Assembly (NCBI GenBank): GCA_944326305.1
Contig: CALVDL010000001.1
Location: forward strand, 186,001 to 250,000
DNA: 64,000 nucleotides
Direction of reading: 5' to 3'
From: an uncultured Bacteroidales bacterium
GTDB lineage: Bacteria; Bacteroidota; Bacteroidia; Bacteroidales; UBA932
The number at the start of each line of letters is the position of its first letter. Positions within the stretch are counted from its first letter, which is position 1. Below are positions 1 to 64,000 of this stretch, one piece after another. Below the pieces are notes generated by a model that was given only the letters and a program-made list of their open reading frames with translations, did not search any database and had not been told where the DNA came from. Made by a program: the position numbers and the translations under genes.

Positions 1-1318
1 TTTTGATTACAGGGGTGAGCTGTGCATGAGGCCTGTCATTCTCCAGTTCGGAAAGGGTTATTTCAGGAGCTTCTCCTGTAGGTGCCGCTGTGGCGACATC
101 GAAGACAGCAGGAGTGCCTTTGGCTGTAGTGTTGTCGGCAAGGGACACTATGAGCTTGTATTCATTGCCTGCAGTCAGTGCCACTTCCTCTCCATTGGCG
201 TTGAAAGATGTATTGTCAGTCTTTGTATATGAGCCTGTCCCGTCCGTGAAGAAAGTCCCGCAGCCGTATGTGGCGGCCAGCTCTTTGGCCAGGAGAGCCT
301 CCTGGCCGGCATAATAATCGGTGCCGGCATAGTAGTCCCATGTAGTCTTGGATACAAGGACTGTCTTCAACGGGGTATCCGGGTCGGCGGTAACGGTATA
401 TCCGATGGATGTGGCTGTAACGTCTGTTAAGGCGATTGACGGCTGTGTCCTTGCGGAGAACGCGAAATCCGGGAGCACGAGCATCTGCGACCGTCCGATT
501 GTCTTGCTGCCGGTGGTGGACTGTACGGCGACATTCCCTTCGCTGTCCTCCATGGTGATGTAGAATCCTCCATTGTATTCTTTTGCAGGGACTACAATGT
601 AGAAGTCGGTCGGCTCGCCGCTAAGGGCAATGCTTCCAAGCTCGCCTTCCTGTGTATAGAAAGGGATATTTATAGTGCTTGATGTTGTGTATCCATAGTC
701 CGGGTTTACGTAGAAATCCGAGTTGTCCCCGAGTTCTCCGCTGGCCAGCTGGTCTTCAGGCAGCAGGAGAGCTCCTACTACCGGGCTTCCGTCTTTGGTG
801 GAGAATGAAAGCGATGTCAGCGTACAGTTCCCGGTGACGCCGAACTTGACCACTCCTCCTATATTGTACATGCGGATATCCGTAGTAGTTGAATAACCTG
901 CCATGATGTTGCTGTAGTCGGAGAATGAGTCTTCCCTGTAAGTCTGTTCGGCAGGGAAATACACAAGCAGTCTTCCTTCCTCAGGATCGGATGCGGGGTA
1001 GTAGTTGTTGTAGACTACGAAATAAGATTCGCTTGCAACCACGTCAGGTACAGTGGCAACTGTAGGGTCGGTTTCGTCAACAACGATAAGATATGCGTCT
1101 CCGTTGATGATAATAGCGTCCCCGTCGCTCCAGTAGACCTTCCCGGTCTCCCCGTCGATGTAGGTCTTTGTCGGTTCGGCATTTCTGATAGTCAGTGTCA
1201 CAGTTCCGGGATTCTTCGGGTTTTCCGGCCCTGCAAGCTCTTCCTGGCTGCACTGTACGCTCAGGAAGACGGCGGGCAGAAGTGCAAGTACTGCCCTGGT
1301 AGCTTTCAAAATATCCAT
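1..1318 (-). CDS. fimbrillin-like surface lipoprotein, copy D (3' end beyond window)
   Basis: Fourth gene of a minus-strand array of paralogous lipoproteins. About 439 codons are visible and the frame stays open to the left edge, so the C-terminus is missing. The N-terminus is a lipoprotein signal ending LSVQC (Cys 23), then QEE, which resembles a Bacteroidota surface-export signal. A beta-rich domain follows with TKTYIDG, VYW and a D-x-I-x-ING pattern, like fimbrillin (Mfa-like) N-domains. The visible part aligns collinearly with copy A (5673-7733), including an SKTTWDYY segment matching SKDAWETY, and ends where copy A reads ELTPVIN. Copies A and D look like the closest pair. The ATG at 1318 lies 30 bp after the copy C stop, consistent with one transcript. 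Ligand and function are unknown. Confidence 0.8.
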   Translation of the reverse strand, partial: MDILKATRAVLALLPAVFLSVQCSQEELAGPENPKNPGTVTLTIRNAEPTKTYIDGETGKVYWSDGDAIIINGDAYLIVVDETDPTVATVPDVVASESYFVVYNNYYPASDPEEGRLLVYFPAEQTYREDSFSDYSNIMAGYSTTTDIRMYNIGGVVKFGVTGNCTLTSLSFSTKDGSPVVGALLLPEDQLASGELGDNSDFYVNPDYGYTTSSTINIPFYTQEGELGSIALSGEPTDFYIVVPAKEYNGGFYITMEDSEGNVAVQSTTGSKTIGRSQMLVLPDFAFSARTQPSIALTDVTATSIGYTVTADPDTPLKTVLVSKTTWDYYAGTDYYAGQEALLAKELAATYGCGTFFTDGTGSYTKTDNTSFNANGEEVALTAGNEYKLIVSLADNTTAKGTPAVFDVATAAPTGEAPEITLSELENDRPHAQLTPVIK

Positions 1319-1348
1319 ATGATGTTGAATTTAGTTGTCATTTCCAAT

Positions 1349-3520
1349 TTATCTTTTGCTTGACCCTTGAACTGTTCCGGAGTTGTCCGGGACAGGCAAT
1401 GCAAGGCCGGCAGGGGCGCCGCGCCTGAGCATGGTATTATGGACGGGTGCAGCGGATTTCGATGATACTGTCTGGACATCAGGGGAGTTGAGATATAACG
1501 TGGTCGGTGCAGTCTGGTAGCCATATCCGTCACTGTCGCTCAGTATCATGGCGATATCTCCGAGATAGATTGTACCGGAAGCCTCGTCGTAGTAACCGTA
1601 GCTGCCTCCCCATCCGTAGTCAGGCATCGACATATAGCTGATTCCATAAGGGTCATCAGGGAACTGGTATGAATAGATGAGCCCTACATAGTTCTCTGTA
1701 CGTTCAAGCCTTACTGTACCGTTCCTCGCATCGATTGTGAGGTACCCGTCCGTCGTAGTGAAATAGTCAGGGGTGCTTTCCGCCATGATGTCGAGCGGGT
1801 TCTTGATCCTGAATATGTCATAGTCCCCGTATTGTTCGATAGTGAGATCGGAAAGCGCGAATATCGGAGTATCTTCAGACAAGAGCGGGGACATCAGTCC
1901 ACATTCCATATATCCGTCCGTGGATACCGTCTGCCACTGCCCGTCTGCAGGCAGATAGCTGTCCGTTGTCCAGTCCAGGACTTTTATGGTCTCGGCTCCG
2001 CCTTCCCCGACCGCCATGACCATGACCTTGTATTCAGTTGCAGAGTTCAGGCCCTGCCAGTACCAGTCAAGTCCGGACGAATTGGCCGCAATGAGGTCTT
2101 CTTCGCCTACCGATGTGGCATTCTCGAGCATAATACTGCGGTCATCCATACCTGACGCGATATACTGTCCGTATACATCACTGGTCATTGCAAAGCATTT
2201 GATGTCAGCCGCACCGTTTGTAGTTATGACTGCATGGAGCGAATTGTAAGGTGTATCTGTCTGCACGAACTGTACATCGAGTTCCGGGGCCTGCCCTTCG
2301 GCTGCGGCTGTAGTGACCATGGTCCAGCTGACATTGCCGATGCGGGCTGAACCGTTCGAGTAACCTGCAAGGAGCACATATCCGGTAGAGGCTGTCAGGG
2401 CGGACTCGTATCTGTTGGTGTTGTAGGCTGATGTAAGTGTCCCGCTATAGTTTCCTGTAGCGTCTAATGACATGATACTGTTGCCGTGGAACATGTCCAG
2501 GAGATAATTGGCGATAATGTCCGGAGATATGTCCGGATTGGTTTCAAGGTAGGCGTTCCAGAGGCTTAGGGTCACGGCCCTGCTTACGACAGGCGCTCCC
2601 GGGGCCGCCGTTATGGTGTAAGGGACGGATGTCGCCGATGCTCCTTCCTCATCAGCGGCAACAGTGATCTCTGCAGCGCCCGGTGTGAATTCGAACGATG
2701 CCATAGGTACGACCTCGGAACGGTTTACCGTTATGTTCCTGTCTGTGGACTTGATGCATACGTTGCCGTCCTGGTCTGCCATGATCATCGAGAATCCGGC
2801 ACTGTAGGTCCTGGCCGGGACTACGAAATACAGGTATGCCGGCTCCGTGCTGTCCAGTCCTATGCTGTCCGCTCCAGACGGACGGATGGTGATGCAGGAA
2901 TACGGGTCTGTAAAGTCCGAATAGTTCCCGAGCTCTCCGCTGATGATGTCCTGCATCGGGACTGTAAGCTGCCCTCCGAGCCCGGTACCGTCATTGCTCC
3001 AGAAAGATACCGACTGAAGGCCTCCCGTCCCTGTGATTCCTACGCGGACTACACCCATGAGGTTCTTGAAGTTGAGGTCGGTGCTTTCGCTGTATGCGAC
3101 CATGGTGTTGTCGTATACCCCGAAGGAATTGCGGCCTTCGGTATAATACTGGTTCGGGCTTATGTATATTGAGCACTGTTCCTCGTCTGCCATGGCCACG
3201 GGTTCATAGTATGTCGAGAATACGGCCAGATAAGTGTCTGCTTTCGTGACATCCGTGACCGTCGCTTTTGAAGGGTCGTCCGGATCCGGTATGACCTCGT
3301 AATTGTTGCCGTTGATCCACACTATGTCACCTTCTTCCCAGTATACTGCTCCGGTTTCCGGGTCAAGGATTGTCTTTGTGCCGGTGACGTCACCCTGCAA
3401 TGTGATGGTGACAGTCTCTTCCGGTACAGCAGGAGTTCCGTCAGTGAGCTCCTCTTTTGCGCACTGGACAGTCAGCATGGCTGCTGCCGCCAACAGTATC
3501 GGTATTATGTATTTTTTCAT
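1349..3520 (-). CDS. fimbrillin-like surface lipoprotein, copy C
   Basis: 723-residue lipoprotein. An in-frame codon upstream (3553) would add 11 residues before the signal; the ATG at 3520 is preferred because it starts the signal peptide directly (MKKYIIPILL..., lipid Cys 20) and does not overlap the previous gene. KEE follows two residues after the lipid Cys, like a surface lipoprotein export signal. Regions in order: a fimbrillin-like beta domain with TKT, VYW and DIVWING motifs and a second half with VVPARTY (about 40-290), fibronectin-III-like segments (about 295-520), and a C-terminal domain starting WQTVSTDGYMECG with DIFRIKNP (about 530-690). The same order occurs in copies A and B. 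It starts 26 bp after copy B stops. A role in adhesion or glycan binding is possible but nothing in the sequence proves it. Confidence 0.82.
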   Translation of the reverse strand: MKKYIIPILLAAAAMLTVQCAKEELTDGTPAVPEETVTITLQGDVTGTKTILDPETGAVYWEEGDIVWINGNNYEVIPDPDDPSKATVTDVTKADTYLAVFSTYYEPVAMADEEQCSIYISPNQYYTEGRNSFGVYDNTMVAYSESTDLNFKNLMGVVRVGITGTGGLQSVSFWSNDGTGLGGQLTVPMQDIISGELGNYSDFTDPYSCITIRPSGADSIGLDSTEPAYLYFVVPARTYSAGFSMIMADQDGNVCIKSTDRNITVNRSEVVPMASFEFTPGAAEITVAADEEGASATSVPYTITAAPGAPVVSRAVTLSLWNAYLETNPDISPDIIANYLLDMFHGNSIMSLDATGNYSGTLTSAYNTNRYESALTASTGYVLLAGYSNGSARIGNVSWTMVTTAAAEGQAPELDVQFVQTDTPYNSLHAVITTNGAADIKCFAMTSDVYGQYIASGMDDRSIMLENATSVGEEDLIAANSSGLDWYWQGLNSATEYKVMVMAVGEGGAETIKVLDWTTDSYLPADGQWQTVSTDGYMECGLMSPLLSEDTPIFALSDLTIEQYGDYDIFRIKNPLDIMAESTPDYFTTTDGYLTIDARNGTVRLERTENYVGLIYSYQFPDDPYGISYMSMPDYGWGGSYGYYDEASGTIYLGDIAMILSDSDGYGYQTAPTTLYLNSPDVQTVSSKSAAPVHNTMLRRGAPAGLALPVPDNSGTVQGSSKR

Positions 3521-3546
3521 GATCTGTAAATCTAAGTGCCTTAAAA

Positions 3547-5631
3547 CTACCATTCAGCATGGATTATTTCGAAATCTTCCAGAGACAGCCCCGGAGATTC
3601 AGGAACAGGGTCGGGCTCCTCCGTATTAGGGTTGTGGAACCAAAGGGTCGTAGGACCTGCCAAATAATAGCCGGTGTTGTCCTGGTCACTGAGCCTCATG
3701 GCTATATCTCCGAAATCGATTATGCCTTCAGCTTTATTGTAAGATCCATAGCTGTATTCTCCATCGGTGATTTCAAGAGCGGAAACGAAGCTCATGCCGT
3801 ATGTGTCTTCAGGATACTTTACCGTATATATAAGCCCAGGATAATTCTCGAAACTTTCCAGCAGTACCTTGCCGTCCCTGGCATCGAGCAGCAGGTGTCC
3901 GTCTGTCGTTGAGAACGCATCAGGGTTCGCGGCTGCCACTTCGGCAAACGGGTTAGGTATTCTGAATATGTCATGGTCTCCCAATTGCTCTATAGTGAGA
4001 TTGCCCAGGCCGATCGGTTCTTCGAAGAAAGCGCTGAGCAGCCCGCATTCCATATATCCGTCAGTGGAGATTGTCTTCCAATGCGCGTCTTCCGGAAGGT
4101 AGGCGGAGGTGGTGAGGAACTTTGTTTCTATCTTTTCATCCCCGTTCTCCCCTTTGGCAAGGGCCATGAACACAAATTCTGTCGAAGGGGTTCCGCGCCA
4201 CGTCAGTGCCAATCCTTCTTCCGAGTTGGCGGCTTCAAGATCAGTTCCTTCAAGAGCCGTACCTGATTCTGTCAGCATTTCACTGTCTGTTTTCCCTTGT
4301 CCGGCGAGTTCGTCATACCAGCCTTTTCCAGCTACAATGACCTTGATTTCCGTTGCACCGGTTGTCCGGATTTTTGTGTATATGAGCTTATAGTCTTTTT
4401 CTCCAGGGAGAATCTCCGTATGGAGCTGCACTTCTTCATATGCGGCTGCTGATGTAAAGAGAGACTGGTATTCCGGTGTGCCGTTAATGGCGCTTCCGTC
4501 TGTATATCCTACCAGCATTCTATATTCTGTGGAAGGTTCCAGGGCGCAGGTCCCATCGATACCATACGCTTCTGAAAATGATCCGTTGTATTTCCCGTCA
4601 GCATCGGTTACAGCCTCTGAGCCATATTGCAGCAGAAGTGCCTTGCATATATCATCTCCTGACTGGTATGTGCCGCTTTCGGCAGTCCTGTCCCAGAGCT
4701 CTACAGTCACGAGGGATACGGAAAGCCTGCTGTCAGGGTCAGCCGTTATTTCATAATTCAGGTAATTCGGGCCGGGACCATGCATAATGTATATATTACC
4801 GTATTCAGGTTCTTCCTCCCCGCCCTCGAGCGTGAATGTCCCGAGGTCTGTCACTGCAGCCCGCCCCACTGTCACTCCGCTTTCCGTTTCAATCTCCGTA
4901 GTGTTGCCTGAGGTGTATCCGAATGTGATTTTGAGCCCGGAGGAATATGTCCTGGCGGGGATTGCCGCGTAGATGTACCTGGTCTCGTCGCCTGCCTGGA
5001 GGCCCCTGTCGATAGATACGGTCACAGAGCCCGAAGTTGAATATTCGGTGTAGAAGTCCGAGTAGCTTCCCTTCAGCGAACCTCCGGTCACATCTGCCGC
5101 AGGTATGGTGAGCGTCCCGGAAAGGATGTCGTCTGCAGAGCCTCCGGTGACAGTGACGCTGCCTATCTGCCCTGTACCGTTGACTCCAATCCTCACTATC
5201 CCGCATACACCTGACATCCGCAGGTCGGTGGATGTGCTGTAGCCTATCATAGGATAGGATTCTACGGGCATGTCAGTGCCGTATGCCTGCTCTGCCGGTA
5301 TATCCACCAGGTAGCTGTCCCCGGCCGTGTACTGCCTGCTGTACGGGTAGATGGCCAGATACCCGTCGCTTTCGTATACTCCGGAGACTGATACGGATGT
5401 CAGGTCCTGCTCCCCGGGGGACACCCTGTAGCGCTCCCCGTTGATGAGGACCTCGTCGTTGTTTTCCCACACGATGCCGAGGCCCTGGTCCATCCCGGCC
5501 TTGGAAAGTGCGCCGGAAGTCGACAGGGTAAGGGTTACGGTCTCTTCCTCGTTACCGCTGAATATATTGTCGCATCCTGCCGCGAGCATTGCCGCGATAA
5601 GCAGGGGGATGTGGTAAATGTAGCATTTCAT
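3547..5631 (-). CDS. fimbrillin-like surface lipoprotein, copy B
   Basis: 694-residue paralog of its neighbours. The signal peptide ends MLAAGC (lipid Cys 20). The N-domain has VTLTLSTSG, IVWENNDEVLINGERY and, later, AIPARTYSSG, the pattern of fimbrillin-like proteins. Two Fn3-like segments follow, then the conserved C-terminal block WKTISTDGYMECG, LTIEQLGDHDIFRIPNPF and a Y-x-x-x-x-G-x-IDFGDIA strand. After the lipid Cys comes DNIFSGNEEE, whose acidic run is further from the Cys than in the other copies. It starts 41 bp after copy A ends and is presumably cotranscribed. The C-terminal block is closer to copy C than to copies A and D. Exact role unknown. Confidence 0.82.
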   Translation of the reverse strand: MKCYIYHIPLLIAAMLAAGCDNIFSGNEEETVTLTLSTSGALSKAGMDQGLGIVWENNDEVLINGERYRVSPGEQDLTSVSVSGVYESDGYLAIYPYSRQYTAGDSYLVDIPAEQAYGTDMPVESYPMIGYSTSTDLRMSGVCGIVRIGVNGTGQIGSVTVTGGSADDILSGTLTIPAADVTGGSLKGSYSDFYTEYSTSGSVTVSIDRGLQAGDETRYIYAAIPARTYSSGLKITFGYTSGNTTEIETESGVTVGRAAVTDLGTFTLEGGEEEPEYGNIYIMHGPGPNYLNYEITADPDSRLSVSLVTVELWDRTAESGTYQSGDDICKALLLQYGSEAVTDADGKYNGSFSEAYGIDGTCALEPSTEYRMLVGYTDGSAINGTPEYQSLFTSAAAYEEVQLHTEILPGEKDYKLIYTKIRTTGATEIKVIVAGKGWYDELAGQGKTDSEMLTESGTALEGTDLEAANSEEGLALTWRGTPSTEFVFMALAKGENGDEKIETKFLTTSAYLPEDAHWKTISTDGYMECGLLSAFFEEPIGLGNLTIEQLGDHDIFRIPNPFAEVAAANPDAFSTTDGHLLLDARDGKVLLESFENYPGLIYTVKYPEDTYGMSFVSALEITDGEYSYGSYNKAEGIIDFGDIAMRLSDQDNTGYYLAGPTTLWFHNPNTEEPDPVPESPGLSLEDFEIIHAEW

Positions 5632-5672
5632 GATTGTTGCTGTTTTGTGTTAAGTCTATTCTATTGCAATGC

Positions 5673-7733
5673 CTACCATTCGGTTTCATCTCCTATCACG
5701 AAATCCTCGGTGCCTGCGGAATGTGAAATATGGAGTTCCAGCATATTCCATCCGCTCCAGAAATATGATGATGAGCCCCATCCGGCTATGACCTCTCCGA
5801 AATCGATTGTACCGGACTGTTCATCATACCAGCCGAATGATGCCCCGTCCTGTATGAAGCCCCCTGAAACCAGATAGATTTCCTGCCCTTCAGATGTGCA
5901 TACTCCCAAATAATTGGCGCACTGTTCGAGTTTGACTGCTTCCGGGTCCGTTACATCTATCGTGATGTAGGATGTCTTGTCGAGCAGTGTGAGGTCGAGG
6001 TCTCCTGCCTCAGGGAATGTCTCTGGGGTGAAAGGGTTGACTATACGGAAAATATCCTTTCCTTCCATCTTTTCGACTGTCAGGCCCTCGATTCTTTTAT
6101 GTATGCCGAAAGGTTCGAAGATACCGCACTCTAAGGCTGCCCTCGTAGAGACGGTCTTCCACTGCGCATCCGGGGAGATATAGTATCCCGTAGTCTTTTC
6201 GTCGGATATGACTTTAGCCATTCCACCTTCTCCGGTCGCGGAGACTATCAGCGTGTATGAAGTGTTTTCCTCGAGCCGTGTGTATGTCACCTCCACGCCT
6301 TCGGGGCTGTTGGCAAGGTCTACATATTCCTGCGGAAGCTCTGTCCCGTAATCGGCTATTATTTCTTCCGGTGTGGCTCCGGTGAGTGTCCCGCTCTCGT
6401 ACAATGCGACCTTTATACCTGCCGCCCCGACTGTATTGATGACCGGGGTGAGTTCCTTATAAGGATATTCACTGTCGGCAAAGCTGACGGTCACTTCAGG
6501 TGCGGTCCCTTCCGGTGCTCCGGTGGCTACATCGAATACCGCCGGTATTCCTACTGAATAGGAATTGTTTGCGAAAGATACTACTAATTTGTATTCTGTT
6601 CCGGCACTGAGGGACACCTCACCCTGGATATTGTAGGCTGTGGTCTCTGTCCTTCCGGATATGCCGGAAGCATCTGCCAGGAATGTCTCTGCAGCGAGAG
6701 AGGCCACGTCCATTGCGAGGGTATCCTCCGCCCCGTTGTATTCCGTAAGATATGTCTCCCAGGCGTCTTTGCTCATCAGGACGGAGCGCAGAGGGGCGCC
6801 AGGGACTGTCCTGACAGTGTAGCTGACCGATGTAGGGGTGGCCTCCACGGCCTCTATTTCAGGGGCGGACAGTGGCGTGAACCTGAAATCCGGCAGAGAC
6901 AGTATCTCGGAGCGGACGACTGTCTTGGCTCCGGTGGTGGACTGCACGGCCACGTTTCCGTCGGTGTCTTCCATGGTGATATAGAATCCTTCAGCATATT
7001 CCTTTGCCGGGACTACGATATAGAAGTCCGTCGGTTCGGATTCGTCAAGTACCGGATATCCCTGCCAGAAGTTGATGCCGATGGCTGAAACGGATCCGTA
7101 TTCCGGATTGAAGTCAGAACACCCGTCCAGATTTCCGGAATAGAGCTTTTCCGCCGGGATGGAGACATATCCCGCAACCGGGCTGCCGTCTATAGTGGAG
7201 AAGGCAAGTGACCTGAGTGTCCCTGTTCCCGTCACTCCGAACCTGACTATGCCCCCGATATTCCGGAAACTGATGTCTTCGGAAGTGCTGTAGCCCACCA
7301 TCAGGTTCGCGAAATTCCCGAAGGATCCGTCCGCGTACTGCTGGTAGCCCGGGAAATATACATCATAGCCGGCGAGATTGCCGTCTTCCGTATATTGCTC
7401 GTATGACCATGAATCGGAGTAGACGGCAAAATACGATTCACTTTTCCATACATCCTGGACGGTGGCGACGGTAGGGTCGTTTTCATCCGGAATGACCGGA
7501 TAGGTGCTTCCGTTGATCATGATATAGTCATCCTGGCTCCAGTACACTTTGCCTGTCTGGCCGTCGATGGATGTTTTGGTGGATTCGGAATTCCTGATGG
7601 TGAGCGTTACTGTCTCCGGATTGGAGCCCCCGCCTCCTCCCTCTTCCGACAGCTCCGCTTTCGAGCACTGCACGGCAAGCCCCGCTGCGGCCAATGCGGC
7701 CACAGCGCATGCATGGGTTGTCAATCTGTTCAT
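5673..7733 (-). CDS. fimbrillin-like surface lipoprotein, copy A (first gene of array)
   Basis: 686-residue lipoprotein and promoter-proximal gene of the four-gene array. The signal ends GLAVQC (lipid Cys 23), followed by SKAELSEE and a five-glycine linker. The N-domain carries STKTSIDG, KVYWSQDDYIMING and IVVPAKEYAEG, a layout recalled from Bacteroidota fimbrillin-like proteins. The middle contains Fn3-like repeats with TSVSYTV and SAGTEYKLVV motifs. The C-terminal domain begins WKTVSTRAALECG and has DIFRIVNPFTPE and GTIDFGEV. No catalytic motif was recognised. It is divergent from the RluA gene across a 107-bp gap. A cell-surface structural or binding role is inferred from family resemblance and the lipobox only. 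Confidence 0.82.
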   Translation of the reverse strand: MNRLTTHACAVAALAAAGLAVQCSKAELSEEGGGGGSNPETVTLTIRNSESTKTSIDGQTGKVYWSQDDYIMINGSTYPVIPDENDPTVATVQDVWKSESYFAVYSDSWSYEQYTEDGNLAGYDVYFPGYQQYADGSFGNFANLMVGYSTSEDISFRNIGGIVRFGVTGTGTLRSLAFSTIDGSPVAGYVSIPAEKLYSGNLDGCSDFNPEYGSVSAIGINFWQGYPVLDESEPTDFYIVVPAKEYAEGFYITMEDTDGNVAVQSTTGAKTVVRSEILSLPDFRFTPLSAPEIEAVEATPTSVSYTVRTVPGAPLRSVLMSKDAWETYLTEYNGAEDTLAMDVASLAAETFLADASGISGRTETTAYNIQGEVSLSAGTEYKLVVSFANNSYSVGIPAVFDVATGAPEGTAPEVTVSFADSEYPYKELTPVINTVGAAGIKVALYESGTLTGATPEEIIADYGTELPQEYVDLANSPEGVEVTYTRLEENTSYTLIVSATGEGGMAKVISDEKTTGYYISPDAQWKTVSTRAALECGIFEPFGIHKRIEGLTVEKMEGKDIFRIVNPFTPETFPEAGDLDLTLLDKTSYITIDVTDPEAVKLEQCANYLGVCTSEGQEIYLVSGGFIQDGASFGWYDEQSGTIDFGEVIAGWGSSSYFWSGWNMLELHISHSAGTEDFVIGDETEW

Positions 7734-7775
7734 AATATTTTAATTAGGTTAAATTTCCAATACGCACACGATATG

Positions 7776-7783
7776 CAAAGTTT
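7776..7783 (-). promoter_or_regulatory. weak -7 box before the lipoprotein array
   Basis: On the minus strand this reads AAACTTTG, seven of eight bases of TAnnTTTG, 43 bp upstream of the copy A start. No clear -33 TTTG is visible. It is the best candidate in the short divergent gap. Confidence 0.3.
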
Positions 7784-7825
7784 ATAAAAAAATCCCGGAA
7801 TATCAAGGAATACGGGAAAAAATCA

Positions 7826-7833
7826 TACATTTG
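7826..7833 (+). promoter_or_regulatory. -7 box for the RluA-family gene
   Basis: TACATTTG is a perfect match to Bacteroides TAnnTTTG, ending 7 bp before the ATG at 7841. Transcription from it would start at or next to the start codon, giving a nearly leaderless mRNA, so either the leader is extremely short or the real start is downstream. No -33 TTTG is seen. Confidence 0.4.
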
Positions 7834-7840
7834 TATCACT

Positions 7841-8578
7841 ATGATATACAGAGAACTGACAGAGCAGGAATACCGGGATGCGGAGAGCCGTATCCTCTAT
7901 GAGGACAACCATCTCCTCGTCGTCAATAAAAGGGTGGGGGAGATAGTCCAGGCAGATATTACCGAGGACGAGACCATCCCGGACCTTTACAAATCATACA
8001 TCGCGGAGAGGGATTCCAAACCCGGGAGCGTATTCATCGGAATCCCGCACAGGCTTGACAGGCCGGTGAGCGGCATAGTGATGCTCGCCAAGACCTCCAA
8101 GGCGCTCGAACGGCTCAATGCGATGTTCCGGGACGGAAATATACATAAATTCTATTGGGCGCTGGTGTGCAAGAAGCCGCCGCAGGATGCCGCCGAGCTC
8201 TCCTGCTACCTCGTGAGGAACGAGCGGCAGAACAAGTCTTACGTCTTCAGGGGGGACCCTGCAGGAAGGAAGGATGTGAAGTCCGCCAGGCTCAGATACC
8301 GGCTCACAGATACTACGGACAGGTATTATCTCCTTGAGGTGGAACTGCTTACAGGACGGCACCATCAGATACGCTGCCAGCTCGCGGATATGGGCTGCCC
8401 GATAAAAGGTGACCTGAAATACGGGGCGCCCCGCTCCAACCCGGACGGCGGTATCTGCCTGCATTCCCGCAGGGTGACATTCGTGCATCCTGTGAAAAAG
8501 GTGGAGATGACGCTCGAGGCCCCGGTGCCTGAAAGCTGGAAAGGGCTGCATGTTATAGACAGATTGACTGATTTTTAA
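7841..8578 (+). CDS. RluA-family pseudouridine synthase
   Basis: 245-residue cytoplasmic enzyme that isomerises uridine to pseudouridine in rRNA or tRNA. The signature HRLDRPVSGIV is visible at about 70-80, with the catalytic aspartate at residue 73, and the late motif TGRHHQIRCQLA is typical of the RluA/RluC/RluD group. There is no separate S4 domain, so it belongs to the short class (RluA/TruC-like, or the compact Bacteroidota versions). The exact target uridine cannot be assigned from sequence. It stands alone, divergent from the lipoprotein array and 11 bp before the next gene. Confidence 0.9.
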   Translation: MIYRELTEQEYRDAESRILYEDNHLLVVNKRVGEIVQADITEDETIPDLYKSYIAERDSKPGSVFIGIPHRLDRPVSGIVMLAKTSKALERLNAMFRDGNIHKFYWALVCKKPPQDAAELSCYLVRNERQNKSYVFRGDPAGRKDVKSARLRYRLTDTTDRYYLLEVELLTGRHHQIRCQLADMGCPIKGDLKYGAPRSNPDGGICLHSRRVTFVHPVKKVEMTLEAPVPESWKGLHVIDRLTDF

Positions 8579-8589
8579 TATTGTTTATC

Positions 8590-10017
8590 ATGAAAATTAT
8601 TGCCAGAATTTTAACATGCCTGGCCGCAGGTGCGGTCATACTGTCATCCTGCCAGAGCCAGGCCACAGACGGAGGCCCGATCAAGACCGATGTCCCTGAA
8701 AGGCCTGCAGGACAGGAGGACATGCTCGGGTTCGCGGCCCCTGCGCTTGAGACTGTACGTATCGGCTTCATCGGTCTGGGGATGAGGGGGCCGGGTGCCG
8801 TGGAACGGATGTCCCAGATTGACGGCACCGACATTGTGGCCCTGTGCGATGTTGAGACGGAAAATGTAGAGAAATGCCAGAGGATACTGCAGCGGCTGGG
8901 CCGCCATGAGGCTGCAGCCTACAGCGGAGACGAGGAAGTATGGAAACAGCTCTGCGAGAGGGATGACATAGACCTTGTCTATATCGCCACCAACTGGCAG
9001 ACACATGTGATGATGGCGAAATATGCCATGGAGCACGGCAAGCATGTCGCCATAGAGGTGCCGGCTGCCATGAACCTGGAGCAGATCTGGGAGCTGGTCA
9101 ACACTTCGGAACGCACCCGCAGGCACTGCATGCAGCTCGAGAACTGCGTATATGATTTCTTCGAGCTCACTACGCTCAATATGGCCCAGCACGGGCTCTT
9201 CGGGGAGATACTGCACGGCGAAGGCGCCTATATCCACAACCTTGACGAGTTCTGGGATGAATACTGGCACGACTGGCGTCTGCTCTACAACCGTGACCAC
9301 CGCGGGGATGTATATCCTACGCACGGCCTCGGCCCTGTATGCCAGGCGATGGACATTCACAGGGGAGACAAGATGAATGTGCTCGTGTCCATGGACACAA
9401 AGGCGGTGAACGGCAAGGAGTATTATGAGACCCACAGGGGAGAGGCCGCCCCTGATTTCCAGAACGGGGACCATACCATGACCATGATCCGTACCGAGAA
9501 GGGCAAGACCATCATGATCCAGCATGACGTGGTGAACCCGCGCCCTTATAACAGGCTTTACCAGCTTACCGGTACCAAGGGTTTTGCAAACAAGTATCCT
9601 GTAGAGGGTTACATGGTGGACAAGTCCAAGGTGGGAGACCTGTATACAGGTGAAGAGGGACGGAAGTCAGGCATGGTGGACATCGAGAACCTTTCAGCCC
9701 ACAGTTTCGTCCCGGAGGATGTGAAGGCTGCCCTGATGGAGAAATACAAGCATCCTATCCAGAAGGAGCTCGAGAACACCGCAAAGAAAGTCGGCGGGCA
9801 CGGCGGGATGGACTATATCATGGACTACAGGCTCATCTACTGCCTTCGCAACGGACTTCCTCTCGATATGGATGTATATGACCTGGCCGAGTGGTGCTGC
9901 CTTACTGAACTGACCGCCATTTCAATAGAGAACGGCAACGCCCCTGTCGAAGTACCTGACTTCACTCGCGGAGGATGGAACAAGATACAGGGCTACCGCC
10001 ATGCCTTTGCGGAATGA
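8590..10017 (+). CDS. GH109-like Gfo/Idh/MocA lipoprotein (NAD-dependent alpha-N-acetylgalactosaminidase family)
   Basis: 475 residues. A lipoprotein signal (MKIIARIL..., LSSC with Cys 21) is followed by a Rossmann domain with IGFIGLGMRGPG and CDVE. The strings IEVPAAMN, TSERTRRHCMQLENC and YPTHGLGPVCQAMDIHRGD are hallmarks of GH109, in which a tightly bound NAD+ oxidises C3 transiently so the glycoside is eliminated rather than directly hydrolysed; the known activity removes alpha-GalNAc. The ATG at 8590 is chosen over an in-frame TTG at 8581 because it begins the signal peptide. Unusual: it carries a Sec-lipoprotein signal, whereas many cofactor-binding relatives use Tat. It ends 5 bp from the convergent CYTH gene. 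Confidence 0.88.
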   Translation: MKIIARILTCLAAGAVILSSCQSQATDGGPIKTDVPERPAGQEDMLGFAAPALETVRIGFIGLGMRGPGAVERMSQIDGTDIVALCDVETENVEKCQRILQRLGRHEAAAYSGDEEVWKQLCERDDIDLVYIATNWQTHVMMAKYAMEHGKHVAIEVPAAMNLEQIWELVNTSERTRRHCMQLENCVYDFFELTTLNMAQHGLFGEILHGEGAYIHNLDEFWDEYWHDWRLLYNRDHRGDVYPTHGLGPVCQAMDIHRGDKMNVLVSMDTKAVNGKEYYETHRGEAAPDFQNGDHTMTMIRTEKGKTIMIQHDVVNPRPYNRLYQLTGTKGFANKYPVEGYMVDKSKVGDLYTGEEGRKSGMVDIENLSAHSFVPEDVKAALMEKYKHPIQKELENTAKKVGGHGGMDYIMDYRLIYCLRNGLPLDMDVYDLAEWCCLTELTAISIENGNAPVEVPDFTRGGWNKIQGYRHAFAE

Positions 10018-10022
10018 TGCTG

Positions 10023-10523
10023 TCATTCAGCCTGCTCCGGGGCGGAACAGCCCCATTCAGAGAAAGGATGCAGGGTCAGCATCGAGTTGTAATACCGGCG
10101 GTCGCCGGTGACCTCTTTACCGAGCCATCCGGGTCTCCCGAATGGCTCGGATTCGTTTTCAAGCTCTATCTCGGCCATCACAAGCCCTGCATTGTCCCCG
10201 TGGAACTCGTCCACTTCGAAGTCATGCCCCCCGAATGGCACTATGTATCTGGTCTTGTCGATTATTCCTTCACGGCACAGGGCCATGAGTCCTCTGGCCT
10301 CGTCTACGGGAATTTCCTTTTCCCATTCATAGCGGCTCAGCCCGCTGTCATTGCTGGCTCCTTTTATCGTCAGCCATGCCATGGAGTCTGAAATGCGCAC
10401 CCTGACGGTCCTGCCGGACTCCCGGCAGATATACCCCTGGGTCATCCTGCGGCTCTCTGTAGCCGCATTCTTGTATGTATTGTCCTTTACGAGGAATTTG
10501 CGTTCGGTTTCTGTGTGGTGCAT
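10023..10523 (-). CDS. CYTH-domain protein (triphosphate tunnel metalloenzyme family)
   Basis: 166 residues. The N-terminal ETERK (5-9) is the ExExK motif that, with further charged residues such as RVRIS, WLTIKG and YEWEKEIP, lines the tunnel of CYTH proteins. Characterised relatives hydrolyse inorganic tripolyphosphate or other triphosphates with Mg or Mn. The length matches small bacterial single-domain members. It lies downstream of gmk and nadD, 38 bp after the nadD stop, probably as the third gene of that operon. Substrate not determinable. Confidence 0.86.
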   Translation of the reverse strand: MHHTETERKFLVKDNTYKNAATESRRMTQGYICRESGRTVRVRISDSMAWLTIKGASNDSGLSRYEWEKEIPVDEARGLMALCREGIIDKTRYIVPFGGHDFEVDEFHGDNAGLVMAEIELENESEPFGRPGWLGKEVTGDRRYYNSMLTLHPFSEWGCSAPEQAE

Positions 10524-10561
10524 TTGTCCGGTCCGTGTCGTGTCCCTGGTTACGGGACGGG

Positions 10562-11137
10562 TTACATGAGGTATTTTTCTATGTCCTTGTCCCGCCCTTC
10601 GGCTATTGCATTCCGGATTTCGGACGAGGATATTTCCACGAGGGGGGCGTCTATAGTCTCGATCCTGAAGGGACTTGCCCCGGCAGGCTTTTCAGACAGG
10701 AGCCGTGCCCTGATTCCCTCCATGTCGAACCCTTTCCTCGGGTATGCGGCCACCCCGTATTCGGACAGGATCCGTACGGAGTCCCTCCACCGTCCGATCG
10801 AGGCAAGGTTGTCCGCCCCGATGATTAGGGTGAAACTGTTGCCCTGCTCCCTTGCGGCCAGTGCGTCAAGGGTCCGTATCGTGTACTGCGGGGCCGGCAT
10901 GTTGAGCTCAATGTCATCAACTTTCACTTTCAGGCCCGGATGCCTGGCTACGGCTTTGACAGCGGCCTCGTACCGGTCTTTCCCGCTCTGGCGCAGGCCT
11001 TCCTCCTTGAACGGGTTCTGCGGCGACACTATCAGGTATACCTGGTCGAAGTCCATCTTTCCGGTCAGGTGTTCCATGATGGCAAGGTGTCCGATGTGGA
11101 GCGGGTTGAAGGAACCCGGATATACGGCTATCTTCAT
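10562..11137 (-). CDS. nadD: nicotinate-nucleotide adenylyltransferase
   Basis: 191 residues, usual size. It adenylates nicotinate mononucleotide to deamido-NAD, the penultimate step of NAD synthesis, in the cytoplasm. The nucleotidyltransferase motif GSFNPLHIGHL is at residues 8-18, with paired histidines 15 and 18, and the C-terminal ISSSEIR motif binds the phosphates. Its ATG overlaps the gmk TGA in an ATGA junction, indicating translational coupling. Confidence 0.95.
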   Translation of the reverse strand: MKIAVYPGSFNPLHIGHLAIMEHLTGKMDFDQVYLIVSPQNPFKEEGLRQSGKDRYEAAVKAVARHPGLKVKVDDIELNMPAPQYTIRTLDALAAREQGNSFTLIIGADNLASIGRWRDSVRILSEYGVAAYPRKGFDMEGIRARLLSEKPAGASPFRIETIDAPLVEISSSEIRNAIAEGRDKDIEKYLM

Positions 11138-11700
11138 CGTATGAATCTGCCTACGGCCTCCTCGGCTTCCCTGAATGCCGTTTCGAGGTCGTCATTGACG
11201 AGCACATAGTCGAATTTCCCTTCGGCGAACTCCATTTCCGAAGCCGCCTTGGCCACCCTTTTCTCTATTGCTTCAGGGGAGTCTGTCCCGCGTCCGGACA
11301 GCCTCTGCCGGAGCACTTCCACGGACGGGGCCTTGATCAGTACCGAGAATGCGTTGTCCCCGAAAATCCTTTTCACATTGACCCCTCCCTTGACATCGAT
11401 GTCGAACACTATCACATGCCCTTTGGCCCATATCCTTTCTACTTCGGACTTGAGCGTCCCGTAGAAGGAGCCGGGATAAACTTCCTCGTGTTCGACGAAC
11501 CTGCCTTCCGCAACCATCTGCCTGAACTGGTCCGCAGTGAAGAAATAGTATTCTTTCCCGTCCTGCTCATTTCCGCGCGGGGCGCGGGACGTTGCGGAGA
11601 TGGAGAACTCAAGTTCCGGGAATTTCTCCAGAAGATGGTTCACTATTGTGCTTTTGCCTGCCCCTGACGGAGCGGAGAAAATGATGACCTTCCCGTTCAT
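11134..11700 (-). CDS. gmk: guanylate kinase
   Basis: 188 residues. It phosphorylates GMP to GDP with ATP. The P-loop SAPSGAGKST is at about residues 9-18, followed by FSISATSRAPRGNEQDGKEYYF, which contains the GMP-binding arginines and tyrosine, and by FDIDVKGG. It is the first gene of gmk-nadD-CYTH on the minus strand. A perfect TAnnTTTG box lies 29 bp upstream, back to back with the fba promoter. Confidence 0.96.
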   Translation of the reverse strand: MNGKVIIFSAPSGAGKSTIVNHLLEKFPELEFSISATSRAPRGNEQDGKEYYFFTADQFRQMVAEGRFVEHEEVYPGSFYGTLKSEVERIWAKGHVIVFDIDVKGGVNVKRIFGDNAFSVLIKAPSVEVLRQRLSGRGTDSPEAIEKRVAKAASEMEFAEGKFDYVLVNDDLETAFREAEEAVGRFIR

Positions 11701-11728
11701 ATAATTTTACCTGAATTTTAAATTTTCG

Positions 11729-11736
11729 CAAAAATA
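11729..11736 (-). promoter_or_regulatory. -7 box of the gmk operon
   Basis: The minus strand reads TATTTTTG, a perfect TAnnTTTG. Together with the fba box it forms an inverted repeat separated by two bases, so the two promoters are mirror images and probably cannot be occupied at once. No convincing -33 box. Confidence 0.55.
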
Positions 11737-11738
11737 AC

Positions 11739-11746
11739 TATTTTTG
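11739..11746 (+). promoter_or_regulatory. -7 box of fba
   Basis: The plus strand reads TATTTTTG, a perfect TAnnTTTG, 104 bp before the fba ATG. That implies a leader of roughly 95-100 nt. It is the mirror image of the gmk box at 11729-11736. Confidence 0.5.
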
Positions 11747-11850
11747 TGCAACTTTTTCAGAAACCGCTCTGCTGGCAGAGTTATTGCAGGCGAAAGCGCG
11801 GTTTTTTGAATGCATTTGACAGATAAGGAAAACTTTAATCATATTATACT

Positions 11851-12852
11851 ATGGTATCTTATAAAACACTTGGCCTTGTAAACACCAGAGAGATGTTTGC
11901 TAAGGCTATCAACGGCGGATATGCTATCCCGGCTTTCAACTTCAACAATATGGAGCAGCTCCAGGCCATCATCCAGGCTGCCGCAGAGACAAAGTCTCCG
12001 GTGATCCTCCAGGTTTCAAAGGGGGCACGCCAGTATGCAAACCAGACCCTTCTCCGTTATATGGCGGAAGGCGCTGTAGAGTATGCCAAGGAGCTTGGCT
12101 GGGCCAACCCTCAGATTGTCCTCCACCTCGACCACGGCGATTCTTTCGAGCTCTGCAAGAGCTGTGTTGACATGGGCTTCTCTTCAGTGATGATCGACGG
12201 TTCCCACCTCCCTTACGACGAGAATGTAGCCCTTACGAAGAAGGTCGTAGAGTATGCCCACCAGTACGATGTGACTGTAGAGGGTGAGCTCGGTGTCCTT
12301 GCCGGAGTAGAGGATGAGGTACAGGCAGAGCACCATACATACACAAGGCCGGAGGAGGTCGTTGACTTCACAAGCAAGACCGGATGCGACTCTCTCGCCA
12401 TCTCCATCGGAACTTCACACGGTGCATACAAGTTCAAGCCTGAGCAGTGTACACTCGACCCTAAGACAGGCCGTCTGGTACCTCCGCCACTTGCATTCGA
12501 CGTGCTTGACGGCGTGATGAAGGAGCTTCCAGGGTTCCCTATCGTCCTCCACGGATCATCTTCAGTTCCTCAGGAGTATGTGGACATGATCAACCAGTAC
12601 GGCGGAAAGCTCGATGCAGCCATCGGTATTCCTGAAGAGGAGCTCCGCAAGGCAGCCAAGTCAGCTGTTTGCAAGATCAACATCGACTCAGATTCACGTC
12701 TTGCCATGACAGCCGCCATCCGCAAGGTATTCGCAGAGAAGCCGGCAGAGTTCGACCCTCGTAAATACCTCGGACCTGCACGTGAGGAGATGAAGAAGCT
12801 CTACACCCACAAGATCATCAACGTTCTCGGTTCAGACGGAAAGGCTGAATAA
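11851..12852 (+). CDS. fba: class II fructose-1,6-bisphosphate aldolase
   Basis: 333 residues. Zinc-dependent cleavage of fructose 1,6-bisphosphate to dihydroxyacetone phosphate and glyceraldehyde 3-phosphate, in glycolysis and gluconeogenesis. Visible motifs: HLDHGDS at about 92-98 (metal-binding histidine and catalytic aspartate), SIGTSHGAYK, and VLHGSSSVP with a further metal histidine. Length and N-terminus match the roughly 334-residue Bacteroidota form. Codons are biased toward a small set, as expected for a highly expressed gene. It is monocistronic: own promoter, strong terminator 28 bp after the stop. Confidence 0.95.
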   Translation: MVSYKTLGLVNTREMFAKAINGGYAIPAFNFNNMEQLQAIIQAAAETKSPVILQVSKGARQYANQTLLRYMAEGAVEYAKELGWANPQIVLHLDHGDSFELCKSCVDMGFSSVMIDGSHLPYDENVALTKKVVEYAHQYDVTVEGELGVLAGVEDEVQAEHHTYTRPEEVVDFTSKTGCDSLAISIGTSHGAYKFKPEQCTLDPKTGRLVPPPLAFDVLDGVMKELPGFPIVLHGSSSVPQEYVDMINQYGGKLDAAIGIPEEELRKAAKSAVCKINIDSDSRLAMTAAIRKVFAEKPAEFDPRKYLGPAREEMKKLYTHKIINVLGSDGKAE

Positions 12853-12880
12853 GCTCACTGACCGGAATAATTCTATAAAA

Positions 12881-12922
12881 GATGTCCCCAGGCCGTTAAG
12901 GCGAGGGGACATCTTATTTTTA
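12881..12922 (+). terminator. rho-independent terminator of fba
   Basis: GATGTCCCC (12881-12889) pairs with GGGGACATC (12905-12913) around a loop that can form an inner GCC/GGC stem, followed by TTATTTTTAA. Confidence 0.85.
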
Positions 12923-12940
12923 ACGTCAGTTCGACGAATT
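12920..12940 (+). repeat. TTAACGTCAGTTCGACGAAT element, copy 1
   Basis: Reads TTAACGTCAGTTCGACGAAT; other copies are at 35617-35644, 42953-42980 and a diverged one at 36071-36098. The first 11 bases recur inverted at 12960-12970 (ACTGACGTTAA). Next comes a second perfect hairpin, AGGATTTCT/AGAAATCCT (12970-12990). It lies in the gap between the convergent fba and tatC genes. Confidence 0.75.
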
Positions 12941-12990
12941 TATGTTTGGAATCCGTCACACTGACGTTAAGGATTTCTTCCAGAAATCCT

Positions 12991-13130
12991 GTCTATACAC
13001 CCCCAGTCACCTGCGGTGACGGCCCCGGTGGGGCATGCGGCTCCGCTTCGCTCCGCCGGCACCTGCACTGCTTCGGTTCCCATGCAGGAAACCTCGCTGA
13101 CGCTCCGGTGCGGCCCTGTCGGGCCTTCCC
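12991..13130 (+). repeat. 140-bp GC-rich interspersed repeat, copy 1
   Basis: Nearly identical to 35804-35941, with few substitutions and short indels by eye. It contains self-complementary parts such as GGCCCTGTCGGGCC. The conserved bases extend across all frames and no coding role is evident. It fills most of the 310-bp gap between fba and tatC and is preceded by the TTAACGTCAG element, as is copy 2. Confidence 0.8.
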
Positions 13131-13162
13131 ATCTATGACGGACAGGCAGGATAAGATCTTGA

Positions 13163-14002
13163 TTATTCCTCTTCTGCCGGTTTGTTTCGGGCGAGCCGGA
13201 TGCCGAGTTCATACAGCAGGTACAGCGGAATGAAAACGACCATCAGGGTGAACGGGTCACCTGATGGGGTGATTATGGCCGACAGCACAAGCAGCACGAC
13301 CACGGCATGCCTCCTGTATTTTTTCAGGAATTCCCTGTCCACTATGCCGAGACGGGACAGGACCCATGACAGAAGCGGCAGCTCGAACACTATTCCCATG
13401 ACGAAGATCATCATCAGGAAGTTGCCCATGTATGAGTTGAGGTTTATCTGGTTGGTGATGCTTTCGCTGATCTGGTACTCCGTGAGGAACCTGAATGTGA
13501 AAGGGAATACAAGGCAGTACCCTACAGCACATCCCAGAAAGAACATGAATGTTCCGAAGCCGAAGGCGAAACCTATGCTTTTCTTCTCGTTCTTGAAAAG
13601 GGCCGGCCTTATGAATTTCCAGATTTCAAATATCAGATACGGGAAAATAAGTACAAGCGAGAACCAGAATGAGGTGGTGATGTGGGTCATGAACTGTGAC
13701 GCCACATTGATGTTTATTATGTCTACATGGAATGACTTGTCTGCAAAATTGAAGAACGGTAGCCCGGACAGCCACTTGTAAAGGAAGAAATCCGATGTGG
13801 TAGGCCCCAGGACGAAATCATCGAATATGTACGGCATGGCCATGAAACACCCTACTACGCATACCAGAAGCACTATCACCACTCTCATGAGAGCCCATCT
13901 TAGCACTTCGAGATGCCCCCAGAATGTCATACCTGCATCACCATCATTCTTTTCTTCCGCAGCAGGGACATCTTTTTCTATTTCTTCGTTCGTCTGTGTC
14001 AT
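13163..14002 (-). CDS. tatC: Tat translocase subunit TatC
   Basis: 279-residue inner-membrane protein, the receptor for twin-arginine signal peptides. After a charged N-terminal extension (about 25 residues) comes MTFWGHLEVLRW, the classic TatC start with the conserved glutamate. Six hydrophobic segments follow, plus FPYLIFEIWKFIRPALF before the second half and a late SAIITPSGDP loop. The ATG at 14002 is chosen over an in-frame GTG at 14008. A perfect TAnnTTTG box 21 bp upstream gives it its own promoter, downstream of the terminator of the sugar operon. tatA lies 3.5 kb away beside a Tat substrate. Confidence 0.94.
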   Translation of the reverse strand: MTQTNEEIEKDVPAAEEKNDGDAGMTFWGHLEVLRWALMRVVIVLLVCVVGCFMAMPYIFDDFVLGPTTSDFFLYKWLSGLPFFNFADKSFHVDIININVASQFMTHITTSFWFSLVLIFPYLIFEIWKFIRPALFKNEKKSIGFAFGFGTFMFFLGCAVGYCLVFPFTFRFLTEYQISESITNQINLNSYMGNFLMMIFVMGIVFELPLLSWVLSRLGIVDREFLKKYRRHAVVVLLVLSAIITPSGDPFTLMVVFIPLYLLYELGIRLARNKPAEEE

Positions 14003-14023
14003 TTCCACTGAAGATTAAGCGCG

Positions 14024-14031
14024 CAAAGATA
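14024..14031 (-). promoter_or_regulatory. -7 box of tatC
   Basis: The minus strand reads TATCTTTG (perfect TAnnTTTG), 21 bp before the ATG. A TTTG at 14054-14057 lies 22 bp further upstream, slightly long for a -33 element. Confidence 0.5.
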
Positions 14032-14052
14032 ACAAAAATCATGGAAAGAAAC

Positions 14053-14091
14053 GCAAAAAACGGCTGTCCGGAATGTGTCCGTGACAGCCGT
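14053..14091 (-). terminator. terminator after the TIM-barrel lipoprotein gene
   Basis: ACGGCTGTC (14060-14068) pairs with GACAGCCGT (14083-14091); on the minus strand the stem is followed by a run of Ts. It closes the sugar operon before tatC. Confidence 0.8.
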
Positions 14092-14114
14092 CGTGTTTCC
14101 CTGCTTCTAAGACG

Positions 14115-15026
14115 TTATTCGGCTGTGCCGTATGATGCAGGTACGAACGGAGCTGCTTCAAGATAGTCGATGCTTTCCTTTATGCTCCGTGCCACATCGT
14201 CATAGCTGTATCTTTCGACTTCGACTACGATATTCTCGACCCCGGCGGTCGCAGCATTCCTGAAGATCGCGTCGAATCCTACCATTCCGCTTTGTCCGAT
14301 CTCCCTTTCATCCTTGATATGCAGGACTTTGAAGCGGCCAGGGTATTTCTTGAAATAGTCTACAGGACTGGCGTCCCCGATGACTGCCCAGTAAACGTCC
14401 ATCTCGAAGAATACGTATTGAGGGTCGGTGTGCTGAAGCATGTAGTCGTACATCACTTCCTTGCCTTCCACTTTCTGGAATTCATGGGCGTGGTTGTGGT
14501 ATCCGAACTTTATGCCGTTCTCCGCACATTTCTTTCCTACCTGGTTGAAATAGTCGCAGTATGCCTGGAGTTCTTTGACGGTAGACGGCACTCCCAGATA
14601 CGGCATTACAAGATATTTCATTCCGGCGGCCTTATGTGCGGCTATGCACTGGTCCCACCATTTGAGAGACTCGGAGAAATCGCCGCTCTTGATTTCATTT
14701 TCAGAGAGATATTTGTTGCAGTGCGAAGAAAGCACCTCCAGTCCTGCAGCCTCTACATCTGCCTTGAACTGTGCCGGATCCGCCCCGTAGAGCTTGCCGT
14801 CAGCATAGCTTGCAGCCTCCACTGCTGTATATCCCATTTTTGCAAGTGTGTCCAGGAGAGGCTTGTAGTCGCTGGAATTGTTTCCGAAAGCCCCGATGAG
14901 ACTCCTTACAGAGTAGAGCTGCACGGCGATATCCTTTTTGGCTGTTTTGCCGTCCTGTGGTCCTGTCTGGCATGAGCATAATACTGCAAGTGCTGCCAGC
15001 GCTGAAATAAAGATTCCTTTTTTCAT
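14115..15026 (-). CDS. sugar phosphate isomerase/epimerase-family TIM-barrel lipoprotein
   Basis: 303 residues. A lipoprotein signal (MKKGIFISAL..., LCSC with probable Cys 19) precedes a xylose-isomerase-like TIM barrel: IAVQLYSVR at strand 1, LSSHCNKY, KFGYHNHAHEF (metal-binding histidines), FFEMDVYW and LHIKDE are typical of the family. The envelope location makes a phosphorylated substrate unlikely. Relatives beside Gfo/Idh/MocA and DUF1080 genes act on keto-sugars or keto-glycosides. It is the last gene of a five-gene operon containing all three families, 66 bp after the DUF1080 stop, with a strong terminator behind it. Substrate not predictable; a role in 3-keto-glycoside processing is inference. 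Confidence 0.85.
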   Translation of the reverse strand: MKKGIFISALAALAVLCSCQTGPQDGKTAKKDIAVQLYSVRSLIGAFGNNSSDYKPLLDTLAKMGYTAVEAASYADGKLYGADPAQFKADVEAAGLEVLSSHCNKYLSENEIKSGDFSESLKWWDQCIAAHKAAGMKYLVMPYLGVPSTVKELQAYCDYFNQVGKKCAENGIKFGYHNHAHEFQKVEGKEVMYDYMLQHTDPQYVFFEMDVYWAVIGDASPVDYFKKYPGRFKVLHIKDEREIGQSGMVGFDAIFRNAATAGVENIVVEVERYSYDDVARSIKESIDYLEAAPFVPASYGTAE

Positions 15027-15049
15027 TTTACGGTCATGTTAAAAGTAAA

Positions 15050-15076
15050 GAAGGCCGGAATCGTTATCCGGCCTTC
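15050..15076 (-). terminator. intra-operon hairpin after the DUF1080 gene
   Basis: GAAGGCCGGA (15050-15059) pairs with TCCGGCCTTC (15067-15076). On the minus strand TTTACTTTT follows. It sits between two genes of one apparent operon and may reduce expression of the last gene. Confidence 0.65.
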
Positions 15077-15092
15077 CTGTAGATATGTATGT

Positions 15093-15962
15093 CTAGTCAA
15101 GAACTTTTACACGGATGTTGCGGAACCATACATCGTCTCCGTGATCCTGGAATCCGATGTATCCTTCATGGTTCTCACCGCCGCAGTTATTGAGGAGCTC
15201 GAAGGCGAGAGGCCATTTCTCCTGGCTGAACTTGCTGGCCTGGAGCATATCTGTCCACTGCTGTGTCCACAGATGGTACTCTACTACGTTGACATCGTTC
15301 TGGCCGTGTACTACAGTGCCCTTGTAGACCATGATCTTGCCTTTGTTCCATTCGCCGTAAGGTTTCTGGTTCTGTGGTTTGGCAGGGATCATGTCATAGA
15401 GGGAAGCTGACTGCCTGTTGCCGTCTACGCCGAGTTTCGCATCAGGATGGTTTGCATTGTCAAGAACCTGATACTCAGGGCTGGAAATGTAGATAGGCTC
15501 TACGATAGTGTTTCCGTCTTTCTCTGTTGTCACTTCCTGTGCGAGATAAAGCACGCCGGAGTTTCCTCCCTTGGATACTTTCCATTCGAATTCAAGTTCG
15601 AAATTCTTGAACTTGTGTGCGAAGATAAGGTCTCCGCCATCACCGGCCTGGGCTTCTCCGCCGCCTGAGCCGTTGAACTTGATGGCCCCGTTATCTACAA
15701 CCCACCTTGACGGCACGTTGTCCTTGCCGTATCCTCTCCAGCCTTTCATTGTCTTGCCGTCGAAGATCACATAGTAGCCGTCCTTGTCCATAGGGAATTC
15801 CGAAAGGTCTACCTGAGGCTTGTCCATGAGCTTGTACTCTGGAGCGGCTGATTTGGTCTCGGTAGTCGCATCTTTAGATGCCTTCTTGTTGTTCTGGTTG
15901 CCGCAGGATGCTGCCGAAACGATCAGCGCGAGACTGGCGGCAAATAGTAATACACGTTTCAT
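15093..15962 (-). CDS. DUF1080 (3-keto-disaccharide hydrolase family) lipoprotein
   Basis: 289 residues. The signal ends SAASC (Cys 20); a Lys/Thr/Ala-rich linker follows, then a single LamG-like jelly-roll domain of the DUF1080 family: DGYYVIFDGKTMKGWRGYG, WVVDNGAIKF, FELEFEWKVSKGGNSGVLYL and WFRNIRVKVLD are characteristic. Some members are described as hydrolases or lyases of 3-keto-glycosides made by Gfo/Idh/MocA dehydrogenases. It lies 30 bp after the Tat-exported dehydrogenase and before the TIM-barrel gene, in the same envelope compartment. The jelly-roll call is firm; the catalytic role is inferred from family and context. Confidence 0.88.
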   Translation of the reverse strand: MKRVLLFAASLALIVSAASCGNQNNKKASKDATTETKSAAPEYKLMDKPQVDLSEFPMDKDGYYVIFDGKTMKGWRGYGKDNVPSRWVVDNGAIKFNGSGGGEAQAGDGGDLIFAHKFKNFELEFEWKVSKGGNSGVLYLAQEVTTEKDGNTIVEPIYISSPEYQVLDNANHPDAKLGVDGNRQSASLYDMIPAKPQNQKPYGEWNKGKIMVYKGTVVHGQNDVNVVEYHLWTQQWTDMLQASKFSQEKWPLAFELLNNCGGENHEGYIGFQDHGDDVWFRNIRVKVLD

Positions 15963-15992
15963 GGTAAATGTAATTAAGTAGTTTTCAAATAA

Positions 15993-17477
15993 TTAGTCTT
16001 TAGGCATCTCTGGGAGCGAATAGCCGTTCTGGTAGTTGTGCCTGATGAGTTCCTGGGCGAACTGGTTCGCATCAACCGGCTCTGTCCATGTTTTGTCGAA
16101 TGTAGGGTGCCCGTCGTTGATGTGGAAACCGTCCTTGATGACGGTACGGATCTTGGCTCCCTCAGGAATATTGGTGAACCTCATGTTCGGTCCATCCCAT
16201 TCGAGCTCCTGGTTGAGGCTCTGGAGCCTTACTGCGAGTACTCCCATTACGACCATCTCGTTGAAAGGACCGGCCTCGCTGAAGTCTGATGCACTTGGAA
16301 CCCTGTACTGAGGGTCTTCCTTGCATGCACGTACCCAGTCCATCTGGTGAGAGAGTGTGATTTCACGGAGCACATGAGGCACTTCCGGATTACGCCCTGA
16401 AACGAGGTACGGGTTGACTCCGTAGCATCCGCAGATCAGGGTGTCCTTCGTACCGTAGAATATCACTCCGCCTCCCTGGTCGTTGAGGTCTTTACCTGCC
16501 GGGAGACCTGCAGGACGGTTAGGCTTCAGTCCACCGTCATACCAGGTTACCTCTACCTCTGGCATCGCTACCTTCGGCATGTTGTCCCTTGCCGGGAACA
16601 CGAACTTGATCATCTGGGCATTAGGCGCTGACTCGTTGAGAAGCAGTGTTGAACTTCCCTGGACTTTTGTAGGATAGCCGAGCTTCAGTCCTTTGAATAC
16701 AGGATGCAGGATATGGCAGGCCATGTCTCCGAGGGCGCCTGTTCCGAAGTCCCACCAGCCGCGGAAGTTCCATGGGGTGTAGATTGCATTGTAAGGACGC
16801 ATAGGTGCCGGGCCTATGAATGACTCCCAGTTCAGGGTCTTAGGAACCTTGTCCACTTTCTCCGGACGGGCAAGCCCCTGAGGCCAGATAGGCCTGTCTG
16901 TGAAGGCCTCGACTTTCCTCACTTCTCCGATCTCTCCGTTCCAGATCCATTCGCAAATCTTCCTGACTCCTTCTCCTGATGCGCCCTGGTTGCCCATCTG
17001 GGTAGCCACTTTGTATTTTGCCGCCAGTTTGGTGAGAAGACGGGACTCGTATACTGTATGGGTAAGCGGTTTTTCCACATATACATGCTTGCCGGCTGCG
17101 ATGGCCTGGGCAGCGATTACGGCATGTGTGTGGTCCGCTGTTGCAACAACCACTGCATCAGCCTGGTCGAGCATGTCATCGAACATTCTGCGGTAGTCGT
17201 TGTACTTCTTTGCATTTGGGTAGCGTTTGAAAATATGGTCCGCATAGTTCCAGTCAACATCGCACAGACCTATGATGTTCTCGCTTTCAAGGCCTCTGAG
17301 GACAGATGCCCCGCGTCCTCCGATACCTACACCGAGGATCTTGAGCTTGTCTGTTGACGGAGCTGCGGCCGCTGCGCCGAACTCTTTACCTAAGATAACA
17401 TTTGGAGCAACCGATACTCCGATTGCTGCAGCCGCACCTTTTTTAAGGAACGACCTCCTGGACATTTCTTTTGCCAT
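15993..17477 (-). CDS. Tat-exported Gfo/Idh/MocA-family dehydrogenase
   Basis: 494 residues. The N-terminus MAKEMSRRSFLKKGAAA has a consensus twin-arginine motif (Arg 7-8), a hydrophobic stretch and an AxG region. The mature part has a Rossmann fold (ILGVGIGGRG, GLCDVDW), the EKP motif (VEKPLTHT) and a C-terminal alpha/beta domain with FGTGALGDMACHILHPVF. Such enzymes bind NAD(P) tightly, which explains export in the folded state. tatA lies 38 bp upstream and tatC is nearby, so the substrate and its exporter are encoded together. Beside DUF1080 and TIM-barrel genes, oxidation of a glycoside C3 hydroxyl in the periplasm is the likely reaction (inference). Confidence 0.9.
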   Translation of the reverse strand: MAKEMSRRSFLKKGAAAAIGVSVAPNVILGKEFGAAAAAPSTDKLKILGVGIGGRGASVLRGLESENIIGLCDVDWNYADHIFKRYPNAKKYNDYRRMFDDMLDQADAVVVATADHTHAVIAAQAIAAGKHVYVEKPLTHTVYESRLLTKLAAKYKVATQMGNQGASGEGVRKICEWIWNGEIGEVRKVEAFTDRPIWPQGLARPEKVDKVPKTLNWESFIGPAPMRPYNAIYTPWNFRGWWDFGTGALGDMACHILHPVFKGLKLGYPTKVQGSSTLLLNESAPNAQMIKFVFPARDNMPKVAMPEVEVTWYDGGLKPNRPAGLPAGKDLNDQGGGVIFYGTKDTLICGCYGVNPYLVSGRNPEVPHVLREITLSHQMDWVRACKEDPQYRVPSASDFSEAGPFNEMVVMGVLAVRLQSLNQELEWDGPNMRFTNIPEGAKIRTVIKDGFHINDGHPTFDKTWTEPVDANQFAQELIRHNYQNGYSLPEMPKD

Positions 17478-17515
17478 TTCTTAAGATGTTTTAGTGGTTA
17501 TTAAGTGCAAGACTT

Positions 17516-17704
17516 TTATTTTTCAAGTTCTTTGTTGATATCCTTTTCTATATCGCTGATGCCTTCTTTGAAGCTCCGCACCCCCTTGCCGAGCCCTTTC
17601 ATAAGCTCAGGAATCTTCTTAGCCCCGAATAGAAGGATTACAATCAGTGCGATAAGTATGATTTCACCGGCTCCGATGTTTCCCAGAAAAAGTAGACTGT
17701 TCAT
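17516..17704 (-). CDS. tatA: Sec-independent translocase subunit TatA
   Basis: 62 residues: a short N-terminus, one membrane helix (IGAGEIILIALIVILLFG), the hinge FGAKKIPEL, then an amphipathic helix (MKGLGKGVRSFKEGI) and a charged tail, which is the complete TatA layout. No separate TatB-like gene is seen, so this may be a two-component TatA-TatC system. Its ATG overlaps the TGA of the upstream dehydrogenase in an ATGA junction, and the Tat-exported dehydrogenase follows 38 bp later. Confidence 0.95.
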   Translation of the reverse strand: MNSLLFLGNIGAGEIILIALIVILLFGAKKIPELMKGLGKGVRSFKEGISDIEKDINKELEK

Positions 17705-18834
17705 ATGCTATATTTTTTATAGTGGTGATTATTTGCTGTTTCGGTATCGTCTATGCGTACTGAATGCCTGGTGAGCAGGCCGTACCCGTTGGTCATTGAA
17801 CTGCGCCGTCTGCGTATCTGCTCCAGTGTGGCGCTGTCCCCGATAGAGGGTAGGTCGTGCCCTCGTGAGTCTTCGAGGAATTTCCATGCGTATTCAGACG
17901 CTATGGCGGAGTCCCTGAATGCCGGTAGGGAAGTCTCCCTGGCTCCGGACCTTATCGATCGGGCGAATTTTTGGCACAAAGTGTCTATGTTCTTGCCTCC
18001 GAACGGCTTCTGGACGGTCTCTGTCCTGGTCACCCCGTGCATCTCCACCGTGGCTGTCTTGAAATTGTGGGTCATCCGCGCTATGCCTTTCGTCCCTATG
18101 AGGTCTATATAGGAGTTGTGAGTCTGGTCCTTGGCCAGCTGGCCATAGACGAACCCTTGCGTAATGTCGTACACTATCCCGTTTTCGAATGTGCCGTGGC
18201 ACTGGAGCCACCACGGGTCCTTGTAGTCCCACATCCTTACTCCTTGTGCATGCCAGGTCCTGAACTCGGACTGCGCATACCATCTTGCGATGTCTACATA
18301 GTGCATCCCGCAGTCGTGGAATGCCGGTCCCTCATACTCATGCCCTTCCCCCGGGGCGAGTCCTGGCGTCATATGGCATACGCGAATGATTGCAAGCTCT
18401 CCGATTTCCCCTGACTTTATGAAGGAATTGAGCGTGCTGTGGTACCATGAGTTCCTGAGATAGAGGTTAACAGTGGCAAGCACATCCGAATTTTCAGCCA
18501 TCTCCACCACTTTCCATTCGTCTTCTACAGATGCCGCCAATGGTTTCTCGGCGATTATGTGCTTTCCCGCTGCAATGGCTTTCCGGATGAGTTCCATGCG
18601 GGCGTCTGCCAGTGTGGTGAGTACGACGGCTTCAATGCTGCTGTCTGCGAAAATCTCATCGCAGTCTCCTGTCACCCGATGGCCGGGGTATGTCTCAGAT
18701 GCATAATTCCTGGATGCTTCCGATGTGTCACATATGTATGCTACTTCCCATTCCCCGCTCCGTTCCATTTCGTTGAGGTAGAATTCCCCCATCCTTCCGA
18801 AACCGATAATCCCTGTTTTTATCTTCTGCTCCAT
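17701..18834 (-). CDS. cytoplasmic Gfo/Idh/MocA-family dehydrogenase
   Basis: 377 residues, no signal peptide. TGIIGFGRMGEFY (NAD-binding), IAEKPLAAS (EKP) and FHDCGMHYVDIARW are the family's standard motifs. The ATG at 18834 is chosen over one at 18882: a perfect TAnnTTTG box ends 9 bp before 18882, so that codon would be at or before the transcript start, and the extra 16 residues resemble no family sequence. It is the first gene of the operon and is translationally coupled to tatA. It may re-reduce or interconvert a keto-sugar imported from the periplasm; substrate unknown. Confidence 0.88.
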   Translation of the reverse strand: MEQKIKTGIIGFGRMGEFYLNEMERSGEWEVAYICDTSEASRNYASETYPGHRVTGDCDEIFADSSIEAVVLTTLADARMELIRKAIAAGKHIIAEKPLAASVEDEWKVVEMAENSDVLATVNLYLRNSWYHSTLNSFIKSGEIGELAIIRVCHMTPGLAPGEGHEYEGPAFHDCGMHYVDIARWYAQSEFRTWHAQGVRMWDYKDPWWLQCHGTFENGIVYDITQGFVYGQLAKDQTHNSYIDLIGTKGIARMTHNFKTATVEMHGVTRTETVQKPFGGKNIDTLCQKFARSIRSGARETSLPAFRDSAIASEYAWKFLEDSRGHDLPSIGDSATLEQIRRRRSSMTNGYGLLTRHSVRIDDTETANNHHYKKYSI

Positions 18835-18890
18835 ATGTGGTAGTCCGTTCAAATGGAAGTTTATCCAATTCTTTTTTTCCATAATGCTTG

Positions 18891-18898
18891 CAAATATA
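18891..18898 (-). promoter_or_regulatory. -7 box of the Gfo/Idh-Tat operon
   Basis: The minus strand reads TATATTTG (perfect TAnnTTTG). It lies 56 bp before the chosen ATG at 18834. A TTTG at 18923-18926 is 24 bp upstream, longer than the usual spacing. Confidence 0.55.
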
Positions 18899-18899
18899 A

Positions 18900-19177
18900 G
18901 TAAAATCGGGATAGGGCAATCTCAAATGGATGAAAAAAATTGTAAAATTTGCACCGGTGTCCGGACTGGTATTTAAAAGCTTTGGCTGTTAATCATTTAC
19001 GTTTTAAAGGTCTCCAATTTTATAAAATTTTGATTTTTCTTTTTGAAAATTTGATACTTTCATTCGAAATGTCGTTGGCATCGGTCAGGTCAATGAAAAG
19101 AAATTTCTGTTAAAATTCAGAACTGAGCCTATGGTTATATGGAAATTTATTAATTTCGCGGTCTAATTTAAAATCTT
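18900..19177. other. AT-rich divergent intergenic region
   Basis: Gap between the Gfo/Idh-Tat operon and the FKBP gene. No open frame or hairpin terminator stands out. A near -7 box, TAATTTCG (19151-19158, one mismatch), lies 19 bp before the FKBP start. The length and AT-richness would leave room for regulator sites, but none is recognisable. Confidence 0.4.
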
Positions 19178-19783
19178 ATGGACAAGAACAGTTATGCATT
19201 GGGGATGAGTATCGCCCACAATATGTTGTCTTCCGGTATCAAGGAGGTTGCCTTTGACGATTTTGTCTCAGGGCTGAAAGCCGTGCTTACCGGGGCGGCT
19301 CCTGAAGTGTCTTTTGATGAGGCCGCCGGCCTTCTGGATAAATATTTTGCCGAACTGGAGCAGAAGCAGAAGTCCGAGGCCGCCGCGATGGGCGCGGCAA
19401 TGAAGAAGGAAGGGGAGGAGTTCCTTGCGGCAAATGCCGGTAAAGAAGGAGTCGTCACCCTGCCGAGCGGACTGCAGTACAAGGTGGTCACTGCAGGCAC
19501 AGGCCGCAGGCCGGGCCTGAAGGACAGGGTCAGGTGCCATTATTGCGGGACGTTCGTGGACGGGACGAAGTTCGACAGCTCCTATGACAGGGGAGAGCCT
19601 GCCGTATTCGGGGTTAACCAGGTGATTGCCGGATGGACGGAGGCGTTGCAGCTCATGCCCGAAGGTTCTAAATGGGAACTCTACATACCGTACAGTCTCG
19701 GATACGGCGAACATGGCGCCCCGGGTTCGATCCCTCCGTACAGCGCACTGGTGTTTACGGTGGAGCTCCTCGAGGTGCTTTAG
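19178..19783 (+). CDS. FKBP-type peptidyl-prolyl cis-trans isomerase (Mip/FkpA-like)
   Basis: 201 residues. An alpha-helical N-terminal dimerisation segment (YALGMSIAHNML...) with a charged stretch rich in Glu, Lys and Ala is followed by an FKBP domain from about residue 100: GLQYKVVTAGTG, VRCHYCGTFVDGTKFDSSYDRG, VIAGWTEALQLMPEGSKWELYIP and YGEHGAPGSIPP are all canonical. No signal peptide is seen, so it is probably cytoplasmic, unlike periplasmic FkpA. It ends 8 bp from the convergent Nudix gene with no terminator between. Confidence 0.92.
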   Translation: MDKNSYALGMSIAHNMLSSGIKEVAFDDFVSGLKAVLTGAAPEVSFDEAAGLLDKYFAELEQKQKSEAAAMGAAMKKEGEEFLAANAGKEGVVTLPSGLQYKVVTAGTGRRPGLKDRVRCHYCGTFVDGTKFDSSYDRGEPAVFGVNQVIAGWTEALQLMPEGSKWELYIPYSLGYGEHGAPGSIPPYSALVFTVELLEVL

Positions 19784-19791
19784 TCCATCCC

Positions 19792-20385
19792 TTATTCCTG
19801 CTGTCTGCCTGCAGCAAAGAATTTCCATAGCGGAGCGGCCATTAGGGCCTGCCTGATCTGGTCGCATTCCAGAAGGTCCTTCACCTGGGCTTCCTCCAAA
19901 AGACATACGGAAAGATCTTCGGTAGCATCAAGATGCTGTCCGGAGATTTTTTTTACGTTCATTGCCAGATAGCAGTGGGTGATGTTGTTGGTGGTGCTGG
20001 GATTGCCGGAGATGGTCATCATCAGGCTCCAGTCGCCTTCTCCGTATCCGGTCTCCTCCAGCAGTTCCCTCTGTGCTGCCTCGAGAGGTGTTTCCCCGCT
20101 TTCTATGACACCTGCCGGTATTTCATAGCATGTCTTGCCCAGTCCGTGCCGGTACTGGCGTTCGAATACGAACTTCCCGTCCTGTGTGACCGCTATTACA
20201 TTTACCCAGTCAGGGTATTCAAGGACATAGAATTCCGGGTTTATTCTCCCGTCAGGCAGCCTTACCTGGTCGTGCCTTACCGTGAGCCATGGCCGGCGGA
20301 ACAGGTACTCGCTGCTTACGGTTTCCCATTTCCCTTCCTCTGTGATTGCGTTTTCCATGATTGTTGGCAGTGTTTCTGAATTCAT
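19792..20385 (-). CDS. Nudix hydrolase (ADP-ribose pyrophosphatase-like)
   Basis: 197 residues. The full Nudix box runs from G92 to Y114 (GVIESGETP... with RELLEETGY), the Mg-binding site for hydrolysing nucleoside diphosphate derivatives. The N-terminal beta part (FRRPWLTVRHDQVRLPDG, YVLEYPDWVNVIAV) and SGNPSTTNNITHCYLA are like ADP-sugar pyrophosphatases, but the substrate is not certain. The start at 20385 is chosen because an upstream in-frame ATG (20409) lies inside a perfect -7 box. MENAITEEGKW at 20358 is a further alternative. Confidence 0.88.
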   Translation of the reverse strand: MNSETLPTIMENAITEEGKWETVSSEYLFRRPWLTVRHDQVRLPDGRINPEFYVLEYPDWVNVIAVTQDGKFVFERQYRHGLGKTCYEIPAGVIESGETPLEAAQRELLEETGYGEGDWSLMMTISGNPSTTNNITHCYLAMNVKKISGQHLDATEDLSVCLLEEAQVKDLLECDQIRQALMAAPLWKFFAAGRQQE

Positions 20386-20408
20386 GTTATATTTGCCGTC
20401 AGGCAGCA

Positions 20409-20416
20409 CAAAGATA
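20409..20416 (-). promoter_or_regulatory. -7 box of the Nudix gene
   Basis: The minus strand reads TATCTTTG (perfect TAnnTTTG), 23 bp before the ATG at 20385. Its position excludes the upstream ATG as the start. Confidence 0.5.
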
Positions 20417-20449
20417 TTCGAATATCAGGAAATATCCTTGACTTACGGG

Positions 20450-20486
20450 AAAAAAGCGGTCCGGCTGATGTTTCCAGCCGGACCGC
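20450..20486 (-). terminator. terminator of the POT transporter gene
   Basis: GCGGTCCGGCTG (20456-20467) pairs perfectly with CAGCCGGACCGC (20475-20486), loop of 7; a T run follows on the minus strand. Confidence 0.9.
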
Positions 20487-20525
20487 CGTATTTCCGTGCA
20501 ATTGTTTTATGAAAGTATGTGCGGA

Positions 20526-22193
20526 CTATGATTCTGTAGCGCTCTCTATCTTTTTCATTATTGAGAAGATCACTATGAACGATATGAGGCACAGGGCGAT
20601 GAGGATAGCCCATACACCCCACAGAGGAAGTTTGTTCCACAGGAGTCCGGGTATGGAGGTCAGGTAGTTTCCTACAGCCGTGGCAGCGAACCAGCAGCCC
20701 ATCATCGCACCTTTATATTTAGGCGGTGCCACTTTCGATACGAACGAGATACCCATCGGTGAAAGGAGCAGCTCGGCGAAAGTCAGCACGAGATATGTGC
20801 TCATGAGCCATGTAGGTGATACGAGATCAGGGCTTACAGTACCGCCGAGCTCTTTAGGGGACTGGAGCCCGATGGAGCCTACGGCCAGGATCAGGAAGCC
20901 GAGAGCGGCGACGAACATTCCCATACCGATCTTTCTCGGAGCGGAAGGTTCTTTGCCCCTCTTTGCAAGGGCACTGAAAATGGCGATGGACACAGGGGTC
21001 AGGGCCACTACATAGAACGGGTTGAACTGCTGGAAGTCCGATGGCTGGATGGAGACTGTCTCCGGCATTCCGGAATATATCCAGTAGGCTGCTCCCCAGA
21101 GTACGACTGTAGCTATCGCTGAAGAGAATTTTCCGTTGCGTGTCTCTGACTGGAAGATGCCGAACAGGGTGTATACTGAAATCGCTATGAGTGCGAGGCA
21201 TCCGATGTTGAAACCAATCCTGGTGAAGCCAGAAGCTACATTTTCGGTGTAGTCGCGGGCGAAGATTGTCATCGTGCCGCCGTTCTGGTGGAAGGCCATC
21301 CAGAAGAAGATCACCACAGCGAACACGAGCATCAGGGCAATGATGCGGCTCCTGGTCTGTGCCGGGGTGAGCTCCGGCTCGTTGATGTTGGCGGCTTTTG
21401 CCTGTTTTGCATTGACATCCGCATGCTTGAACCAGCTGCGGCAGCAGAAGTAGATCAGCACTGAAACTATCAGTGATATGCAGGCCACCCCGAATCCGTA
21501 GCTGTATGATGTAGAGAGTTTTTCAATGTATGTGTGGCTGAAGGTCGCAAGGTCCATCCCGGATGCCCCTGACATTGAGTTCATCAGGCTCGTGAGCTTT
21601 TCCGTATTCTCAGGGGTGATGCTTCCGTCCATGAACTGGTGGGCGAGGGCCGGTACGTTGGCGTTGTACACCAGGCCGGATTTGCCGAGGAAGAAGTTGG
21701 TCACTGCCTTGGCTGCGGTAGGGGCGAACATCGCGCCTATGTTTATCGCCATATAGAAAAGGCTGAAGGCCGAATCCCTCTTGGATGCGTATTCTGGACT
21801 GTCATAGAGGTTCCCGACCATCACCTGGAGGTTCCCTTTGAAAAGCCCTGTTCCGGCAGCTATCAGGGCCAGGGCCCCGAACATGGCGACCTTGCCCACA
21901 GTGTTTGCCTCTGTCGGGACGGCAAGGCACAGGTACCCGATGAACATGACGGCGAAACCGATGGTGACGCATTTGCCGTACCCTATCTTGTCAGCCAGTA
22001 TACCCCCGATAAGCGGCATGAAATACACTGCAGCAAGAAAGCCTCCGTATATCTGAGTGGACTCCGCGGCAGTAAAACCGAATTTTGCCTGTATGAACAG
22101 GACGAAAATCGCCAGCATGGTGTAGTATCCGAACCTTTCACCGGTGTTGGCGAGAGCTAAGGCAAAAAGCCCTTTAGGTTGACCTTTGAACAT
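20526..22193 (-). CDS. POT/PTR-family proton-coupled di/tripeptide transporter
   Basis: 555-residue inner-membrane transporter of the major facilitator superfamily. ANTGERFGYYTM at residues 15-26 contains the ExxERFxYY family signature, followed by GGILADKIGYGK and GTGLFKGNLQVMVGNLY. About a dozen or more hydrophobic segments are visible, with a cytoplasmic linker near residues 265-280. It imports small peptides with protons, which fits the peptidases nearby (pepD, M16), although they are not in one operon. It has its own promoter and terminator. Confidence 0.93.
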   Translation of the reverse strand: MFKGQPKGLFALALANTGERFGYYTMLAIFVLFIQAKFGFTAAESTQIYGGFLAAVYFMPLIGGILADKIGYGKCVTIGFAVMFIGYLCLAVPTEANTVGKVAMFGALALIAAGTGLFKGNLQVMVGNLYDSPEYASKRDSAFSLFYMAINIGAMFAPTAAKAVTNFFLGKSGLVYNANVPALAHQFMDGSITPENTEKLTSLMNSMSGASGMDLATFSHTYIEKLSTSYSYGFGVACISLIVSVLIYFCCRSWFKHADVNAKQAKAANINEPELTPAQTRSRIIALMLVFAVVIFFWMAFHQNGGTMTIFARDYTENVASGFTRIGFNIGCLALIAISVYTLFGIFQSETRNGKFSSAIATVVLWGAAYWIYSGMPETVSIQPSDFQQFNPFYVVALTPVSIAIFSALAKRGKEPSAPRKIGMGMFVAALGFLILAVGSIGLQSPKELGGTVSPDLVSPTWLMSTYLVLTFAELLLSPMGISFVSKVAPPKYKGAMMGCWFAATAVGNYLTSIPGLLWNKLPLWGVWAILIALCLISFIVIFSIMKKIESATES

Positions 22194-22246
22194 AAATTTA
22201 TTGTTTTTGTGATTTTATCGTCTTTAAAGGCGGTCCATGATCCGGA

Positions 22247-22254
22247 CAAAGGTA
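22247..22254 (-). promoter_or_regulatory. -7 box of the POT transporter gene
   Basis: The minus strand reads TACCTTTG (perfect TAnnTTTG), 53 bp before the ATG. No clear -33 box. Confidence 0.5.
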
Positions 22255-22295
22255 ATAAAATATGCTTAAAAATCGTAATCGTGGATGAAATTGTT

Positions 22296-22303
22296 TATAT
22301 TTG
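22296..22303 (+). promoter_or_regulatory. -7 box of the DUF4831 gene
   Basis: TATATTTG, a perfect TAnnTTTG, 51 bp before the ATG at 22355 and divergent from the POT promoter. Confidence 0.5.
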
Positions 22304-22354
22304 TTGGGTCTGCCCGAATGGCACTGATATTAACCTGTTAATAATTATTATATT

Positions 22355-23425
22355 ATGAAAAATGTGAAAATTTTGCTCTGTTCGGGGCTGATGGCAGCGA
22401 GCATTGCACTTTACGCCCAGAAGCCGAAACAGCAGCCTGATCCTGAGGGTGTGCTGGCATACAGTCTTCCGGCTACGACGCTGGTACTGGAGGTAGAGGC
22501 TGTGCAGGAGAATTTCTATGCCGGCCCGTACGCCAAATATGCCTCGAAATATCTCGGCATAGAGGCCAGACAGAAGGATTCACAGGTCTACACCATCTCC
22601 AAGGTCAGCATGACACCATATATTGAGGCGGACAACAGCAGCCGCCATATCATAGACGTGGGTAACGACAGGGTGAGGGCCACTTTCCTGAAGCTCACCT
22701 CAATGGGGCTTGTCGCCGGGGCTGACGGCAATTTCGGCGGAGAATATGTCTGGAGGTTCCCGTCCCCCACATCCGGGGATTTTTCCGGGATAGGCCTCAC
22801 TTCCAACCTCACATCCGAGGACGCCACCCTCTACCGCAATGTAAAACAGGAATCAACCTACAGCCGCGTGGCCGTAAAGCAGGAGATCATAGTAGAGAAG
22901 TCCGAGGAGAAACGTGCGGCTGAAACCGCAGCCATGATATTCAGCATCAGGGAGAAGAGATACCAGATAGTGACCGGCGACACTGATGCGACATACAGCG
23001 GGGAGGCCATGGGGGCGGCAATCGCCGAACTGACCCGGCTCGAGAAAGAGTACATGTCGATGTTCACCGGATATTCCGAATACCAGACCCAGAAAATGAC
23101 CTTCGAGGTGCTTCCGCAGAAGGACAGGGAGAACCAGCTGTATGTAGCCTTCCGCATCTCCGATACCGCCGGGCTGCTCCCTCCGGACAACATATCCGGA
23201 AAGCCTGTAGTCCTTGAGGTCATCCCGCAGCAGGTCGCCCCGTCGGTGTCCGAAGACAGCAAAATATCTAAAAAGGCCCGGGACAACAGCTATGTCACAT
23301 ACCGGATTCCTTCAATCTGCACCGTGAAGCTCTCTGACGGGATGAACGTGATTTTCCAGAGCCGTGTGCCTGTATATCAGCTCGGTACAGAAAGCACCTT
23401 CCCTCTGAATATGGATATGGATTAA
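22355..23425 (+). CDS. DUF4831 family secreted protein
   Basis: 356 residues with a Sec signal (MKNVKILLCSGLMAASIALYAQ, cleavage likely after the final AQ region). The body (GVLAYSLPATTLVLEVEAVQENFYAGPYAKYASKYLGI, then YEAD-like strands and a late GLLPPDN segment) matches the Bacteroidota DUF4831 family as recalled. No enzymatic motif is visible. It starts a short plus-strand group with pepD 23 bp downstream. Function unknown; probably periplasmic or outer-membrane associated. Confidence 0.82.
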   Translation: MKNVKILLCSGLMAASIALYAQKPKQQPDPEGVLAYSLPATTLVLEVEAVQENFYAGPYAKYASKYLGIEARQKDSQVYTISKVSMTPYIEADNSSRHIIDVGNDRVRATFLKLTSMGLVAGADGNFGGEYVWRFPSPTSGDFSGIGLTSNLTSEDATLYRNVKQESTYSRVAVKQEIIVEKSEEKRAAETAAMIFSIREKRYQIVTGDTDATYSGEAMGAAIAELTRLEKEYMSMFTGYSEYQTQKMTFEVLPQKDRENQLYVAFRISDTAGLLPPDNISGKPVVLEVIPQQVAPSVSEDSKISKKARDNSYVTYRIPSICTVKLSDGMNVIFQSRVPVYQLGTESTFPLNMDMD

Positions 23426-23448
23426 CCGATAAAATCATAATTTTTACA

Positions 23449-24906
23449 ATGGAACTGAAAGATTTGAACCCCCAGCTTGTCTGGAAGAACTTCTATTTGC
23501 TGACACAGATACCGCGCCCGTCCAAGAAGGAGGGCAAGGCCGTGGACTTCCTCTACGGTTTCGGGAAGTCGCTCGGGCTTGAGACCATCCGGGACGAGGT
23601 CGGGAACATCATAATAAGGAAGCCCGCTACACCGGGAATGGAGAACCGGAAAGGTGTCATCCTCCAGGGGCACATAGATATGGTGCCGCAGAAGAATGCC
23701 GACAAGGTCCATGATTTCGAGAAGGACCCGATAGAGGCTTGGGTGGACGGCGAATGGGTCAGGGCCAGGGGCACGACCCTCGGGGCTGACAACGGTCTGG
23801 GCGTGGCTGTGGCCATGTCTGTCCTGGAGTCCACGGACCTGAAGCACGGTCCGGTGGAGGTGCTTGTGACGGTCGACGAGGAGACCGGGATGACAGGGGC
23901 CCGCGCCCTGAAGCCGGGCATTCTGAAAGGTGACATCCTCATAAACCTTGATTCGGAGACAGAAGGCGAACTGTATGTAGGCTGTGCCGGGGGGCTCGAC
24001 ATTACAGCATCCCTGCCTTACAGTACGGCCGCCATGCCGGCAGGATATAAGCCGTTCCTACTGACAGTCAAAGGGCTGAAAGGCGGGCACTCGGGAATGG
24101 ATATAATCCTGTACAGGGCCAATGCCAATAAGGTCATGGCCAGGGTACTCCTCCCTATGCTCCGCGATATGGGAGTGAAACTGGTCTCTGTCGACGGCGG
24201 CAGCCTGAGGAACGCGATACCGAGAGAGGCGTTTGCCCAGATTGCAGTCCCGGAGGGCAGGACAGAGCAGGTGAAGGAGCATGTGGATGCTGTCCTTGCA
24301 GCTGTCAGGGCTGAATATGCCGCCACAGACCCGGATGTGTCTGTCTTCGTTGAAGAGCAGGCTGCCTCCCCGTCAGAGTATATAGATGACAGTGCCGCCC
24401 TTGCCGCACTGCGCGCGGTCTACGGCTGTCCGGACGGGGTCTGGAGGATGAGCGATGCTGTTCCCGGGCTCGTAGAGACTTCAAACAATACCGCTATCGT
24501 CAAGTCCGAGGGCGGGAAGATATTTGTCAAGACCCTGATGAGGAGTTCCGTGGATTCAGCCAAGGATGCCATGGCGGAGCAGGCCAGGGCAGTGTTCGAG
24601 CTTGCGGGATTCAGCGTGGGGTTCTCGGGAGGCTATCCGGGATGGGCCCCGGACAGTTCGTCCCCGATCCTCCATACCATGAAGGAGGTCTACAAGGGCC
24701 TCTACGGCAAGGAGCCGGCTGTAATGGCGATTCATGCGGGTCTGGAATGCGGTATACTCGGCGGCGCGTATCCTCACTGGGACATGGTTTCATGCGGGCC
24801 TACCATCATGAGCCCTCATTCCCCTGATGAGAGGGTGAATGTAGAGTCAGTAGGGAAGTGGTGGCGCTTTGTTGCAGCGACGCTTGAAAATATACCGGAA
24901 AAATAG
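23449..24906 (+). CDS. pepD: aminoacyl-histidine dipeptidase (PepD, peptidase M20 family)
   Basis: 485-residue cytosolic zinc dipeptidase. The motif GHIDMVPQKN (metal histidine and aspartate), ADNGLGVAVAMSVLE, VDEETGMTGA (catalytic glutamate pair) and IHAGLECG are the canonical PepD sites, in the expected order. It cleaves unspecific dipeptides such as X-His, consistent with peptide uptake by the neighbouring POT transporter. It lies 23 bp after the DUF4831 gene and is probably cotranscribed. Confidence 0.95.
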   Translation: MELKDLNPQLVWKNFYLLTQIPRPSKKEGKAVDFLYGFGKSLGLETIRDEVGNIIIRKPATPGMENRKGVILQGHIDMVPQKNADKVHDFEKDPIEAWVDGEWVRARGTTLGADNGLGVAVAMSVLESTDLKHGPVEVLVTVDEETGMTGARALKPGILKGDILINLDSETEGELYVGCAGGLDITASLPYSTAAMPAGYKPFLLTVKGLKGGHSGMDIILYRANANKVMARVLLPMLRDMGVKLVSVDGGSLRNAIPREAFAQIAVPEGRTEQVKEHVDAVLAAVRAEYAATDPDVSVFVEEQAASPSEYIDDSAALAALRAVYGCPDGVWRMSDAVPGLVETSNNTAIVKSEGGKIFVKTLMRSSVDSAKDAMAEQARAVFELAGFSVGFSGGYPGWAPDSSSPILHTMKEVYKGLYGKEPAVMAIHAGLECGILGGAYPHWDMVSCGPTIMSPHSPDERVNVESVGKWWRFVAATLENIPEK

Positions 24907-24914
24907 AGAAAAAA

Positions 24915-24945
24915 TTTGATAATAAAGAATAAAGGCTTACCTTTG
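24915..24945 (+). promoter_or_regulatory. complete promoter of rpmE
   Basis: TTTG at 24915-24918, 19 bp spacer, TACCTTTG at 24938-24945: both elements of the Bacteroides consensus with ideal spacing, 38 bp before the ATG. Confidence 0.8.
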
Positions 24946-24983
24946 CGGCCTGAATTTTACAGTTAACTAAATTTATTAAGGAA

Positions 24984-25229
24984 ATGAAAAAAGGAATTCA
25001 TCCCGAAAACTACCGTCTTGTAGCTTTCAAGGATATGTCGAATGACCAGGTATTCATTACCCGCTCCTGCGCATCCACCAAGGAGACCATCGAAGTTGAT
25101 GGCGTTGAGTATCCTGTGGTGAAAGTCGAGATCTCCAACACATCCCACCCGTTCTATACAGGAAAGATGAAGCTCGTAGACACAGCAGGACGTGTCGACA
25201 AATTCTACCAGAGATACAAGAAGAAATAG
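24984..25229 (+). CDS. rpmE: 50S ribosomal protein L31 type B
   Basis: 81 residues. [29 protein letters not shown] and [11 protein letters not shown] are diagnostic for L31 type B. It lacks the CxxC zinc site of type A; the only Cys is in RSCAS. It sits on the large subunit near the inter-subunit bridges. It is monocistronic, with a complete promoter and a long-stem terminator. Confidence 0.97.
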
Positions 25230-25250
25230 TCAGGAGACTGTTTCATACGG

Positions 25251-25290
25251 GAAAAAAGAAAGAGGCTGCACCACCGGTGCAGCCTCTTTC
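25251..25290. terminator. bidirectional terminator between rpmE and the M16 gene
   Basis: A 15-bp perfect stem, GAAAGAGGCTGCACC (25258-25272) with GGTGCAGCCTCTTTC (25276-25290) and a 3-base loop. A T run follows on each strand (weaker on plus, strong on minus). Confidence 0.92.
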
Positions 25291-25304
25291 TGTATTGTCA
25301 AGAA

Positions 25305-28205
25305 TCAGTATCCGAAGATTTCCTCGAGTGTCACTGTCTTTACCGGGCCGAGTGTCTTCAGGTATCCTGTATCCAGGTCCTTGATGTCCCCGAGGATGCC
25401 GTAGGTATATTTGCGGTCCTTTACCCATTTCTGCTGGACAGCCTTGACATCTTCGAGCGTCATGCCCTGCACGGCCTCGAAAATCTGTCTGTCGAGGGAT
25501 TCCTCCAGTCCGAGGTCCCTGTCGCTCAAATAGTTCCAGAGAACCTGGTCGCGGACTACACGTTTGGTGCGCATCCTGGTGAGCAGGGCTTCTTTCGCTA
25601 TGTCGAACGCCGCCTGGGATTCCGGCATGCCGTTTATGATCTCGTCGAACGCCTCTATTGCCTGCCGCATCTTGTCGTTCTGGGTGGCGATGAATGCCAG
25701 GTAATAGTAGTCGCCGTCGAGGAAGTACGGTGAAGCGAGGAAAGCCTGTGCGGTATATGCAAGCCCCCTGGCCTCTCTCATTTCCTGGAACACTATCGTG
25801 TTCATCCCTCCCCCGAAATATTCGTTGTAGAGAGTTATGCCTGGCTCGTCCGCCGGGGCGAATTTTTCTCCGCGGTCAGAATACTGCAGGAAGTAGAGCT
25901 GTTTGGCATCGTACTGGGCAAGTACTACATTGTTGTCTTTGACCTGCTGGCTCCTGATGAATTTCTTCTCGAGAGGCTGGAGTTCAGGTGCGGTCTTGTG
26001 GTGTGCCTCGAGAGAAGACAGGAGCTCCTTGTCTGTCTTCGGTCCGTAATAGAGCACTTCGTGCTCCTTGCCTGAGAGTTCGCGTATTTTCGCGAGGAGC
26101 TCGTCCGATGTAAGGGCGTCAAGTGCCTTGTCGCTCAATACAGTGCGGCTGATGAAGTCCGGGCCGTAGACCATGTATCTCTGCAGGGCGCCGAAGCAGC
26201 TTCCCTGGCTGAGCTTTGCGTTGGCACGGCTTCTCATCATGTCGGACTTGAGGTTGGCGAGTATGTCTTCATCCGGCTGAGCTCCGGATATGAGGCTTTC
26301 AACAATGTCCATCGCTTCTCCCATGTTCTCACTGAGCCCGGAAACCCGTACGGTCGTCTGGTTCGAGCCGGCGTAGATTCCGAACGAGCATGCCAGAGCG
26401 TACATCCTGGAGCCGATTTCCTCCGCACTCATACTGTCTGTGCCCAGATATGATACATAGTCGGCTGCGAGGTTAAGGGCCGGGTCATCCTCTACGCCGG
26501 TATTGAATACATATATCAGGGTGAACAGGTCGTTCATCTGGTTCTGCTTGTAAAGGACCTCCACTCCAGGACGCGCCTCGAACTTGGACATGTCTTTGCT
26601 GTAGTCCACGAATACCGGCTCTATCGGCTTTACAGGGGTCTCCTGTATCTCTGCGAGGAACTCGCTCTGCTTGTCGCGGTTGGTCACGATAGGGGTGATC
26701 TTCGGAGCTGCTATCTTCTGGACGGTCTTGTCCTCGCCCTGGAGCTTGTAGATTGCGGCGTAGCTCTCCGCTCCTAGATATTCATTGGCCCAGTCCACTA
26801 CGTCCTGCTTGGTGATGGCGGACATGCGCTCGAGCATCTGGACCTCGTCGGCCCAGTCGGACCCGTTGATGAAAGACATGACATAGAGCATGGCGCGGTT
26901 CTCGTTGTCCTCGTAGTTCTGCATCATGTACATCTTGTAGTTGTTCACGGTAGCTTCTATCAGCTTCTCGTCGAAGTCACCGGAACGGAGCTTGGCCACT
27001 TCCGCCAGGAGCAGGTCGCGCACCTGGTCGAGGGTCTGGCCTTCTTTCGGACGGGCGGACACCACGAAAGAGCCGTAGTCCGGCTGGCTGCTGTTGTAGG
27101 CGTAAGCGGACAGAACCTTCTGCTGCTGGATGAGGTCAAGGTCGATGAGGCCTGCCTGTCCGTTGTAGAGTATGGAGCTGACGATGTTAGCCACATCATT
27201 TGACTTGTCGGTGGCCTCCGGAAGTCTCCATCCGAGGGTGATGTTCTCGGCCTCGAGCCCGTATACCTTCTTTACCACAGGGGCCGTGATAGGCTTCTCC
27301 TTCTCGAACTGGAGCTGCGGAAGCTCAGGGTTAGGCTGCATGTCACCGAAGTATTTCTCTATGATTCCTACCATAGTGTCAGGGTCGAAGTCCCCTGAGA
27401 GGCAGATGGCCATGTTGTTAGGGACATAGTAGGTCTTGTGGTAGTTCTTCACGTTGGTGATGGAAGGGTTCTTCAGATGCTCCTGCGTACCGAGCACGGT
27501 CTGCGTCCCGTAAGGGTGATGCGGGAACAGGGCTGCGTCCAGTGCCTCGGACACCTTGCGGCTGTCGCTTGTCAGGGACATGTTCTTTTCCTCGTAGATG
27601 GTCTCGAGTTCGGTGTGGAACCCTCTGATTACAGGGTTCTTGAAGCGGTCGGCCTCGATCCTTGCCCAGTTTTCCACCTCGTTTGACGGGATGTCCTCGA
27701 CATAGACTGTCATGTCCTGGGAGGTGAATGCATTGGTCCCCTGTGCCCCGATGACGGACATGAGCTTGTCGTATTCGTTAGGTATGGCTATTTTGGATGC
27801 CTCATAGCTTATCGAGTCTATCCTGTGGTAGATTTCAGCCCTTTCACCCTCGTCAGAGGTCTGCCTGTAAACTTCGAACAGCTGTTCGATCTCATCGAGC
27901 ATTGGCTTCTCTGCAGTATAGTCCGATGTGCCGTAATTCGGGGTTCCTTTGAACATCAGGTGCTCGAAGTAGTGTGCCAGGCCTGTCGTCTCCGACGGGT
28001 CGTTCTTTCCTCCGACCTTCACTGCGATGTAGGTCTGGATACGCGGTGTCTCCTTGTTGACGCTCATGTACACTTTCAGGCCGTTGTCCAGGGTGTACAT
28101 TTTCGTTCCAAGGGGATCTCCTTTCACAGTCTCGTACCTGTACTGTGAACATGATGTGGCGGCAATCACTGTGAGGGCAGCCACAAAAAACAGAATCCGT
28201 TTCAT
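25305..28205 (-). CDS. M16 family zinc metallopeptidase lipoprotein (double domain)
   Basis: 966 residues. A lipoprotein signal with lipid Cys 19 precedes two M16 repeats. The first repeat has the inverted zinc motif HYFEH at residues 78-82 (FEHLMFKGT) and a distal ENxxxxxE helix region; the second carries the substrate-groove R/Y region (FQEMREARGLAYT), as in PqqL/YhjJ-type long proteins. It is an envelope protease that degrades peptides in its chamber. It has its own -7 box and shares the bidirectional terminator with rpmE. Confidence 0.93.
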   Translation of the reverse strand: MKRILFFVAALTVIAATSCSQYRYETVKGDPLGTKMYTLDNGLKVYMSVNKETPRIQTYIAVKVGGKNDPSETTGLAHYFEHLMFKGTPNYGTSDYTAEKPMLDEIEQLFEVYRQTSDEGERAEIYHRIDSISYEASKIAIPNEYDKLMSVIGAQGTNAFTSQDMTVYVEDIPSNEVENWARIEADRFKNPVIRGFHTELETIYEEKNMSLTSDSRKVSEALDAALFPHHPYGTQTVLGTQEHLKNPSITNVKNYHKTYYVPNNMAICLSGDFDPDTMVGIIEKYFGDMQPNPELPQLQFEKEKPITAPVVKKVYGLEAENITLGWRLPEATDKSNDVANIVSSILYNGQAGLIDLDLIQQQKVLSAYAYNSSQPDYGSFVVSARPKEGQTLDQVRDLLLAEVAKLRSGDFDEKLIEATVNNYKMYMMQNYEDNENRAMLYVMSFINGSDWADEVQMLERMSAITKQDVVDWANEYLGAESYAAIYKLQGEDKTVQKIAAPKITPIVTNRDKQSEFLAEIQETPVKPIEPVFVDYSKDMSKFEARPGVEVLYKQNQMNDLFTLIYVFNTGVEDDPALNLAADYVSYLGTDSMSAEEIGSRMYALACSFGIYAGSNQTTVRVSGLSENMGEAMDIVESLISGAQPDEDILANLKSDMMRSRANAKLSQGSCFGALQRYMVYGPDFISRTVLSDKALDALTSDELLAKIRELSGKEHEVLYYGPKTDKELLSSLEAHHKTAPELQPLEKKFIRSQQVKDNNVVLAQYDAKQLYFLQYSDRGEKFAPADEPGITLYNEYFGGGMNTIVFQEMREARGLAYTAQAFLASPYFLDGDYYYLAFIATQNDKMRQAIEAFDEIINGMPESQAAFDIAKEALLTRMRTKRVVRDQVLWNYLSDRDLGLEESLDRQIFEAVQGMTLEDVKAVQQKWVKDRKYTYGILGDIKDLDTGYLKTLGPVKTVTLEEIFGY

Positions 28206-28255
28206 ATATTATTTGGAAATAAGTAAGGTCAAGTCCCCCTATGTCAATGTTTTCA

Positions 28256-28263
28256 CAAATATA
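28256..28263 (-). promoter_or_regulatory. -7 box of the M16 peptidase gene
   Basis: The minus strand reads TATATTTG (perfect TAnnTTTG), 50 bp before the ATG at 28205. Confidence 0.5.
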
Positions 28264-28277
28264 GTCTTTTTTTCCGG

Positions 28278-29174
28278 TTATTCACTGTATTCCAAGCCAG
28301 AGACCGACATACCTATGTTCAGCCCGCAACGGGATATGCTGCCCAATGCCCTGTCCCTGGTGTAGCTGGACTTGAAATACAGGGGGAACAACAGTTCGTT
28401 GCGTATTATCGCCTCCATGTATTTTTTCCCGGTCCATGTACTCTGCTCCACCCATTCATTCCAGCTCTTTTCAGAGCACCCGATAAAGGCGAGGCTCACG
28501 AAATATTCCCCGGGCTCCAGCATCAGTGTTTCTTCAGGGGCGATTTCATACGTCTCCATATCCTGACATTCGGCGATGTCGATATATATCGGCCTGTGAA
28601 GTATGTTCCGGAAAGAGCCGTCCGTTATCCTGTAAACATTAAGGCTGACTTTAGTCCCCTCGATGGTACATCTTGCCACCTTGAAGGAGAATTTCCTGAT
28701 TATGAACGGTTTCTTCACTTTGACATTCGAACCTACCTCTGTACCTCTGCTGTCCGGACTGAAAGATCCGTATGCCATTGGGAAGCGTGCCCCTTTGGAG
28801 ACGAGTGTCTTTTCCTTGAAGCTGGCCGGATATACTATTGCCGTCTCTATCTCGTTTCCTGTCAGAGTGACACACATGGTGTCCGTATGCATATATTCCG
28901 ATGCCGGTATGCGTCCTGTCAGGTATGATACATGCTGGAACTCAAGTGAATCTGTCTCTCCCTCAGGGATTTCCAGTTCGAATATCCCGTCTGCGGACGA
29001 TATTGTACCTATACCTTTCCCAGGGATTCCTACGGCTACATATTCTATAGGAACTCCGTCCTGGTTTATTATCCTGCCTTTCAGGAGATGCCCGTCCTCT
29101 TTCCCTTCGGTATTCCAGGGAAACGCGGAAACGGCCAGGACTGTTGCTGTAGCGATGATGATATCCGGTCTCAT
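28278..29174 (-). CDS. carboxypeptidase-regulatory-like domain protein, secreted
   Basis: 298 residues. A probable signal peptide (MRPDIIIATATVLAVSAFPWNTEG) precedes a CarboxypepD_reg-like beta-sandwich (LKGRIINQDGVPIEYVAVGIPGKGIGTISSADGIFEL, about 30-100), the domain also found at the N-terminus of SusC-like TonB transporters. The C-terminal about 180 residues look like a second beta-rich domain with YFVSLAFIGCS and YRITDGSF, a pattern seen in uncharacterised Bacteroidota proteins. No TonB barrel follows, so this is a stand-alone protein. It has a complete promoter. Function unknown. Confidence 0.75.
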   Translation of the reverse strand: MRPDIIIATATVLAVSAFPWNTEGKEDGHLLKGRIINQDGVPIEYVAVGIPGKGIGTISSADGIFELEIPEGETDSLEFQHVSYLTGRIPASEYMHTDTMCVTLTGNEIETAIVYPASFKEKTLVSKGARFPMAYGSFSPDSRGTEVGSNVKVKKPFIIRKFSFKVARCTIEGTKVSLNVYRITDGSFRNILHRPIYIDIAECQDMETYEIAPEETLMLEPGEYFVSLAFIGCSEKSWNEWVEQSTWTGKKYMEAIIRNELLFPLYFKSSYTRDRALGSISRCGLNIGMSVSGLEYSE

Positions 29175-29205
29175 TGTTTGTGTGTATTAGTTTAATAATG
29201 CACTG

Positions 29206-29237
29206 CAAATATATTCAGCCTGAATGAAAGATGCAAA
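29206..29237 (-). promoter_or_regulatory. complete promoter of the carboxypeptidase-regulatory-like gene
   Basis: On the minus strand TTTG (29237-29234), 20 bp spacer, TATATTTG (29213-29206), 31 bp before the ATG at 29174. Confidence 0.7.
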
Positions 29238-29270
29238 TTTTTCTGCGGTGGTATATTCCTGGCCGGAAAT

Positions 29271-29308
29271 GAAATAAAAAAAACAGGTCCCGGAAAATCC
29301 GGAACCTG
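29271..29308 (-). terminator. terminator of pckA
   Basis: An 11-bp stem with one mismatch (29284-29294 with 29298-29308, loop AAA) followed on the minus strand by TTTTTTTTATTTC. Confidence 0.85.
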
Positions 29309-29336
29309 CGTTAATGCAATTAGAGTCAGTCTGAGA

Positions 29337-30944
29337 CTAGAGCTTAGGACCTGCTGCTACGAGAGACTTGCCGAGTTCGTTTCCTGTGAACTTGTCGAAG
29401 TTCTTGATGAAACGTCCTGCGAGGTCTTTTGCCTTTGCATCCCACTCTGCTGCGTCAGCGTAAGTGTCGCGAGGGTCAAGGATTGCAGGATCTACGCCCG
29501 GAAGCTCTGTAGGAACTTCGAAGTCGAAGTAAGGGATCTTCTTTGTAGGGGCCTTCTCGATAGAACCGTCGAGGATTGCGTCGATGATTCCGCGGGTGTC
29601 ACGGATGGAGATACGTTTTCCTGTTCCGTTCCAGCCGGTGTTTACGAGATATGCCTTTGCACCTACTGCGTTCATCCTCTTTACGAGCTCCTCGCCGTAT
29701 TTTGTTGGGTGGAGTGAAAGGAATGCTGCACCGAAGCATGCAGAGAAAGTAGGGGTAGGCTCAGTGATTCCGCGCTCTGTTCCTGCGAGCTTTGCAGTAA
29801 ATCCTGAAAGGAAGTAGTACTGTGTCTGCTCAGGAGTGAGGATTGATACCGGAGGAAGAACTCCGAATGCATCTGCTGACAGGAAGATAACCTGTTTTGC
29901 GTGAGGACCCTTTGAAACCGGTTTAACGATGTTCTTGATGTGGTCGATAGGGTATGATACACGGGTGTTCTCTGTCACGCTCTTGTCAGCGAAGTCGATC
30001 TTGCCGTTGGCGTCCACTGTAACGTTCTCCAGGAGGGCATCCCTTCTGATGGCGTTGTAGATATCCGGCTCGCTCTCCTTGTCGAGGTTGATCACCTTTG
30101 CGTAGCATCCGCCTTCGTAGTTGAATACGCCCTCGTCGTCCCAGCCGTGCTCGTCATCACCGATGAGGAGTCTCTTAGGGTCTGTAGAAAGGGTGGTCTT
30201 TCCTGTTCCGGAAAGTCCGAAGAAGATGGCTGTGCTCTTGCCTTCCTTGTCAGTGTTTGCAGAGCAGTGCATTGAGGCGATTCCGCGGAGCGGGTTGAGG
30301 TAGTTCATGATGGAGAAGATACCTTTCTTCATCTCACCGCCGTACCATGTGTTGAGGATCACCTGCTCGTTGGTCTTGAGGTTGAACACAGTGGCAGTCT
30401 CGGAGTTGAGCCCGAGCTCCTTGTAGTTCTCAACCTTTGCCTTTGCAGCGTTGAAAGAAACGAAATCAGGCTCGCCGTAATTTGCAAGTTCTTCCTCTGT
30501 AGGGCGGATGAACATGTTCTTTACGAAGTGAGCCTGCCATGCGACTTCCATGATGAAACGTACTTTAAGACGGGTTGCAGGGTTTGCACCGCAGAAAGTA
30601 TCCATTACGAAGAGCCTCTTGCCTGAGAGCTGCTTTACAGCCTTTGCCTTGAGGTCTGCCCAAGCCTCTTCAGAGCATGGTTTGTTGTCGTTTTTGTATG
30701 CGTCAGAAGTCCACCATACAGTGTCCTTGCTGGCCTCGTTGTAAACAAAGAATTTGTCTTTAGGAGAACGTCCGGTGTAGATACCTGTCATTACATTGAC
30801 AGCACCGAGCTCTGTAACCTGGCCTTTCTCATAGCCTTCGAGTGAATCCTTAGTTTCTTCAGCGAAAAGAACCTCGTAAGACGGGTTGTGAAGAATCTCT
30901 TTCACATCTGTGATGCCGTACTTGGTCAAATCAATTTTACTCAT
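29337..30944 (-). CDS. pckA: phosphoenolpyruvate carboxykinase (ATP)
   Basis: 535 residues. Interconverts oxaloacetate plus ATP with PEP, CO2 and ADP; in gut Bacteroidales it also fixes CO2 on the way to succinate. The kinase P-loop [11 protein letters not shown] is at about 242-252, TGRSPKDKF (substrate) is near the N-terminus, and [22 protein letters not shown] follows the P-loop. Strong codon bias matches high expression. Complete promoter and terminator; monocistronic. Confidence 0.96.
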
Positions 30945-30998
30945 GATACAAACTTATATTAAAAGGTTTATAACTTTATGAATCTCAATTTGTGCGCT

Positions 30999-31030
30999 GC
31001 AAAAATATAATAATTTTGCGACAGGACAAA
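30999..31030 (-). promoter_or_regulatory. complete promoter of pckA
   Basis: On the minus strand TTTG (31030-31027), 20 bp spacer, TATTTTTG (31006-30999), 54 bp before the ATG. Confidence 0.75.
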
Positions 31031-31060
31031 TTTTTGGCATGAATATTTTATTACTTTTGC

Positions 31061-31397
31061 CACGTCAAAACCCACGTTTATCTGCACAAAATGTGCCAAT
31101 GTGCGTGTTTTGAACCGAAAGGTTGTGCTTTTGAAGCGAAATTATATTTGTTCGGTTCGAAACTGAAAATGCTTGAATTGTCATTCCGGCTGACGGGAGG
31201 GGAAAGGAGAATTATGGAGAAGGAATAAAACAGATCCCTCGACTTCGCTCGGGATGACAAAAAAGACGCTCGGGATGACAAAAGGGTGTCCGGGATGACA
31301 GAGGGTATTGGTCATTAGGTATAATGTTGATTTGTGATAATAATATAATGTGAATTGAATTGTCATAAGATTTAATCACATTTAATTTAATATAATA
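31061..31397. other. intergenic region upstream of recQ
   Basis: Holds the REP-like cluster at 31231-31300 and an AT-rich 100 bp immediately before recQ. A perfect TAnnTTTG (31052-31059) lies over 330 bp upstream of recQ. A closer near-match, TTGATTTG (around 31330), has one mismatch. No open frame or RNA is recognisable. Confidence 0.4.
31231..31300 (-). repeat. REP-like GTCATCCCGAGC repeats, cluster 1
   Basis: On the minus strand this reads as three spaced units (GTCATCCCGGACA, GTCATCCCGAGCG, GTCATCCCGAGCGAAG...GAGGGATCTG). Related clusters are at 35696-35791, 50709-50792 and 52104-52179. Confidence 0.75.
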
Positions 31398-33311
31398 ATG
31401 GAGAGTCCGGATAATCCCGGCGGAGGAGGGAGGTTCCCGCTGGAGGTGCTGAAAGAATATTGGGGGTACGGCTCGTTCCGTCCCATGCAGAGGGAGATTG
31501 TCGAAGCTGCGGCAGGCGGCCGAGACGTACTGGCAATCCTCCCCACGGGAGGGGGCAAGTCGGTATGCTTCCAGGTCCCGGCTCTGATGAAGGAAGGTGT
31601 GGCGCTGGTCGTCACCCCGCTCATCGCCCTGATGAAGGACCAGGTGCAGAACCTGGCGGACAGGGGCATCAAGGCGCTGGCAGTCTATACCGGAATGACC
31701 CGCAGGGAGGTGGAGCTCAACCTCAACAATGCCGCCTACGGTGACTTCAAGTTCCTTTATCTTTCCCCGGAGCGTCTCTCCACCGAGCTTTTCAGGCGGT
31801 ATGTCACGGAAATGAATGTCAGCTATATCGTGGTGGACGAGGCGCACTGCATATCCCAGTGGGGGTATGACTTCCGTCCGGACTATCTTGACATAGGAAA
31901 GCTGCGCGAGATAGTGGACGCCCCTGTAATAGCCCTTACCGCCACTGCTACCCCGCAGGTGGCCGAAGATATAATGGAGAAGCTTCACTTCAGGGAGAAG
32001 CTTCTCCTGAAAAGCGGCTTCGAGCGGCCTAACCTTTCCTATATAGTGCGCCGCTGCGAGGACAAGATGGGCCAGCTGGCAGGAATCTGCCGCTCTGTCC
32101 CCGGGACCGGGATAGTGTATGTCAGGAGCCGCAACAGATGCGAGGAGCTGTCGGCCTTTCTCCGCTCCCAGGGCCTGTCGAGCTCGTTTTACCATGCGGG
32201 GCTGGGACCGGACCTGCGTTCTGCCAGGCAGGCTGACTGGAAGTCCGGCAAGACAGCTGTGATGGTGTGTACCAATGCTTTCGGTATGGGAATAGACAAG
32301 CCGGACGTGAGGTATGTGGTGCATTACGATGTCCCTGATTCTCCGGAGGCGTATTTCCAGGAGGCCGGAAGGGCGGGGAGGGACGGCAAGCGCTCCTATG
32401 CTGTCCTGCTGTGGAACGGAGGTGATGTCAGGAGGCTGCGCCAGATCGAGACACTGTCGTATCCTGCCATAGAATATATAGAGGATATCTACCACAAGGT
32501 CCATTCCTTTTACCGTATCCCGTATGAGGCCGGGATGGGGATGCAGCTGAAGTTCGACCTTGACGAGTTCTGCCGGCATTTCAGGCTGAACCGCTCCATG
32601 GTGTATTATGCCATTAAATATATAGAGAGGGAGGACCACTGGACGGTCCTCGAGGATACCGACATACCTACCAGGGTGCAGTTCATTGTGGAAAGGCAGT
32701 CGCTCTACGACATCGAGCTGCCGGAGCCTGCCATGGCCGCCGTGATAGAGATGCTCATGCGCAAGTATACAGGGGTGTTCTCGTATCCAGTCCCGGTCGA
32801 CGAGGACTATCTGGCATCGGTTTCAGGCGTGTCTGCCCCGCAGCTGCGCAGGCTGCTGTACCTGCTTTCTGTGGAGCATGTCATCAAATATATACCGGGC
32901 GACCATGCTACGGTCATATACCTGAGGGAGAACAGGCTGCATCCGAAGGATGTCAAGCTCAGCACCAGGAGGTACGAACAGCTGCGGGAGTCGTCCTGCG
33001 CGAGGACGGAGAAGATGATCTCATATATAAAGGAGGAAGATACCTGCCGCAGCCGCTTCCTGCTGGAGTATTTCGGACAGGAGGAGTCGCAGGACTGCGG
33101 GTGCTGCGACATATGCCGGAATGCATCGGCCAGGCCTTCCGGAACGAGGAAGGCCCTCCGCAGCTATATTCTCGAAGAAAAGGGAGGGGACTATACCCTC
33201 AATGACATTTCAGTTAAGTTCGGTTCGCCTGCTTCAGAGGAAGGCGGCGACTATATCGGGCAGCTCCGGGACATGATTGACAGGGGGGAAGTGCCTCCAT
33301 ACAAGATATAA
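31398..33311 (+). CDS. recQ: ATP-dependent DNA helicase RecQ
   Basis: 637 residues. A superfamily 2 helicase that unwinds DNA 3' to 5' in recombination and repair. Motifs: FRPMQREIV (motif 0), TGGGKS (Walker A, about 50-55), DEAHC (Walker B, about 146-150), TATATP, and QEAGRAGRDGK (motif VI). The RecQ-Ct zinc site is four cysteines: CRSRFLLEYFG then CGCCDIC. The winged-helix-like region follows but no clear HRDC domain is seen, making it like the shorter Bacteroidota RecQ proteins. It ends 86 bp from the convergent MBL gene, where a hairpin (33335-33361) lacks a T run. Confidence 0.94.
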   Translation: MESPDNPGGGGRFPLEVLKEYWGYGSFRPMQREIVEAAAGGRDVLAILPTGGGKSVCFQVPALMKEGVALVVTPLIALMKDQVQNLADRGIKALAVYTGMTRREVELNLNNAAYGDFKFLYLSPERLSTELFRRYVTEMNVSYIVVDEAHCISQWGYDFRPDYLDIGKLREIVDAPVIALTATATPQVAEDIMEKLHFREKLLLKSGFERPNLSYIVRRCEDKMGQLAGICRSVPGTGIVYVRSRNRCEELSAFLRSQGLSSSFYHAGLGPDLRSARQADWKSGKTAVMVCTNAFGMGIDKPDVRYVVHYDVPDSPEAYFQEAGRAGRDGKRSYAVLLWNGGDVRRLRQIETLSYPAIEYIEDIYHKVHSFYRIPYEAGMGMQLKFDLDEFCRHFRLNRSMVYYAIKYIEREDHWTVLEDTDIPTRVQFIVERQSLYDIELPEPAMAAVIEMLMRKYTGVFSYPVPVDEDYLASVSGVSAPQLRRLLYLLSVEHVIKYIPGDHATVIYLRENRLHPKDVKLSTRRYEQLRESSCARTEKMISYIKEEDTCRSRFLLEYFGQEESQDCGCCDICRNASARPSGTRKALRSYILEEKGGDYTLNDISVKFGSPASEEGGDYIGQLRDMIDRGEVPPYKI

Positions 33312-33396
33312 GGGATCAGCTCTTTCCGGAACATGCCCGGGCTATGTGACATGCCCCGGGCCGGGGCGGCATGCTGAATGGCGGAAGGCCCTGGTG

Positions 33397-34314
33397 TCAC
33401 TGCCGCCGGACGGATTCTATTGTCAGTCCGTCATAGGCTGGCCTGATATCCTCCGGAAGTTCCCTGCACAGGTCTTCGTACCGCGGCAGCTGGTGCGAAA
33501 GGTGGGTCAGCCAGGAGTGCCTGGCACCGACCTTCCGGGCTACGGCCACAGCCTCCTCCAGGGAGAAATGGGAGAGGTGCTTCCCCCGGCGCACACAGTT
33601 GATGATGAAGTGGTCGAGTCCCTCCAGCCTGGTGAATTCCGTCTCGGGTATATAGTTCATGTCCGTGAGGTAGGCTATGTTCCCGAACCTGTACCCGAGT
33701 ACCGGAAGCATGAAATGCCGGCCTCTTATCGGGATGACCTCCACTTGTTTGGGCCGGTAGGTCCCTTTCCCGGCCTCTTCGGGATGATGCTCCTTCGCCC
33801 ATTCTTCCGCCGACACTGGAATCTTGTCATAGCCTTTCCCGTCGACCCATACGAGCTTCTGTTCCGGAATGTTCTCGGATACGGTGAACGGGCGCTCGTC
33901 AATGTTGGTGATCTGCCATTCAGGCACCCCGGGATACCTGTGCTCCGCGAATGCGTAGGAGTATTCCTGCCGGAGCGAGTCCTCCACGTATTTTTCACAG
34001 TATATCCTGATAGGGGCCCTTTCGATATAGTTGAACGCCCTTACATCGTCGAGCCCTCCAGTGTGGTCCTTGTGGTTGTGGGTCAGGAGAATGGCGTCGA
34101 TGTGCCTTATCCCCGCCCGCAGCATCTGCGTCCTGAAGTCAGGCCCTGCGTCCACGAGTATCTTCAGCCCGCCGTATTCCACGAATGCAGAGGAGCGGAG
34201 CCTTTTGTCCCTCGGGTCATCTGACCTGCATACCCTGCAGTCGCATCCGATCATCGGGACCCCCTGGGAAGTTCCCGTTCCTAAAAATGTCAATCTGGTC
34301 ATATCCTCCGCCAT
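33397..34314 (-). CDS. MBL-fold metallohydrolase (PhnP-like group)
   Basis: 305 residues. The metallo-beta-lactamase motif THNHKDHTGG (HxHxDH) is at about 77-86, preceded by LGTGTSQGVPMIGCDCRVCRSDDPRD, whose cysteines suggest a structural zinc site seen in PhnP-type phosphodiesterases. Further metal ligands appear in ILVDAGPD and AYLTDMNY. Alternative ATG at 34302 (MTRLTFLGTGTS). It lies 24 bp after mtaB and is probably cotranscribed. The real substrate is unknown; PhnP itself hydrolyses a cyclic ribose phosphate. Confidence 0.88.
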   Translation of the reverse strand: MAEDMTRLTFLGTGTSQGVPMIGCDCRVCRSDDPRDKRLRSSAFVEYGGLKILVDAGPDFRTQMLRAGIRHIDAILLTHNHKDHTGGLDDVRAFNYIERAPIRIYCEKYVEDSLRQEYSYAFAEHRYPGVPEWQITNIDERPFTVSENIPEQKLVWVDGKGYDKIPVSAEEWAKEHHPEEAGKGTYRPKQVEVIPIRGRHFMLPVLGYRFGNIAYLTDMNYIPETEFTRLEGLDHFIINCVRRGKHLSHFSLEEAVAVARKVGARHSWLTHLSHQLPRYEDLCRELPEDIRPAYDGLTIESVRRQ

Positions 34315-34337
34315 AGATTGCGATTTGTTTTGTCAGA

Positions 34338-35597
34338 CTATATTGTAACATCTACTATCTGTCCCACGAGGGATGCATCGTAAGGCCTTTCAATCCGGAT
34401 GTAGTTCCCTGTGTACCCGAACATTTTCCCGTCCTTGCCGGTGCTTTCGAAAAGCACCTTCTCATGCGCGCCCCGGTTGCTCTCGATGAATCCGTCGTGC
34501 AGCCTGCCGCACAGCTCCTCCAGTATCTTCACCCTTTCCGTCTTTACGGAATCCTGTATCTGGTCCTTCATCGTGTCGGCCTTCGTCCCCTTTCTTCTCG
34601 AGTACGGGAAAATATGGATGAATGCAGGCCTTATGGCATTTTCCAGGAAATCACAGGTCTCCCGGAACAGCCCGTCGCTTTCTCCGGGGAAGCCGGTGAT
34701 CACATCGATGCCGAAGAACACCTTAGGGCCTCCGGGCTTTTCCATACGTTGCCTGATGTAGCTGACCTTATGTTCAAATAAGGCAGTGTCATAGCGGCGC
34801 CCCATCGCCTTAAGGACAGTATCGCTGCCGGACTGGAGGGGAATATGGAAATGGGGGAGGAATTTGGTTCCGGATGCAATCCAGTCTATGGCACCGTCTG
34901 TCAGAAGGTTCGGCTCGATTGATGAAATCCTGTATCTCTCAATGCCTTCCACTTCATTCAGCGCTTTTATCAGCTCCAGGAAAGTTTCCCCTGTGGTCTT
35001 CCCGAAATCCCCTGTGTTCACCCCTGTCAGGACTATTTCCTTTATGCCTTTGCCGGCAATCTCGCGGGCCTGGGCGACAAGCTCGCTGACGGGTATGTTC
35101 CTGCTCCGCCCCCTTGCGAACGGGACGGTGCAGTATGTACAGAAATAGTCGCATCCGTCCTGCACTTTAAGGAATGACCTGGTCCTTTCCCCGCTGGAAT
35201 ATGCCGGCAGGAATGTTGACGTATCTGTCCCGCATGGGCCGTCATTCCCTTCAATGTGGCGGAGCACAGACGGTACGACAGACCCTTTTTCGTCCGCGCC
35301 GAAAACGAATTTTACGCCTTCGATCTTTTCTATCTCCTCCCTTTTCATCTGGGCATAGCAGCCGGTCACGATTATTTCGGCCCCGGGGGATACCCTGTGC
35401 AGCTTCCGGATAATATTCCGGCATTTCTTGTCTGAGTGCTCGGTGACAGTGCATGTGTTCACAAGGTACATGTCTGCCTTCTCATTCCATGGTACAGCCT
35501 CGAATTTTCCGGACTCTATTAACTTCCTTTCGTATGTCGATGTCTCGGCATAGTTCAGTTTGCAGCCAAGGGTCACGAATGCTATCTTTTTTTTCAT
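34338..35597 (-). CDS. mtaB: tRNA (t6A37) methylthiotransferase MtaB
   Basis: 419 residues. A radical-SAM iron-sulfur enzyme that adds a methylthio group to t6A at position 37 of tRNA, making ms2t6A. The N-terminal UPF0004 domain has TLGCKLNYAETS, NTCTVTEHSDKK and GCYAQ cysteines; the radical SAM core has GCDYFCTYCTVPFARGRSR (CxxxCxxC, about 148-155) and the TRAM-like C-terminus is short. The enzyme acts on the t6A made by the TsaD machinery; tsaD is encoded 6 kb away, on the opposite strand. The upstream 20 bp hold the TTAACGTCAG repeat. Confidence 0.95.
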   Translation of the reverse strand: MKKKIAFVTLGCKLNYAETSTYERKLIESGKFEAVPWNEKADMYLVNTCTVTEHSDKKCRNIIRKLHRVSPGAEIIVTGCYAQMKREEIEKIEGVKFVFGADEKGSVVPSVLRHIEGNDGPCGTDTSTFLPAYSSGERTRSFLKVQDGCDYFCTYCTVPFARGRSRNIPVSELVAQAREIAGKGIKEIVLTGVNTGDFGKTTGETFLELIKALNEVEGIERYRISSIEPNLLTDGAIDWIASGTKFLPHFHIPLQSGSDTVLKAMGRRYDTALFEHKVSYIRQRMEKPGGPKVFFGIDVITGFPGESDGLFRETCDFLENAIRPAFIHIFPYSRRKGTKADTMKDQIQDSVKTERVKILEELCGRLHDGFIESNRGAHEKVLFESTGKDGKMFGYTGNYIRIERPYDASLVGQIVDVTI

Positions 35598-35616
35598 TGT
35601 ATTATTCTGATGTTAA

Positions 35617-35644
35617 ATAACGTCAGTTCGACGAATTAATGTTT
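35617..35644 (-). repeat. TTAACGTCAGTTCGACGAAT element, copy 2
   Basis: Matches copy 1 in 19 of the 20 core bases. It lies 20 bp upstream of mtaB; read on the minus strand it precedes the mtaB start in the same orientation as copy 3 precedes the FAD gene. Confidence 0.75.
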
Positions 35645-35695
35645 AACAATATTATATTAAAAATCAATATTTTATCATTTATGACCGGAATCCCT

Positions 35696-35791
35696 GTCAT
35701 CCCGAGCATTTTTTTGTCATCCCGAGCGGAGCCGAGGGATCTGTTAATTCCCTCTACAGATTTCTCCACTCACTTCGTTCGGTCGAAATGA
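35696..35791 (+). repeat. REP-like GTCATCCCGAGC repeats, cluster 2
   Basis: Two GTCATCCCGAGC units, one extending to GGAGCCGAGGGATCTG, then a facing half-unit AGATTTCTCCACTC... GGTCGAAATGAC. The same half-unit occurs at 50754-50792 in the other arrangement. Confidence 0.75.
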
Positions 35792-35803
35792 CAATTCATG
35801 TCT

Positions 35804-35941
35804 GTCTACCCCCCCAGTCACCTGGCGGTGACAGCCCCGGTGGGGCATGCGGCTCCGCTTCGCTGCGCCGGCACCTCCACTGCTTCGGTTCCCATGCAGG
35901 AAACCTCGCTGACGCTCCTGTGCGGCCCTGAAGGGCCATCC
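35804..35941 (+). repeat. 140-bp GC-rich interspersed repeat, copy 2
   Basis: Near-identical to 12991-13130. Same orientation relative to a preceding TTAACGTCAG element, but separated from it by the REP-like cluster. Confidence 0.8.
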
Positions 35942-36065
35942 AATCTTAATCCCCAGTCACTTCGTGACAGCCCCTTGTTAAGGGGCGCCACCCCCTTCCT
36001 TCCCCCTCGCCGGGGGACCTGTCGCAGGCCACAGGCCTGCTCCTTAATAGGTAATTCGATGTAAT
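35942..36065. repeat. hairpin-rich GC block next to the 140-bp repeat
   Basis: Successive short inverted repeats: GTCAC/GTGAC (35956-35968), CCCCTT/AAGGGG (about 35971-35985), CCCCC/GGGGG (about 36002-36016) and GCAGGCC/GGCCTGC (36024-36040). It occurs only after copy 2. Nothing coding is recognisable. Confidence 0.55.
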
Positions 36066-36070
36066 TTAAT

Positions 36071-36098
36071 GAATTAAATTCATCGAATTCACGTTAAA
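36071..36098 (-). repeat. diverged TTAACGTCAG element, copy 4
   Basis: The minus strand reads TTAACGTGAATTCGATGAAT, 17 of 20 core bases of the element. It is inverted relative to copy 2, so the two bound the repeat cluster 35617-36098. It ends 3 bp before the folB stop codon. Confidence 0.55.
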
Positions 36099-36101
36099 TA
36101 T

Positions 36102-36476
36102 TTATTCCGAGGCCAGGTCTCCGGGGTATTGTACGGTCACTCTGGACCATGCGGCGACGCCGTTGACGGGAGGCCTTCGTTTTGATACTCTGACGGAGAA
36201 GCTCTGCAGCCGGGGGAACTCCGCTGCAATGCCTTTCACTATCTTTCCTGCGAGATGCTCCAGCAGGTAGGCATGAGGGCCGTTCATGACTTCAGCGGCA
36301 ATGTCATATATCCTTCCGTAGTCGACCGTGTCTTCAAGATTGTCGCTTCCGGCAGCGGTCCTCATGTCGAGTTCGGCCCTGAAGTCCACTGTGAACAGCT
36401 GCTCCACTGCCTTCTCCCTGCCGAGGCATCCGTGCCGCGCCCAGAACTCCATGCCCTCAAGTTCAAGTATATCCAT
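36102..36476 (-). CDS. folB: dihydroneopterin aldolase
   Basis: 124 residues, standard size. Cleaves dihydroneopterin to 6-hydroxymethyl-dihydropterin and glycolaldehyde in folate synthesis. LEGMEFWARHGCLGREK (N-terminal substrate strand), VDYGRIYDI, YLLEHLAGKI (catalytic region) and VSKRRPPVNG are family motifs. It lies 37 bp after the RsmI-like gene, third in the tamB-rsmI-folB group. Confidence 0.93.
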   Translation of the reverse strand: MDILELEGMEFWARHGCLGREKAVEQLFTVDFRAELDMRTAAGSDNLEDTVDYGRIYDIAAEVMNGPHAYLLEHLAGKIVKGIAAEFPRLQSFSVRVSKRRPPVNGVAAWSRVTVQYPGDLASE

Positions 36477-36513
36477 ATTGTTATAGTATTTTTTATGTCA
36501 GTCAGAAGCCAGA

Positions 36514-37236
36514 CTATGCCAGGAGCAGGAATACGCACGGGCGTTTGCCTATGGCGGCTCCGGCTTTTTTCCATTCATGTACCTTCAGCGTCCTGATGAA
36601 TGCGTCCGGGGAGGTAAGTCCGGCTGCCACGCAGATTTTCGTGTCATCATGGCAGCACGCCAGGATGTCTTTCATCATGGAGTCGTTCCGGTAGGGTGTC
36701 TCGATGAATATCTGCGTCTGTCCCGTTGCGGCCGACTGTTTTTCTATGGCCTTCAGCCTGGATTTCCTTTCATCTGCCTTTACCGGGAGATACCCGAGAA
36801 AGGAGAAGGACTGTCCGTTCATGCCCGAGGCCATGAGGGCGAGCATCAGGGATGAGGGGCCGACAAAGGGCACGACCTGTATGCTGTGCCTGTGGGCCAG
36901 GTCAACAAGCTGTGCTCCAGGGTCTGCAACGGCGGGAAGCCCTGCTTCGGAGACCAGGCCGACGTCCGTGCCGTTGTCGAACAGGCTGATGAAGGCCTCG
37001 ATTTCCTCCGGCCTTGTATGTTCGTTGAGCTCATGGAATTCCAGATCTTCAATGTGCCCTTTAAGCCCGGCCCTGGACAGGTATCTCCGCACTGTCCTCG
37101 TGTCTTCGACTACGAACACTTTGATTTTCCGTACAGCCTCGAGGACCGCTCCGGGAATCACCTCCGAGGGGTCATTGTCCCCGATGGGGGACGGGATGAG
37201 CATCAGGCGTCCTTTATTTTTCCGGTCTTTCTCCAT
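36514..37236 (-). CDS. RsmI-related SAM-dependent methyltransferase (tetrapyrrole methylase fold)
   Basis: 240 residues. LIPSPIGD at the N-terminus, VVEDTRTVRRYLSRAG, ELNEHTRPEE and GLVSEAGLPAVADPGAQLV (SAM-binding glycine-rich loop), VVPFVGPSS and ETPYRNDSM mark the RsmI group, which 2'-O-methylates C1402 of 16S rRNA. Bacteroidota often have this shorter relative next to or instead of canonical RsmI, so the exact target is uncertain. Its start overlaps the tamB end by 23 bp; ATG at 37203 (MLIPSPIGD) is an alternative without overlap. Confidence 0.88.
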   Translation of the reverse strand: MEKDRKNKGRLMLIPSPIGDNDPSEVIPGAVLEAVRKIKVFVVEDTRTVRRYLSRAGLKGHIEDLEFHELNEHTRPEEIEAFISLFDNGTDVGLVSEAGLPAVADPGAQLVDLAHRHSIQVVPFVGPSSLMLALMASGMNGQSFSFLGYLPVKADERKSRLKAIEKQSAATGQTQIFIETPYRNDSMMKDILACCHDDTKICVAAGLTSPDAFIRTLKVHEWKKAGAAIGKRPCVFLLLA

Positions 37237-40200
37237 TGTCCTTTTTTATCTTTAAAACTACTTTCTCTTCTGTCATCAGTGCCTTTTCCTCCTGTCTGAG
37301 CATTTCGTCTTTCTTTTTCCTCCCGGAGAACATTTTCTTGAAGAACTCCTTGAAGCTGTTGAACTCCTGCTGGTATGTCAGGCCGACGCCGTTGCGCTGG
37401 GAGTTGTCGAGGTAGTTCGTGTACTGGTCCGCCGAGTGGGAGAATATGTTGAGGCGGAGTGCCCCTGGCCTGTCTATCTTCACTTCGATGTCAAGGTCGC
37501 CGACCACGTCGTTGTTGGTGTTCCCGGAAGAATACTGGCGGTTGCCGATGTTCCCGTTAACGATCACCCTGTTGTTGAACAGCTGTGTGGAGACTGCCAC
37601 GTCGAAGATGTCGTTCCCCCTGTCGTTCGTCTGGTAGCTGAGGCCGAGGTCTACAGGGATGTCGAGCTTCTGGAAGATGTTGTTCAGCTGGTTCGACATT
37701 ATTTCGGAGACGCTCGACGTCAGGAACGAGGTGTTGTTTACGATACCGGACTGTTCGTCAGGCATGAAACTGTTCGATACAAGCAGGGACAGGAACTGTT
37801 TCTGTATCTTGTCTTCCGTGCTCAGGGCACTTTCTACCCTCGCCTTCACCGTCGGGTCGAGGTCAGGGACGTTGATGCTGAACTGCAGGCGCGGGTTGCT
37901 TATCTTGTCGGTGATGCGTATCCCGCATTCCACTATCCTCCTGGTGCTTACGGACGATGTGTCTGATATGAGGGTCCCGAGGGAGGTCTTGGTGGTATAG
38001 GTGGCGTCAATATCCAGGGTGCTCTCCATGATGTCCCCGTTGAATTTCACAGAGCTGCCCTCGTTGATCGAGAAGTCCTTGGCAAGCCCGATCACCACGA
38101 ACTTGTAGTTGCCTCCGGAGAGGGTGTAGTCCCCGTTTATGTTGAATATGTCCTTGTTGGGGTTTATATCCAGGTCAATCGTACCGTTCCCGTATCCGGA
38201 GAGGACGTTGCCGGTGGCCTTGTCTATTTCAATGAAGGCGTGCATGTCCGGGTTTGTCACCACCGTCAGGTTGATCTCGAAGTTGCTCTTGGCCTTTTCC
38301 TTTTTCTGGATCCTCGAGATCATGGCCTCATAAGGGTCGAGTATCTTTTCCTGCTGTACTGTCTTGAAGGTCAGCAGGTCGCTTGATCGGGAGCTGGTGT
38401 AGGATGAAATCGGGACATGCAGCTGCCCCTGTCCTGTGGTTGTGGCCTCTATCGCCATTTTCATGGAGTTTACCGGACCTGTGATGGCGATTCCGGCCGT
38501 GGCGAAGATGTTCCCGTAGAATGCCTCTCCGGCTTTTTCATTGACATTCAGGCACTCTATCCTGTCCGCATTGATACGGGTGTCGAACCTGATGTCCCTG
38601 AAATTCTCGTATGAGATCTGCCCTGTGACCATGCCTCCGTTCCCGAACCTGTCGAAGAGGGTGATGTCATCGAAATAGATGCCACGGCTGTCTATGTGGA
38701 ATCCCCCGTTTACAGTATACGGGACATTTGTAAAGGCGATCCGCAGCATGGCGTCCCTGAACCTGGCCCCCGTGCTTTCCACTTCCATGGCGCTTGGCCT
38801 TCCCTTTACGGAAAAAGAGCCGGACAGCTTTCCTGCAGTCTCGCTGAACACGCTGCTCAGGTACGGCGTCATGCAGGATATGTCGAATTCGTCAAGGAGG
38901 GCAGATGCGTCTATGTATTTGTCATCCAGGCTGTATGAGCCGTGTATGTCGAGGTTGCGGGCCCCCGAGTAGTAATTTTTCAGGTCGATGCCGACTTTGC
39001 GGGAGACGTTGTCCCATTTGCCGCTGAACTGCACCGTGCCCATCTGGGCGCCGGAGATGCCCATGGAGCTGCACAGGAAATCCGAGCCGAGCATCTTGTC
39101 CTTGCCATCCGAAACCAGGAGAGCCTTCCCGGATACGGCACCGCTGAAGGCCGCCTTTTTCCCGAGGAGCGGGTTGATGATGGATATGTCGAACCTCTCC
39201 ATATCCAGGGCGAGTGTGTCCCTTCCGGAGTCCGTTATGCCGCCGTGTATCCGGACGGACTGCTCCCCGCTGAGGAACTCCATGCCGTCGATGTCGACAT
39301 TCTTCCCGCAGACGGTCATTTCGGACTGCATTATGTTCCATTCCCTTGCGTTGAGGTATAGGGTGGAGGGGAGCAGGGATACCTTGCACTGCAGCCTGTC
39401 ATCTTCATCGCGCAGGATATCACCGAGGACATAGAATTCCCCGCGGTTTTCGAGCTCACCCTGGTTGTCGTATGTGTAGCCCGCCCCAATATGGTTGTCT
39501 TTCGCGAATATCCTGAAGCTGTTGTTCTTGAGGGACAGTGTGGCGACATTGATGGTTTCGCTGCGTATTTCCCCGTCCAGGCCATTGCCGTCATTGCTGA
39601 AGTCCAGGGCGAAGTCTTTCATGAACTGTTCTCTGATGGCAAGCCTCTGCGACCGGATGTTCCCCGTCATTTTTCCGGACTTCCCGATATGCAGCTTCAT
39701 CGAGGTGTTCTCGGCGATATACAGCCCGGGGGCCAGGAACGCGAGGAGGTCCATCGTGTCATACAGGTTGAAAGACAGGTCGTACCTGTCCCCGTTCCAG
39801 ACGTATGCGGAATCCTTGTATATGGCCGGGAGCTGCCTTTTGAGCGTCAGGTCTTTTGCGTCCTGGATGAAGGTGGAGAACGGTTTGGTGCCTATGAATG
39901 TGCCTTCCGCGAAGTCGGATTCCACCTTGGCCCTGAACAGGGTGTCGCTTGAATGGGATGACACCTTGATGTCCCCTATGCTGTATTTCCCGCCTTCATT
40001 CTCAAGTGTCACATTGCTGACGGTGATGTTCCCCAGCAGGTCATTGCCCCGGATCCTTGTGAACTTGGCGTTTGTCTGGAGGCTTATCCTCGACATGCCC
40101 CTCTTGTCTATGTTGATGGCGTTCAGGTCCGCATAGCCGATGTTTGCATAGAAGTTGTACAGGGCGTTCTGCGTCTTGCTCGAAAATGTGAAGAGCCCCT

Positions 40201-41722
40201 GGAAAAGGAAGTTGAGGTTCGGGTCACTGCAGATGATCTTCCCGTTGAATGACTTCTTCTCCACTGTACCGGCTGCGGCTATCCCGCTGTAGTCGTAATT
40301 GTTGAGCCTCAGGCGGGTGACGGCAAGGGAATCGATCACGAGTTTCGGGCCCTCCTCTCCGAATGTCGCGGCAAGCTCCGAAACCATGTCACATTCATGT
40401 ACAATGTCGGTCCCTGCCGCCTTCCCGATATCCAGGTCCCGTGTCCTTATGCTGCCCCTTATTTCAGTGTCGCGCCCCTTGCCCGCAAGGCCTGTTATCT
40501 TCACCTTCGGCACAATGGTGCCCAGGCCCGAGGTCAGCGCCCCGTCCACATTCAGGCTGTTGAGCGTACCCCGTGCTGTCCCTATGAATTTGAACCCGTA
40601 TCCGGGTGCGTACTTCGATATTTCAGGTACATCCCCTCCGGAGACTTCCGAAAGCAGCTTCTCAATGGAAGCGGTGGAGAACCCGATGCTGTCGATACGG
40701 ATGTCTGTCTTAAGATGCTGCGTGTCTGGCAGTCCGCTGACTTTCCCTCCGATGTCGAGGTATATGCCATGCTGCCGGATGCCTGCCTTCAATTTATTTA
40801 TATCCAGATTGTTGACCGTTCCTGCGATTTTCGCCTGCGGTATATCCACGGTAAATGGCATGTCCTTGACTTCCGGTACGAAGAAGGCAAGCGTATTCAT
40901 GGACAGGCTGCTTTCACTAACTGTCGCCGTAATTCCGATTTTCCTGATGAAGTCCTTGAAATCCTTTGCGTTGCTGTAGCCCATGGTGAATTCCGGGATG
41001 TCGATTGCGGACCACGGGTCAGAGATTGACAGGCCGCTGATCGTGGCCTTGCCGTGGCCCACCTCCACGCTTCCGGATATGGACTTGCAGATATAGCCGC
41101 TCTTTTCCGTGAATGAGATCTGGTCCAGCGTCCCCTCCATTTGCCTGTCCGCCAGTTTTATATTCCTCGCCTCGATGTTTATATCGCTGATGTCCAGGTC
41201 GTTCCAGTTGATGCCTCCTTCCGGGGCAGGGTGCTGCTCATTCCTGAAATTCTGCAGGCGGAACCGCATCCCGTCTATCATGGCCCTCCTGATGTCGAAC
41301 ACGTTTCCCTGCCGGTCCTTCTTCACCCGGTCTTTCCTGATACCGAACATGCGTTCCAGATTGGTCCGGGATTTCTCTATCACCAGGTTCATTTCGGCGT
41401 CGCGGATATAGGCCCTGCCTATATGTATCCCCTCCTTTTCTTTCAGCCCCTTCAGTGAAAACCTTGCAATCACATAGTCCGCCCTGAACAGGGTATCCCT
41501 TGCCACGGAGTCTGCGGGATTCCTGTCTATTATTTCCAAATCTTTGAGTATGATCGTGTTGAAAGGGCGGAAATGAATTTTGCCGAAATTGATCCTGGCA
41601 TCTGCAGTGGCAGTGAATTTTTCAATGAGTTTCCGTGAAAGGTACGTCTGCACCTGCGGAGTCTGTATGGCAAGCATCCCCGCAATGATGACGGATACTA
41701 TCGCAACGCCCGTCAGCCACAA
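37214..41722 (-). CDS. tamB: TamB-like translocation/assembly module protein
   Basis: About 1502 residues. One N-terminal membrane anchor (MWLTGVAIVSVIIAGML) is followed by a long repetitive beta-rich region of AsmA/TamB type and a C-terminal DUF490 domain (about 1150-1430: LSGYGNGTIDLDINP, GDYTLSGGNYKF, LQFSINVPDLDP). It probably forms an envelope-spanning groove for lipid or protein transfer to the outer membrane. The frame opens at a TTG (41722) and no in-frame ATG precedes it before a stop. An ATG at 41781 is in another frame and would join this one by a -1 shift, or one added A, at seven As (41751-41757). The start is therefore uncertain (see findings). Confidence 0.87.
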   Translation of the reverse strand: MWLTGVAIVSVIIAGMLAIQTPQVQTYLSRKLIEKFTATADARINFGKIHFRPFNTIILKDLEIIDRNPADSVARDTLFRADYVIARFSLKGLKEKEGIHIGRAYIRDAEMNLVIEKSRTNLERMFGIRKDRVKKDRQGNVFDIRRAMIDGMRFRLQNFRNEQHPAPEGGINWNDLDISDINIEARNIKLADRQMEGTLDQISFTEKSGYICKSISGSVEVGHGKATISGLSISDPWSAIDIPEFTMGYSNAKDFKDFIRKIGITATVSESSLSMNTLAFFVPEVKDMPFTVDIPQAKIAGTVNNLDINKLKAGIRQHGIYLDIGGKVSGLPDTQHLKTDIRIDSIGFSTASIEKLLSEVSGGDVPEISKYAPGYGFKFIGTARGTLNSLNVDGALTSGLGTIVPKVKITGLAGKGRDTEIRGSIRTRDLDIGKAAGTDIVHECDMVSELAATFGEEGPKLVIDSLAVTRLRLNNYDYSGIAAAGTVEKKSFNGKIICSDPNLNFLFQGLFTFSSKTQNALYNFYANIGYADLNAINIDKRGMSRISLQTNAKFTRIRGNDLLGNITVSNVTLENEGGKYSIGDIKVSSHSSDTLFRAKVESDFAEGTFIGTKPFSTFIQDAKDLTLKRQLPAIYKDSAYVWNGDRYDLSFNLYDTMDLLAFLAPGLYIAENTSMKLHIGKSGKMTGNIRSQRLAIREQFMKDFALDFSNDGNGLDGEIRSETINVATLSLKNNSFRIFAKDNHIGAGYTYDNQGELENRGEFYVLGDILRDEDDRLQCKVSLLPSTLYLNAREWNIMQSEMTVCGKNVDIDGMEFLSGEQSVRIHGGITDSGRDTLALDMERFDISIINPLLGKKAAFSGAVSGKALLVSDGKDKMLGSDFLCSSMGISGAQMGTVQFSGKWDNVSRKVGIDLKNYYSGARNLDIHGSYSLDDKYIDASALLDEFDISCMTPYLSSVFSETAGKLSGSFSVKGRPSAMEVESTGARFRDAMLRIAFTNVPYTVNGGFHIDSRGIYFDDITLFDRFGNGGMVTGQISYENFRDIRFDTRINADRIECLNVNEKAGEAFYGNIFATAGIAITGPVNSMKMAIEATTTGQGQLHVPISSYTSSRSSDLLTFKTVQQEKILDPYEAMISRIQKKEKAKSNFEINLTVVTNPDMHAFIEIDKATGNVLSGYGNGTIDLDINPNKDIFNINGDYTLSGGNYKFVVIGLAKDFSINEGSSVKFNGDIMESTLDIDATYTTKTSLGTLISDTSSVSTRRIVECGIRITDKISNPRLQFSINVPDLDPTVKARVESALSTEDKIQKQFLSLLVSNSFMPDEQSGIVNNTSFLTSSVSEIMSNQLNNIFQKLDIPVDLGLSYQTNDRGNDIFDVAVSTQLFNNRVIVNGNIGNRQYSSGNTNNDVVGDLDIEVKIDRPGALRLNIFSHSADQYTNYLDNSQRNGVGLTYQQEFNSFKEFFKKMFSGRKKKDEMLRQEEKALMTEEKVVLKIKKDNGERPEK

Positions 41723-41798
41723 TATTTTCAGAGTCCTCTTGATGTCCTTGTTTTTTTCGGCAATTCTCCTGAACGGTCCATGGAACAGACCGAATCTA

Positions 41799-41806
41799 CA
41801 AAAATA
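41799..41806 (-). promoter_or_regulatory. -7 box of tamB
   Basis: The minus strand reads TATTTTTG (perfect TAnnTTTG), ending 17 bp before the out-of-frame ATG at 41781. Confidence 0.5.
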
Positions 41807-41858
41807 CGCATTTTATCCGATATTCCGGAAGCTGTTCAGTATCTGATTTGAATTTTTA

Positions 41859-41890
41859 TTGAAATTTAAGACAGATTCTTCGTATTTTTG
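41859..41890 (+). promoter_or_regulatory. promoter of tsaD
   Basis: TATTTTTG at 41883-41890 (perfect TAnnTTTG) with a TTG 21 bp upstream (41859-41861), 25 bp before the ATG at 41916. This excludes an in-frame ATG at 41859. Confidence 0.55.
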
Positions 41891-41915
41891 CCGTCCGATA
41901 ATAACAGCAATCCGT

Positions 41916-42944
41916 ATGGATATAATATTAGGTATAGAATCTTCATGCGATGATACGTCCGCAGCAGTCATAAGGGACGGTTATCTTCTCTCCAATGTGC
42001 TTGCAAGCCAGGATGTCCACAAGGCATACGGAGGTGTCATCCCGGAACTCGCCTCGAGGGCCCACCAGCTCAATATCGTGCCTGTGGTGAGCGAGGCCAT
42101 CGTCCGTGCCGGGATCAAAGCATCCGACATCACGGCCATTGCCTTTACCAGGGGGCCGGGGCTGCTCGGGTCACTGCTTGTGGGGACTTCGTTCGCCAAA
42201 GGTCTGTCAATCGCCATAGACAGGCCGCTGGTGGAGGTGAACCATCTCCAGGGCCATGTCCTGGCCAATTTCATAAAGGAGTACGGCAAGGATACCCCTG
42301 TGCCGGAGTTCCCTTATCTCTGTCTGCTCGTGTCCGGAGGAAATTCGCAGATAATCAAGGTGAACAGCCCTCTTGATTTCGAGATTCTCGGGCAGACGAT
42401 AGATGACGCTGTAGGGGAGGCTTTCGACAAATGCTCGAAAATGATGGGGCTGGGATACCCGGGAGGTCCGGTCGTGGACAGGCTCGCTAAGCTCGGGGAC
42501 CCTATGAAGTACAGGTTTGCCAAACCGCATGTCCCGGGGCTCGACTACAGTTTCAGCGGGGTCAAGACATCGCTTCTGTATTTCGTGCGCGACAGGCTTG
42601 CGGAGGACCCTGACTTCATGGAGAAAAACAAGGAGGACATCTGCGCCTCTTTCCAGAGGACGCTCATAGAAATACTTATGGATAAGCTCATAAAGGCGTC
42701 TAAGATGACCGGAATCAAGCAGATAACGATAGGAGGGGGAGTATCTGCCAACAGCGGGCTGCGCAATGCTGTCACGGAAGAAGGCCGCAGGCGTGGCTGG
42801 ACGACCTATCTCCCTGAGTTCAAATTCACTACGGACAATGCGGCTATGATAGCCATCGCCGGGTATTTCCACTACCTCAACGGAGAGCGCACGTCACTTG
42901 ACGTGGCCCCTGTGTCACGCATCGCTGATTTCAACAGGTTCTGA
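41916..42944 (+). CDS. tsaD: tRNA threonylcarbamoyladenosine synthase subunit TsaD
   Basis: 342 residues. The kinase-like subunit that transfers the threonylcarbamoyl group to A37 of ANN-reading tRNAs. ILGIESSCDDTSAAV, GVIPELASRAHQ (metal histidine), NHLQGHVLANF (second metal histidine) and LVSGGNSQ are the family signatures; a late GGGVSANSGLR and TTDNAAMIA complete it. The start is set by the promoter box and by MDIILGIESS. The 40-bp gap to the next gene is almost filled by a repeat. Confidence 0.97.
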   Translation: MDIILGIESSCDDTSAAVIRDGYLLSNVLASQDVHKAYGGVIPELASRAHQLNIVPVVSEAIVRAGIKASDITAIAFTRGPGLLGSLLVGTSFAKGLSIAIDRPLVEVNHLQGHVLANFIKEYGKDTPVPEFPYLCLLVSGGNSQIIKVNSPLDFEILGQTIDDAVGEAFDKCSKMMGLGYPGGPVVDRLAKLGDPMKYRFAKPHVPGLDYSFSGVKTSLLYFVRDRLAEDPDFMEKNKEDICASFQRTLIEILMDKLIKASKMTGIKQITIGGGVSANSGLRNAVTEEGRRRGWTTYLPEFKFTTDNAAMIAIAGYFHYLNGERTSLDVAPVSRIADFNRF

Positions 42945-42952
42945 AATTTATT

Positions 42953-42980
42953 AAACATATATTCGTCGAACTGACGTTAA
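42953..42980 (-). repeat. TTAACGTCAGTTCGACGAAT element, copy 3
   Basis: The full 20-base core on the minus strand. It occupies the gap between tsaD and the FAD gene and ends 4 bp before the FAD start codon, so it forms most of that gene's upstream leader. Confidence 0.75.
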
Positions 42981-42984
42981 AATT

Positions 42985-44544
42985 ATGAAAGAAATAGAAA
43001 TTTCCTGTCCGATAGGCAAAGAACCGTCTGCGGCGCAGATTGCAGAGGCGGCGGCGAGGGCCATGGGAGTGGCGCCTAAGGCTGTGGCCCACTACAGGAT
43101 TGTCCGCAGGTCGCTGGATGCAAGGGGGGAGATACTGTACCGGTACCGGGTAGAGGCGTACAGGTCCGGCGAAGAATATGAGGAATACCGGGTGCCAGAA
43201 TACAGGGATGTGGGGAGTGCCAGGCCGGTGATTGTCATAGGTGCCGGGCCTGCAGGGATGTTCGCCTCTCTGCATCTGCTGATGAAGGGACTGAAACCTG
43301 TCATCATAGAGAGGGGCAAGGACGTGCACAGGAGGAAGTTCGACATGGCGAAGCTCTCGCGGGAGGGAATTGTGGACCCGGACTCCAACTACTGCTTCGG
43401 TGAAGGCGGGGCGGGGACATTCTCCGACGGGAAACTTTTCACCAGGTCGTCCAAACGCGGTGACATCCGCGAAGTCCTGCACCAGCTGGTGGCTTTCGGA
43501 GCCGACCCCTCTATCCTTATGGATGCCCATCCGCACATAGGAAGCGACAGGCTGCCGGGGATAGTAGAGAACATCCGCAAATGCATAGTGGAGCATGGCG
43601 GGGAATACCATTTCGGCAAGAGGGTCACGGACATACGCAAGCTCCCTGACGGTTCGTTCTCGGTAGTTGCCTCCTGCCTCTCCGACGGCGGGGCCGCCTC
43701 CACGGCCGAATTCTCCGCGGACAGAGTCATCCTCGCCACGGGGCATTCCGCAAGGGACATATATGAGATGTTCGACAGGAAAGGGTGGGAGATCCAGGCC
43801 AAAGGATTCGCCCTCGGTGTCCGTGTCGAACATCCGCAGTCGCTGATAAACAGGATACAGTACCACGGGAAATACCAGCCGTACATGCCGGCTGCGGAAT
43901 ATTCTTTCGTGACCAGGATAGAGGACAGGGGGGTATTCTCGTTCTGCATGTGCCCCGGCGGGATACTTGTGCCGTCGGCTACGGCCTCCGGCGAGGTGGT
44001 CCTGAACGGCATGTCGAACTCCGCGCGCAACTCCAGATGGGCGAATGCCGGGGTGGTGGTGTCGGTCGAGCCGGAGGACCTGCCGGAGTACTCTCGTTAC
44101 GGGGCACTGTCCCTGCTGAATTTCCAGAAGGATGTGGAGCAGGCCATGTTCCGTTACAGCGGCTCGCTGAAAGCCCCGGCCCAGAGGATGATGGATTTCT
44201 GCAGGGGGACTCTTTCATCCGGCCTTCCCGCCACGTCCTATCATCCCGGGGCTGTCTCCGCCCCTCTGCATGAACTCCTTCCGCGGCACATCGCGCTCAG
44301 GCTCAAATATGCATTCCCGGAGATAGGGAACAGGAAGATGCGCGGATATTATACCAACGAGGCCCTGATGCTCGGTGTCGAATCCAGGACTTCTTCGCCG
44401 GTGCGGATTCCGCGCGACCCGGAGACTTTCGAGCATGTCGGCGTCAAGGGCCTGTACCCGTGCGGGGAGGGTGCCGGATATTCCGGCGGGATCGTCTCGT
44501 CGGCCCTCGACGGAATCAACTGCGCAGAGAGGATTGCAATATAA
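42985..44544 (+). CDS. FAD-dependent oxidoreductase (COG2509-like)
   Basis: 519 residues. After an N-terminal ferredoxin-like stretch comes a dinucleotide-binding fold VIVIGAGPAGMFASLHL (about 79-95), then FGEGGAGTFSDGKLFTRS, VILATGHSARDIYEM, MCPGGILVPSATASGE and GEGAGYSGGIVSSALDG, as in the large uncharacterised FAD proteins found widely in bacteria. No transmembrane segment. The reaction is unknown. The -33 element of the SRP RNA promoter lies just after its stop codon. Confidence 0.86.
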   Translation: MKEIEISCPIGKEPSAAQIAEAAARAMGVAPKAVAHYRIVRRSLDARGEILYRYRVEAYRSGEEYEEYRVPEYRDVGSARPVIVIGAGPAGMFASLHLLMKGLKPVIIERGKDVHRRKFDMAKLSREGIVDPDSNYCFGEGGAGTFSDGKLFTRSSKRGDIREVLHQLVAFGADPSILMDAHPHIGSDRLPGIVENIRKCIVEHGGEYHFGKRVTDIRKLPDGSFSVVASCLSDGGAASTAEFSADRVILATGHSARDIYEMFDRKGWEIQAKGFALGVRVEHPQSLINRIQYHGKYQPYMPAAEYSFVTRIEDRGVFSFCMCPGGILVPSATASGEVVLNGMSNSARNSRWANAGVVVSVEPEDLPEYSRYGALSLLNFQKDVEQAMFRYSGSLKAPAQRMMDFCRGTLSSGLPATSYHPGAVSAPLHELLPRHIALRLKYAFPEIGNRKMRGYYTNEALMLGVESRTSSPVRIPRDPETFEHVGVKGLYPCGEGAGYSGGIVSSALDGINCAERIAI

Positions 44545-44545
44545 T

Positions 44546-44576
44546 TTTGGGGATCACGAAAAAATGATTACCTTTG
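44546..44576 (+). promoter_or_regulatory. complete promoter of the SRP RNA gene
   Basis: TTTG at 44546-44549, 19 bp spacer, TACCTTTG at 44569-44576: full consensus, with transcription expected to begin at about 44581. Confidence 0.85.
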
Positions 44577-44580
44577 CATC

Positions 44581-44677
44581 GGGTAAGTCATACACGACCA
44601 GCTCCCTCTGAATTCCCCCAGGACCGGAAGGTAGCAAGGGTAGGAGGTCGTAGCGGTGCGATGTATCAAGCTTACCC
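44581..44677 (+). ncRNA. ffs: signal recognition particle RNA (4.5S type)
   Basis: About 97 nt. Ends GGGTAAG (44581-44587) and CTTACCC (44671-44677) pair to close a single long hairpin. The conserved domain IV core is visible: CCCCCAGGACCGGAAGGTAGCAAGGG with a GGAA tetraloop (written here in short: CCAGG, GGAAGG, AGCAAGGG). It binds Ffh. A T run (44678-44684) terminates it. Only about 20 bp separate it from rfbA. Confidence 0.93.
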
Positions 44678-44684
44678 TTTTTTA
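44671..44684 (+). terminator. 3' end of SRP RNA with T run
   Basis: The closing stem strand CTTACCC followed by TTTTTTA acts as an intrinsic terminator. rfbA begins at 44698. Confidence 0.7.
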
Positions 44685-44697
44685 TTTCCATAAACTC

Positions 44698-45600
44698 ATG
44701 AAAGGAATCGTACTTGCAGGCGGGTCTGGCACACGCCTGTATCCCATCACCAAAGGCGTCAGCAAACAGCTTCTTCCGGTGTATGACAAGCCGATGGTCT
44801 ACTATCCGCTATCAGTGCTGATGCTTGCGGGCATACGTGACATCCTCGTCATCTCCACGCCGCAGGACCTGCCTTCGTTCCGGCGCCTCCTCGGAGACGG
44901 CTCTGACTACGGCGTGAACATCAGCTATGCGGAGCAGCCGAGCCCGGACGGGCTTGCGCAGGCGTTCATCATAGGCTCCGACTTCATCGGGTGCGACAGC
45001 GTGTGCCTTGTGCTTGGGGACAACATCTTCCACGGTGCTGGCCTTACCTCCCTGCTTAAGGATGCGGTCGAAACGGTGGATAAAGAATCGAAGGCCACAG
45101 TCTTCGGGTACTGGGTCGACGACCCGGAGAGGTACGGGGTTGCGGAATTCGACAGCGAGGGCAACTGCCTGAGCATCGAGGAGAAACCGGCGGTCCCCAA
45201 GAGCAACTACGCCGTGGTCGGGCTGTACTTCTACCCGAACAGCGTGGTTGACATAGCCCGGAGCATCAGGCCGTCGGCAAGGGGCGAGCTCGAGATCACG
45301 TCCGTCAACCAGGAGTATCTTAATCGCGGGGCGCTGAAGGTCAAGACGATGCAGCGCGGCTTCGCGTGGCTTGACACCGGGACCCATGACTCCCTTGCTG
45401 ACGCGTCCATATTTGTCGAGGTCATCGAGAAGCGGCAGGGCCTGAAGATCGCCTGCCTCGAGGACATAGCCTACCGCCAGGGGTGGATCAGCGAGGAGAA
45501 GATGCGCCAGGTGGCGGAGCCCATGCTGAAGAACCAGTACGGGCAGTACCTCCTCAAGGTGATAGATGAAGTCAAACACACAGGCAGGGGAAACCTTTGA
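44698..45600 (+). CDS. rfbA: glucose-1-phosphate thymidylyltransferase
   Basis: 300 residues. Makes dTDP-glucose from dTTP and glucose 1-phosphate, the first step to dTDP-L-rhamnose. [32 protein letters not shown] is the nucleotide and Mg-binding N-terminus, and GDNIFHG and [10 protein letters not shown] are conserved. The ATG at 44698 is chosen because an upstream in-frame ATG (44656) lies inside the SRP RNA. First gene of rfbA-rfbC-rfbD-rfbB. No separate promoter fits in the 13 bp after the SRP T run. Confidence 0.97.
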
Positions 45601-45619
45601 ACTGCCATACACTACAGAA

Positions 45620-46198
45620 ATGAATATCATACAGACAGATATACCCGGTGTGCTCATCATCGAGCCCCGCATCTTCGAGGACCCGCGGGGCTATTTCTTC
45701 GAGTCGTTCTCCCAGCGGGACTTCGACGCCAATGTCAGGACAGTGCACTTCGTCCAGGACAACGAGAGCAAGTCCGGCTACGGCGTCCTGCGCGGCCTCC
45801 ATTTCCAGAAGCCGCCATATACCCAGAGCAAGCTCGCGCGTGTGATACGCGGGACGGTCCTCGATGTGGCGGTGGACATCAGGCGCGGGTCCCCGACATT
45901 CGGGAAGCATGTCGCCGTCGAGCTGAGCGGCGAGAACCACAGGCAGTTTTTCGTCCCGAGGGGGTTTGCCCACGGGTTCAGTGTCCTGAGCGAAGAAGCC
46001 CTCTTCCAGTACAAGTGCGACAATTTCTATGCACCCCAGAGCGAGGGCGCCCTTGCATGGGACGACCCGGACCTCGGCATAGACTGGAAGCTCCCACCGG
46101 AGAGTGTGGTCCTGTCCGAGAAGGACCGCCGCCACCCCCGCCTGAAGGACGCCGGCTGGCTGTTCGACTACGGGACGGACTACTATTCAGACCTTTAA
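45620..46198 (+). CDS. rfbC: dTDP-4-dehydrorhamnose 3,5-epimerase
   Basis: 192 residues, cupin fold. Epimerises C3 and C5 of dTDP-4-keto-6-deoxyglucose. EPRIFEDPRGYFFESF, QDNESKSGYGVLRGLHFQ (catalytic histidine), VDIRRGSPTFGKHVAVELS and FVPRGFAHGFSVLS are canonical. The ATG at 45620 follows rfbA by 19 bp; an in-frame ATG at 45566 inside rfbA is less likely. Confidence 0.97.
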   Translation: MNIIQTDIPGVLIIEPRIFEDPRGYFFESFSQRDFDANVRTVHFVQDNESKSGYGVLRGLHFQKPPYTQSKLARVIRGTVLDVAVDIRRGSPTFGKHVAVELSGENHRQFFVPRGFAHGFSVLSEEALFQYKCDNFYAPQSEGALAWDDPDLGIDWKLPPESVVLSEKDRRHPRLKDAGWLFDYGTDYYSDL

Positions 46199-46226
46199 CC
46201 TCACTGACGCCAGACAATATAGAGCC

Positions 46227-47141
46227 ATGAACATATTAGTGACAGGGGCCAACGGCCAGCTCGGAAACGAGATGCGGATTGTCAGCCGTGAGACGGATGA
46301 CAGGTACATATTTTCGGACATAGTTCCGGCAGAGGGTGAGGAGACCATCATACTCGACATCACTGACCCGGTCCAGGTGGCCGCGGCGGTGAAGGAGCAC
46401 GGCATACGCTGCATAGTGAACTGCGCGGCCTATACCAATGTGGACAAGGCCGAAAGTGAGGAGGCCCTGTGCCGCAGGCTCAACGCCGACGCCCCGAAGA
46501 TCCTTGCGGAGGCGATGAAGGCTGCCGGAGGTCTGCTGGTCCAGATATCTACGGACTATGTATTCGGCGCCGACCCGTACAACACCCCGTGCCGAGAGGA
46601 CCAGACGGGTATCCCGACCGGGGTGTACGGCAGGACGAAGCTCGAGGGCGAGCGGAATATCACAGCCACCGGCTGCGACCATGTGATCATCCGTACGGCA
46701 TGGCTCTACTCCGAATTCGGACGCAACTTCGTGAAGACCATGCTCTCTCTGACATCCACCAGGCCGCAGCTGTCTGTGGTCTTCGACCAGACGGGCACCC
46801 CGACCTACGCATATGATCTTGCAGAAGCTATCAAAACAGTCCTGGCCGACTACCGGAAGGAGGACCCCCGCCACGGATACAGCAGGAACGGGATCTACCA
46901 CTATTCCAACGAGGGGGTCTGCTCCTGGTATGACTTTACAAAGATGATCGCCGAGTACAGCGGACATACAGACTGCGAGATTCTTCCGTGCCACAGCAGC
47001 GAGTTCCCGAGCCCGGTCATCCGCCCGTCATATTCTGTGCTGGACAAGACCAAGATCAAGCGGACGTTCCATATAGGCATCCCTTACTGGACCGACTCCC
47101 TGAAACGCTGCCTGCGCAATCTGGGGGAATACCGTCCGTGA
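46227..47141 (+). CDS. rfbD: dTDP-4-dehydrorhamnose reductase
   Basis: 304 residues, extended short-chain dehydrogenase. Final step to dTDP-L-rhamnose with NADPH. NILVTGANGQLGNE (nucleotide-binding), STDYVFGA and YGRTKLEGE (catalytic Tyr/Lys) are visible. It has an insertion relative to the shortest forms, and lies 28 bp after rfbC. Confidence 0.96.
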   Translation: MNILVTGANGQLGNEMRIVSRETDDRYIFSDIVPAEGEETIILDITDPVQVAAAVKEHGIRCIVNCAAYTNVDKAESEEALCRRLNADAPKILAEAMKAAGGLLVQISTDYVFGADPYNTPCREDQTGIPTGVYGRTKLEGERNITATGCDHVIIRTAWLYSEFGRNFVKTMLSLTSTRPQLSVVFDQTGTPTYAYDLAEAIKTVLADYRKEDPRHGYSRNGIYHYSNEGVCSWYDFTKMIAEYSGHTDCEILPCHSSEFPSPVIRPSYSVLDKTKIKRTFHIGIPYWTDSLKRCLRNLGEYRP

Positions 47142-47182
47142 ACCGGACCTGAAAGTGTGTGTGACAAATAAAATACAAGACA

Positions 47183-48367
47183 ATGGACAATGTACGCAAT
47201 ATCCTGATCACCGGCGGAGCCGGGTTCATCGGGAGCCATGTGGTGCGCCTGTTCGTCAACAGGTATCCCGGCTACAGGATCATCAACCTCGACAATCTCA
47301 CCTATGCGGGCAACCTGGCCAACCTCAAGGACATAGAGGACAGGCCGAACTACACATTCATAAAGGCAGACATCTGTGACTACGAGACAGTGCGCAAAAT
47401 CCTGCGGGAGTACCGTGTGGACGGGATCATCCACCTGGCCGCGGAGAGCCATGTGGACAGGAGCATAAAGGACCCGTTCACATTCGCCAGGACCAATGTG
47501 ATGGGCACCCTGACGCTGCTCCAGGCCGCGAAAGAGTACTGGGAGCCGTACGGGTGGCGTCTGCCTGTGTCCTGTCCTGACGGAGGGGAGCAGCAAGGAA
47601 CCGGAACCGTCCCGTGCCGTTTCTACCATATCTCCACGGATGAGGTTTACGGCGCCCTCGAGATGACATGCCCGGAAGGGACGGATTCCCCGTTCACCAC
47701 TAAGGCCTCGTCGGCGCATCACCATGCCTACGGGGATGAGTTCTTCACCGAGGGGACCAGATACCAGCCCCACAGCCCGTATTCCGCATCGAAGGCGGGG
47801 AGCGACCACTTCGTGAGGGCGTTCCATGACACATACGGACTGCCGACGATAGTGACTAACTGCTCGAACAACTACGGTCCTTACCAGTTCCCGGAAAAGC
47901 TCATCCCGCTGTTCATCAACAATATCCGTCACCGCAAGCCGCTCCCTGTCTACGGGAAGGGAGAGAATGTCCGTGACTGGCTCTATGTGGAGGACCACGC
48001 GAGGGCGATAGACCTCATCTTCCATGAAGGCAAGACAGCCGAGACGTACAATATCGGGGGCTTCAATGAATGGAAGAACATCGACATCGTCAAAGTCCTG
48101 ATCAGGACGGTGGACAGGCTTCTCGGCAGGCCGGATGGTGCCGACATGGACCTGATTACCTATGTGACCGACAGAAAGGGGCATGACATGAGATATGCCA
48201 TCGACTCGAGGAAGCTGCAGCGGGAACTGGGCTGGGAGCCGAGCCTGCAGTTCGAGGAGGGCATAGAAAAGACGGTGCGGTGGTATCTTGACCACCAGGA
48301 CTGGCTGGACAATGTCACCTCGGGCGACTACCAGAAATATTATGACAATATGTATAGGGACCGGTAG
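47183..48367 (+). CDS. rfbB: dTDP-glucose 4,6-dehydratase
   Basis: 394 residues. Converts dTDP-glucose to dTDP-4-keto-6-deoxyglucose with bound NAD+. ITGGAGFIGSH at 9-19, STDEVYGALE (active-site Asp/Glu), YSASKAGSDHFV (catalytic Tyr/Lys, about 195-206) and NNYGPYQFPEKLIP are diagnostic. An internal insertion (about 130-190, rich in His and Gly) is longer than in E. coli RfbB, as in many Bacteroidota versions. Last of the four rhamnose genes, 41 bp after rfbD. Confidence 0.97.
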   Translation: MDNVRNILITGGAGFIGSHVVRLFVNRYPGYRIINLDNLTYAGNLANLKDIEDRPNYTFIKADICDYETVRKILREYRVDGIIHLAAESHVDRSIKDPFTFARTNVMGTLTLLQAAKEYWEPYGWRLPVSCPDGGEQQGTGTVPCRFYHISTDEVYGALEMTCPEGTDSPFTTKASSAHHHAYGDEFFTEGTRYQPHSPYSASKAGSDHFVRAFHDTYGLPTIVTNCSNNYGPYQFPEKLIPLFINNIRHRKPLPVYGKGENVRDWLYVEDHARAIDLIFHEGKTAETYNIGGFNEWKNIDIVKVLIRTVDRLLGRPDGADMDLITYVTDRKGHDMRYAIDSRKLQRELGWEPSLQFEEGIEKTVRWYLDHQDWLDNVTSGDYQKYYDNMYRDR

Positions 48368-48430
48368 GCCCCTATACAATAATAGGAATTTCAACTGTCT
48401 GAATTTCAGCGGATAGGGTCAGAATATACC

Positions 48431-48462
48431 GCCATCCCGGACAAATATGTGTCCGGGATGGC
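48431..48462 (+). terminator. hairpin after the rfb operon
   Basis: GCCATCCCGGACA (48431-48443) pairs with TGTCCGGGATGGC (48450-48462), a 13-bp perfect stem. The following T tract is weak (TTCTGTTG), so termination may be partial. Confidence 0.55.
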
Positions 48463-48483
48463 TTCTGTTGACGGAAAAATACC

Positions 48484-48491
48484 TATATTTG
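48484..48491 (+). promoter_or_regulatory. -7 box of the capsule operon
   Basis: TATATTTG, a perfect TAnnTTTG, about 250 bp before the first capsule gene. No -33 TTTG at normal spacing. Confidence 0.5.
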
Positions 48492-48497
48492 CACCGT

Positions 48498-48742
48498 GTG
48501 TAGTGAAATGATGGAAACAAGTGCAGTGTGTGTAATGTGTGCAAACCGATTCTCCCATCATTCGCGTTTTTGATATAAAAGCCCTTTAGCACAGCGAAAA
48601 GGGGAGTGATATTTTAGACTTGTTGCTGTATAGTGCAAGTGGAGATTATCAGTAGGGCTAAATCCAAAGGATTGATCATGCAGAAGTTACGTTTCTGTGT
48701 GACCTTTTTTGTATCCTTTTTCGACCTAAATATCAATCGGTT
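48498..48742 (+). promoter_or_regulatory. long 5' leader of the capsule operon
   Basis: About 245 nt without a coding frame. It can form AATGATGG (48507-48514) with CCATCATT (48555-48562), followed by CGCGTTTTTG, a possible early terminator, and then CCCTTT/AAAGGG (48582-48603). A UpxY antiterminator is encoded in the same operon, so antitermination in this leader is a reasonable inference. Confidence 0.4.
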
Positions 48743-50155
48743 ATGACACAAAGAACTAATCCGAAGGAACTGATGTACTTCAAGCTGCCGACCTATGCCG
48801 CTGACCTTCTGGTACATTTTTCCGTGTTCTATCTCAGCCTGTATTTCTCTGGTCTGCTTTCCGGGCTTCAGGCTGCCGTCATGAGAGGAAACGGCACTTC
48901 CATTATCCTGTTCCTCAGCTATGTATGTGCAATCACCATTGTCCCTATCCGGTTGAACGAGAGGCGTATTGCGAACTATATGGTCCTTCTCAGGGCATTG
49001 GCCCAGACAGTGTTGACGGTCTCGATTTTCATCTTTGTCACGAGTGCGGTGTACAAGATAACCCCCGTGAAGTTCTATCTCCTGTACGGGGTCACGGCCG
49101 GGATCCTGATCATAGTGCTGCATCTGCTCATAAGGTATATTATCCTGTGCATCCGGAGGTCCGGGAAGAACAGGCTCAATGTGATAATGGTCGGGGCCGA
49201 CGAGCGTCTGGTGGCTATCAGCCGGGAGATGAAGGCCGGATACGGGGTGCACGGGTACAATGTGCTCGGCTTCTTCACCGACAAATACAGCGACCAGGTG
49301 CCGGACGGGGACAGGGTGCTGGGCGGAATAGAAGATGTATTCCCGTATCTTGCAGGCCATCATGTGGACGAGCTCTACTGCGGGATCAACCCTTCATCGA
49401 ACGAGCAGCTGACCTGCAGGCTGATACACGAGGCGGAGAGCAGGTTCATCCAGTTCTGGTTTGTCCCGAACATGAACGGATACCCGCGGAGGAGGATGCA
49501 CTACGAGGAGTTCGGGAGCGTGACCACGATCAGCCTCAGGGAGGAACCTCTGAACAACCCGTTTATGAAGCTTCTGAAAAGGACGGAGGACATAGTGCTC
49601 TCCGGCCTTTTTCTTTTGACTGTATATCCTTTTGTCTGGGCGGTGGTGGCTGTCGGAATCAAGCTGACATCCCCGGGGCCAATACTGTTCCGGCAGGTAC
49701 GTACAGGATACAACGGGAAGGGCTTCAAGTGCCTGAAGTTCCGTTCAATGAAAGTCAACGCGGATTCGGACAAGGTACAGGCGACGGAGGATGACCCCCG
49801 CAAGACCAGGTTCGGGGATTTTCTCCGGAGGACATCAATAGACGAGCTGCCGCAGTTCATCAATGTGTTCAAGGGGGACATGTCAATAGTCGGTCCGCGT
49901 CCGCATATGGAGTTCCATACGGAGATGTACTCCGAGCTCATTTCGGAATACATGGTCCGCCACTTGGTCAAGCCGGGGATTACCGGATGGGCGCAGGTGA
50001 ACGGCTGCCGCGGCGAGACCAAGACGGTCGAGCAGATGAAGGAACGGGTGGAGCATGATATCTGGTACATAGAGCACTGGTCTCCGATGCTGGATATAAA
50101 GATAGTCCTGATGACCGTCCGCCAGGTCCTCGGAGGCGACAAACAGGCATATTGA
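48743..50155 (+). CDS. initiating polyprenyl-phosphate glycosyl-phosphotransferase (WcaJ/WbaP-like)
   Basis: 470 residues. Transfers the first sugar phosphate to undecaprenyl phosphate to begin the repeat unit. Four membrane segments lie in residues 15-135, then a CoA-binding-like domain (MVGADERLVAISREM), a further membrane segment (about 283-305), and the bacterial sugar transferase domain with KCLKFRSMKVNAD, RRTSIDELPQFINVFKGDMSIVGPRPH and GITGWAQVNGCRGE. The donor sugar is not predictable. First gene after the long leader; the UpxY gene follows after 4 bp. Confidence 0.93.
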   Translation: MTQRTNPKELMYFKLPTYAADLLVHFSVFYLSLYFSGLLSGLQAAVMRGNGTSIILFLSYVCAITIVPIRLNERRIANYMVLLRALAQTVLTVSIFIFVTSAVYKITPVKFYLLYGVTAGILIIVLHLLIRYIILCIRRSGKNRLNVIMVGADERLVAISREMKAGYGVHGYNVLGFFTDKYSDQVPDGDRVLGGIEDVFPYLAGHHVDELYCGINPSSNEQLTCRLIHEAESRFIQFWFVPNMNGYPRRRMHYEEFGSVTTISLREEPLNNPFMKLLKRTEDIVLSGLFLLTVYPFVWAVVAVGIKLTSPGPILFRQVRTGYNGKGFKCLKFRSMKVNADSDKVQATEDDPRKTRFGDFLRRTSIDELPQFINVFKGDMSIVGPRPHMEFHTEMYSELISEYMVRHLVKPGITGWAQVNGCRGETKTVEQMKERVEHDIWYIEHWSPMLDIKIVLMTVRQVLGGDKQAY

Positions 50156-50159
50156 TAAA

Positions 50160-50705
50160 ATGGGAAATATCCCGGAACAGAACAGATGGTACCCCCTCCG
50201 CGTCACCTACGGGAGAGAGATGAAGCTTAAAGACAGGCTCGACAAGCTTCATCTTACCTCGTATATCCCAATGAGGTACAAAAACATGGTAAAAGACGGC
50301 AAGACCAGGCGTGTCCTTGCTCCGGCTGTCAGCAACCTCTGTTTCGTCTATGCCTCCAGAAAGGATATCGAGGAGCTCCGCACCAGGATGATGGAGACGC
50401 TGCAGTTCCATTTCATCTGGAACCGGGCCACATCCCTCCCTATCGTGGTCCCGGACAAGGCAATGGACGATTTCATCAAGGTCTCTTCAGCAGTGGATGA
50501 TGACATCATATATCTTTCCGAGGTATCCCCGTTGCTCCGGTCCGGCCAGAGGGTAAAGGTCAAGACCGGCCCTTTTGCCGGTGTAGAAGGAAGGATCATA
50601 CGAATCAAGAAGTCCAAGCGTGTAATGGTGGAACTCCCTGACATGCTGGCCGTCGCCACAACATACATCCGTCCCGAATGCCTTGAAGTCCTTGATGAAG
50701 AATAG
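50160..50705 (+). CDS. upxY: UpxY-family transcription antiterminator (NusG-like)
   Basis: 181 residues. An N-terminal NGN domain (RWYPLRVTYGREMKLKDRLD, SYIPMRYKNMVK, FVYASRKDIEEL) and a C-terminal KOW domain (VKVKTGPFAGVEGRIIRIKKSKRVMVELP) make a NusG paralog. In Bacteroides the UpxY proteins are encoded at the start of each capsule locus and prevent early termination in its own leader. Here it is second, after the initiating transferase. No UpxZ partner is seen. Confidence 0.92.
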   Translation: MGNIPEQNRWYPLRVTYGREMKLKDRLDKLHLTSYIPMRYKNMVKDGKTRRVLAPAVSNLCFVYASRKDIEELRTRMMETLQFHFIWNRATSLPIVVPDKAMDDFIKVSSAVDDDIIYLSEVSPLLRSGQRVKVKTGPFAGVEGRIIRIKKSKRVMVELPDMLAVATTYIRPECLEVLDEE

Positions 50706-50708
50706 AAC

Positions 50709-50792
50709 TGTCATCCCGAGCATTGCGCACCCTGTCATCCCGAGCGCAGCCTCCTGTCATTTCGACCGAGCGCAGCGAGCGGAGAAATCTAT
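50709..50792 (+). repeat. REP-like GTCATCCCGAGC repeats, cluster 3
   Basis: Two GTCATCCCGAGC units and one GTCATTTCGACCGAGCGC... GGAGAAATCTAT unit fill the 105-bp gap before the nucleotide sugar dehydrogenase gene. Confidence 0.75.
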
Positions 50793-50810
50793 AGAATAAA
50801 CCAGAAAAAA

Positions 50811-52067
50811 ATGAACAATAAAGAAAACATCCGCATCGCCGTCGCCGGCACGGGCTACGTCGGCCTGAGCATAGCAACCCTTTTGAGCCAGCACCACCGG
50901 GTCATCGCCGTCGACGTGATCCCCGAGAAGGTGGAAATGATCAACAGCCGAAAGTCCCCCATCCAGGACGAATACATAGAGAAATACCTGAGTGAGAAGG
51001 ACCTGGACCTGGTGGCGACCCTTGACGGTGCATCCGCCTACCGAGATGCCGACTACGTGGTCATCGCGGCGCCGACCAACTACGACCCGGTGAAGAACTA
51101 CTTCGACACGAGCCACGTGGAGGAGGTCATAGACCTGGTCATGAAGGTCAACCCCGATGCGGTCATGGTCATCAAGAGCACAATCCCGGTGGGCTACACC
51201 GAGGGCATCCGCCGCAAGACAGGGTCCGGGAACATCATCTTCTCGCCTGAGTTCCTTCGGGAGAGCAAGGCCCTGTACGACAACCTGTACCCGAGCCGTA
51301 TCATCGTCGGACGCCCTGAAGGAGACGGGCGTCTGGACCGTGCAGCGCACGAGTTCGCCTCCCTCCTGAAGGAAGGAGCCATAAAGGATGACATCGAGAC
51401 CCTTTTCATGGGCCTTACCGAGGCAGAGGCGGTGAAGCTGTTCGCGAACACGTACCTCGCCCTGCGTGTGAGCTACTTCAACGAGCTCGACACCTACGCG
51501 GAGATGAAGGGCCTGGACACCGCCGCCATCATCCGGGGAGTGAGCCTTGACCCGCGCATCGGAGACTTCTACAACAACCCTTCGTTCGGTTACGGTGGCT
51601 ACTGCCTCCCGAAGGACACCAAACAGCTCCTTGCGAACTACGCGGACGTTCCTGAGAACCTGATCCAGGCGATAGTGGACAGCAACCGCACGAGGAAGGA
51701 CTTCATCGCGGACAGGGTGCTCCAGAAGGCGGGCTTCTATGACGAATTCAACCACGGGGACTTCGGTCCCAACGAGGAGCGCAAATGTGTCGTGGGGATC
51801 TACCGCCTGACGATGAAGTCGAACAGCGACAACTTCCGCCAGAGCAGCATCCAGGGGGTGATGAAGCGCATCAAGGCCAAGGGCGCCGAAGTCATCATCT
51901 ACGAGCCGACCCTCGAGGACGGCAGCACCTTCTTCGGCAGCCTCGTGGTCAACGACCTGGAGCAGTTCAAGAGCCGTAGCCACATGATCATCACTAACCG
52001 TTACGAATCAAACCTCGATGATGTGAGGGACAAGGTGTATACGAGGGATATTTTCAGGAGAGACTGA
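50811..52067 (+). CDS. ugd: UDP-glucose 6-dehydrogenase-family nucleotide sugar dehydrogenase
   Basis: 418 residues. [18 protein letters not shown] (NAD-binding, about 9-26), [35 protein letters not shown] and the active-site cysteine in [14 protein letters not shown] (about residue 265) define the family; it oxidises C6 of a UDP-hexose to the uronate with two NAD+. UDP-glucose is the default substrate but UDP-GlcNAc or -ManNAc types cannot be excluded. It is flanked by REP-like clusters on both sides and its codons are distinctly GC-rich. Confidence 0.93.
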
Positions 52068-52103
52068 AGAAAGGTACTATATGGAAAACAAAAATCGAAT
52101 AAC

Positions 52104-52179
52104 TGTCATCCCGAAATTGTCTCCCCGCCTCTTTGTCATCCCGAGCGGAGGCGTAGCCGCAGTCGAGGGATCTGCAGAA
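52104..52179 (+). repeat. REP-like GTCATCCCGAGC repeats, cluster 4
   Basis: GTCATCCCGAAA and GTCATCCCGAGCGGAGGC... GTCGAGGGATCTG units, same orientation as cluster 3, just after the nucleotide sugar dehydrogenase gene and before the AT-rich module begins. Confidence 0.7.
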
Positions 52180-52224
52180 TAGAGAAGAATACTAGCCCAT
52201 TAAAAAATTCCAATCTTATACTTA

Positions 52225-53763
52225 ATGACAGATGTCGCTGCAAATAACAAGCGCATAGCGAAAAACACCCTGATGTTGTATATTAGGATGCTGCTGATAA
52301 TGGCGGTCAATCTTTATACGTCTCGTGTGGTACTGAATGCTCTGGGAGTTGAGGATTTCGGTATATATAATGTAGTAGGTGGAGTTGTTGCAATGTTTTC
52401 TGTCCTATCAGGCTCTCTTTCTGCTTCGATTACACGATTTATAACATACGAATTGGGAAAGGGGAATGAAGAAAGTCTAAAAAAAATATTTTCCTCATCC
52501 GTCACAATACAGATAGGATTGGCATTCCTCATTATCATATTAGCTGAAGCAGTAGGAGTATGGTTTTTGAATGACAAGATGAATATCCCGGACAGTAGAA
52601 TTGTAGCAGCCAATTGGGTATTTCAACTCTCGGTACTTACGTTCGTCATAAATCTGATAAGCGTCCCGTATAATGCGAGTATCATAGCTCACGAACGTAT
52701 GTCTGCATTTGCATATATCAGTATTCTTGAAGCCTTAGGTAAACTGGCTATTGCCTTTTTCATAACCATCTCACCTATAGACCGATTGGTCTTCTATGCA
52801 ATTTTGATGTGCTTAGTAGCGTTATGTATACGGTTTGTGTATGGAATCTATTGTAAAAGGCATTTTGAAGAGTGTACTTATCATTTCATTTTTGATACAG
52901 AATTGTTGAAACAGATGTTCGGCTTTGCAGGATGGAATTTTATCGGGGCATCCTCTGCGGTATTAAGGGATCAAGGCGGTAATGTAGTGATAAATCTATT
53001 TTGCGGACCCGCTGTAAATGCAGCGCGTGGTATCGCATTTCAAGTAGGAAATGCAGTCAATGGCTTTGTCTCTAATTTCATGACAGCATTAAACCCACAG
53101 ATAACCAAGTCGTATGCGGCAGGAGAGCGCGATTATATGATGACTTTAATACATCAGGGTGCCAGACTTTCATTCTATATATTACTACTGATTTCGCTTC
53201 CTGTACTGGTCAATACTAGTTATATACTGGCTTTTTGGCTTAAGACGGTTCCAGACCATACTGAATTATTTGTGCAGTTGGTGTTGGTATTTGCAATGGG
53301 CGAATCCATATCCAACCCATTAATAACGGCCATGCTCGCTACTGGCAATATAAGGAACTACCAGCTTATAGTAGGAGGATTACAGATGATGAATTTACCC
53401 GTCTCATATATCTTATTGCGTACGGGGTCGTTTCCGGAGGCAGTGATCATCGTGGCTATAATCATCTCCCAGTGCTGTCTTGCTGCACGCTTGTTTATGC
53501 TGCGTGGAATGATAGGCCTGTCAGTTAAGGGATATTTGAAGAAGGTCTATATTAATGTACTCACAGTGACGGTCCTGTCGGCCATTGTACCATTTTTGAT
53601 AGCGAGTCGGTTAGAAGATACATTTGTGAATTTTGTCTTATTGTGCTGTCTTTCCGTTGCATGTACAGGGCTTACTGTCTACTATGTAGGCTGCAATAAG
53701 ACAGAAAGGCGATTTGTGAAAAAAAAGATATATGCTATAAGGAATAAAATAAGCAAACGATGA
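52225..53763 (+). CDS. polysaccharide repeat-unit flippase (Wzx/MATE-like)
   Basis: 512-residue membrane protein with roughly 12-14 hydrophobic segments. RIAKNTLMLYIRMLLIMAVNLYTSRVVLNALGVEDFGIYNVVGG is a typical start for this export family, and FGFAGWNFIGASSAVLRDQGGNVVINLF is the second-half signature; it moves lipid-linked repeat units across the inner membrane. First AT-rich gene of the locus. Its TGA overlaps the next ATG (ATGA). Confidence 0.9.
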   Translation: MTDVAANNKRIAKNTLMLYIRMLLIMAVNLYTSRVVLNALGVEDFGIYNVVGGVVAMFSVLSGSLSASITRFITYELGKGNEESLKKIFSSSVTIQIGLAFLIIILAEAVGVWFLNDKMNIPDSRIVAANWVFQLSVLTFVINLISVPYNASIIAHERMSAFAYISILEALGKLAIAFFITISPIDRLVFYAILMCLVALCIRFVYGIYCKRHFEECTYHFIFDTELLKQMFGFAGWNFIGASSAVLRDQGGNVVINLFCGPAVNAARGIAFQVGNAVNGFVSNFMTALNPQITKSYAAGERDYMMTLIHQGARLSFYILLLISLPVLVNTSYILAFWLKTVPDHTELFVQLVLVFAMGESISNPLITAMLATGNIRNYQLIVGGLQMMNLPVSYILLRTGSFPEAVIIVAIIISQCCLAARLFMLRGMIGLSVKGYLKKVYINVLTVTVLSAIVPFLIASRLEDTFVNFVLLCCLSVACTGLTVYYVGCNKTERRFVKKKIYAIRNKISKR

Positions 53764-54912
53764 TTCAAATAATAGACAAATCACAGTGTTGCGGTTGTAC
53801 GGCATGTGCTAGTGTTTGTGAGATTGGAGCCATTACCATGCAAGCTGATGTTATGGGTTTTCTTTATCCTGTTGTTGATACCAATAAATGTGTAGATTGC
53901 GGTTTATGCGAAAAAGTGTGCGCATTTAACGATAATTATGACACCAGTCTGAACCTTCCAGAACCATATGTATACGGTGCTAGACACAAGGATATGGCGG
54001 AGGTAGAGACCAGCCGTAGCGGGGCGGCTTTTATTGCAATATCAGATTATGTCCTTGAACATGGTGGTGTAGTTTATGGCGCTGGGTATGCTGATCATTT
54101 CCGCGTGGTTCACAAACGTGCTACAACAAAAGATGAGCGGGATGAATTCAAAGGAAGTAAATATGTTCAGAGCGATATTCGCGGTATTTTCCGTCAGGTG
54201 AAGAAAGATCTAAAGGATGGACTGACTGTTCTGTTTTCAGGTACACCTTGTCAGACTGCGGGACTAAACTCATATATCGGGAAAAAACTCAGAGAACATC
54301 TTGTACTTGTGGATATAGTATGCCATGGGGTGCCTGGACCTAATCTTTGGCGGGACTATATAGATTATCTGGAAAAAAAGCATGGAAATAGAATATGTTG
54401 GGTTAATTTCCGTGATAAGCAAAAATATGGATGGACTGCCCATCACGAGACATTTAAATTTGAGGGGGGGGAATAAAATGAGTTTCACATATTTATTCTA
54501 TCAACATATAATGTTCCGTCCGTCGTGTGGGCGGTGCCATTATGCAAACACGAGGCGTCCAAGTGACATAACTATAGCTGATTTCTGGGGTTGGCAAAAG
54601 ACAGATCCGGATATCAATAAGGACGATAAGGGGGTATCTCTGATTCTTGTCAATACAGAGAAAGGACGGGAATTGTTTGAAAAAATAGAAGACCGTATGT
54701 ATGTTATTCCAGCAAAGCTCCAGAATTGTATGCAGCCAAATCTTCAGCATCCATCGGTTTTAAATCCGAGATTTAAAAAATTTGAATCTGATTATGAGCG
54801 TAAGGGTTTTGCATACGTCATGAAAAAATATGGAGAAGACAATTGGAAAACCAAATTGCGCAGATTTGCTGGAAGCGTTAAAAGGAGAATTAAACGATTA
54901 TTGGGATTATGA
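53760..54912 (+). pseudogene. FrhB-like (F420H2 dehydrogenase beta-subunit) iron-sulfur protein, frame broken at a G8 tract
   Basis: Two frames together give one 383-residue protein. The first (53760-54476) has two ferredoxin cysteine clusters (CCGCTACASVC and CVDCGLCEKVC) and SGTPCQTAGL, then stops after FKFEGGE. The second (from about 54475, ATG at 54478) continues SFTYLFYQH, FRPSCGRCHYANTRRPSDITIADFWG to the end. The break is at eight Gs (54464-54471); seven would restore the frame as FEGGNKMSF. Family members in capsule loci often neighbour pyruvyl transferases; their reaction is not settled. It may be a pseudogene, a phase-variable gene or an assembly error. The last codons overlap the next gene (ATGA). 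Confidence 0.85.
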
Positions 54913-56018
54913 AGAAGAAAATAGGTATACTGACATTTCATTGTGCTCATAATTATGGAGCTGTGTTACAATGTTATGCATTACAGGAAGTCCTTAAATG
55001 TAGGGGATATAATGTTAAAATCATTAACTACAGACCTAAATATCTTTTAAATCAATACAAAAAATTTTGCTTCAACCGTTTAATTTCCAGAAACCCTATA
55101 AGAATGGTAAAGATATGGATAAATGAAATTATGACAATTAATAAACGAAAAAAAAGATATGAAGCATTTCAAACCTTTATAGAGACAAGATTGAGTTTGA
55201 CACCTCCAGTTGAGGGAAAGAATATTCCTTCATCTTTTGATATATATATAATGGGAAGTGACCAAATTTGGAATCCTCAAATAACTAAAGGATTTGATTC
55301 TGTTTATTTTGGAGAATTTAGATTTCCTAAAAACGGAAAAAAATATATTGCTTATGCGGCAAGTATGGAAACATCATCTTTAAATCAGGAATCAAAAACA
55401 TTTTATAGTCGAGTATTAAAAAATTTTGATGCTATAAGTGTAAGAGAGAATACTTTTGCTCAATTACTGCAATCCTTGACAAATAAAAAAATAGAAACAG
55501 TTTTAGATCCGACTCTTTTGGCTGATCCTGCTATATGGGATTCAATAGTAAAACATCCATCCATAAAAGAACCTTATGTATTGGTTTATCAAGTAAGAAG
55601 AGATAAAAACACTAAAAGAATAGCTAATAATATTGCTAAACAGCTTCATGCAAAGGTGATAGAAATAACAGCTAATGTAAGTTGTAAACTAATGCGCAAT
55701 ACTTATCAAAGCTGTTCTCCAGAAGAATTTTTGGGATGGATTAAATATGCTAGTTGTGTAATTACTACTTCTTTTCATGGGACAGCCTTCTCCATTATTT
55801 ATAATAAATCCTTCTATTGCCTTAAATTGGGGAAAGGAGATACTAGGACTGCTTCATTATTGCAAGAACTTGAATTGGGAAATCGAATGATAGAACAGAC
55901 TTCATCTCCAAAATTCCAGTTAATCAATTATGAATATGTTAATGAGAAAATAATGATTTTACGAAAAAAATCCTATCAATTTTTATTTTCATCCTTAAAT
56001 ACAAATGAGGTGATATAA
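54909..56018 (+). CDS. polysaccharide pyruvyl transferase-family protein 1
   Basis: 369 residues. KIGILTFHCAHNYGAVLQCYALQ at the N-terminus, the central YIMGSDQIWNPQ, YAASMETSS and SCVITTSFHGTAFSIIYNK are family signatures; it adds ketal pyruvate to a sugar of the repeat unit using PEP. Its ATG overlaps the end of the FrhB-like frame, suggesting coupling. AT-rich. Some family members have other roles, so the pyruvyl assignment is by homology only. Confidence 0.88.
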   Translation: MKKKIGILTFHCAHNYGAVLQCYALQEVLKCRGYNVKIINYRPKYLLNQYKKFCFNRLISRNPIRMVKIWINEIMTINKRKKRYEAFQTFIETRLSLTPPVEGKNIPSSFDIYIMGSDQIWNPQITKGFDSVYFGEFRFPKNGKKYIAYAASMETSSLNQESKTFYSRVLKNFDAISVRENTFAQLLQSLTNKKIETVLDPTLLADPAIWDSIVKHPSIKEPYVLVYQVRRDKNTKRIANNIAKQLHAKVIEITANVSCKLMRNTYQSCSPEEFLGWIKYASCVITTSFHGTAFSIIYNKSFYCLKLGKGDTRTASLLQELELGNRMIEQTSSPKFQLINYEYVNEKIMILRKKSYQFLFSSLNTNEVI

Positions 56019-56167
56019 AAATGTGTAGTGATAATTTCAGGGAGTTGATTATATAGTCGTCATAATCGAATTAATAATAGATCTTATTTTGGGGAATTTT
56101 TAATTACAATAATGTCTTGTTTTAAAGAAAGTATTACGAAAGTTCGAACTAATTTTAACAGTCAGTA

Positions 56168-57169
56168 ATGGAGCATCCTAAAATTTCAGTTATTGTCCCC
56201 GTTTATAATGTAGAGCAATACTTACCTCGTTGTATAGATAGTATATTATCTCAGACATTTACTGATTTTGAATTGCTCCTTATTGATGACGGAAGTTTAG
56301 ATGATTCAGGAAAAATTTGTGATAAATATGCGAAAAAAGATAATCGAGTAACAGTTTTTCATACAAAAAATAAAGGGGCAAGTGCAGCTCGTAATATTGG
56401 ATTAAATAATGCTAAAGGGTATTTTATTAGTTTTATTGATTCTGATGATTGGATAGAAAAAAATTGTTATCAAGATTTTTTTTCAGATAAGGATTTTATA
56501 TACGATATATATTTCCAAAATTATGTCTGTCATAATTATAATGGAACTGTTACAAAAAAAAAATTAAAATCTTTTTCTGTAAGAGAAGGCAATGTAGATG
56601 ACGTTATTTTTTATTTATTGCAAGAAAAAATGTTTGGATGGACATGGTTGAAATTATTTAGAAGTTCTATTATTAGAAAAGAGAATATACGGTTTGATGA
56701 AAATATATCTTTTCGTGAGGACCATCTTTTTACATTGCAATATTGTAGATATATAAAATCTATATATGTTCATCCTAATGCAAATTACCATTATTATATT
56801 TATAAAAATTCTCTTTCACATCGATCTTATGATCCCATAGAATTTATTAAGATATCAAATTTAATTTTAAAAGAATGTTCATATATTAAAGCAGAGGGAA
56901 TTTCTGAATATAAAGAATCTTTTTATTTATCTACATTATTTATGGCAGTTAAAGGTCTCTATTTAAATGGGAATACCTATGAAATACAAAAAAGATTAAA
57001 TATTATTAAGTTTTTTTTATCTTACTATTTTGCTCACAAGAATATTCGATCATTTTATAATAGAAGTAAGGATAGATATCTTTATATGTTGTTATGGCAG
57101 ACACGTTCTCCTCGTATAATAGATTTTATTTTACAAATAATGGGATATTTAACTCGAGTTTTAAAATAG
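56168..57169 (+). CDS. glycosyltransferase family 2
   Basis: 333 residues, cytoplasmic face. SVIVPVYNVEQYLPRCIDSILSQTFTDFELLLIDDGSLDDSG, GASAARNIGLNNAKGYFISFIDSDDW (DxD metal site) and FREDHLF are the GT-A signature motifs. Donor and linkage unknown. Very AT-rich with an A10 tract (56554-56563) and a T8 tract inside the frame. There is a 149-bp AT-rich gap before it, in which nothing else is recognised. Confidence 0.92.
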   Translation: MEHPKISVIVPVYNVEQYLPRCIDSILSQTFTDFELLLIDDGSLDDSGKICDKYAKKDNRVTVFHTKNKGASAARNIGLNNAKGYFISFIDSDDWIEKNCYQDFFSDKDFIYDIYFQNYVCHNYNGTVTKKKLKSFSVREGNVDDVIFYLLQEKMFGWTWLKLFRSSIIRKENIRFDENISFREDHLFTLQYCRYIKSIYVHPNANYHYYIYKNSLSHRSYDPIEFIKISNLILKECSYIKAEGISEYKESFYLSTLFMAVKGLYLNGNTYEIQKRLNIIKFFLSYYFAHKNIRSFYNRSKDRYLYMLLWQTRSPRIIDFILQIMGYLTRVLK

Positions 57170-57292
57170 GTGCTTTTATTAAATTAAAACAGTTATATAA
57201 TTTGAGATATTTGTGCTCGACAAGCTATGTGAGTTTGTGGGTTTGAAAGAAGTCATGGAGATTTAATATAAATTGAATATTATTTATAAAAT

Positions 57293-58540
57293 ATGGAATA
57301 TAATTCCACACGACATAAAAAAATTATATTTCTTTTCTATTGTGCTGTCATTTCTTGTATATTAGAATCTATCGTTGAGGAAATATTTGGGTTAGACTCA
57401 TTATCTTCAGTTTTATCTGTTATAGATGAATTATTTGTGTTAGGAAGTTGTATTTACACATGGTGTACATGCAGATGTGAAATAAAATATAATAAGTTAT
57501 TGCTTTTAATCTTATTATTTTGTGCAATAGGATTGTTAAGTTCTTTCCTTTATAGAGGAATAAATGTAGTGAGTTTTCTGGGGGCCTTTAATACAATTAA
57601 ACCATTATTATTGTTTTGGAGTTTTTCTTTACTAACTTTTAATATAAGTGATATAAATTATTTATTTAAACTGTTTTCTTTGATATTTCCTGTTATTATT
57701 TTTTTTGAATTTGTAGATATAATATGTCCATCTTTTAGAAGTTTGATTGGATTTAAGTATCAAATATCAGAAGAGCGTATGGGATTACGTTCTATAGCTG
57801 GAATAATGCCAAGGTTTACAATGGCTACGATTATGGGTGTATTATACTTCTATATTTATTGGTTTTATAAAAAAAATAAAATAAAAGCTTGGCTATCAGT
57901 TCCATTAATTTTATTCGCACTTAGAGTAAAAGACATTTTTGCATTTGTGATTTCAGCAGTTTTAGTTTTTAATAAAAAAGTTAGATTGAGAAATCTGTTT
58001 GGTGCTATAATAATATGCATGCTCATGTTTGTAAGCTATATAATTTATTTCCCAGAGCACTTTATGCGTTATTTTTCTGATGATGACGGCAACCAAGCAA
58101 GGACGGCTCTTAATCTTACAGGCATTGAGATAGCAAAAGATTATTTCCCTTTTGGGGTAGGTTTTGGAAAATTTGGTTCTCCGATATCACAACAATTCGA
58201 AAGTGAAGTCTATTATCAATATGGGATAAATAATATATATGGACTAAGTTATGAGCATAGTAATGCTTTTATGTCAGATACTTTTTGGCCAATGTTGTTG
58301 GGGGAAACAGGATTTATAGGAACATTAATCTATATATTTATTTTATTTGTTGTATTTTCCCCATTTGTGAAAAAATATATACATAACACAACAGATTTAA
58401 GAGTATGTCTTGTCGTTTCATTATTAATTTTCAATTTAATTAGTTCTATTGCAAAACCGACGTTAACAGGTCCTCCAAATTCTCTTTTATTATTTGGAAT
58501 AGCTGGACTTTTTTATCAACATTTAAAAACTGATAATTAA
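57293..58540 (+). CDS. O-antigen/capsule polymerase-like membrane protein (Wzy-type)
   Basis: 415 residues with about ten or more hydrophobic segments and a large external loop near residues 260-340 containing ARTALNLTGIEIAKDYFPFGVGFGKFG and HSNAFMSDTFWPMLLGETGFIG, the pattern of Wzy and related O-antigen ligases. It would join repeat units in the periplasm. Identification rests on topology, the late GETG motif and locus position, not on strong sequence identity. Its stop shares one base with the next ATG (TAATG). Confidence 0.8.
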   Translation: MEYNSTRHKKIIFLFYCAVISCILESIVEEIFGLDSLSSVLSVIDELFVLGSCIYTWCTCRCEIKYNKLLLLILLFCAIGLLSSFLYRGINVVSFLGAFNTIKPLLLFWSFSLLTFNISDINYLFKLFSLIFPVIIFFEFVDIICPSFRSLIGFKYQISEERMGLRSIAGIMPRFTMATIMGVLYFYIYWFYKKNKIKAWLSVPLILFALRVKDIFAFVISAVLVFNKKVRLRNLFGAIIICMLMFVSYIIYFPEHFMRYFSDDDGNQARTALNLTGIEIAKDYFPFGVGFGKFGSPISQQFESEVYYQYGINNIYGLSYEHSNAFMSDTFWPMLLGETGFIGTLIYIFILFVVFSPFVKKYIHNTTDLRVCLVVSLLIFNLISSIAKPTLTGPPNSLLLFGIAGLFYQHLKTDN

Positions 58541-59856
58541 TGAACTTATCAAATATTACTTATACTATCCACCATAATCTTTGTACTGGCTGTGGTATAT
58601 GTGAAAATGCTTGCCCTTTTAATGCTATAGAAATTGTAGTTAAGGAGGGTAGATTTTTACCACAAGTCAATGATGGATTATGTAAAAATGTTCAAGGATG
58701 CCATCGGTGCATAGATGCATGTCCTGGGGTTGGTGTTGATTTGTCCAGAATTGCTAACGAACAATTTTGTGACGAAGCAATAAAAACTGATAAGTGGGTT
58801 GGACGTTACATGAAATGCTTTGTTGGGCATAGTAATGATTATGATATTCGTTACCATTGCGCAAGTGGCGGTATGGTAAGTCAGTTCTTGATATTTTTGC
58901 TTGAAAAAAACTATATTGATGGGGCAGTAGTCACTGCTTTTGATCCAGACAATGAACTGCTGGTGCATTCGTATATTGCCCATAATCGAGAGGAGGTCTT
59001 ACACGCTAAGGGCAGTAAATATGCTCCGGTGTCATTGCATGGTATGGCTCAGGCTATTAAACAAGAATCAGGGTCTCGATTTGTTATTGTCGGATTACCG
59101 TGTCATATTCAAGGATTTAGAAAGCTGGAAAAGATAGATAGAAAATTTAAGGGAAAGATATTCGGTTATTTTGCTATATATTGTTCTTCTGGACGAACAT
59201 TTTATTTGACTGAACATGTGTTCAGAGAGCGCGGTATTCGTAAGGATGATTTGACATATTTTGCCTATCGTGACGAAGGTTGTCTGGGATCACTCGTTGC
59301 GAAGCAACGAAGAAGTATCAGGGTTGACAATAATAACTCTGAAACTTCTCTTTATAAAGAAGACGAAGTCTATAAAGAGAAGTATCAGAGTTATTATCAT
59401 CCGCTTCGTAGTTTCTTTGTACCTCGTCGTTGTCTGTTTTGTATTGATCATTATGGTGAGCTTGGTGATGTTTGTTTTGGAGATATTCATATTGAACCAT
59501 TTATTGAGGACAAGATAGGCGTTAATTCGATTGTTGTAAGGAAGCAGTTGTGGCTGGACCTCCTTATGGCAGCAAAAGATGAAATGTATGTTACATTGGA
59601 TGAGATAAGTGTAGAGACGTTGAATTCATCACAAGAGATGGCCGGAAAGAAGAAGGGGCGAAATAAAAACTTTATCGTATTAAACAAAAAGTTGAGACGT
59701 GCTGTGCCGGTATATGATGTATCACTACCGCAGAAAATAGGGATTAAAACAATATTAGATTATGCTCAAAATCGGATTCAGCAATTATTGGGTCGACATA
59801 AGAACCTGTGGTGGCTTATCAGTAAATTGAAAAAAGATACTTCACATTATAAATAA
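58540..59856 (+). CDS. FrhB-like (F420H2 dehydrogenase beta-subunit) iron-sulfur protein, intact
   Basis: 438 residues. Ferredoxin-type clusters CTGCGICENACP and CKNVQGCHRCIDACP at the N-terminus, then the FrhB beta-subunit domain (CASGGMVSQFL, GLPCHIQGFRKLEK, CLFCIDHYGELGDVCFGDIH). It is a full-length paralog of the broken gene 4 kb upstream. Role in polysaccharide synthesis is unproven; reductive modification of a sugar or pyruvyl donor is possible. Start and stop each overlap a neighbour by one base (TAATG junctions). Confidence 0.88.
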   Translation: MNLSNITYTIHHNLCTGCGICENACPFNAIEIVVKEGRFLPQVNDGLCKNVQGCHRCIDACPGVGVDLSRIANEQFCDEAIKTDKWVGRYMKCFVGHSNDYDIRYHCASGGMVSQFLIFLLEKNYIDGAVVTAFDPDNELLVHSYIAHNREEVLHAKGSKYAPVSLHGMAQAIKQESGSRFVIVGLPCHIQGFRKLEKIDRKFKGKIFGYFAIYCSSGRTFYLTEHVFRERGIRKDDLTYFAYRDEGCLGSLVAKQRRSIRVDNNNSETSLYKEDEVYKEKYQSYYHPLRSFFVPRRCLFCIDHYGELGDVCFGDIHIEPFIEDKIGVNSIVVRKQLWLDLLMAAKDEMYVTLDEISVETLNSSQEMAGKKKGRNKNFIVLNKKLRRAVPVYDVSLPQKIGIKTILDYAQNRIQQLLGRHKNLWWLISKLKKDTSHYK

Positions 59857-61025
59857 TGCGAGAATTATATCTAATCATTTTAATGGCCACCCTGTTTCTG
59901 TCTCAGATATCTGTAAAAGCTCAGACATACAATCATCGTAAACTTACAGACGAAACAGAGCTCTGGTTTGAAAGTTTATCGGATGCGGCAGCAGATGGAC
60001 AGCCTTATTATAGTCAATTTGACCAATATCCGGTACGGATACAAGATTCTTTAACATCGTCTTATACACATAAACTGGGTGTTGAATTATACGTTTATGG
60101 TGTAGATTTTTATTATGCTTCTGGAACATGGTTTTCACCCGAATATAAAGAGCGGTGCTGTAAAAATTTGATATCTGTTGTAAAAAATGCTTGGCGCAGA
60201 AATAGAGCCATACCATGTTTTTCATGGCATTTGGAGAATCCGTATGTACCATCCGACTTCGAAAACTATATGGGATGTCGTTATCGTTACGGGGTAAACG
60301 GGTATCCGGAAGAACATCGCTATGTTATAAAAGAGATATTGGAAAATAAAGGCAGTATATGTGGCTTTGGTCGTTATGGCGGTAAAGATAATGCAGTTGT
60401 CTATAAAAATCCGGCAGAATGGTTTGATGCCCGTTGTAAGGAGATAGCGGATATTATTCGGGAATTTAAAGATGATGAAGGGAATGTAATCCCAATTATC
60501 TTGAGATTATGGCATGAATGTGAGGATGATTGGCAATGGTGGGGCAAGAAATTCGTTACGGCAGAAGATTATAAAAGCTTTTTTCAATTAACTGTTTTGA
60601 AATTAGAACAGTATACAGATTCAAATAATATATTGTATGCATATGGCCCAGACAGATATTGGAATTCAGAAAAAGAATATATGTTACGTTATCCTGGGGA
60701 CGATTATGTTGATTTAATCGGTTTTGATGATTATTCTATTGGTACAGGATTAGAAAGTCTTGAAGATACTATAAACAGAGCAATAATTGTAAGTAAAATT
60801 GCTAATAAACATAAAAAAGTAGCTGCATTGTTTGAAACTGCCAATTCGAAAGAAGAGACCAGCGACATATTTTTTTGCGATTATCTTAAGCCGTTAATTA
60901 AAACTGATGGTGTTGACTTTGGTCTTATACAGCTCTGGTCAACTGGCAGGTTAAACACTCCGGATGAAATTTCCGACAGGGTCAAGTTTCTAGAGAGCGA
61001 TCTTGTCAAGACAGTGAATAAATAA
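59856..61025 (+). CDS. GH26-like glycoside hydrolase (beta-mannanase family), secreted
   Basis: 389 residues with a Sec signal (MRELYLIILMATLFLSQISVKAQ, cleavage about 23). The catalytic domain has LRLWHECEDDWQWWG, with a likely acid/base Glu 221, and a nucleophile candidate Glu 327 in AALFETANS, at the spacing expected for GH26. It is inside a biosynthetic operon, TAATG-coupled to the gene before, so it probably acts on the polysaccharide being made (trimming, release or clearing) rather than on diet. Exact substrate unknown; classification is by motif, not full alignment. Confidence 0.8.
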   Translation: MRELYLIILMATLFLSQISVKAQTYNHRKLTDETELWFESLSDAAADGQPYYSQFDQYPVRIQDSLTSSYTHKLGVELYVYGVDFYYASGTWFSPEYKERCCKNLISVVKNAWRRNRAIPCFSWHLENPYVPSDFENYMGCRYRYGVNGYPEEHRYVIKEILENKGSICGFGRYGGKDNAVVYKNPAEWFDARCKEIADIIREFKDDEGNVIPIILRLWHECEDDWQWWGKKFVTAEDYKSFFQLTVLKLEQYTDSNNILYAYGPDRYWNSEKEYMLRYPGDDYVDLIGFDDYSIGTGLESLEDTINRAIIVSKIANKHKKVAALFETANSKEETSDIFFCDYLKPLIKTDGVDFGLIQLWSTGRLNTPDEISDRVKFLESDLVKTVNK

Positions 61026-61029
61026 ACGT

Positions 61030-62202
61030 ATGATGGACGATAAGAAAAAGATAGGTTGTGTAATTGCTTATTCTGAAGGACACAACAACTATGGCACATC
61101 TTTGCAAGGTTATGCAATGTTAAAGAAGATCCAGGAATTGGGATATGATGTTGAAGTGATAAATTACGAAAAGCGCCTATCATTCTTGCAGAAGGTGAAA
61201 TTCGTCGTGAACGCTATAATGGCTGGAGAGTGGAAAAGTATTTTAGGACGGCTGACGATCAGATGGACTATAAAACGATATCCGAAATATTCTGCTGGCA
61301 TACAGGAAAGGACTCGTGCCGTAAATGCTTATAAGACAAAGAAATTATTACCATTATTTCACCAATACGTGGGGTATGAAGCATTGCATGAAGGTTCAAA
61401 AAATTATGCTGCAGTGGTTGTTGGAAGTGATCAGGTGTGGACTCCTATGAGCCTCCCAAATAAGTTCTTCAATTTGCTGTTTGTAGATGATAGTGTACGT
61501 AAAGTTGCTTATGCATCAAGTTTCGGTGTGTCAGAGATTCCTGCTTTTCAGCGCAAGGCGACAGGGGCCTATCTTGACAGGTTCTATAGAATTGGTGTGC
61601 GGGAGCAGCGTGGTAAGGAAATAGTTGAGGATCTTTCACATCAGAAAGCAATAGTTGTTGCGGATCCGACTTTACTGTTAAGCCGTGAGGAATGGGAGTC
61701 TGAAATAGTGGATGCTCATATTGATGAGACAGAACCTTATATCTTTTGCTATTTTTTAGGAACAAACCAAAATGCACGTCAGGCTGCCAATAAGTTGAAA
61801 AAACAGACTGGATATAAAATTATAACTATTCGTCATATGGATGAATATGTTCCAGAGGATGAGACATTTGGAGATAATGCCCCATATAATGTCGATCCAA
61901 ACGACTTTGTCAAATACATCAGCAGTGCGGCATATATATGTACTGATTCATTCCACTGTACCGTGTTTTCCATTATTTTTCATCGTCAATTCATGACTTT
62001 TTATCGGTTTGCAGAAGGAAGTAAGACGGGCAGGAACAGCCGTATCAGCAGTTTGTTCCATTTACTTGGTCTTAATGACAGACTTTATACTGGAAATATA
62101 GATGCCATTAAAAATAAGATTGATTATACGGATATTGATATCAGATTGGAAAAAATACGGAGAGACTCGCTTGCATTTCTTGAAAGCAGTCTGAATTCTT
62201 AA
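61030..62202 (+). CDS. polysaccharide pyruvyl transferase-family protein 2
   Basis: 390 residues. KIGCVIAYSEGHNNYGTSLQGYAMLKKIQELGYDVEVINY, VVVGSDQVWTPMSL, YASSFGVSEIP and AYICTDSFHCTVFSIIFH are family motifs. It is a divergent paralog of 54909-56018. Starts with two adjacent ATGs (61030 or 61033), 5 bp after the GH26 gene. It may add a second pyruvate or a related group. Confidence 0.87.
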   Translation: MMDDKKKIGCVIAYSEGHNNYGTSLQGYAMLKKIQELGYDVEVINYEKRLSFLQKVKFVVNAIMAGEWKSILGRLTIRWTIKRYPKYSAGIQERTRAVNAYKTKKLLPLFHQYVGYEALHEGSKNYAAVVVGSDQVWTPMSLPNKFFNLLFVDDSVRKVAYASSFGVSEIPAFQRKATGAYLDRFYRIGVREQRGKEIVEDLSHQKAIVVADPTLLLSREEWESEIVDAHIDETEPYIFCYFLGTNQNARQAANKLKKQTGYKIITIRHMDEYVPEDETFGDNAPYNVDPNDFVKYISSAAYICTDSFHCTVFSIIFHRQFMTFYRFAEGSKTGRNSRISSLFHLLGLNDRLYTGNIDAIKNKIDYTDIDIRLEKIRRDSLAFLESSLNS

Positions 62203-62217
62203 TTCCACAATACAATT

Positions 62218-63276
62218 ATGATAAGAGTACTTATGTGTGCCTCCTCTTTGAAAGTAAAAGGAGGAATGGTATCGGTTGTTAAAAATTATTTGGGGTATTC
62301 TGATTGGGGAGATGTGGAAATCACATACATCCCGACTCATATTGAGAGCAATAAATATGTATTAATTGCTTATTTTGTTATTGCGTATATACGTATTCTT
62401 TGGCTAGTATTTACAAAGAAGGTAGATATTGCTCATCTTCATGTGGCAGAGCGTGGCAGTTTTTATCGTAAAGCTTTTATTTTGCAGACGTTGAAACGTC
62501 ATGGCATAAAAGTTATATTACATCATCATGGGGCTGAATTTGATAAGTTCTATAATGGACTTTCAGAAAAAAGGCGGCAATATGTGAATGAGATACTGAA
62601 AATGGCCGATTTGAATATTGTGTTGAGTCAACGTCTTGTCCCAATGATTAAGCAAAAGTCTCCTGACGCAAAAGTGGAAATTTTATATAACGCTGTGGAT
62701 ATTCCTGTCTCTAATCCATATAACGAGAGTGCCAGAAATGTACTTTTCCTTGGTAGGCTTGGAAAAAGAAAGGGTACATATGATTTGCTGACCGCAATCA
62801 AAAAGATTGATGATAATTTACCGAAAGATGTGAGATTCTACTTATGTGGTGATGGTGAAGTAGAAGATGTGAAAAAGGAAGTAGAAGCCTTGGGGATTGA
62901 ACATCGGATAGCACATATCGGATGGACAGATGGACCGAAGAAAGCGTTTTTCATGACACAATGTATGATAAACGTTTTACCATCATATAACGAAGGTTTG
63001 CCAATGACTATACTTGAAACTATGGCACACGGAATACCAAATATCAGCACGTCTATTGCTTCAATCCCGGAGGTATTGCATGATGGCGAAAACGGGTTCT
63101 TGATTGAGCCGGGTGATGTGGATGCACTTTGTAGTCGGTTGTTGAAACTTGTTTTTGATGACGATTTACGAAAAAAGTTCAGTGTGGTGTCTTATAATTT
63201 GGTAAAAAAATCGTTCTCTTTACAGGTGCATATAAATAAGCTTAAAGAAATGTATAAAATACTGTTAGCGCACTAA
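62218..63276 (+). CDS. glycosyltransferase family 4
   Basis: 352 residues. GT-B fold: KVKGGMVSVVKNYL near the N-terminus, VLFLGRLGKRKGTYDLLTAI and EGLPMTILETMAHGIPNISTSIASIPEVL (E-x7-E donor site, about 258-286) are typical. No membrane segment. Donor and acceptor unknown. It lies 15 bp after the pyruvyl transferase gene. Confidence 0.93.
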   Translation: MIRVLMCASSLKVKGGMVSVVKNYLGYSDWGDVEITYIPTHIESNKYVLIAYFVIAYIRILWLVFTKKVDIAHLHVAERGSFYRKAFILQTLKRHGIKVILHHHGAEFDKFYNGLSEKRRQYVNEILKMADLNIVLSQRLVPMIKQKSPDAKVEILYNAVDIPVSNPYNESARNVLFLGRLGKRKGTYDLLTAIKKIDDNLPKDVRFYLCGDGEVEDVKKEVEALGIEHRIAHIGWTDGPKKAFFMTQCMINVLPSYNEGLPMTILETMAHGIPNISTSIASIPEVLHDGENGFLIEPGDVDALCSRLLKLVFDDDLRKKFSVVSYNLVKKSFSLQVHINKLKEMYKILLAH

Positions 63277-63295
63277 ATTCTAATATGCATATCAT

Positions 63296-64000
63296 ATGAT
63301 TTATCCAATGAATAAAATACGTATTTTAAATATTGATATACTGTCAACAACAAAGACTGAATTATTGACTCTATTAAATAAAGGAGTTCTTGTCACACCT
63401 AACGTAGATCATCTTGTCAAGTTGCAGAAAGATAAGGAATTCTATGAGGTGTATCGGAAAGCCGATTGGGTAGTATGCGACAGTAACATTGTCTGCCGTG
63501 CATCAAAGCTGTTGAAAGAGCCGTTGCCGGAGGCTATACCCGGCTCAAGTTTCTTTACAGAATATTATATGTATCATAAAGATGATCCGGCTTGCCGGAT
63601 TTTTTTGTTGGGTGCGGCTGAAGGTATTGCAGAAAAGGCAATGCGGAATATAAACAGTAAGGTCGGGAGGGATATAGTTGTAGGAGCTCATTCTCCATCT
63701 TTTGGTTTTGAAAAGAATGAATCTGAATGTAAGGATCTGGTGAGCATGGTGAATGAAAGTGGCGCTACTGTTTTGCTCGTTGGAGTTGGTGCTCCGAAAC
63801 AGGAAAAATGGATTATGAAGTATAAAGATTTTATGCCAGGTATAAACCTTTTTATGGCATTGGGTGCGACAATAGATTTTGAAGCAGGTACTTTGAAAAG
63901 GGCGCCTGAGACATGGCGGAAACTGGGATTAGAATGGTTATATAGATTTATTAAAGAGCCCAAAAGATTATTTAAACGCTATTTTATAGCAATACTTAGT
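63296..64000 (+). CDS. WecG/TagA/CpsF-family glycosyltransferase (GT26), 3' end cut by window
   Basis: 235 codons visible. TPNVDHLVKLQKDKEFYEVYRKADWVVCDS, LGAAEGIAEKAMRNI and VGVGAPKQEKWI are the GT26 signature; members transfer ManNAcA-type or similar sugars to lipid-linked intermediates. The frame is open at 64000. Start at 63296 or at the downstream in-frame ATG 63308 (NKIRILNID); the latter fits family N-termini better. Confidence 0.9.
   Translation, partial: MIYPMNKIRILNIDILSTTKTELLTLLNKGVLVTPNVDHLVKLQKDKEFYEVYRKADWVVCDSNIVCRASKLLKEPLPEAIPGSSFFTEYYMYHKDDPACRIFLLGAAEGIAEKAMRNINSKVGRDIVVGAHSPSFGFEKNESECKDLVSMVNESGATVLLVGVGAPKQEKWIMKYKDFMPGINLFMALGATIDFEAGTLKRAPETWRKLGLEWLYRFIKEPKRLFKRYFIAILS

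Follow-up and report, generated by a model that had tools for sequence, protein, structure and literature searches.

An FrhB-like gene of a Bacteroidales capsule locus is interrupted midway by a run of eight Gs that is very probably a simple-sequence contingency locus subject to slipped-strand phase variation, caught here in its OFF state. Phase variation predicts that such a tract is kept, that its length runs through the reading phases and that copies in the OFF state do not decay. Each of these predictions is borne out in a set of 16 genomes, in support of the candidate switch that had been proposed from the sequence alone. Slippage fits the data far better than error or decay, and we infer both that slippage is the cause and that the switch is reversible. 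During replication, the tract would gain or lose a G by slipped-strand mispairing, and its length would decide whether the last 144 codons of the gene, which encodes an FrhB-like iron-sulfur redox protein, are read in frame. Translation in the OFF phase represented by this assembly would end after codon 238 and leave the FrhB catalytic domain without its second half, while the ON phase would give a protein of about 383 aa acting in the capsule locus, likely in a redox step tied to the downstream pyruvyl transferase. Cells of one clone would then differ in capsule chemistry, through a presumed effect on the glycan.

The G8 tract and the gene that it splits

The window, i.e., the whole 64-kb stretch of DNA that was analysed, holds no other G/C run of at least eight, and one other run reaches seven (features are collected in Table 1). 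The AT-rich surroundings remarked on earlier agree with the 35% GC of this part of the locus. G7 matches in the window, overlapping or single, number 3 against 13.4 expected from dinucleotide shuffles, so that long G runs are generally avoided. The upstream frame of 238 aa contains both Fer4 and FrhB_FdhB_N (Pfam) and stops 5 nt past the G8, just as the sequence-only reading had it. That the same family continues in the neighbouring frame with no other defect is equally confirmed, as FrhB_FdhB_C profile positions 3-75 are matched before the tract and positions 89-142 after it, in different frames, and the downstream frame runs for about 145 codons to its end with no further stop. The matches to FrhB_FdhB_N and FrhB_FdhB_C pass the curated cut-offs. 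Located near residue 236 of about 384, the tract is mid-gene and not at the gene start, and it has the make-up of a poly-G contingency locus: a homopolymer of at least about 7 within a coding frame, with the frame set by tract length.

Table 1 Features of the capsule locus in the window and SusC-type genes with G tracts elsewhere in the genome
Feature	Position	Strand	Remarks
Surrounding capsule locus	44656..63276	+	rhamnose (Rml) genes, UDP-sugar dehydrogenase, glycosyltransferases, two pyruvyl transferases
Bac_transf initiating transferase	within 44656..63276	+	domain match
NusG/KOW UpxY-like protein	50160-50705	+	domain match
Flippase-like MatE protein	52225..53763	+	directly upstream of the FrhB-like gene
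FrhB-like gene, N-terminal part	53760..54476	+	Fer4, FrhB_FdhB_N, first half of FrhB_FdhB_C; ends just past the tract
G8 tract, proposed slippage site	54464..54471	+	read directly; 6-9 G at the equivalent site in 15 other genomes
TAAAATGA directly 3' of the tract	54475..54482	+	stop for each out-of-frame phase and possible restart ATG
FrhB-like gene, C-terminal part	54480..54912	+	second half of FrhB_FdhB_C, other frame; begins at the post-tract ATG
Polysaccharide pyruvyl transferase	54909..56018	+	PF04230, E 7e-42; ATG overlaps the FrhB-like stop (ATGA)
Wzy-like protein	57293-58540	+	Wzy_C match just under the cut-off
Second FrhB-like gene	58540..59856	+	intact, without G tract
SusC-type TonB-dependent receptor genes	L099, L102, L104, L106, L109, L110, L111, L114, L116, L118		G8-G9 at start

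The model of an in-frame relative (L014; mean pLDDT 89.9) has fold matches among F420-dependent enzymes and the chlorophyll reductase HCAR (8riu, 8rja, 7npa and 5dqr, Z 19-27). Both Pfam domains and the fold are shared with the FrhB/FdhB family (F420 hydrogenase beta subunit, Fsr, HCAR), but the protein belongs to a bacterial capsule-locus branch with 15-21% identity to the solved members. The tract encodes a loop around residues 237-246, one of the least confidently modelled parts of the core (pLDDT 66), which varies in length among relatives; it is a tolerant loop between two invariant cysteine pairs, C164 and C188 before the tract and C257 and C260 after it. By analogy with the family, these four cysteines would bind the FrhB-type iron-sulfur cluster. 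As a stop at the tract removes the C257/C260 pair, the OFF product should be inactive.

The split gene had also been assigned to a capsule locus, correctly so: with a NusG-like antiterminator and flippase, polymerase-like, sugar and transferase genes, the region is of the UpxY type known from Bacteroidales, and the FrhB-like gene lies between the flippase and a pyruvyl transferase. The arrangement recurs, in that an ORF of about 512 aa, the size of a flippase, is found 5' of the FrhB-like gene in most tract-bearing relatives, and a pyruvyl transferase is next downstream in 7/9 relatives scanned for the next gene. Our best guess is that the FrhB-like protein performs a redox reaction connected with pyruvylation or with a neighbouring sugar. 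GC content falls from 53% over the first 52 kb to 35% in 52000-64000, and the closest kin of the gene are found in Prevotella/Phocaeicola-type genomes (84%), whereas the best match in a sample of the window's own family reaches 63%; the capsule region 52000-64000 was therefore likely acquired horizontally. Judging from the named relatives of the FrhB-like gene, the source organism is probably a gut commensal.

Conservation, length and phase of the tract in relatives

A homologue search of 84,980 species genomes yielded 80 loci, the closest of which, together with two cases from whole-genome searches, make up the tract-bearing set (n = 16 including the window). In all 16, the tract occupies one and the same codon position of the FrhB-like gene and consists of 6-9 G, and it is kept at the same spot in relatives of other genera, in either state. 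Nine are in frame at the tract and seven, including the window, are out of frame; the six other out-of-frame genomes represent both out-of-frame phases. ON and OFF copies are scattered over the tree, with at least 5 changes. Against the slippage model it counts that G8 is short for a fast switch and that the tract of two of the 16 genomes (L016 and L136) is interrupted by a single A, where slippage should be slower.

DNA identity is 60-84% among the 16 homologues compared, two of which are tract-less. Where residues are shared outside the tract, only 43% of codon pairs match, and GGG accounts for 14% of the codons for glycine; the tract is therefore no by-product of codon usage. Over the 13 homologous loci that protein similarity identified (about 10 kb each, 129 kb), 11 of the 18 G/C runs of at least 7 fall at the tract site, for which a simple binomial gives about 1e-33, a figure that ignores shared ancestry. 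The gene is broken at the site in 0/19 close tract-less relatives vs. 7/16 tract-bearing ones (p 0.0017, relatedness ignored), and all such simple statistics on relatives are inflated by relatedness. In the out-of-frame copies, the parts of the gene on either side of the tract are both still conserved. The C-terminal part of the window's OFF copy retains a mean identity of 65.8% to the others, as compared with 57-70% for in-frame copies. Set against its nearest relative, it has synonymous changes in 55 codons and replacements in 36, so that most differences are synonymous, as they are in the in-frame copies. Such an undecayed C-terminal part argues against an old pseudogene. The picture is that of a contingency locus, with a tract kept beyond codon usage, varying in length and phase, and OFF alleles that are otherwise intact.

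Some observations on individual relatives can be added. L091, which belongs to the window's own family, carries an extended GA dinucleotide repeat where the tract would be (about 2190-2230), and the gene is out of frame; it is an exception among the tract-less relatives, and comes from a 560-contig draft assembly in which the flank is partly duplicated. A GA repeat in place of poly-G would be convergent. In L015, a second G8 (4650-4657), in frame, lies in the neighbouring acyltransferase gene of that relative's capsule locus.

Other readings of the frame break

The post-tract stop and ATG could turn slippage into a switch between fusion and fission, in which ribosomes would restart and a separate C-terminal polypeptide would be made whenever the tract is out of frame. 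Restart could preserve a two-part enzyme or merely keep the pyruvyl transferase translated, and it would refine the slippage model, not replace it. The ATG is present in 15/16 copies, within TAAAATG in most, at a position where Met is rare in tract-less relatives, and the next gene overlaps by ATGA. However, L021 has ATA and L012 lacks the TAA, the common Lys-Met residues may be inherited loop sequence, and the four putative cluster cysteines would be split over two chains, and we consider this refinement unlikely.

Considerably less probable still is programmed ribosomal frameshifting or transcriptional slippage, by which some full-length protein would be made at every tract length and the length would tune its amount. 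G8 is a possible slippery site, and the synonymous sites just 5' of it are among the most conserved of the gene, but the tract differs freely in length and phase from one relative to the next, unlike a fixed signal, 9/16 copies are simply in frame, and the RNA downstream of the tract has no unusual structure that could act as a frameshift signal (z -0.5 against mononucleotide shuffles). An internal Bacteroides-type promoter (TAAATTTG just 5' of the tract) was also considered and rejected, the match being missing in several tract-bearing relatives and no upstream element being visible by eye.

The sequence-only reading had seen its main alternative in an assembly error, the true tract of this genome having an in-frame length. 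The assembly is indeed a draft of 41 contigs, G tracts are error-prone and their lengths in draft assemblies can be off by one (PMC9187656), and a one-base error is possible in this single genome. Nevertheless, the same tract occurs in independently assembled genomes at the DNA identities given above, six more genomes are out of frame at the site in both possible phases, and the SusC genes of the same genus provide a second line of evidence; the conserved, variable tract stands even if the length call in the window is wrong. Such an error is, like frameshifting, highly improbable. That a frameshift ended the gene for good and left it to decay is the least credible reading of all, for the gene, though out of frame in this assembly, has no other defect, its C-terminal differences from the nearest relative are mostly synonymous, its C-terminal identity lies within the in-frame range and the degeneration elsewhere that had been named as the mark of a fixed pseudogene was not found.

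Other G tracts of the genome and comparison with known systems

The FrhB-like tract is one of 36 G runs of at least 8 in the genome, and at least 10 of these lie at the starts of SusC-type genes vs. 0.24 expected (42 SusC genes; P about 5e-14). For this count of ten each frame was read individually; the automatic SusC tally relied on crude motifs and skipped many ORFs, and statistics for the genus use only the set chosen by homology. Most of the SusC tracts fall within the signal peptide, at its end or immediately ahead of the carboxypeptidase-like domain, and in L099 and L106 the signal peptide is out of frame with the SusC body. When the SusC genes of the other species in the genus are selected by homology alone, 6/7 G runs of at least 7 fall in the N-terminal sixth (P 1.5e-4). 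With its G8, L099 of this genome is out of frame, whereas the counterpart in a sister species is in frame with G9. A further SusC tract, L119 (about 2994-3001, - strand), lies deeper inside its gene than the others; it is G8 and open, and its equivalent L212 in G1235, a relative in the same genus, is G9 and broken. The two sequences are 99.7% identical (7 mismatches in 2017 aligned nt), the single G being the only indel in 2 kb. Three other shared tracts are of equal length, and in G1235, which is near-identical at several loci, there was no match to the capsule pyruvyl transferase.

Tracts also occur in other kinds of genes. The hybrid two-component regulator of L117 (Reg_prop, HisKA, Response_reg) is divided between two frames by a G9 (3001-3009), and in-frame G8 tracts are found in lipoprotein-like, BACON and DUF3575 genes (L100, L105, L108 at 9647, L124, L107 at 5913 and L112 at 3001). 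The G9 of L103 (2993-3001) lies outside any long ORF and is kept in two other genomes of the genus (L215 and L228), with flanks 73-75% alike.

It seems reasonably likely that this Bacteroidales genus, probably of gut commensals, possesses a poly-G phasome of several loci, with slippage switching SusC nutrient transporters and a capsule enzyme independently of one another. If so, a repertoire resembling that of Campylobacter would exist in bacteria whose known switches have so far been DNA inversions, and some capsule and SusC genes that look "broken" in gut genomes would represent one phase of a switch and not pseudogenes. A capsule-gene poly-G switch common to several genera, along with about ten SusC tracts in one genome, can be tested in public reads. 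Tools that seek inversions are blind to homopolymer slippage. The literature that we found presents Bacteroidales phase variation as inversion of DNA, and a single indel in a run of four Cs is on record for a polysaccharide locus of B. fragilis. Searches of the open-access literature gave no account of poly-G switching in either SusC genes or the capsule genes of Bacteroidales, an absence that is weak evidence.

Poly-G slippage itself is already known from Campylobacter and Neisseria and, among gut commensals, from Bifidobacterium (PMC9187656). Campylobacter strain NCTC11168 has 29 loci with G/C tracts of at least 7, and tracts of this size within the reading frames of surface-glycan genes are the feature in common with the present case (PMC4965091); Campylobacter, however, belongs to another phylum, and the tract described here is a candidate for slippage in the middle of a gene for an FrhB-like redox protein. 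The sortase-pilus switch of the gut commensal Bifidobacterium breve is similar in that G-tract length decides on the fusion of two ORFs, but it involves G11-G12 in Gram-positive pilin genes, where the mixture of lengths was measured (PMC9187656). The invertible promoters of Bacteroides (Mpi) have the same target, capsule loci with UpxY-type regulators, and differ in mechanism, promoter DNA being inverted there and a homopolymer within the coding frame being the switch proposed here (PMC3090145, PMC11868660).
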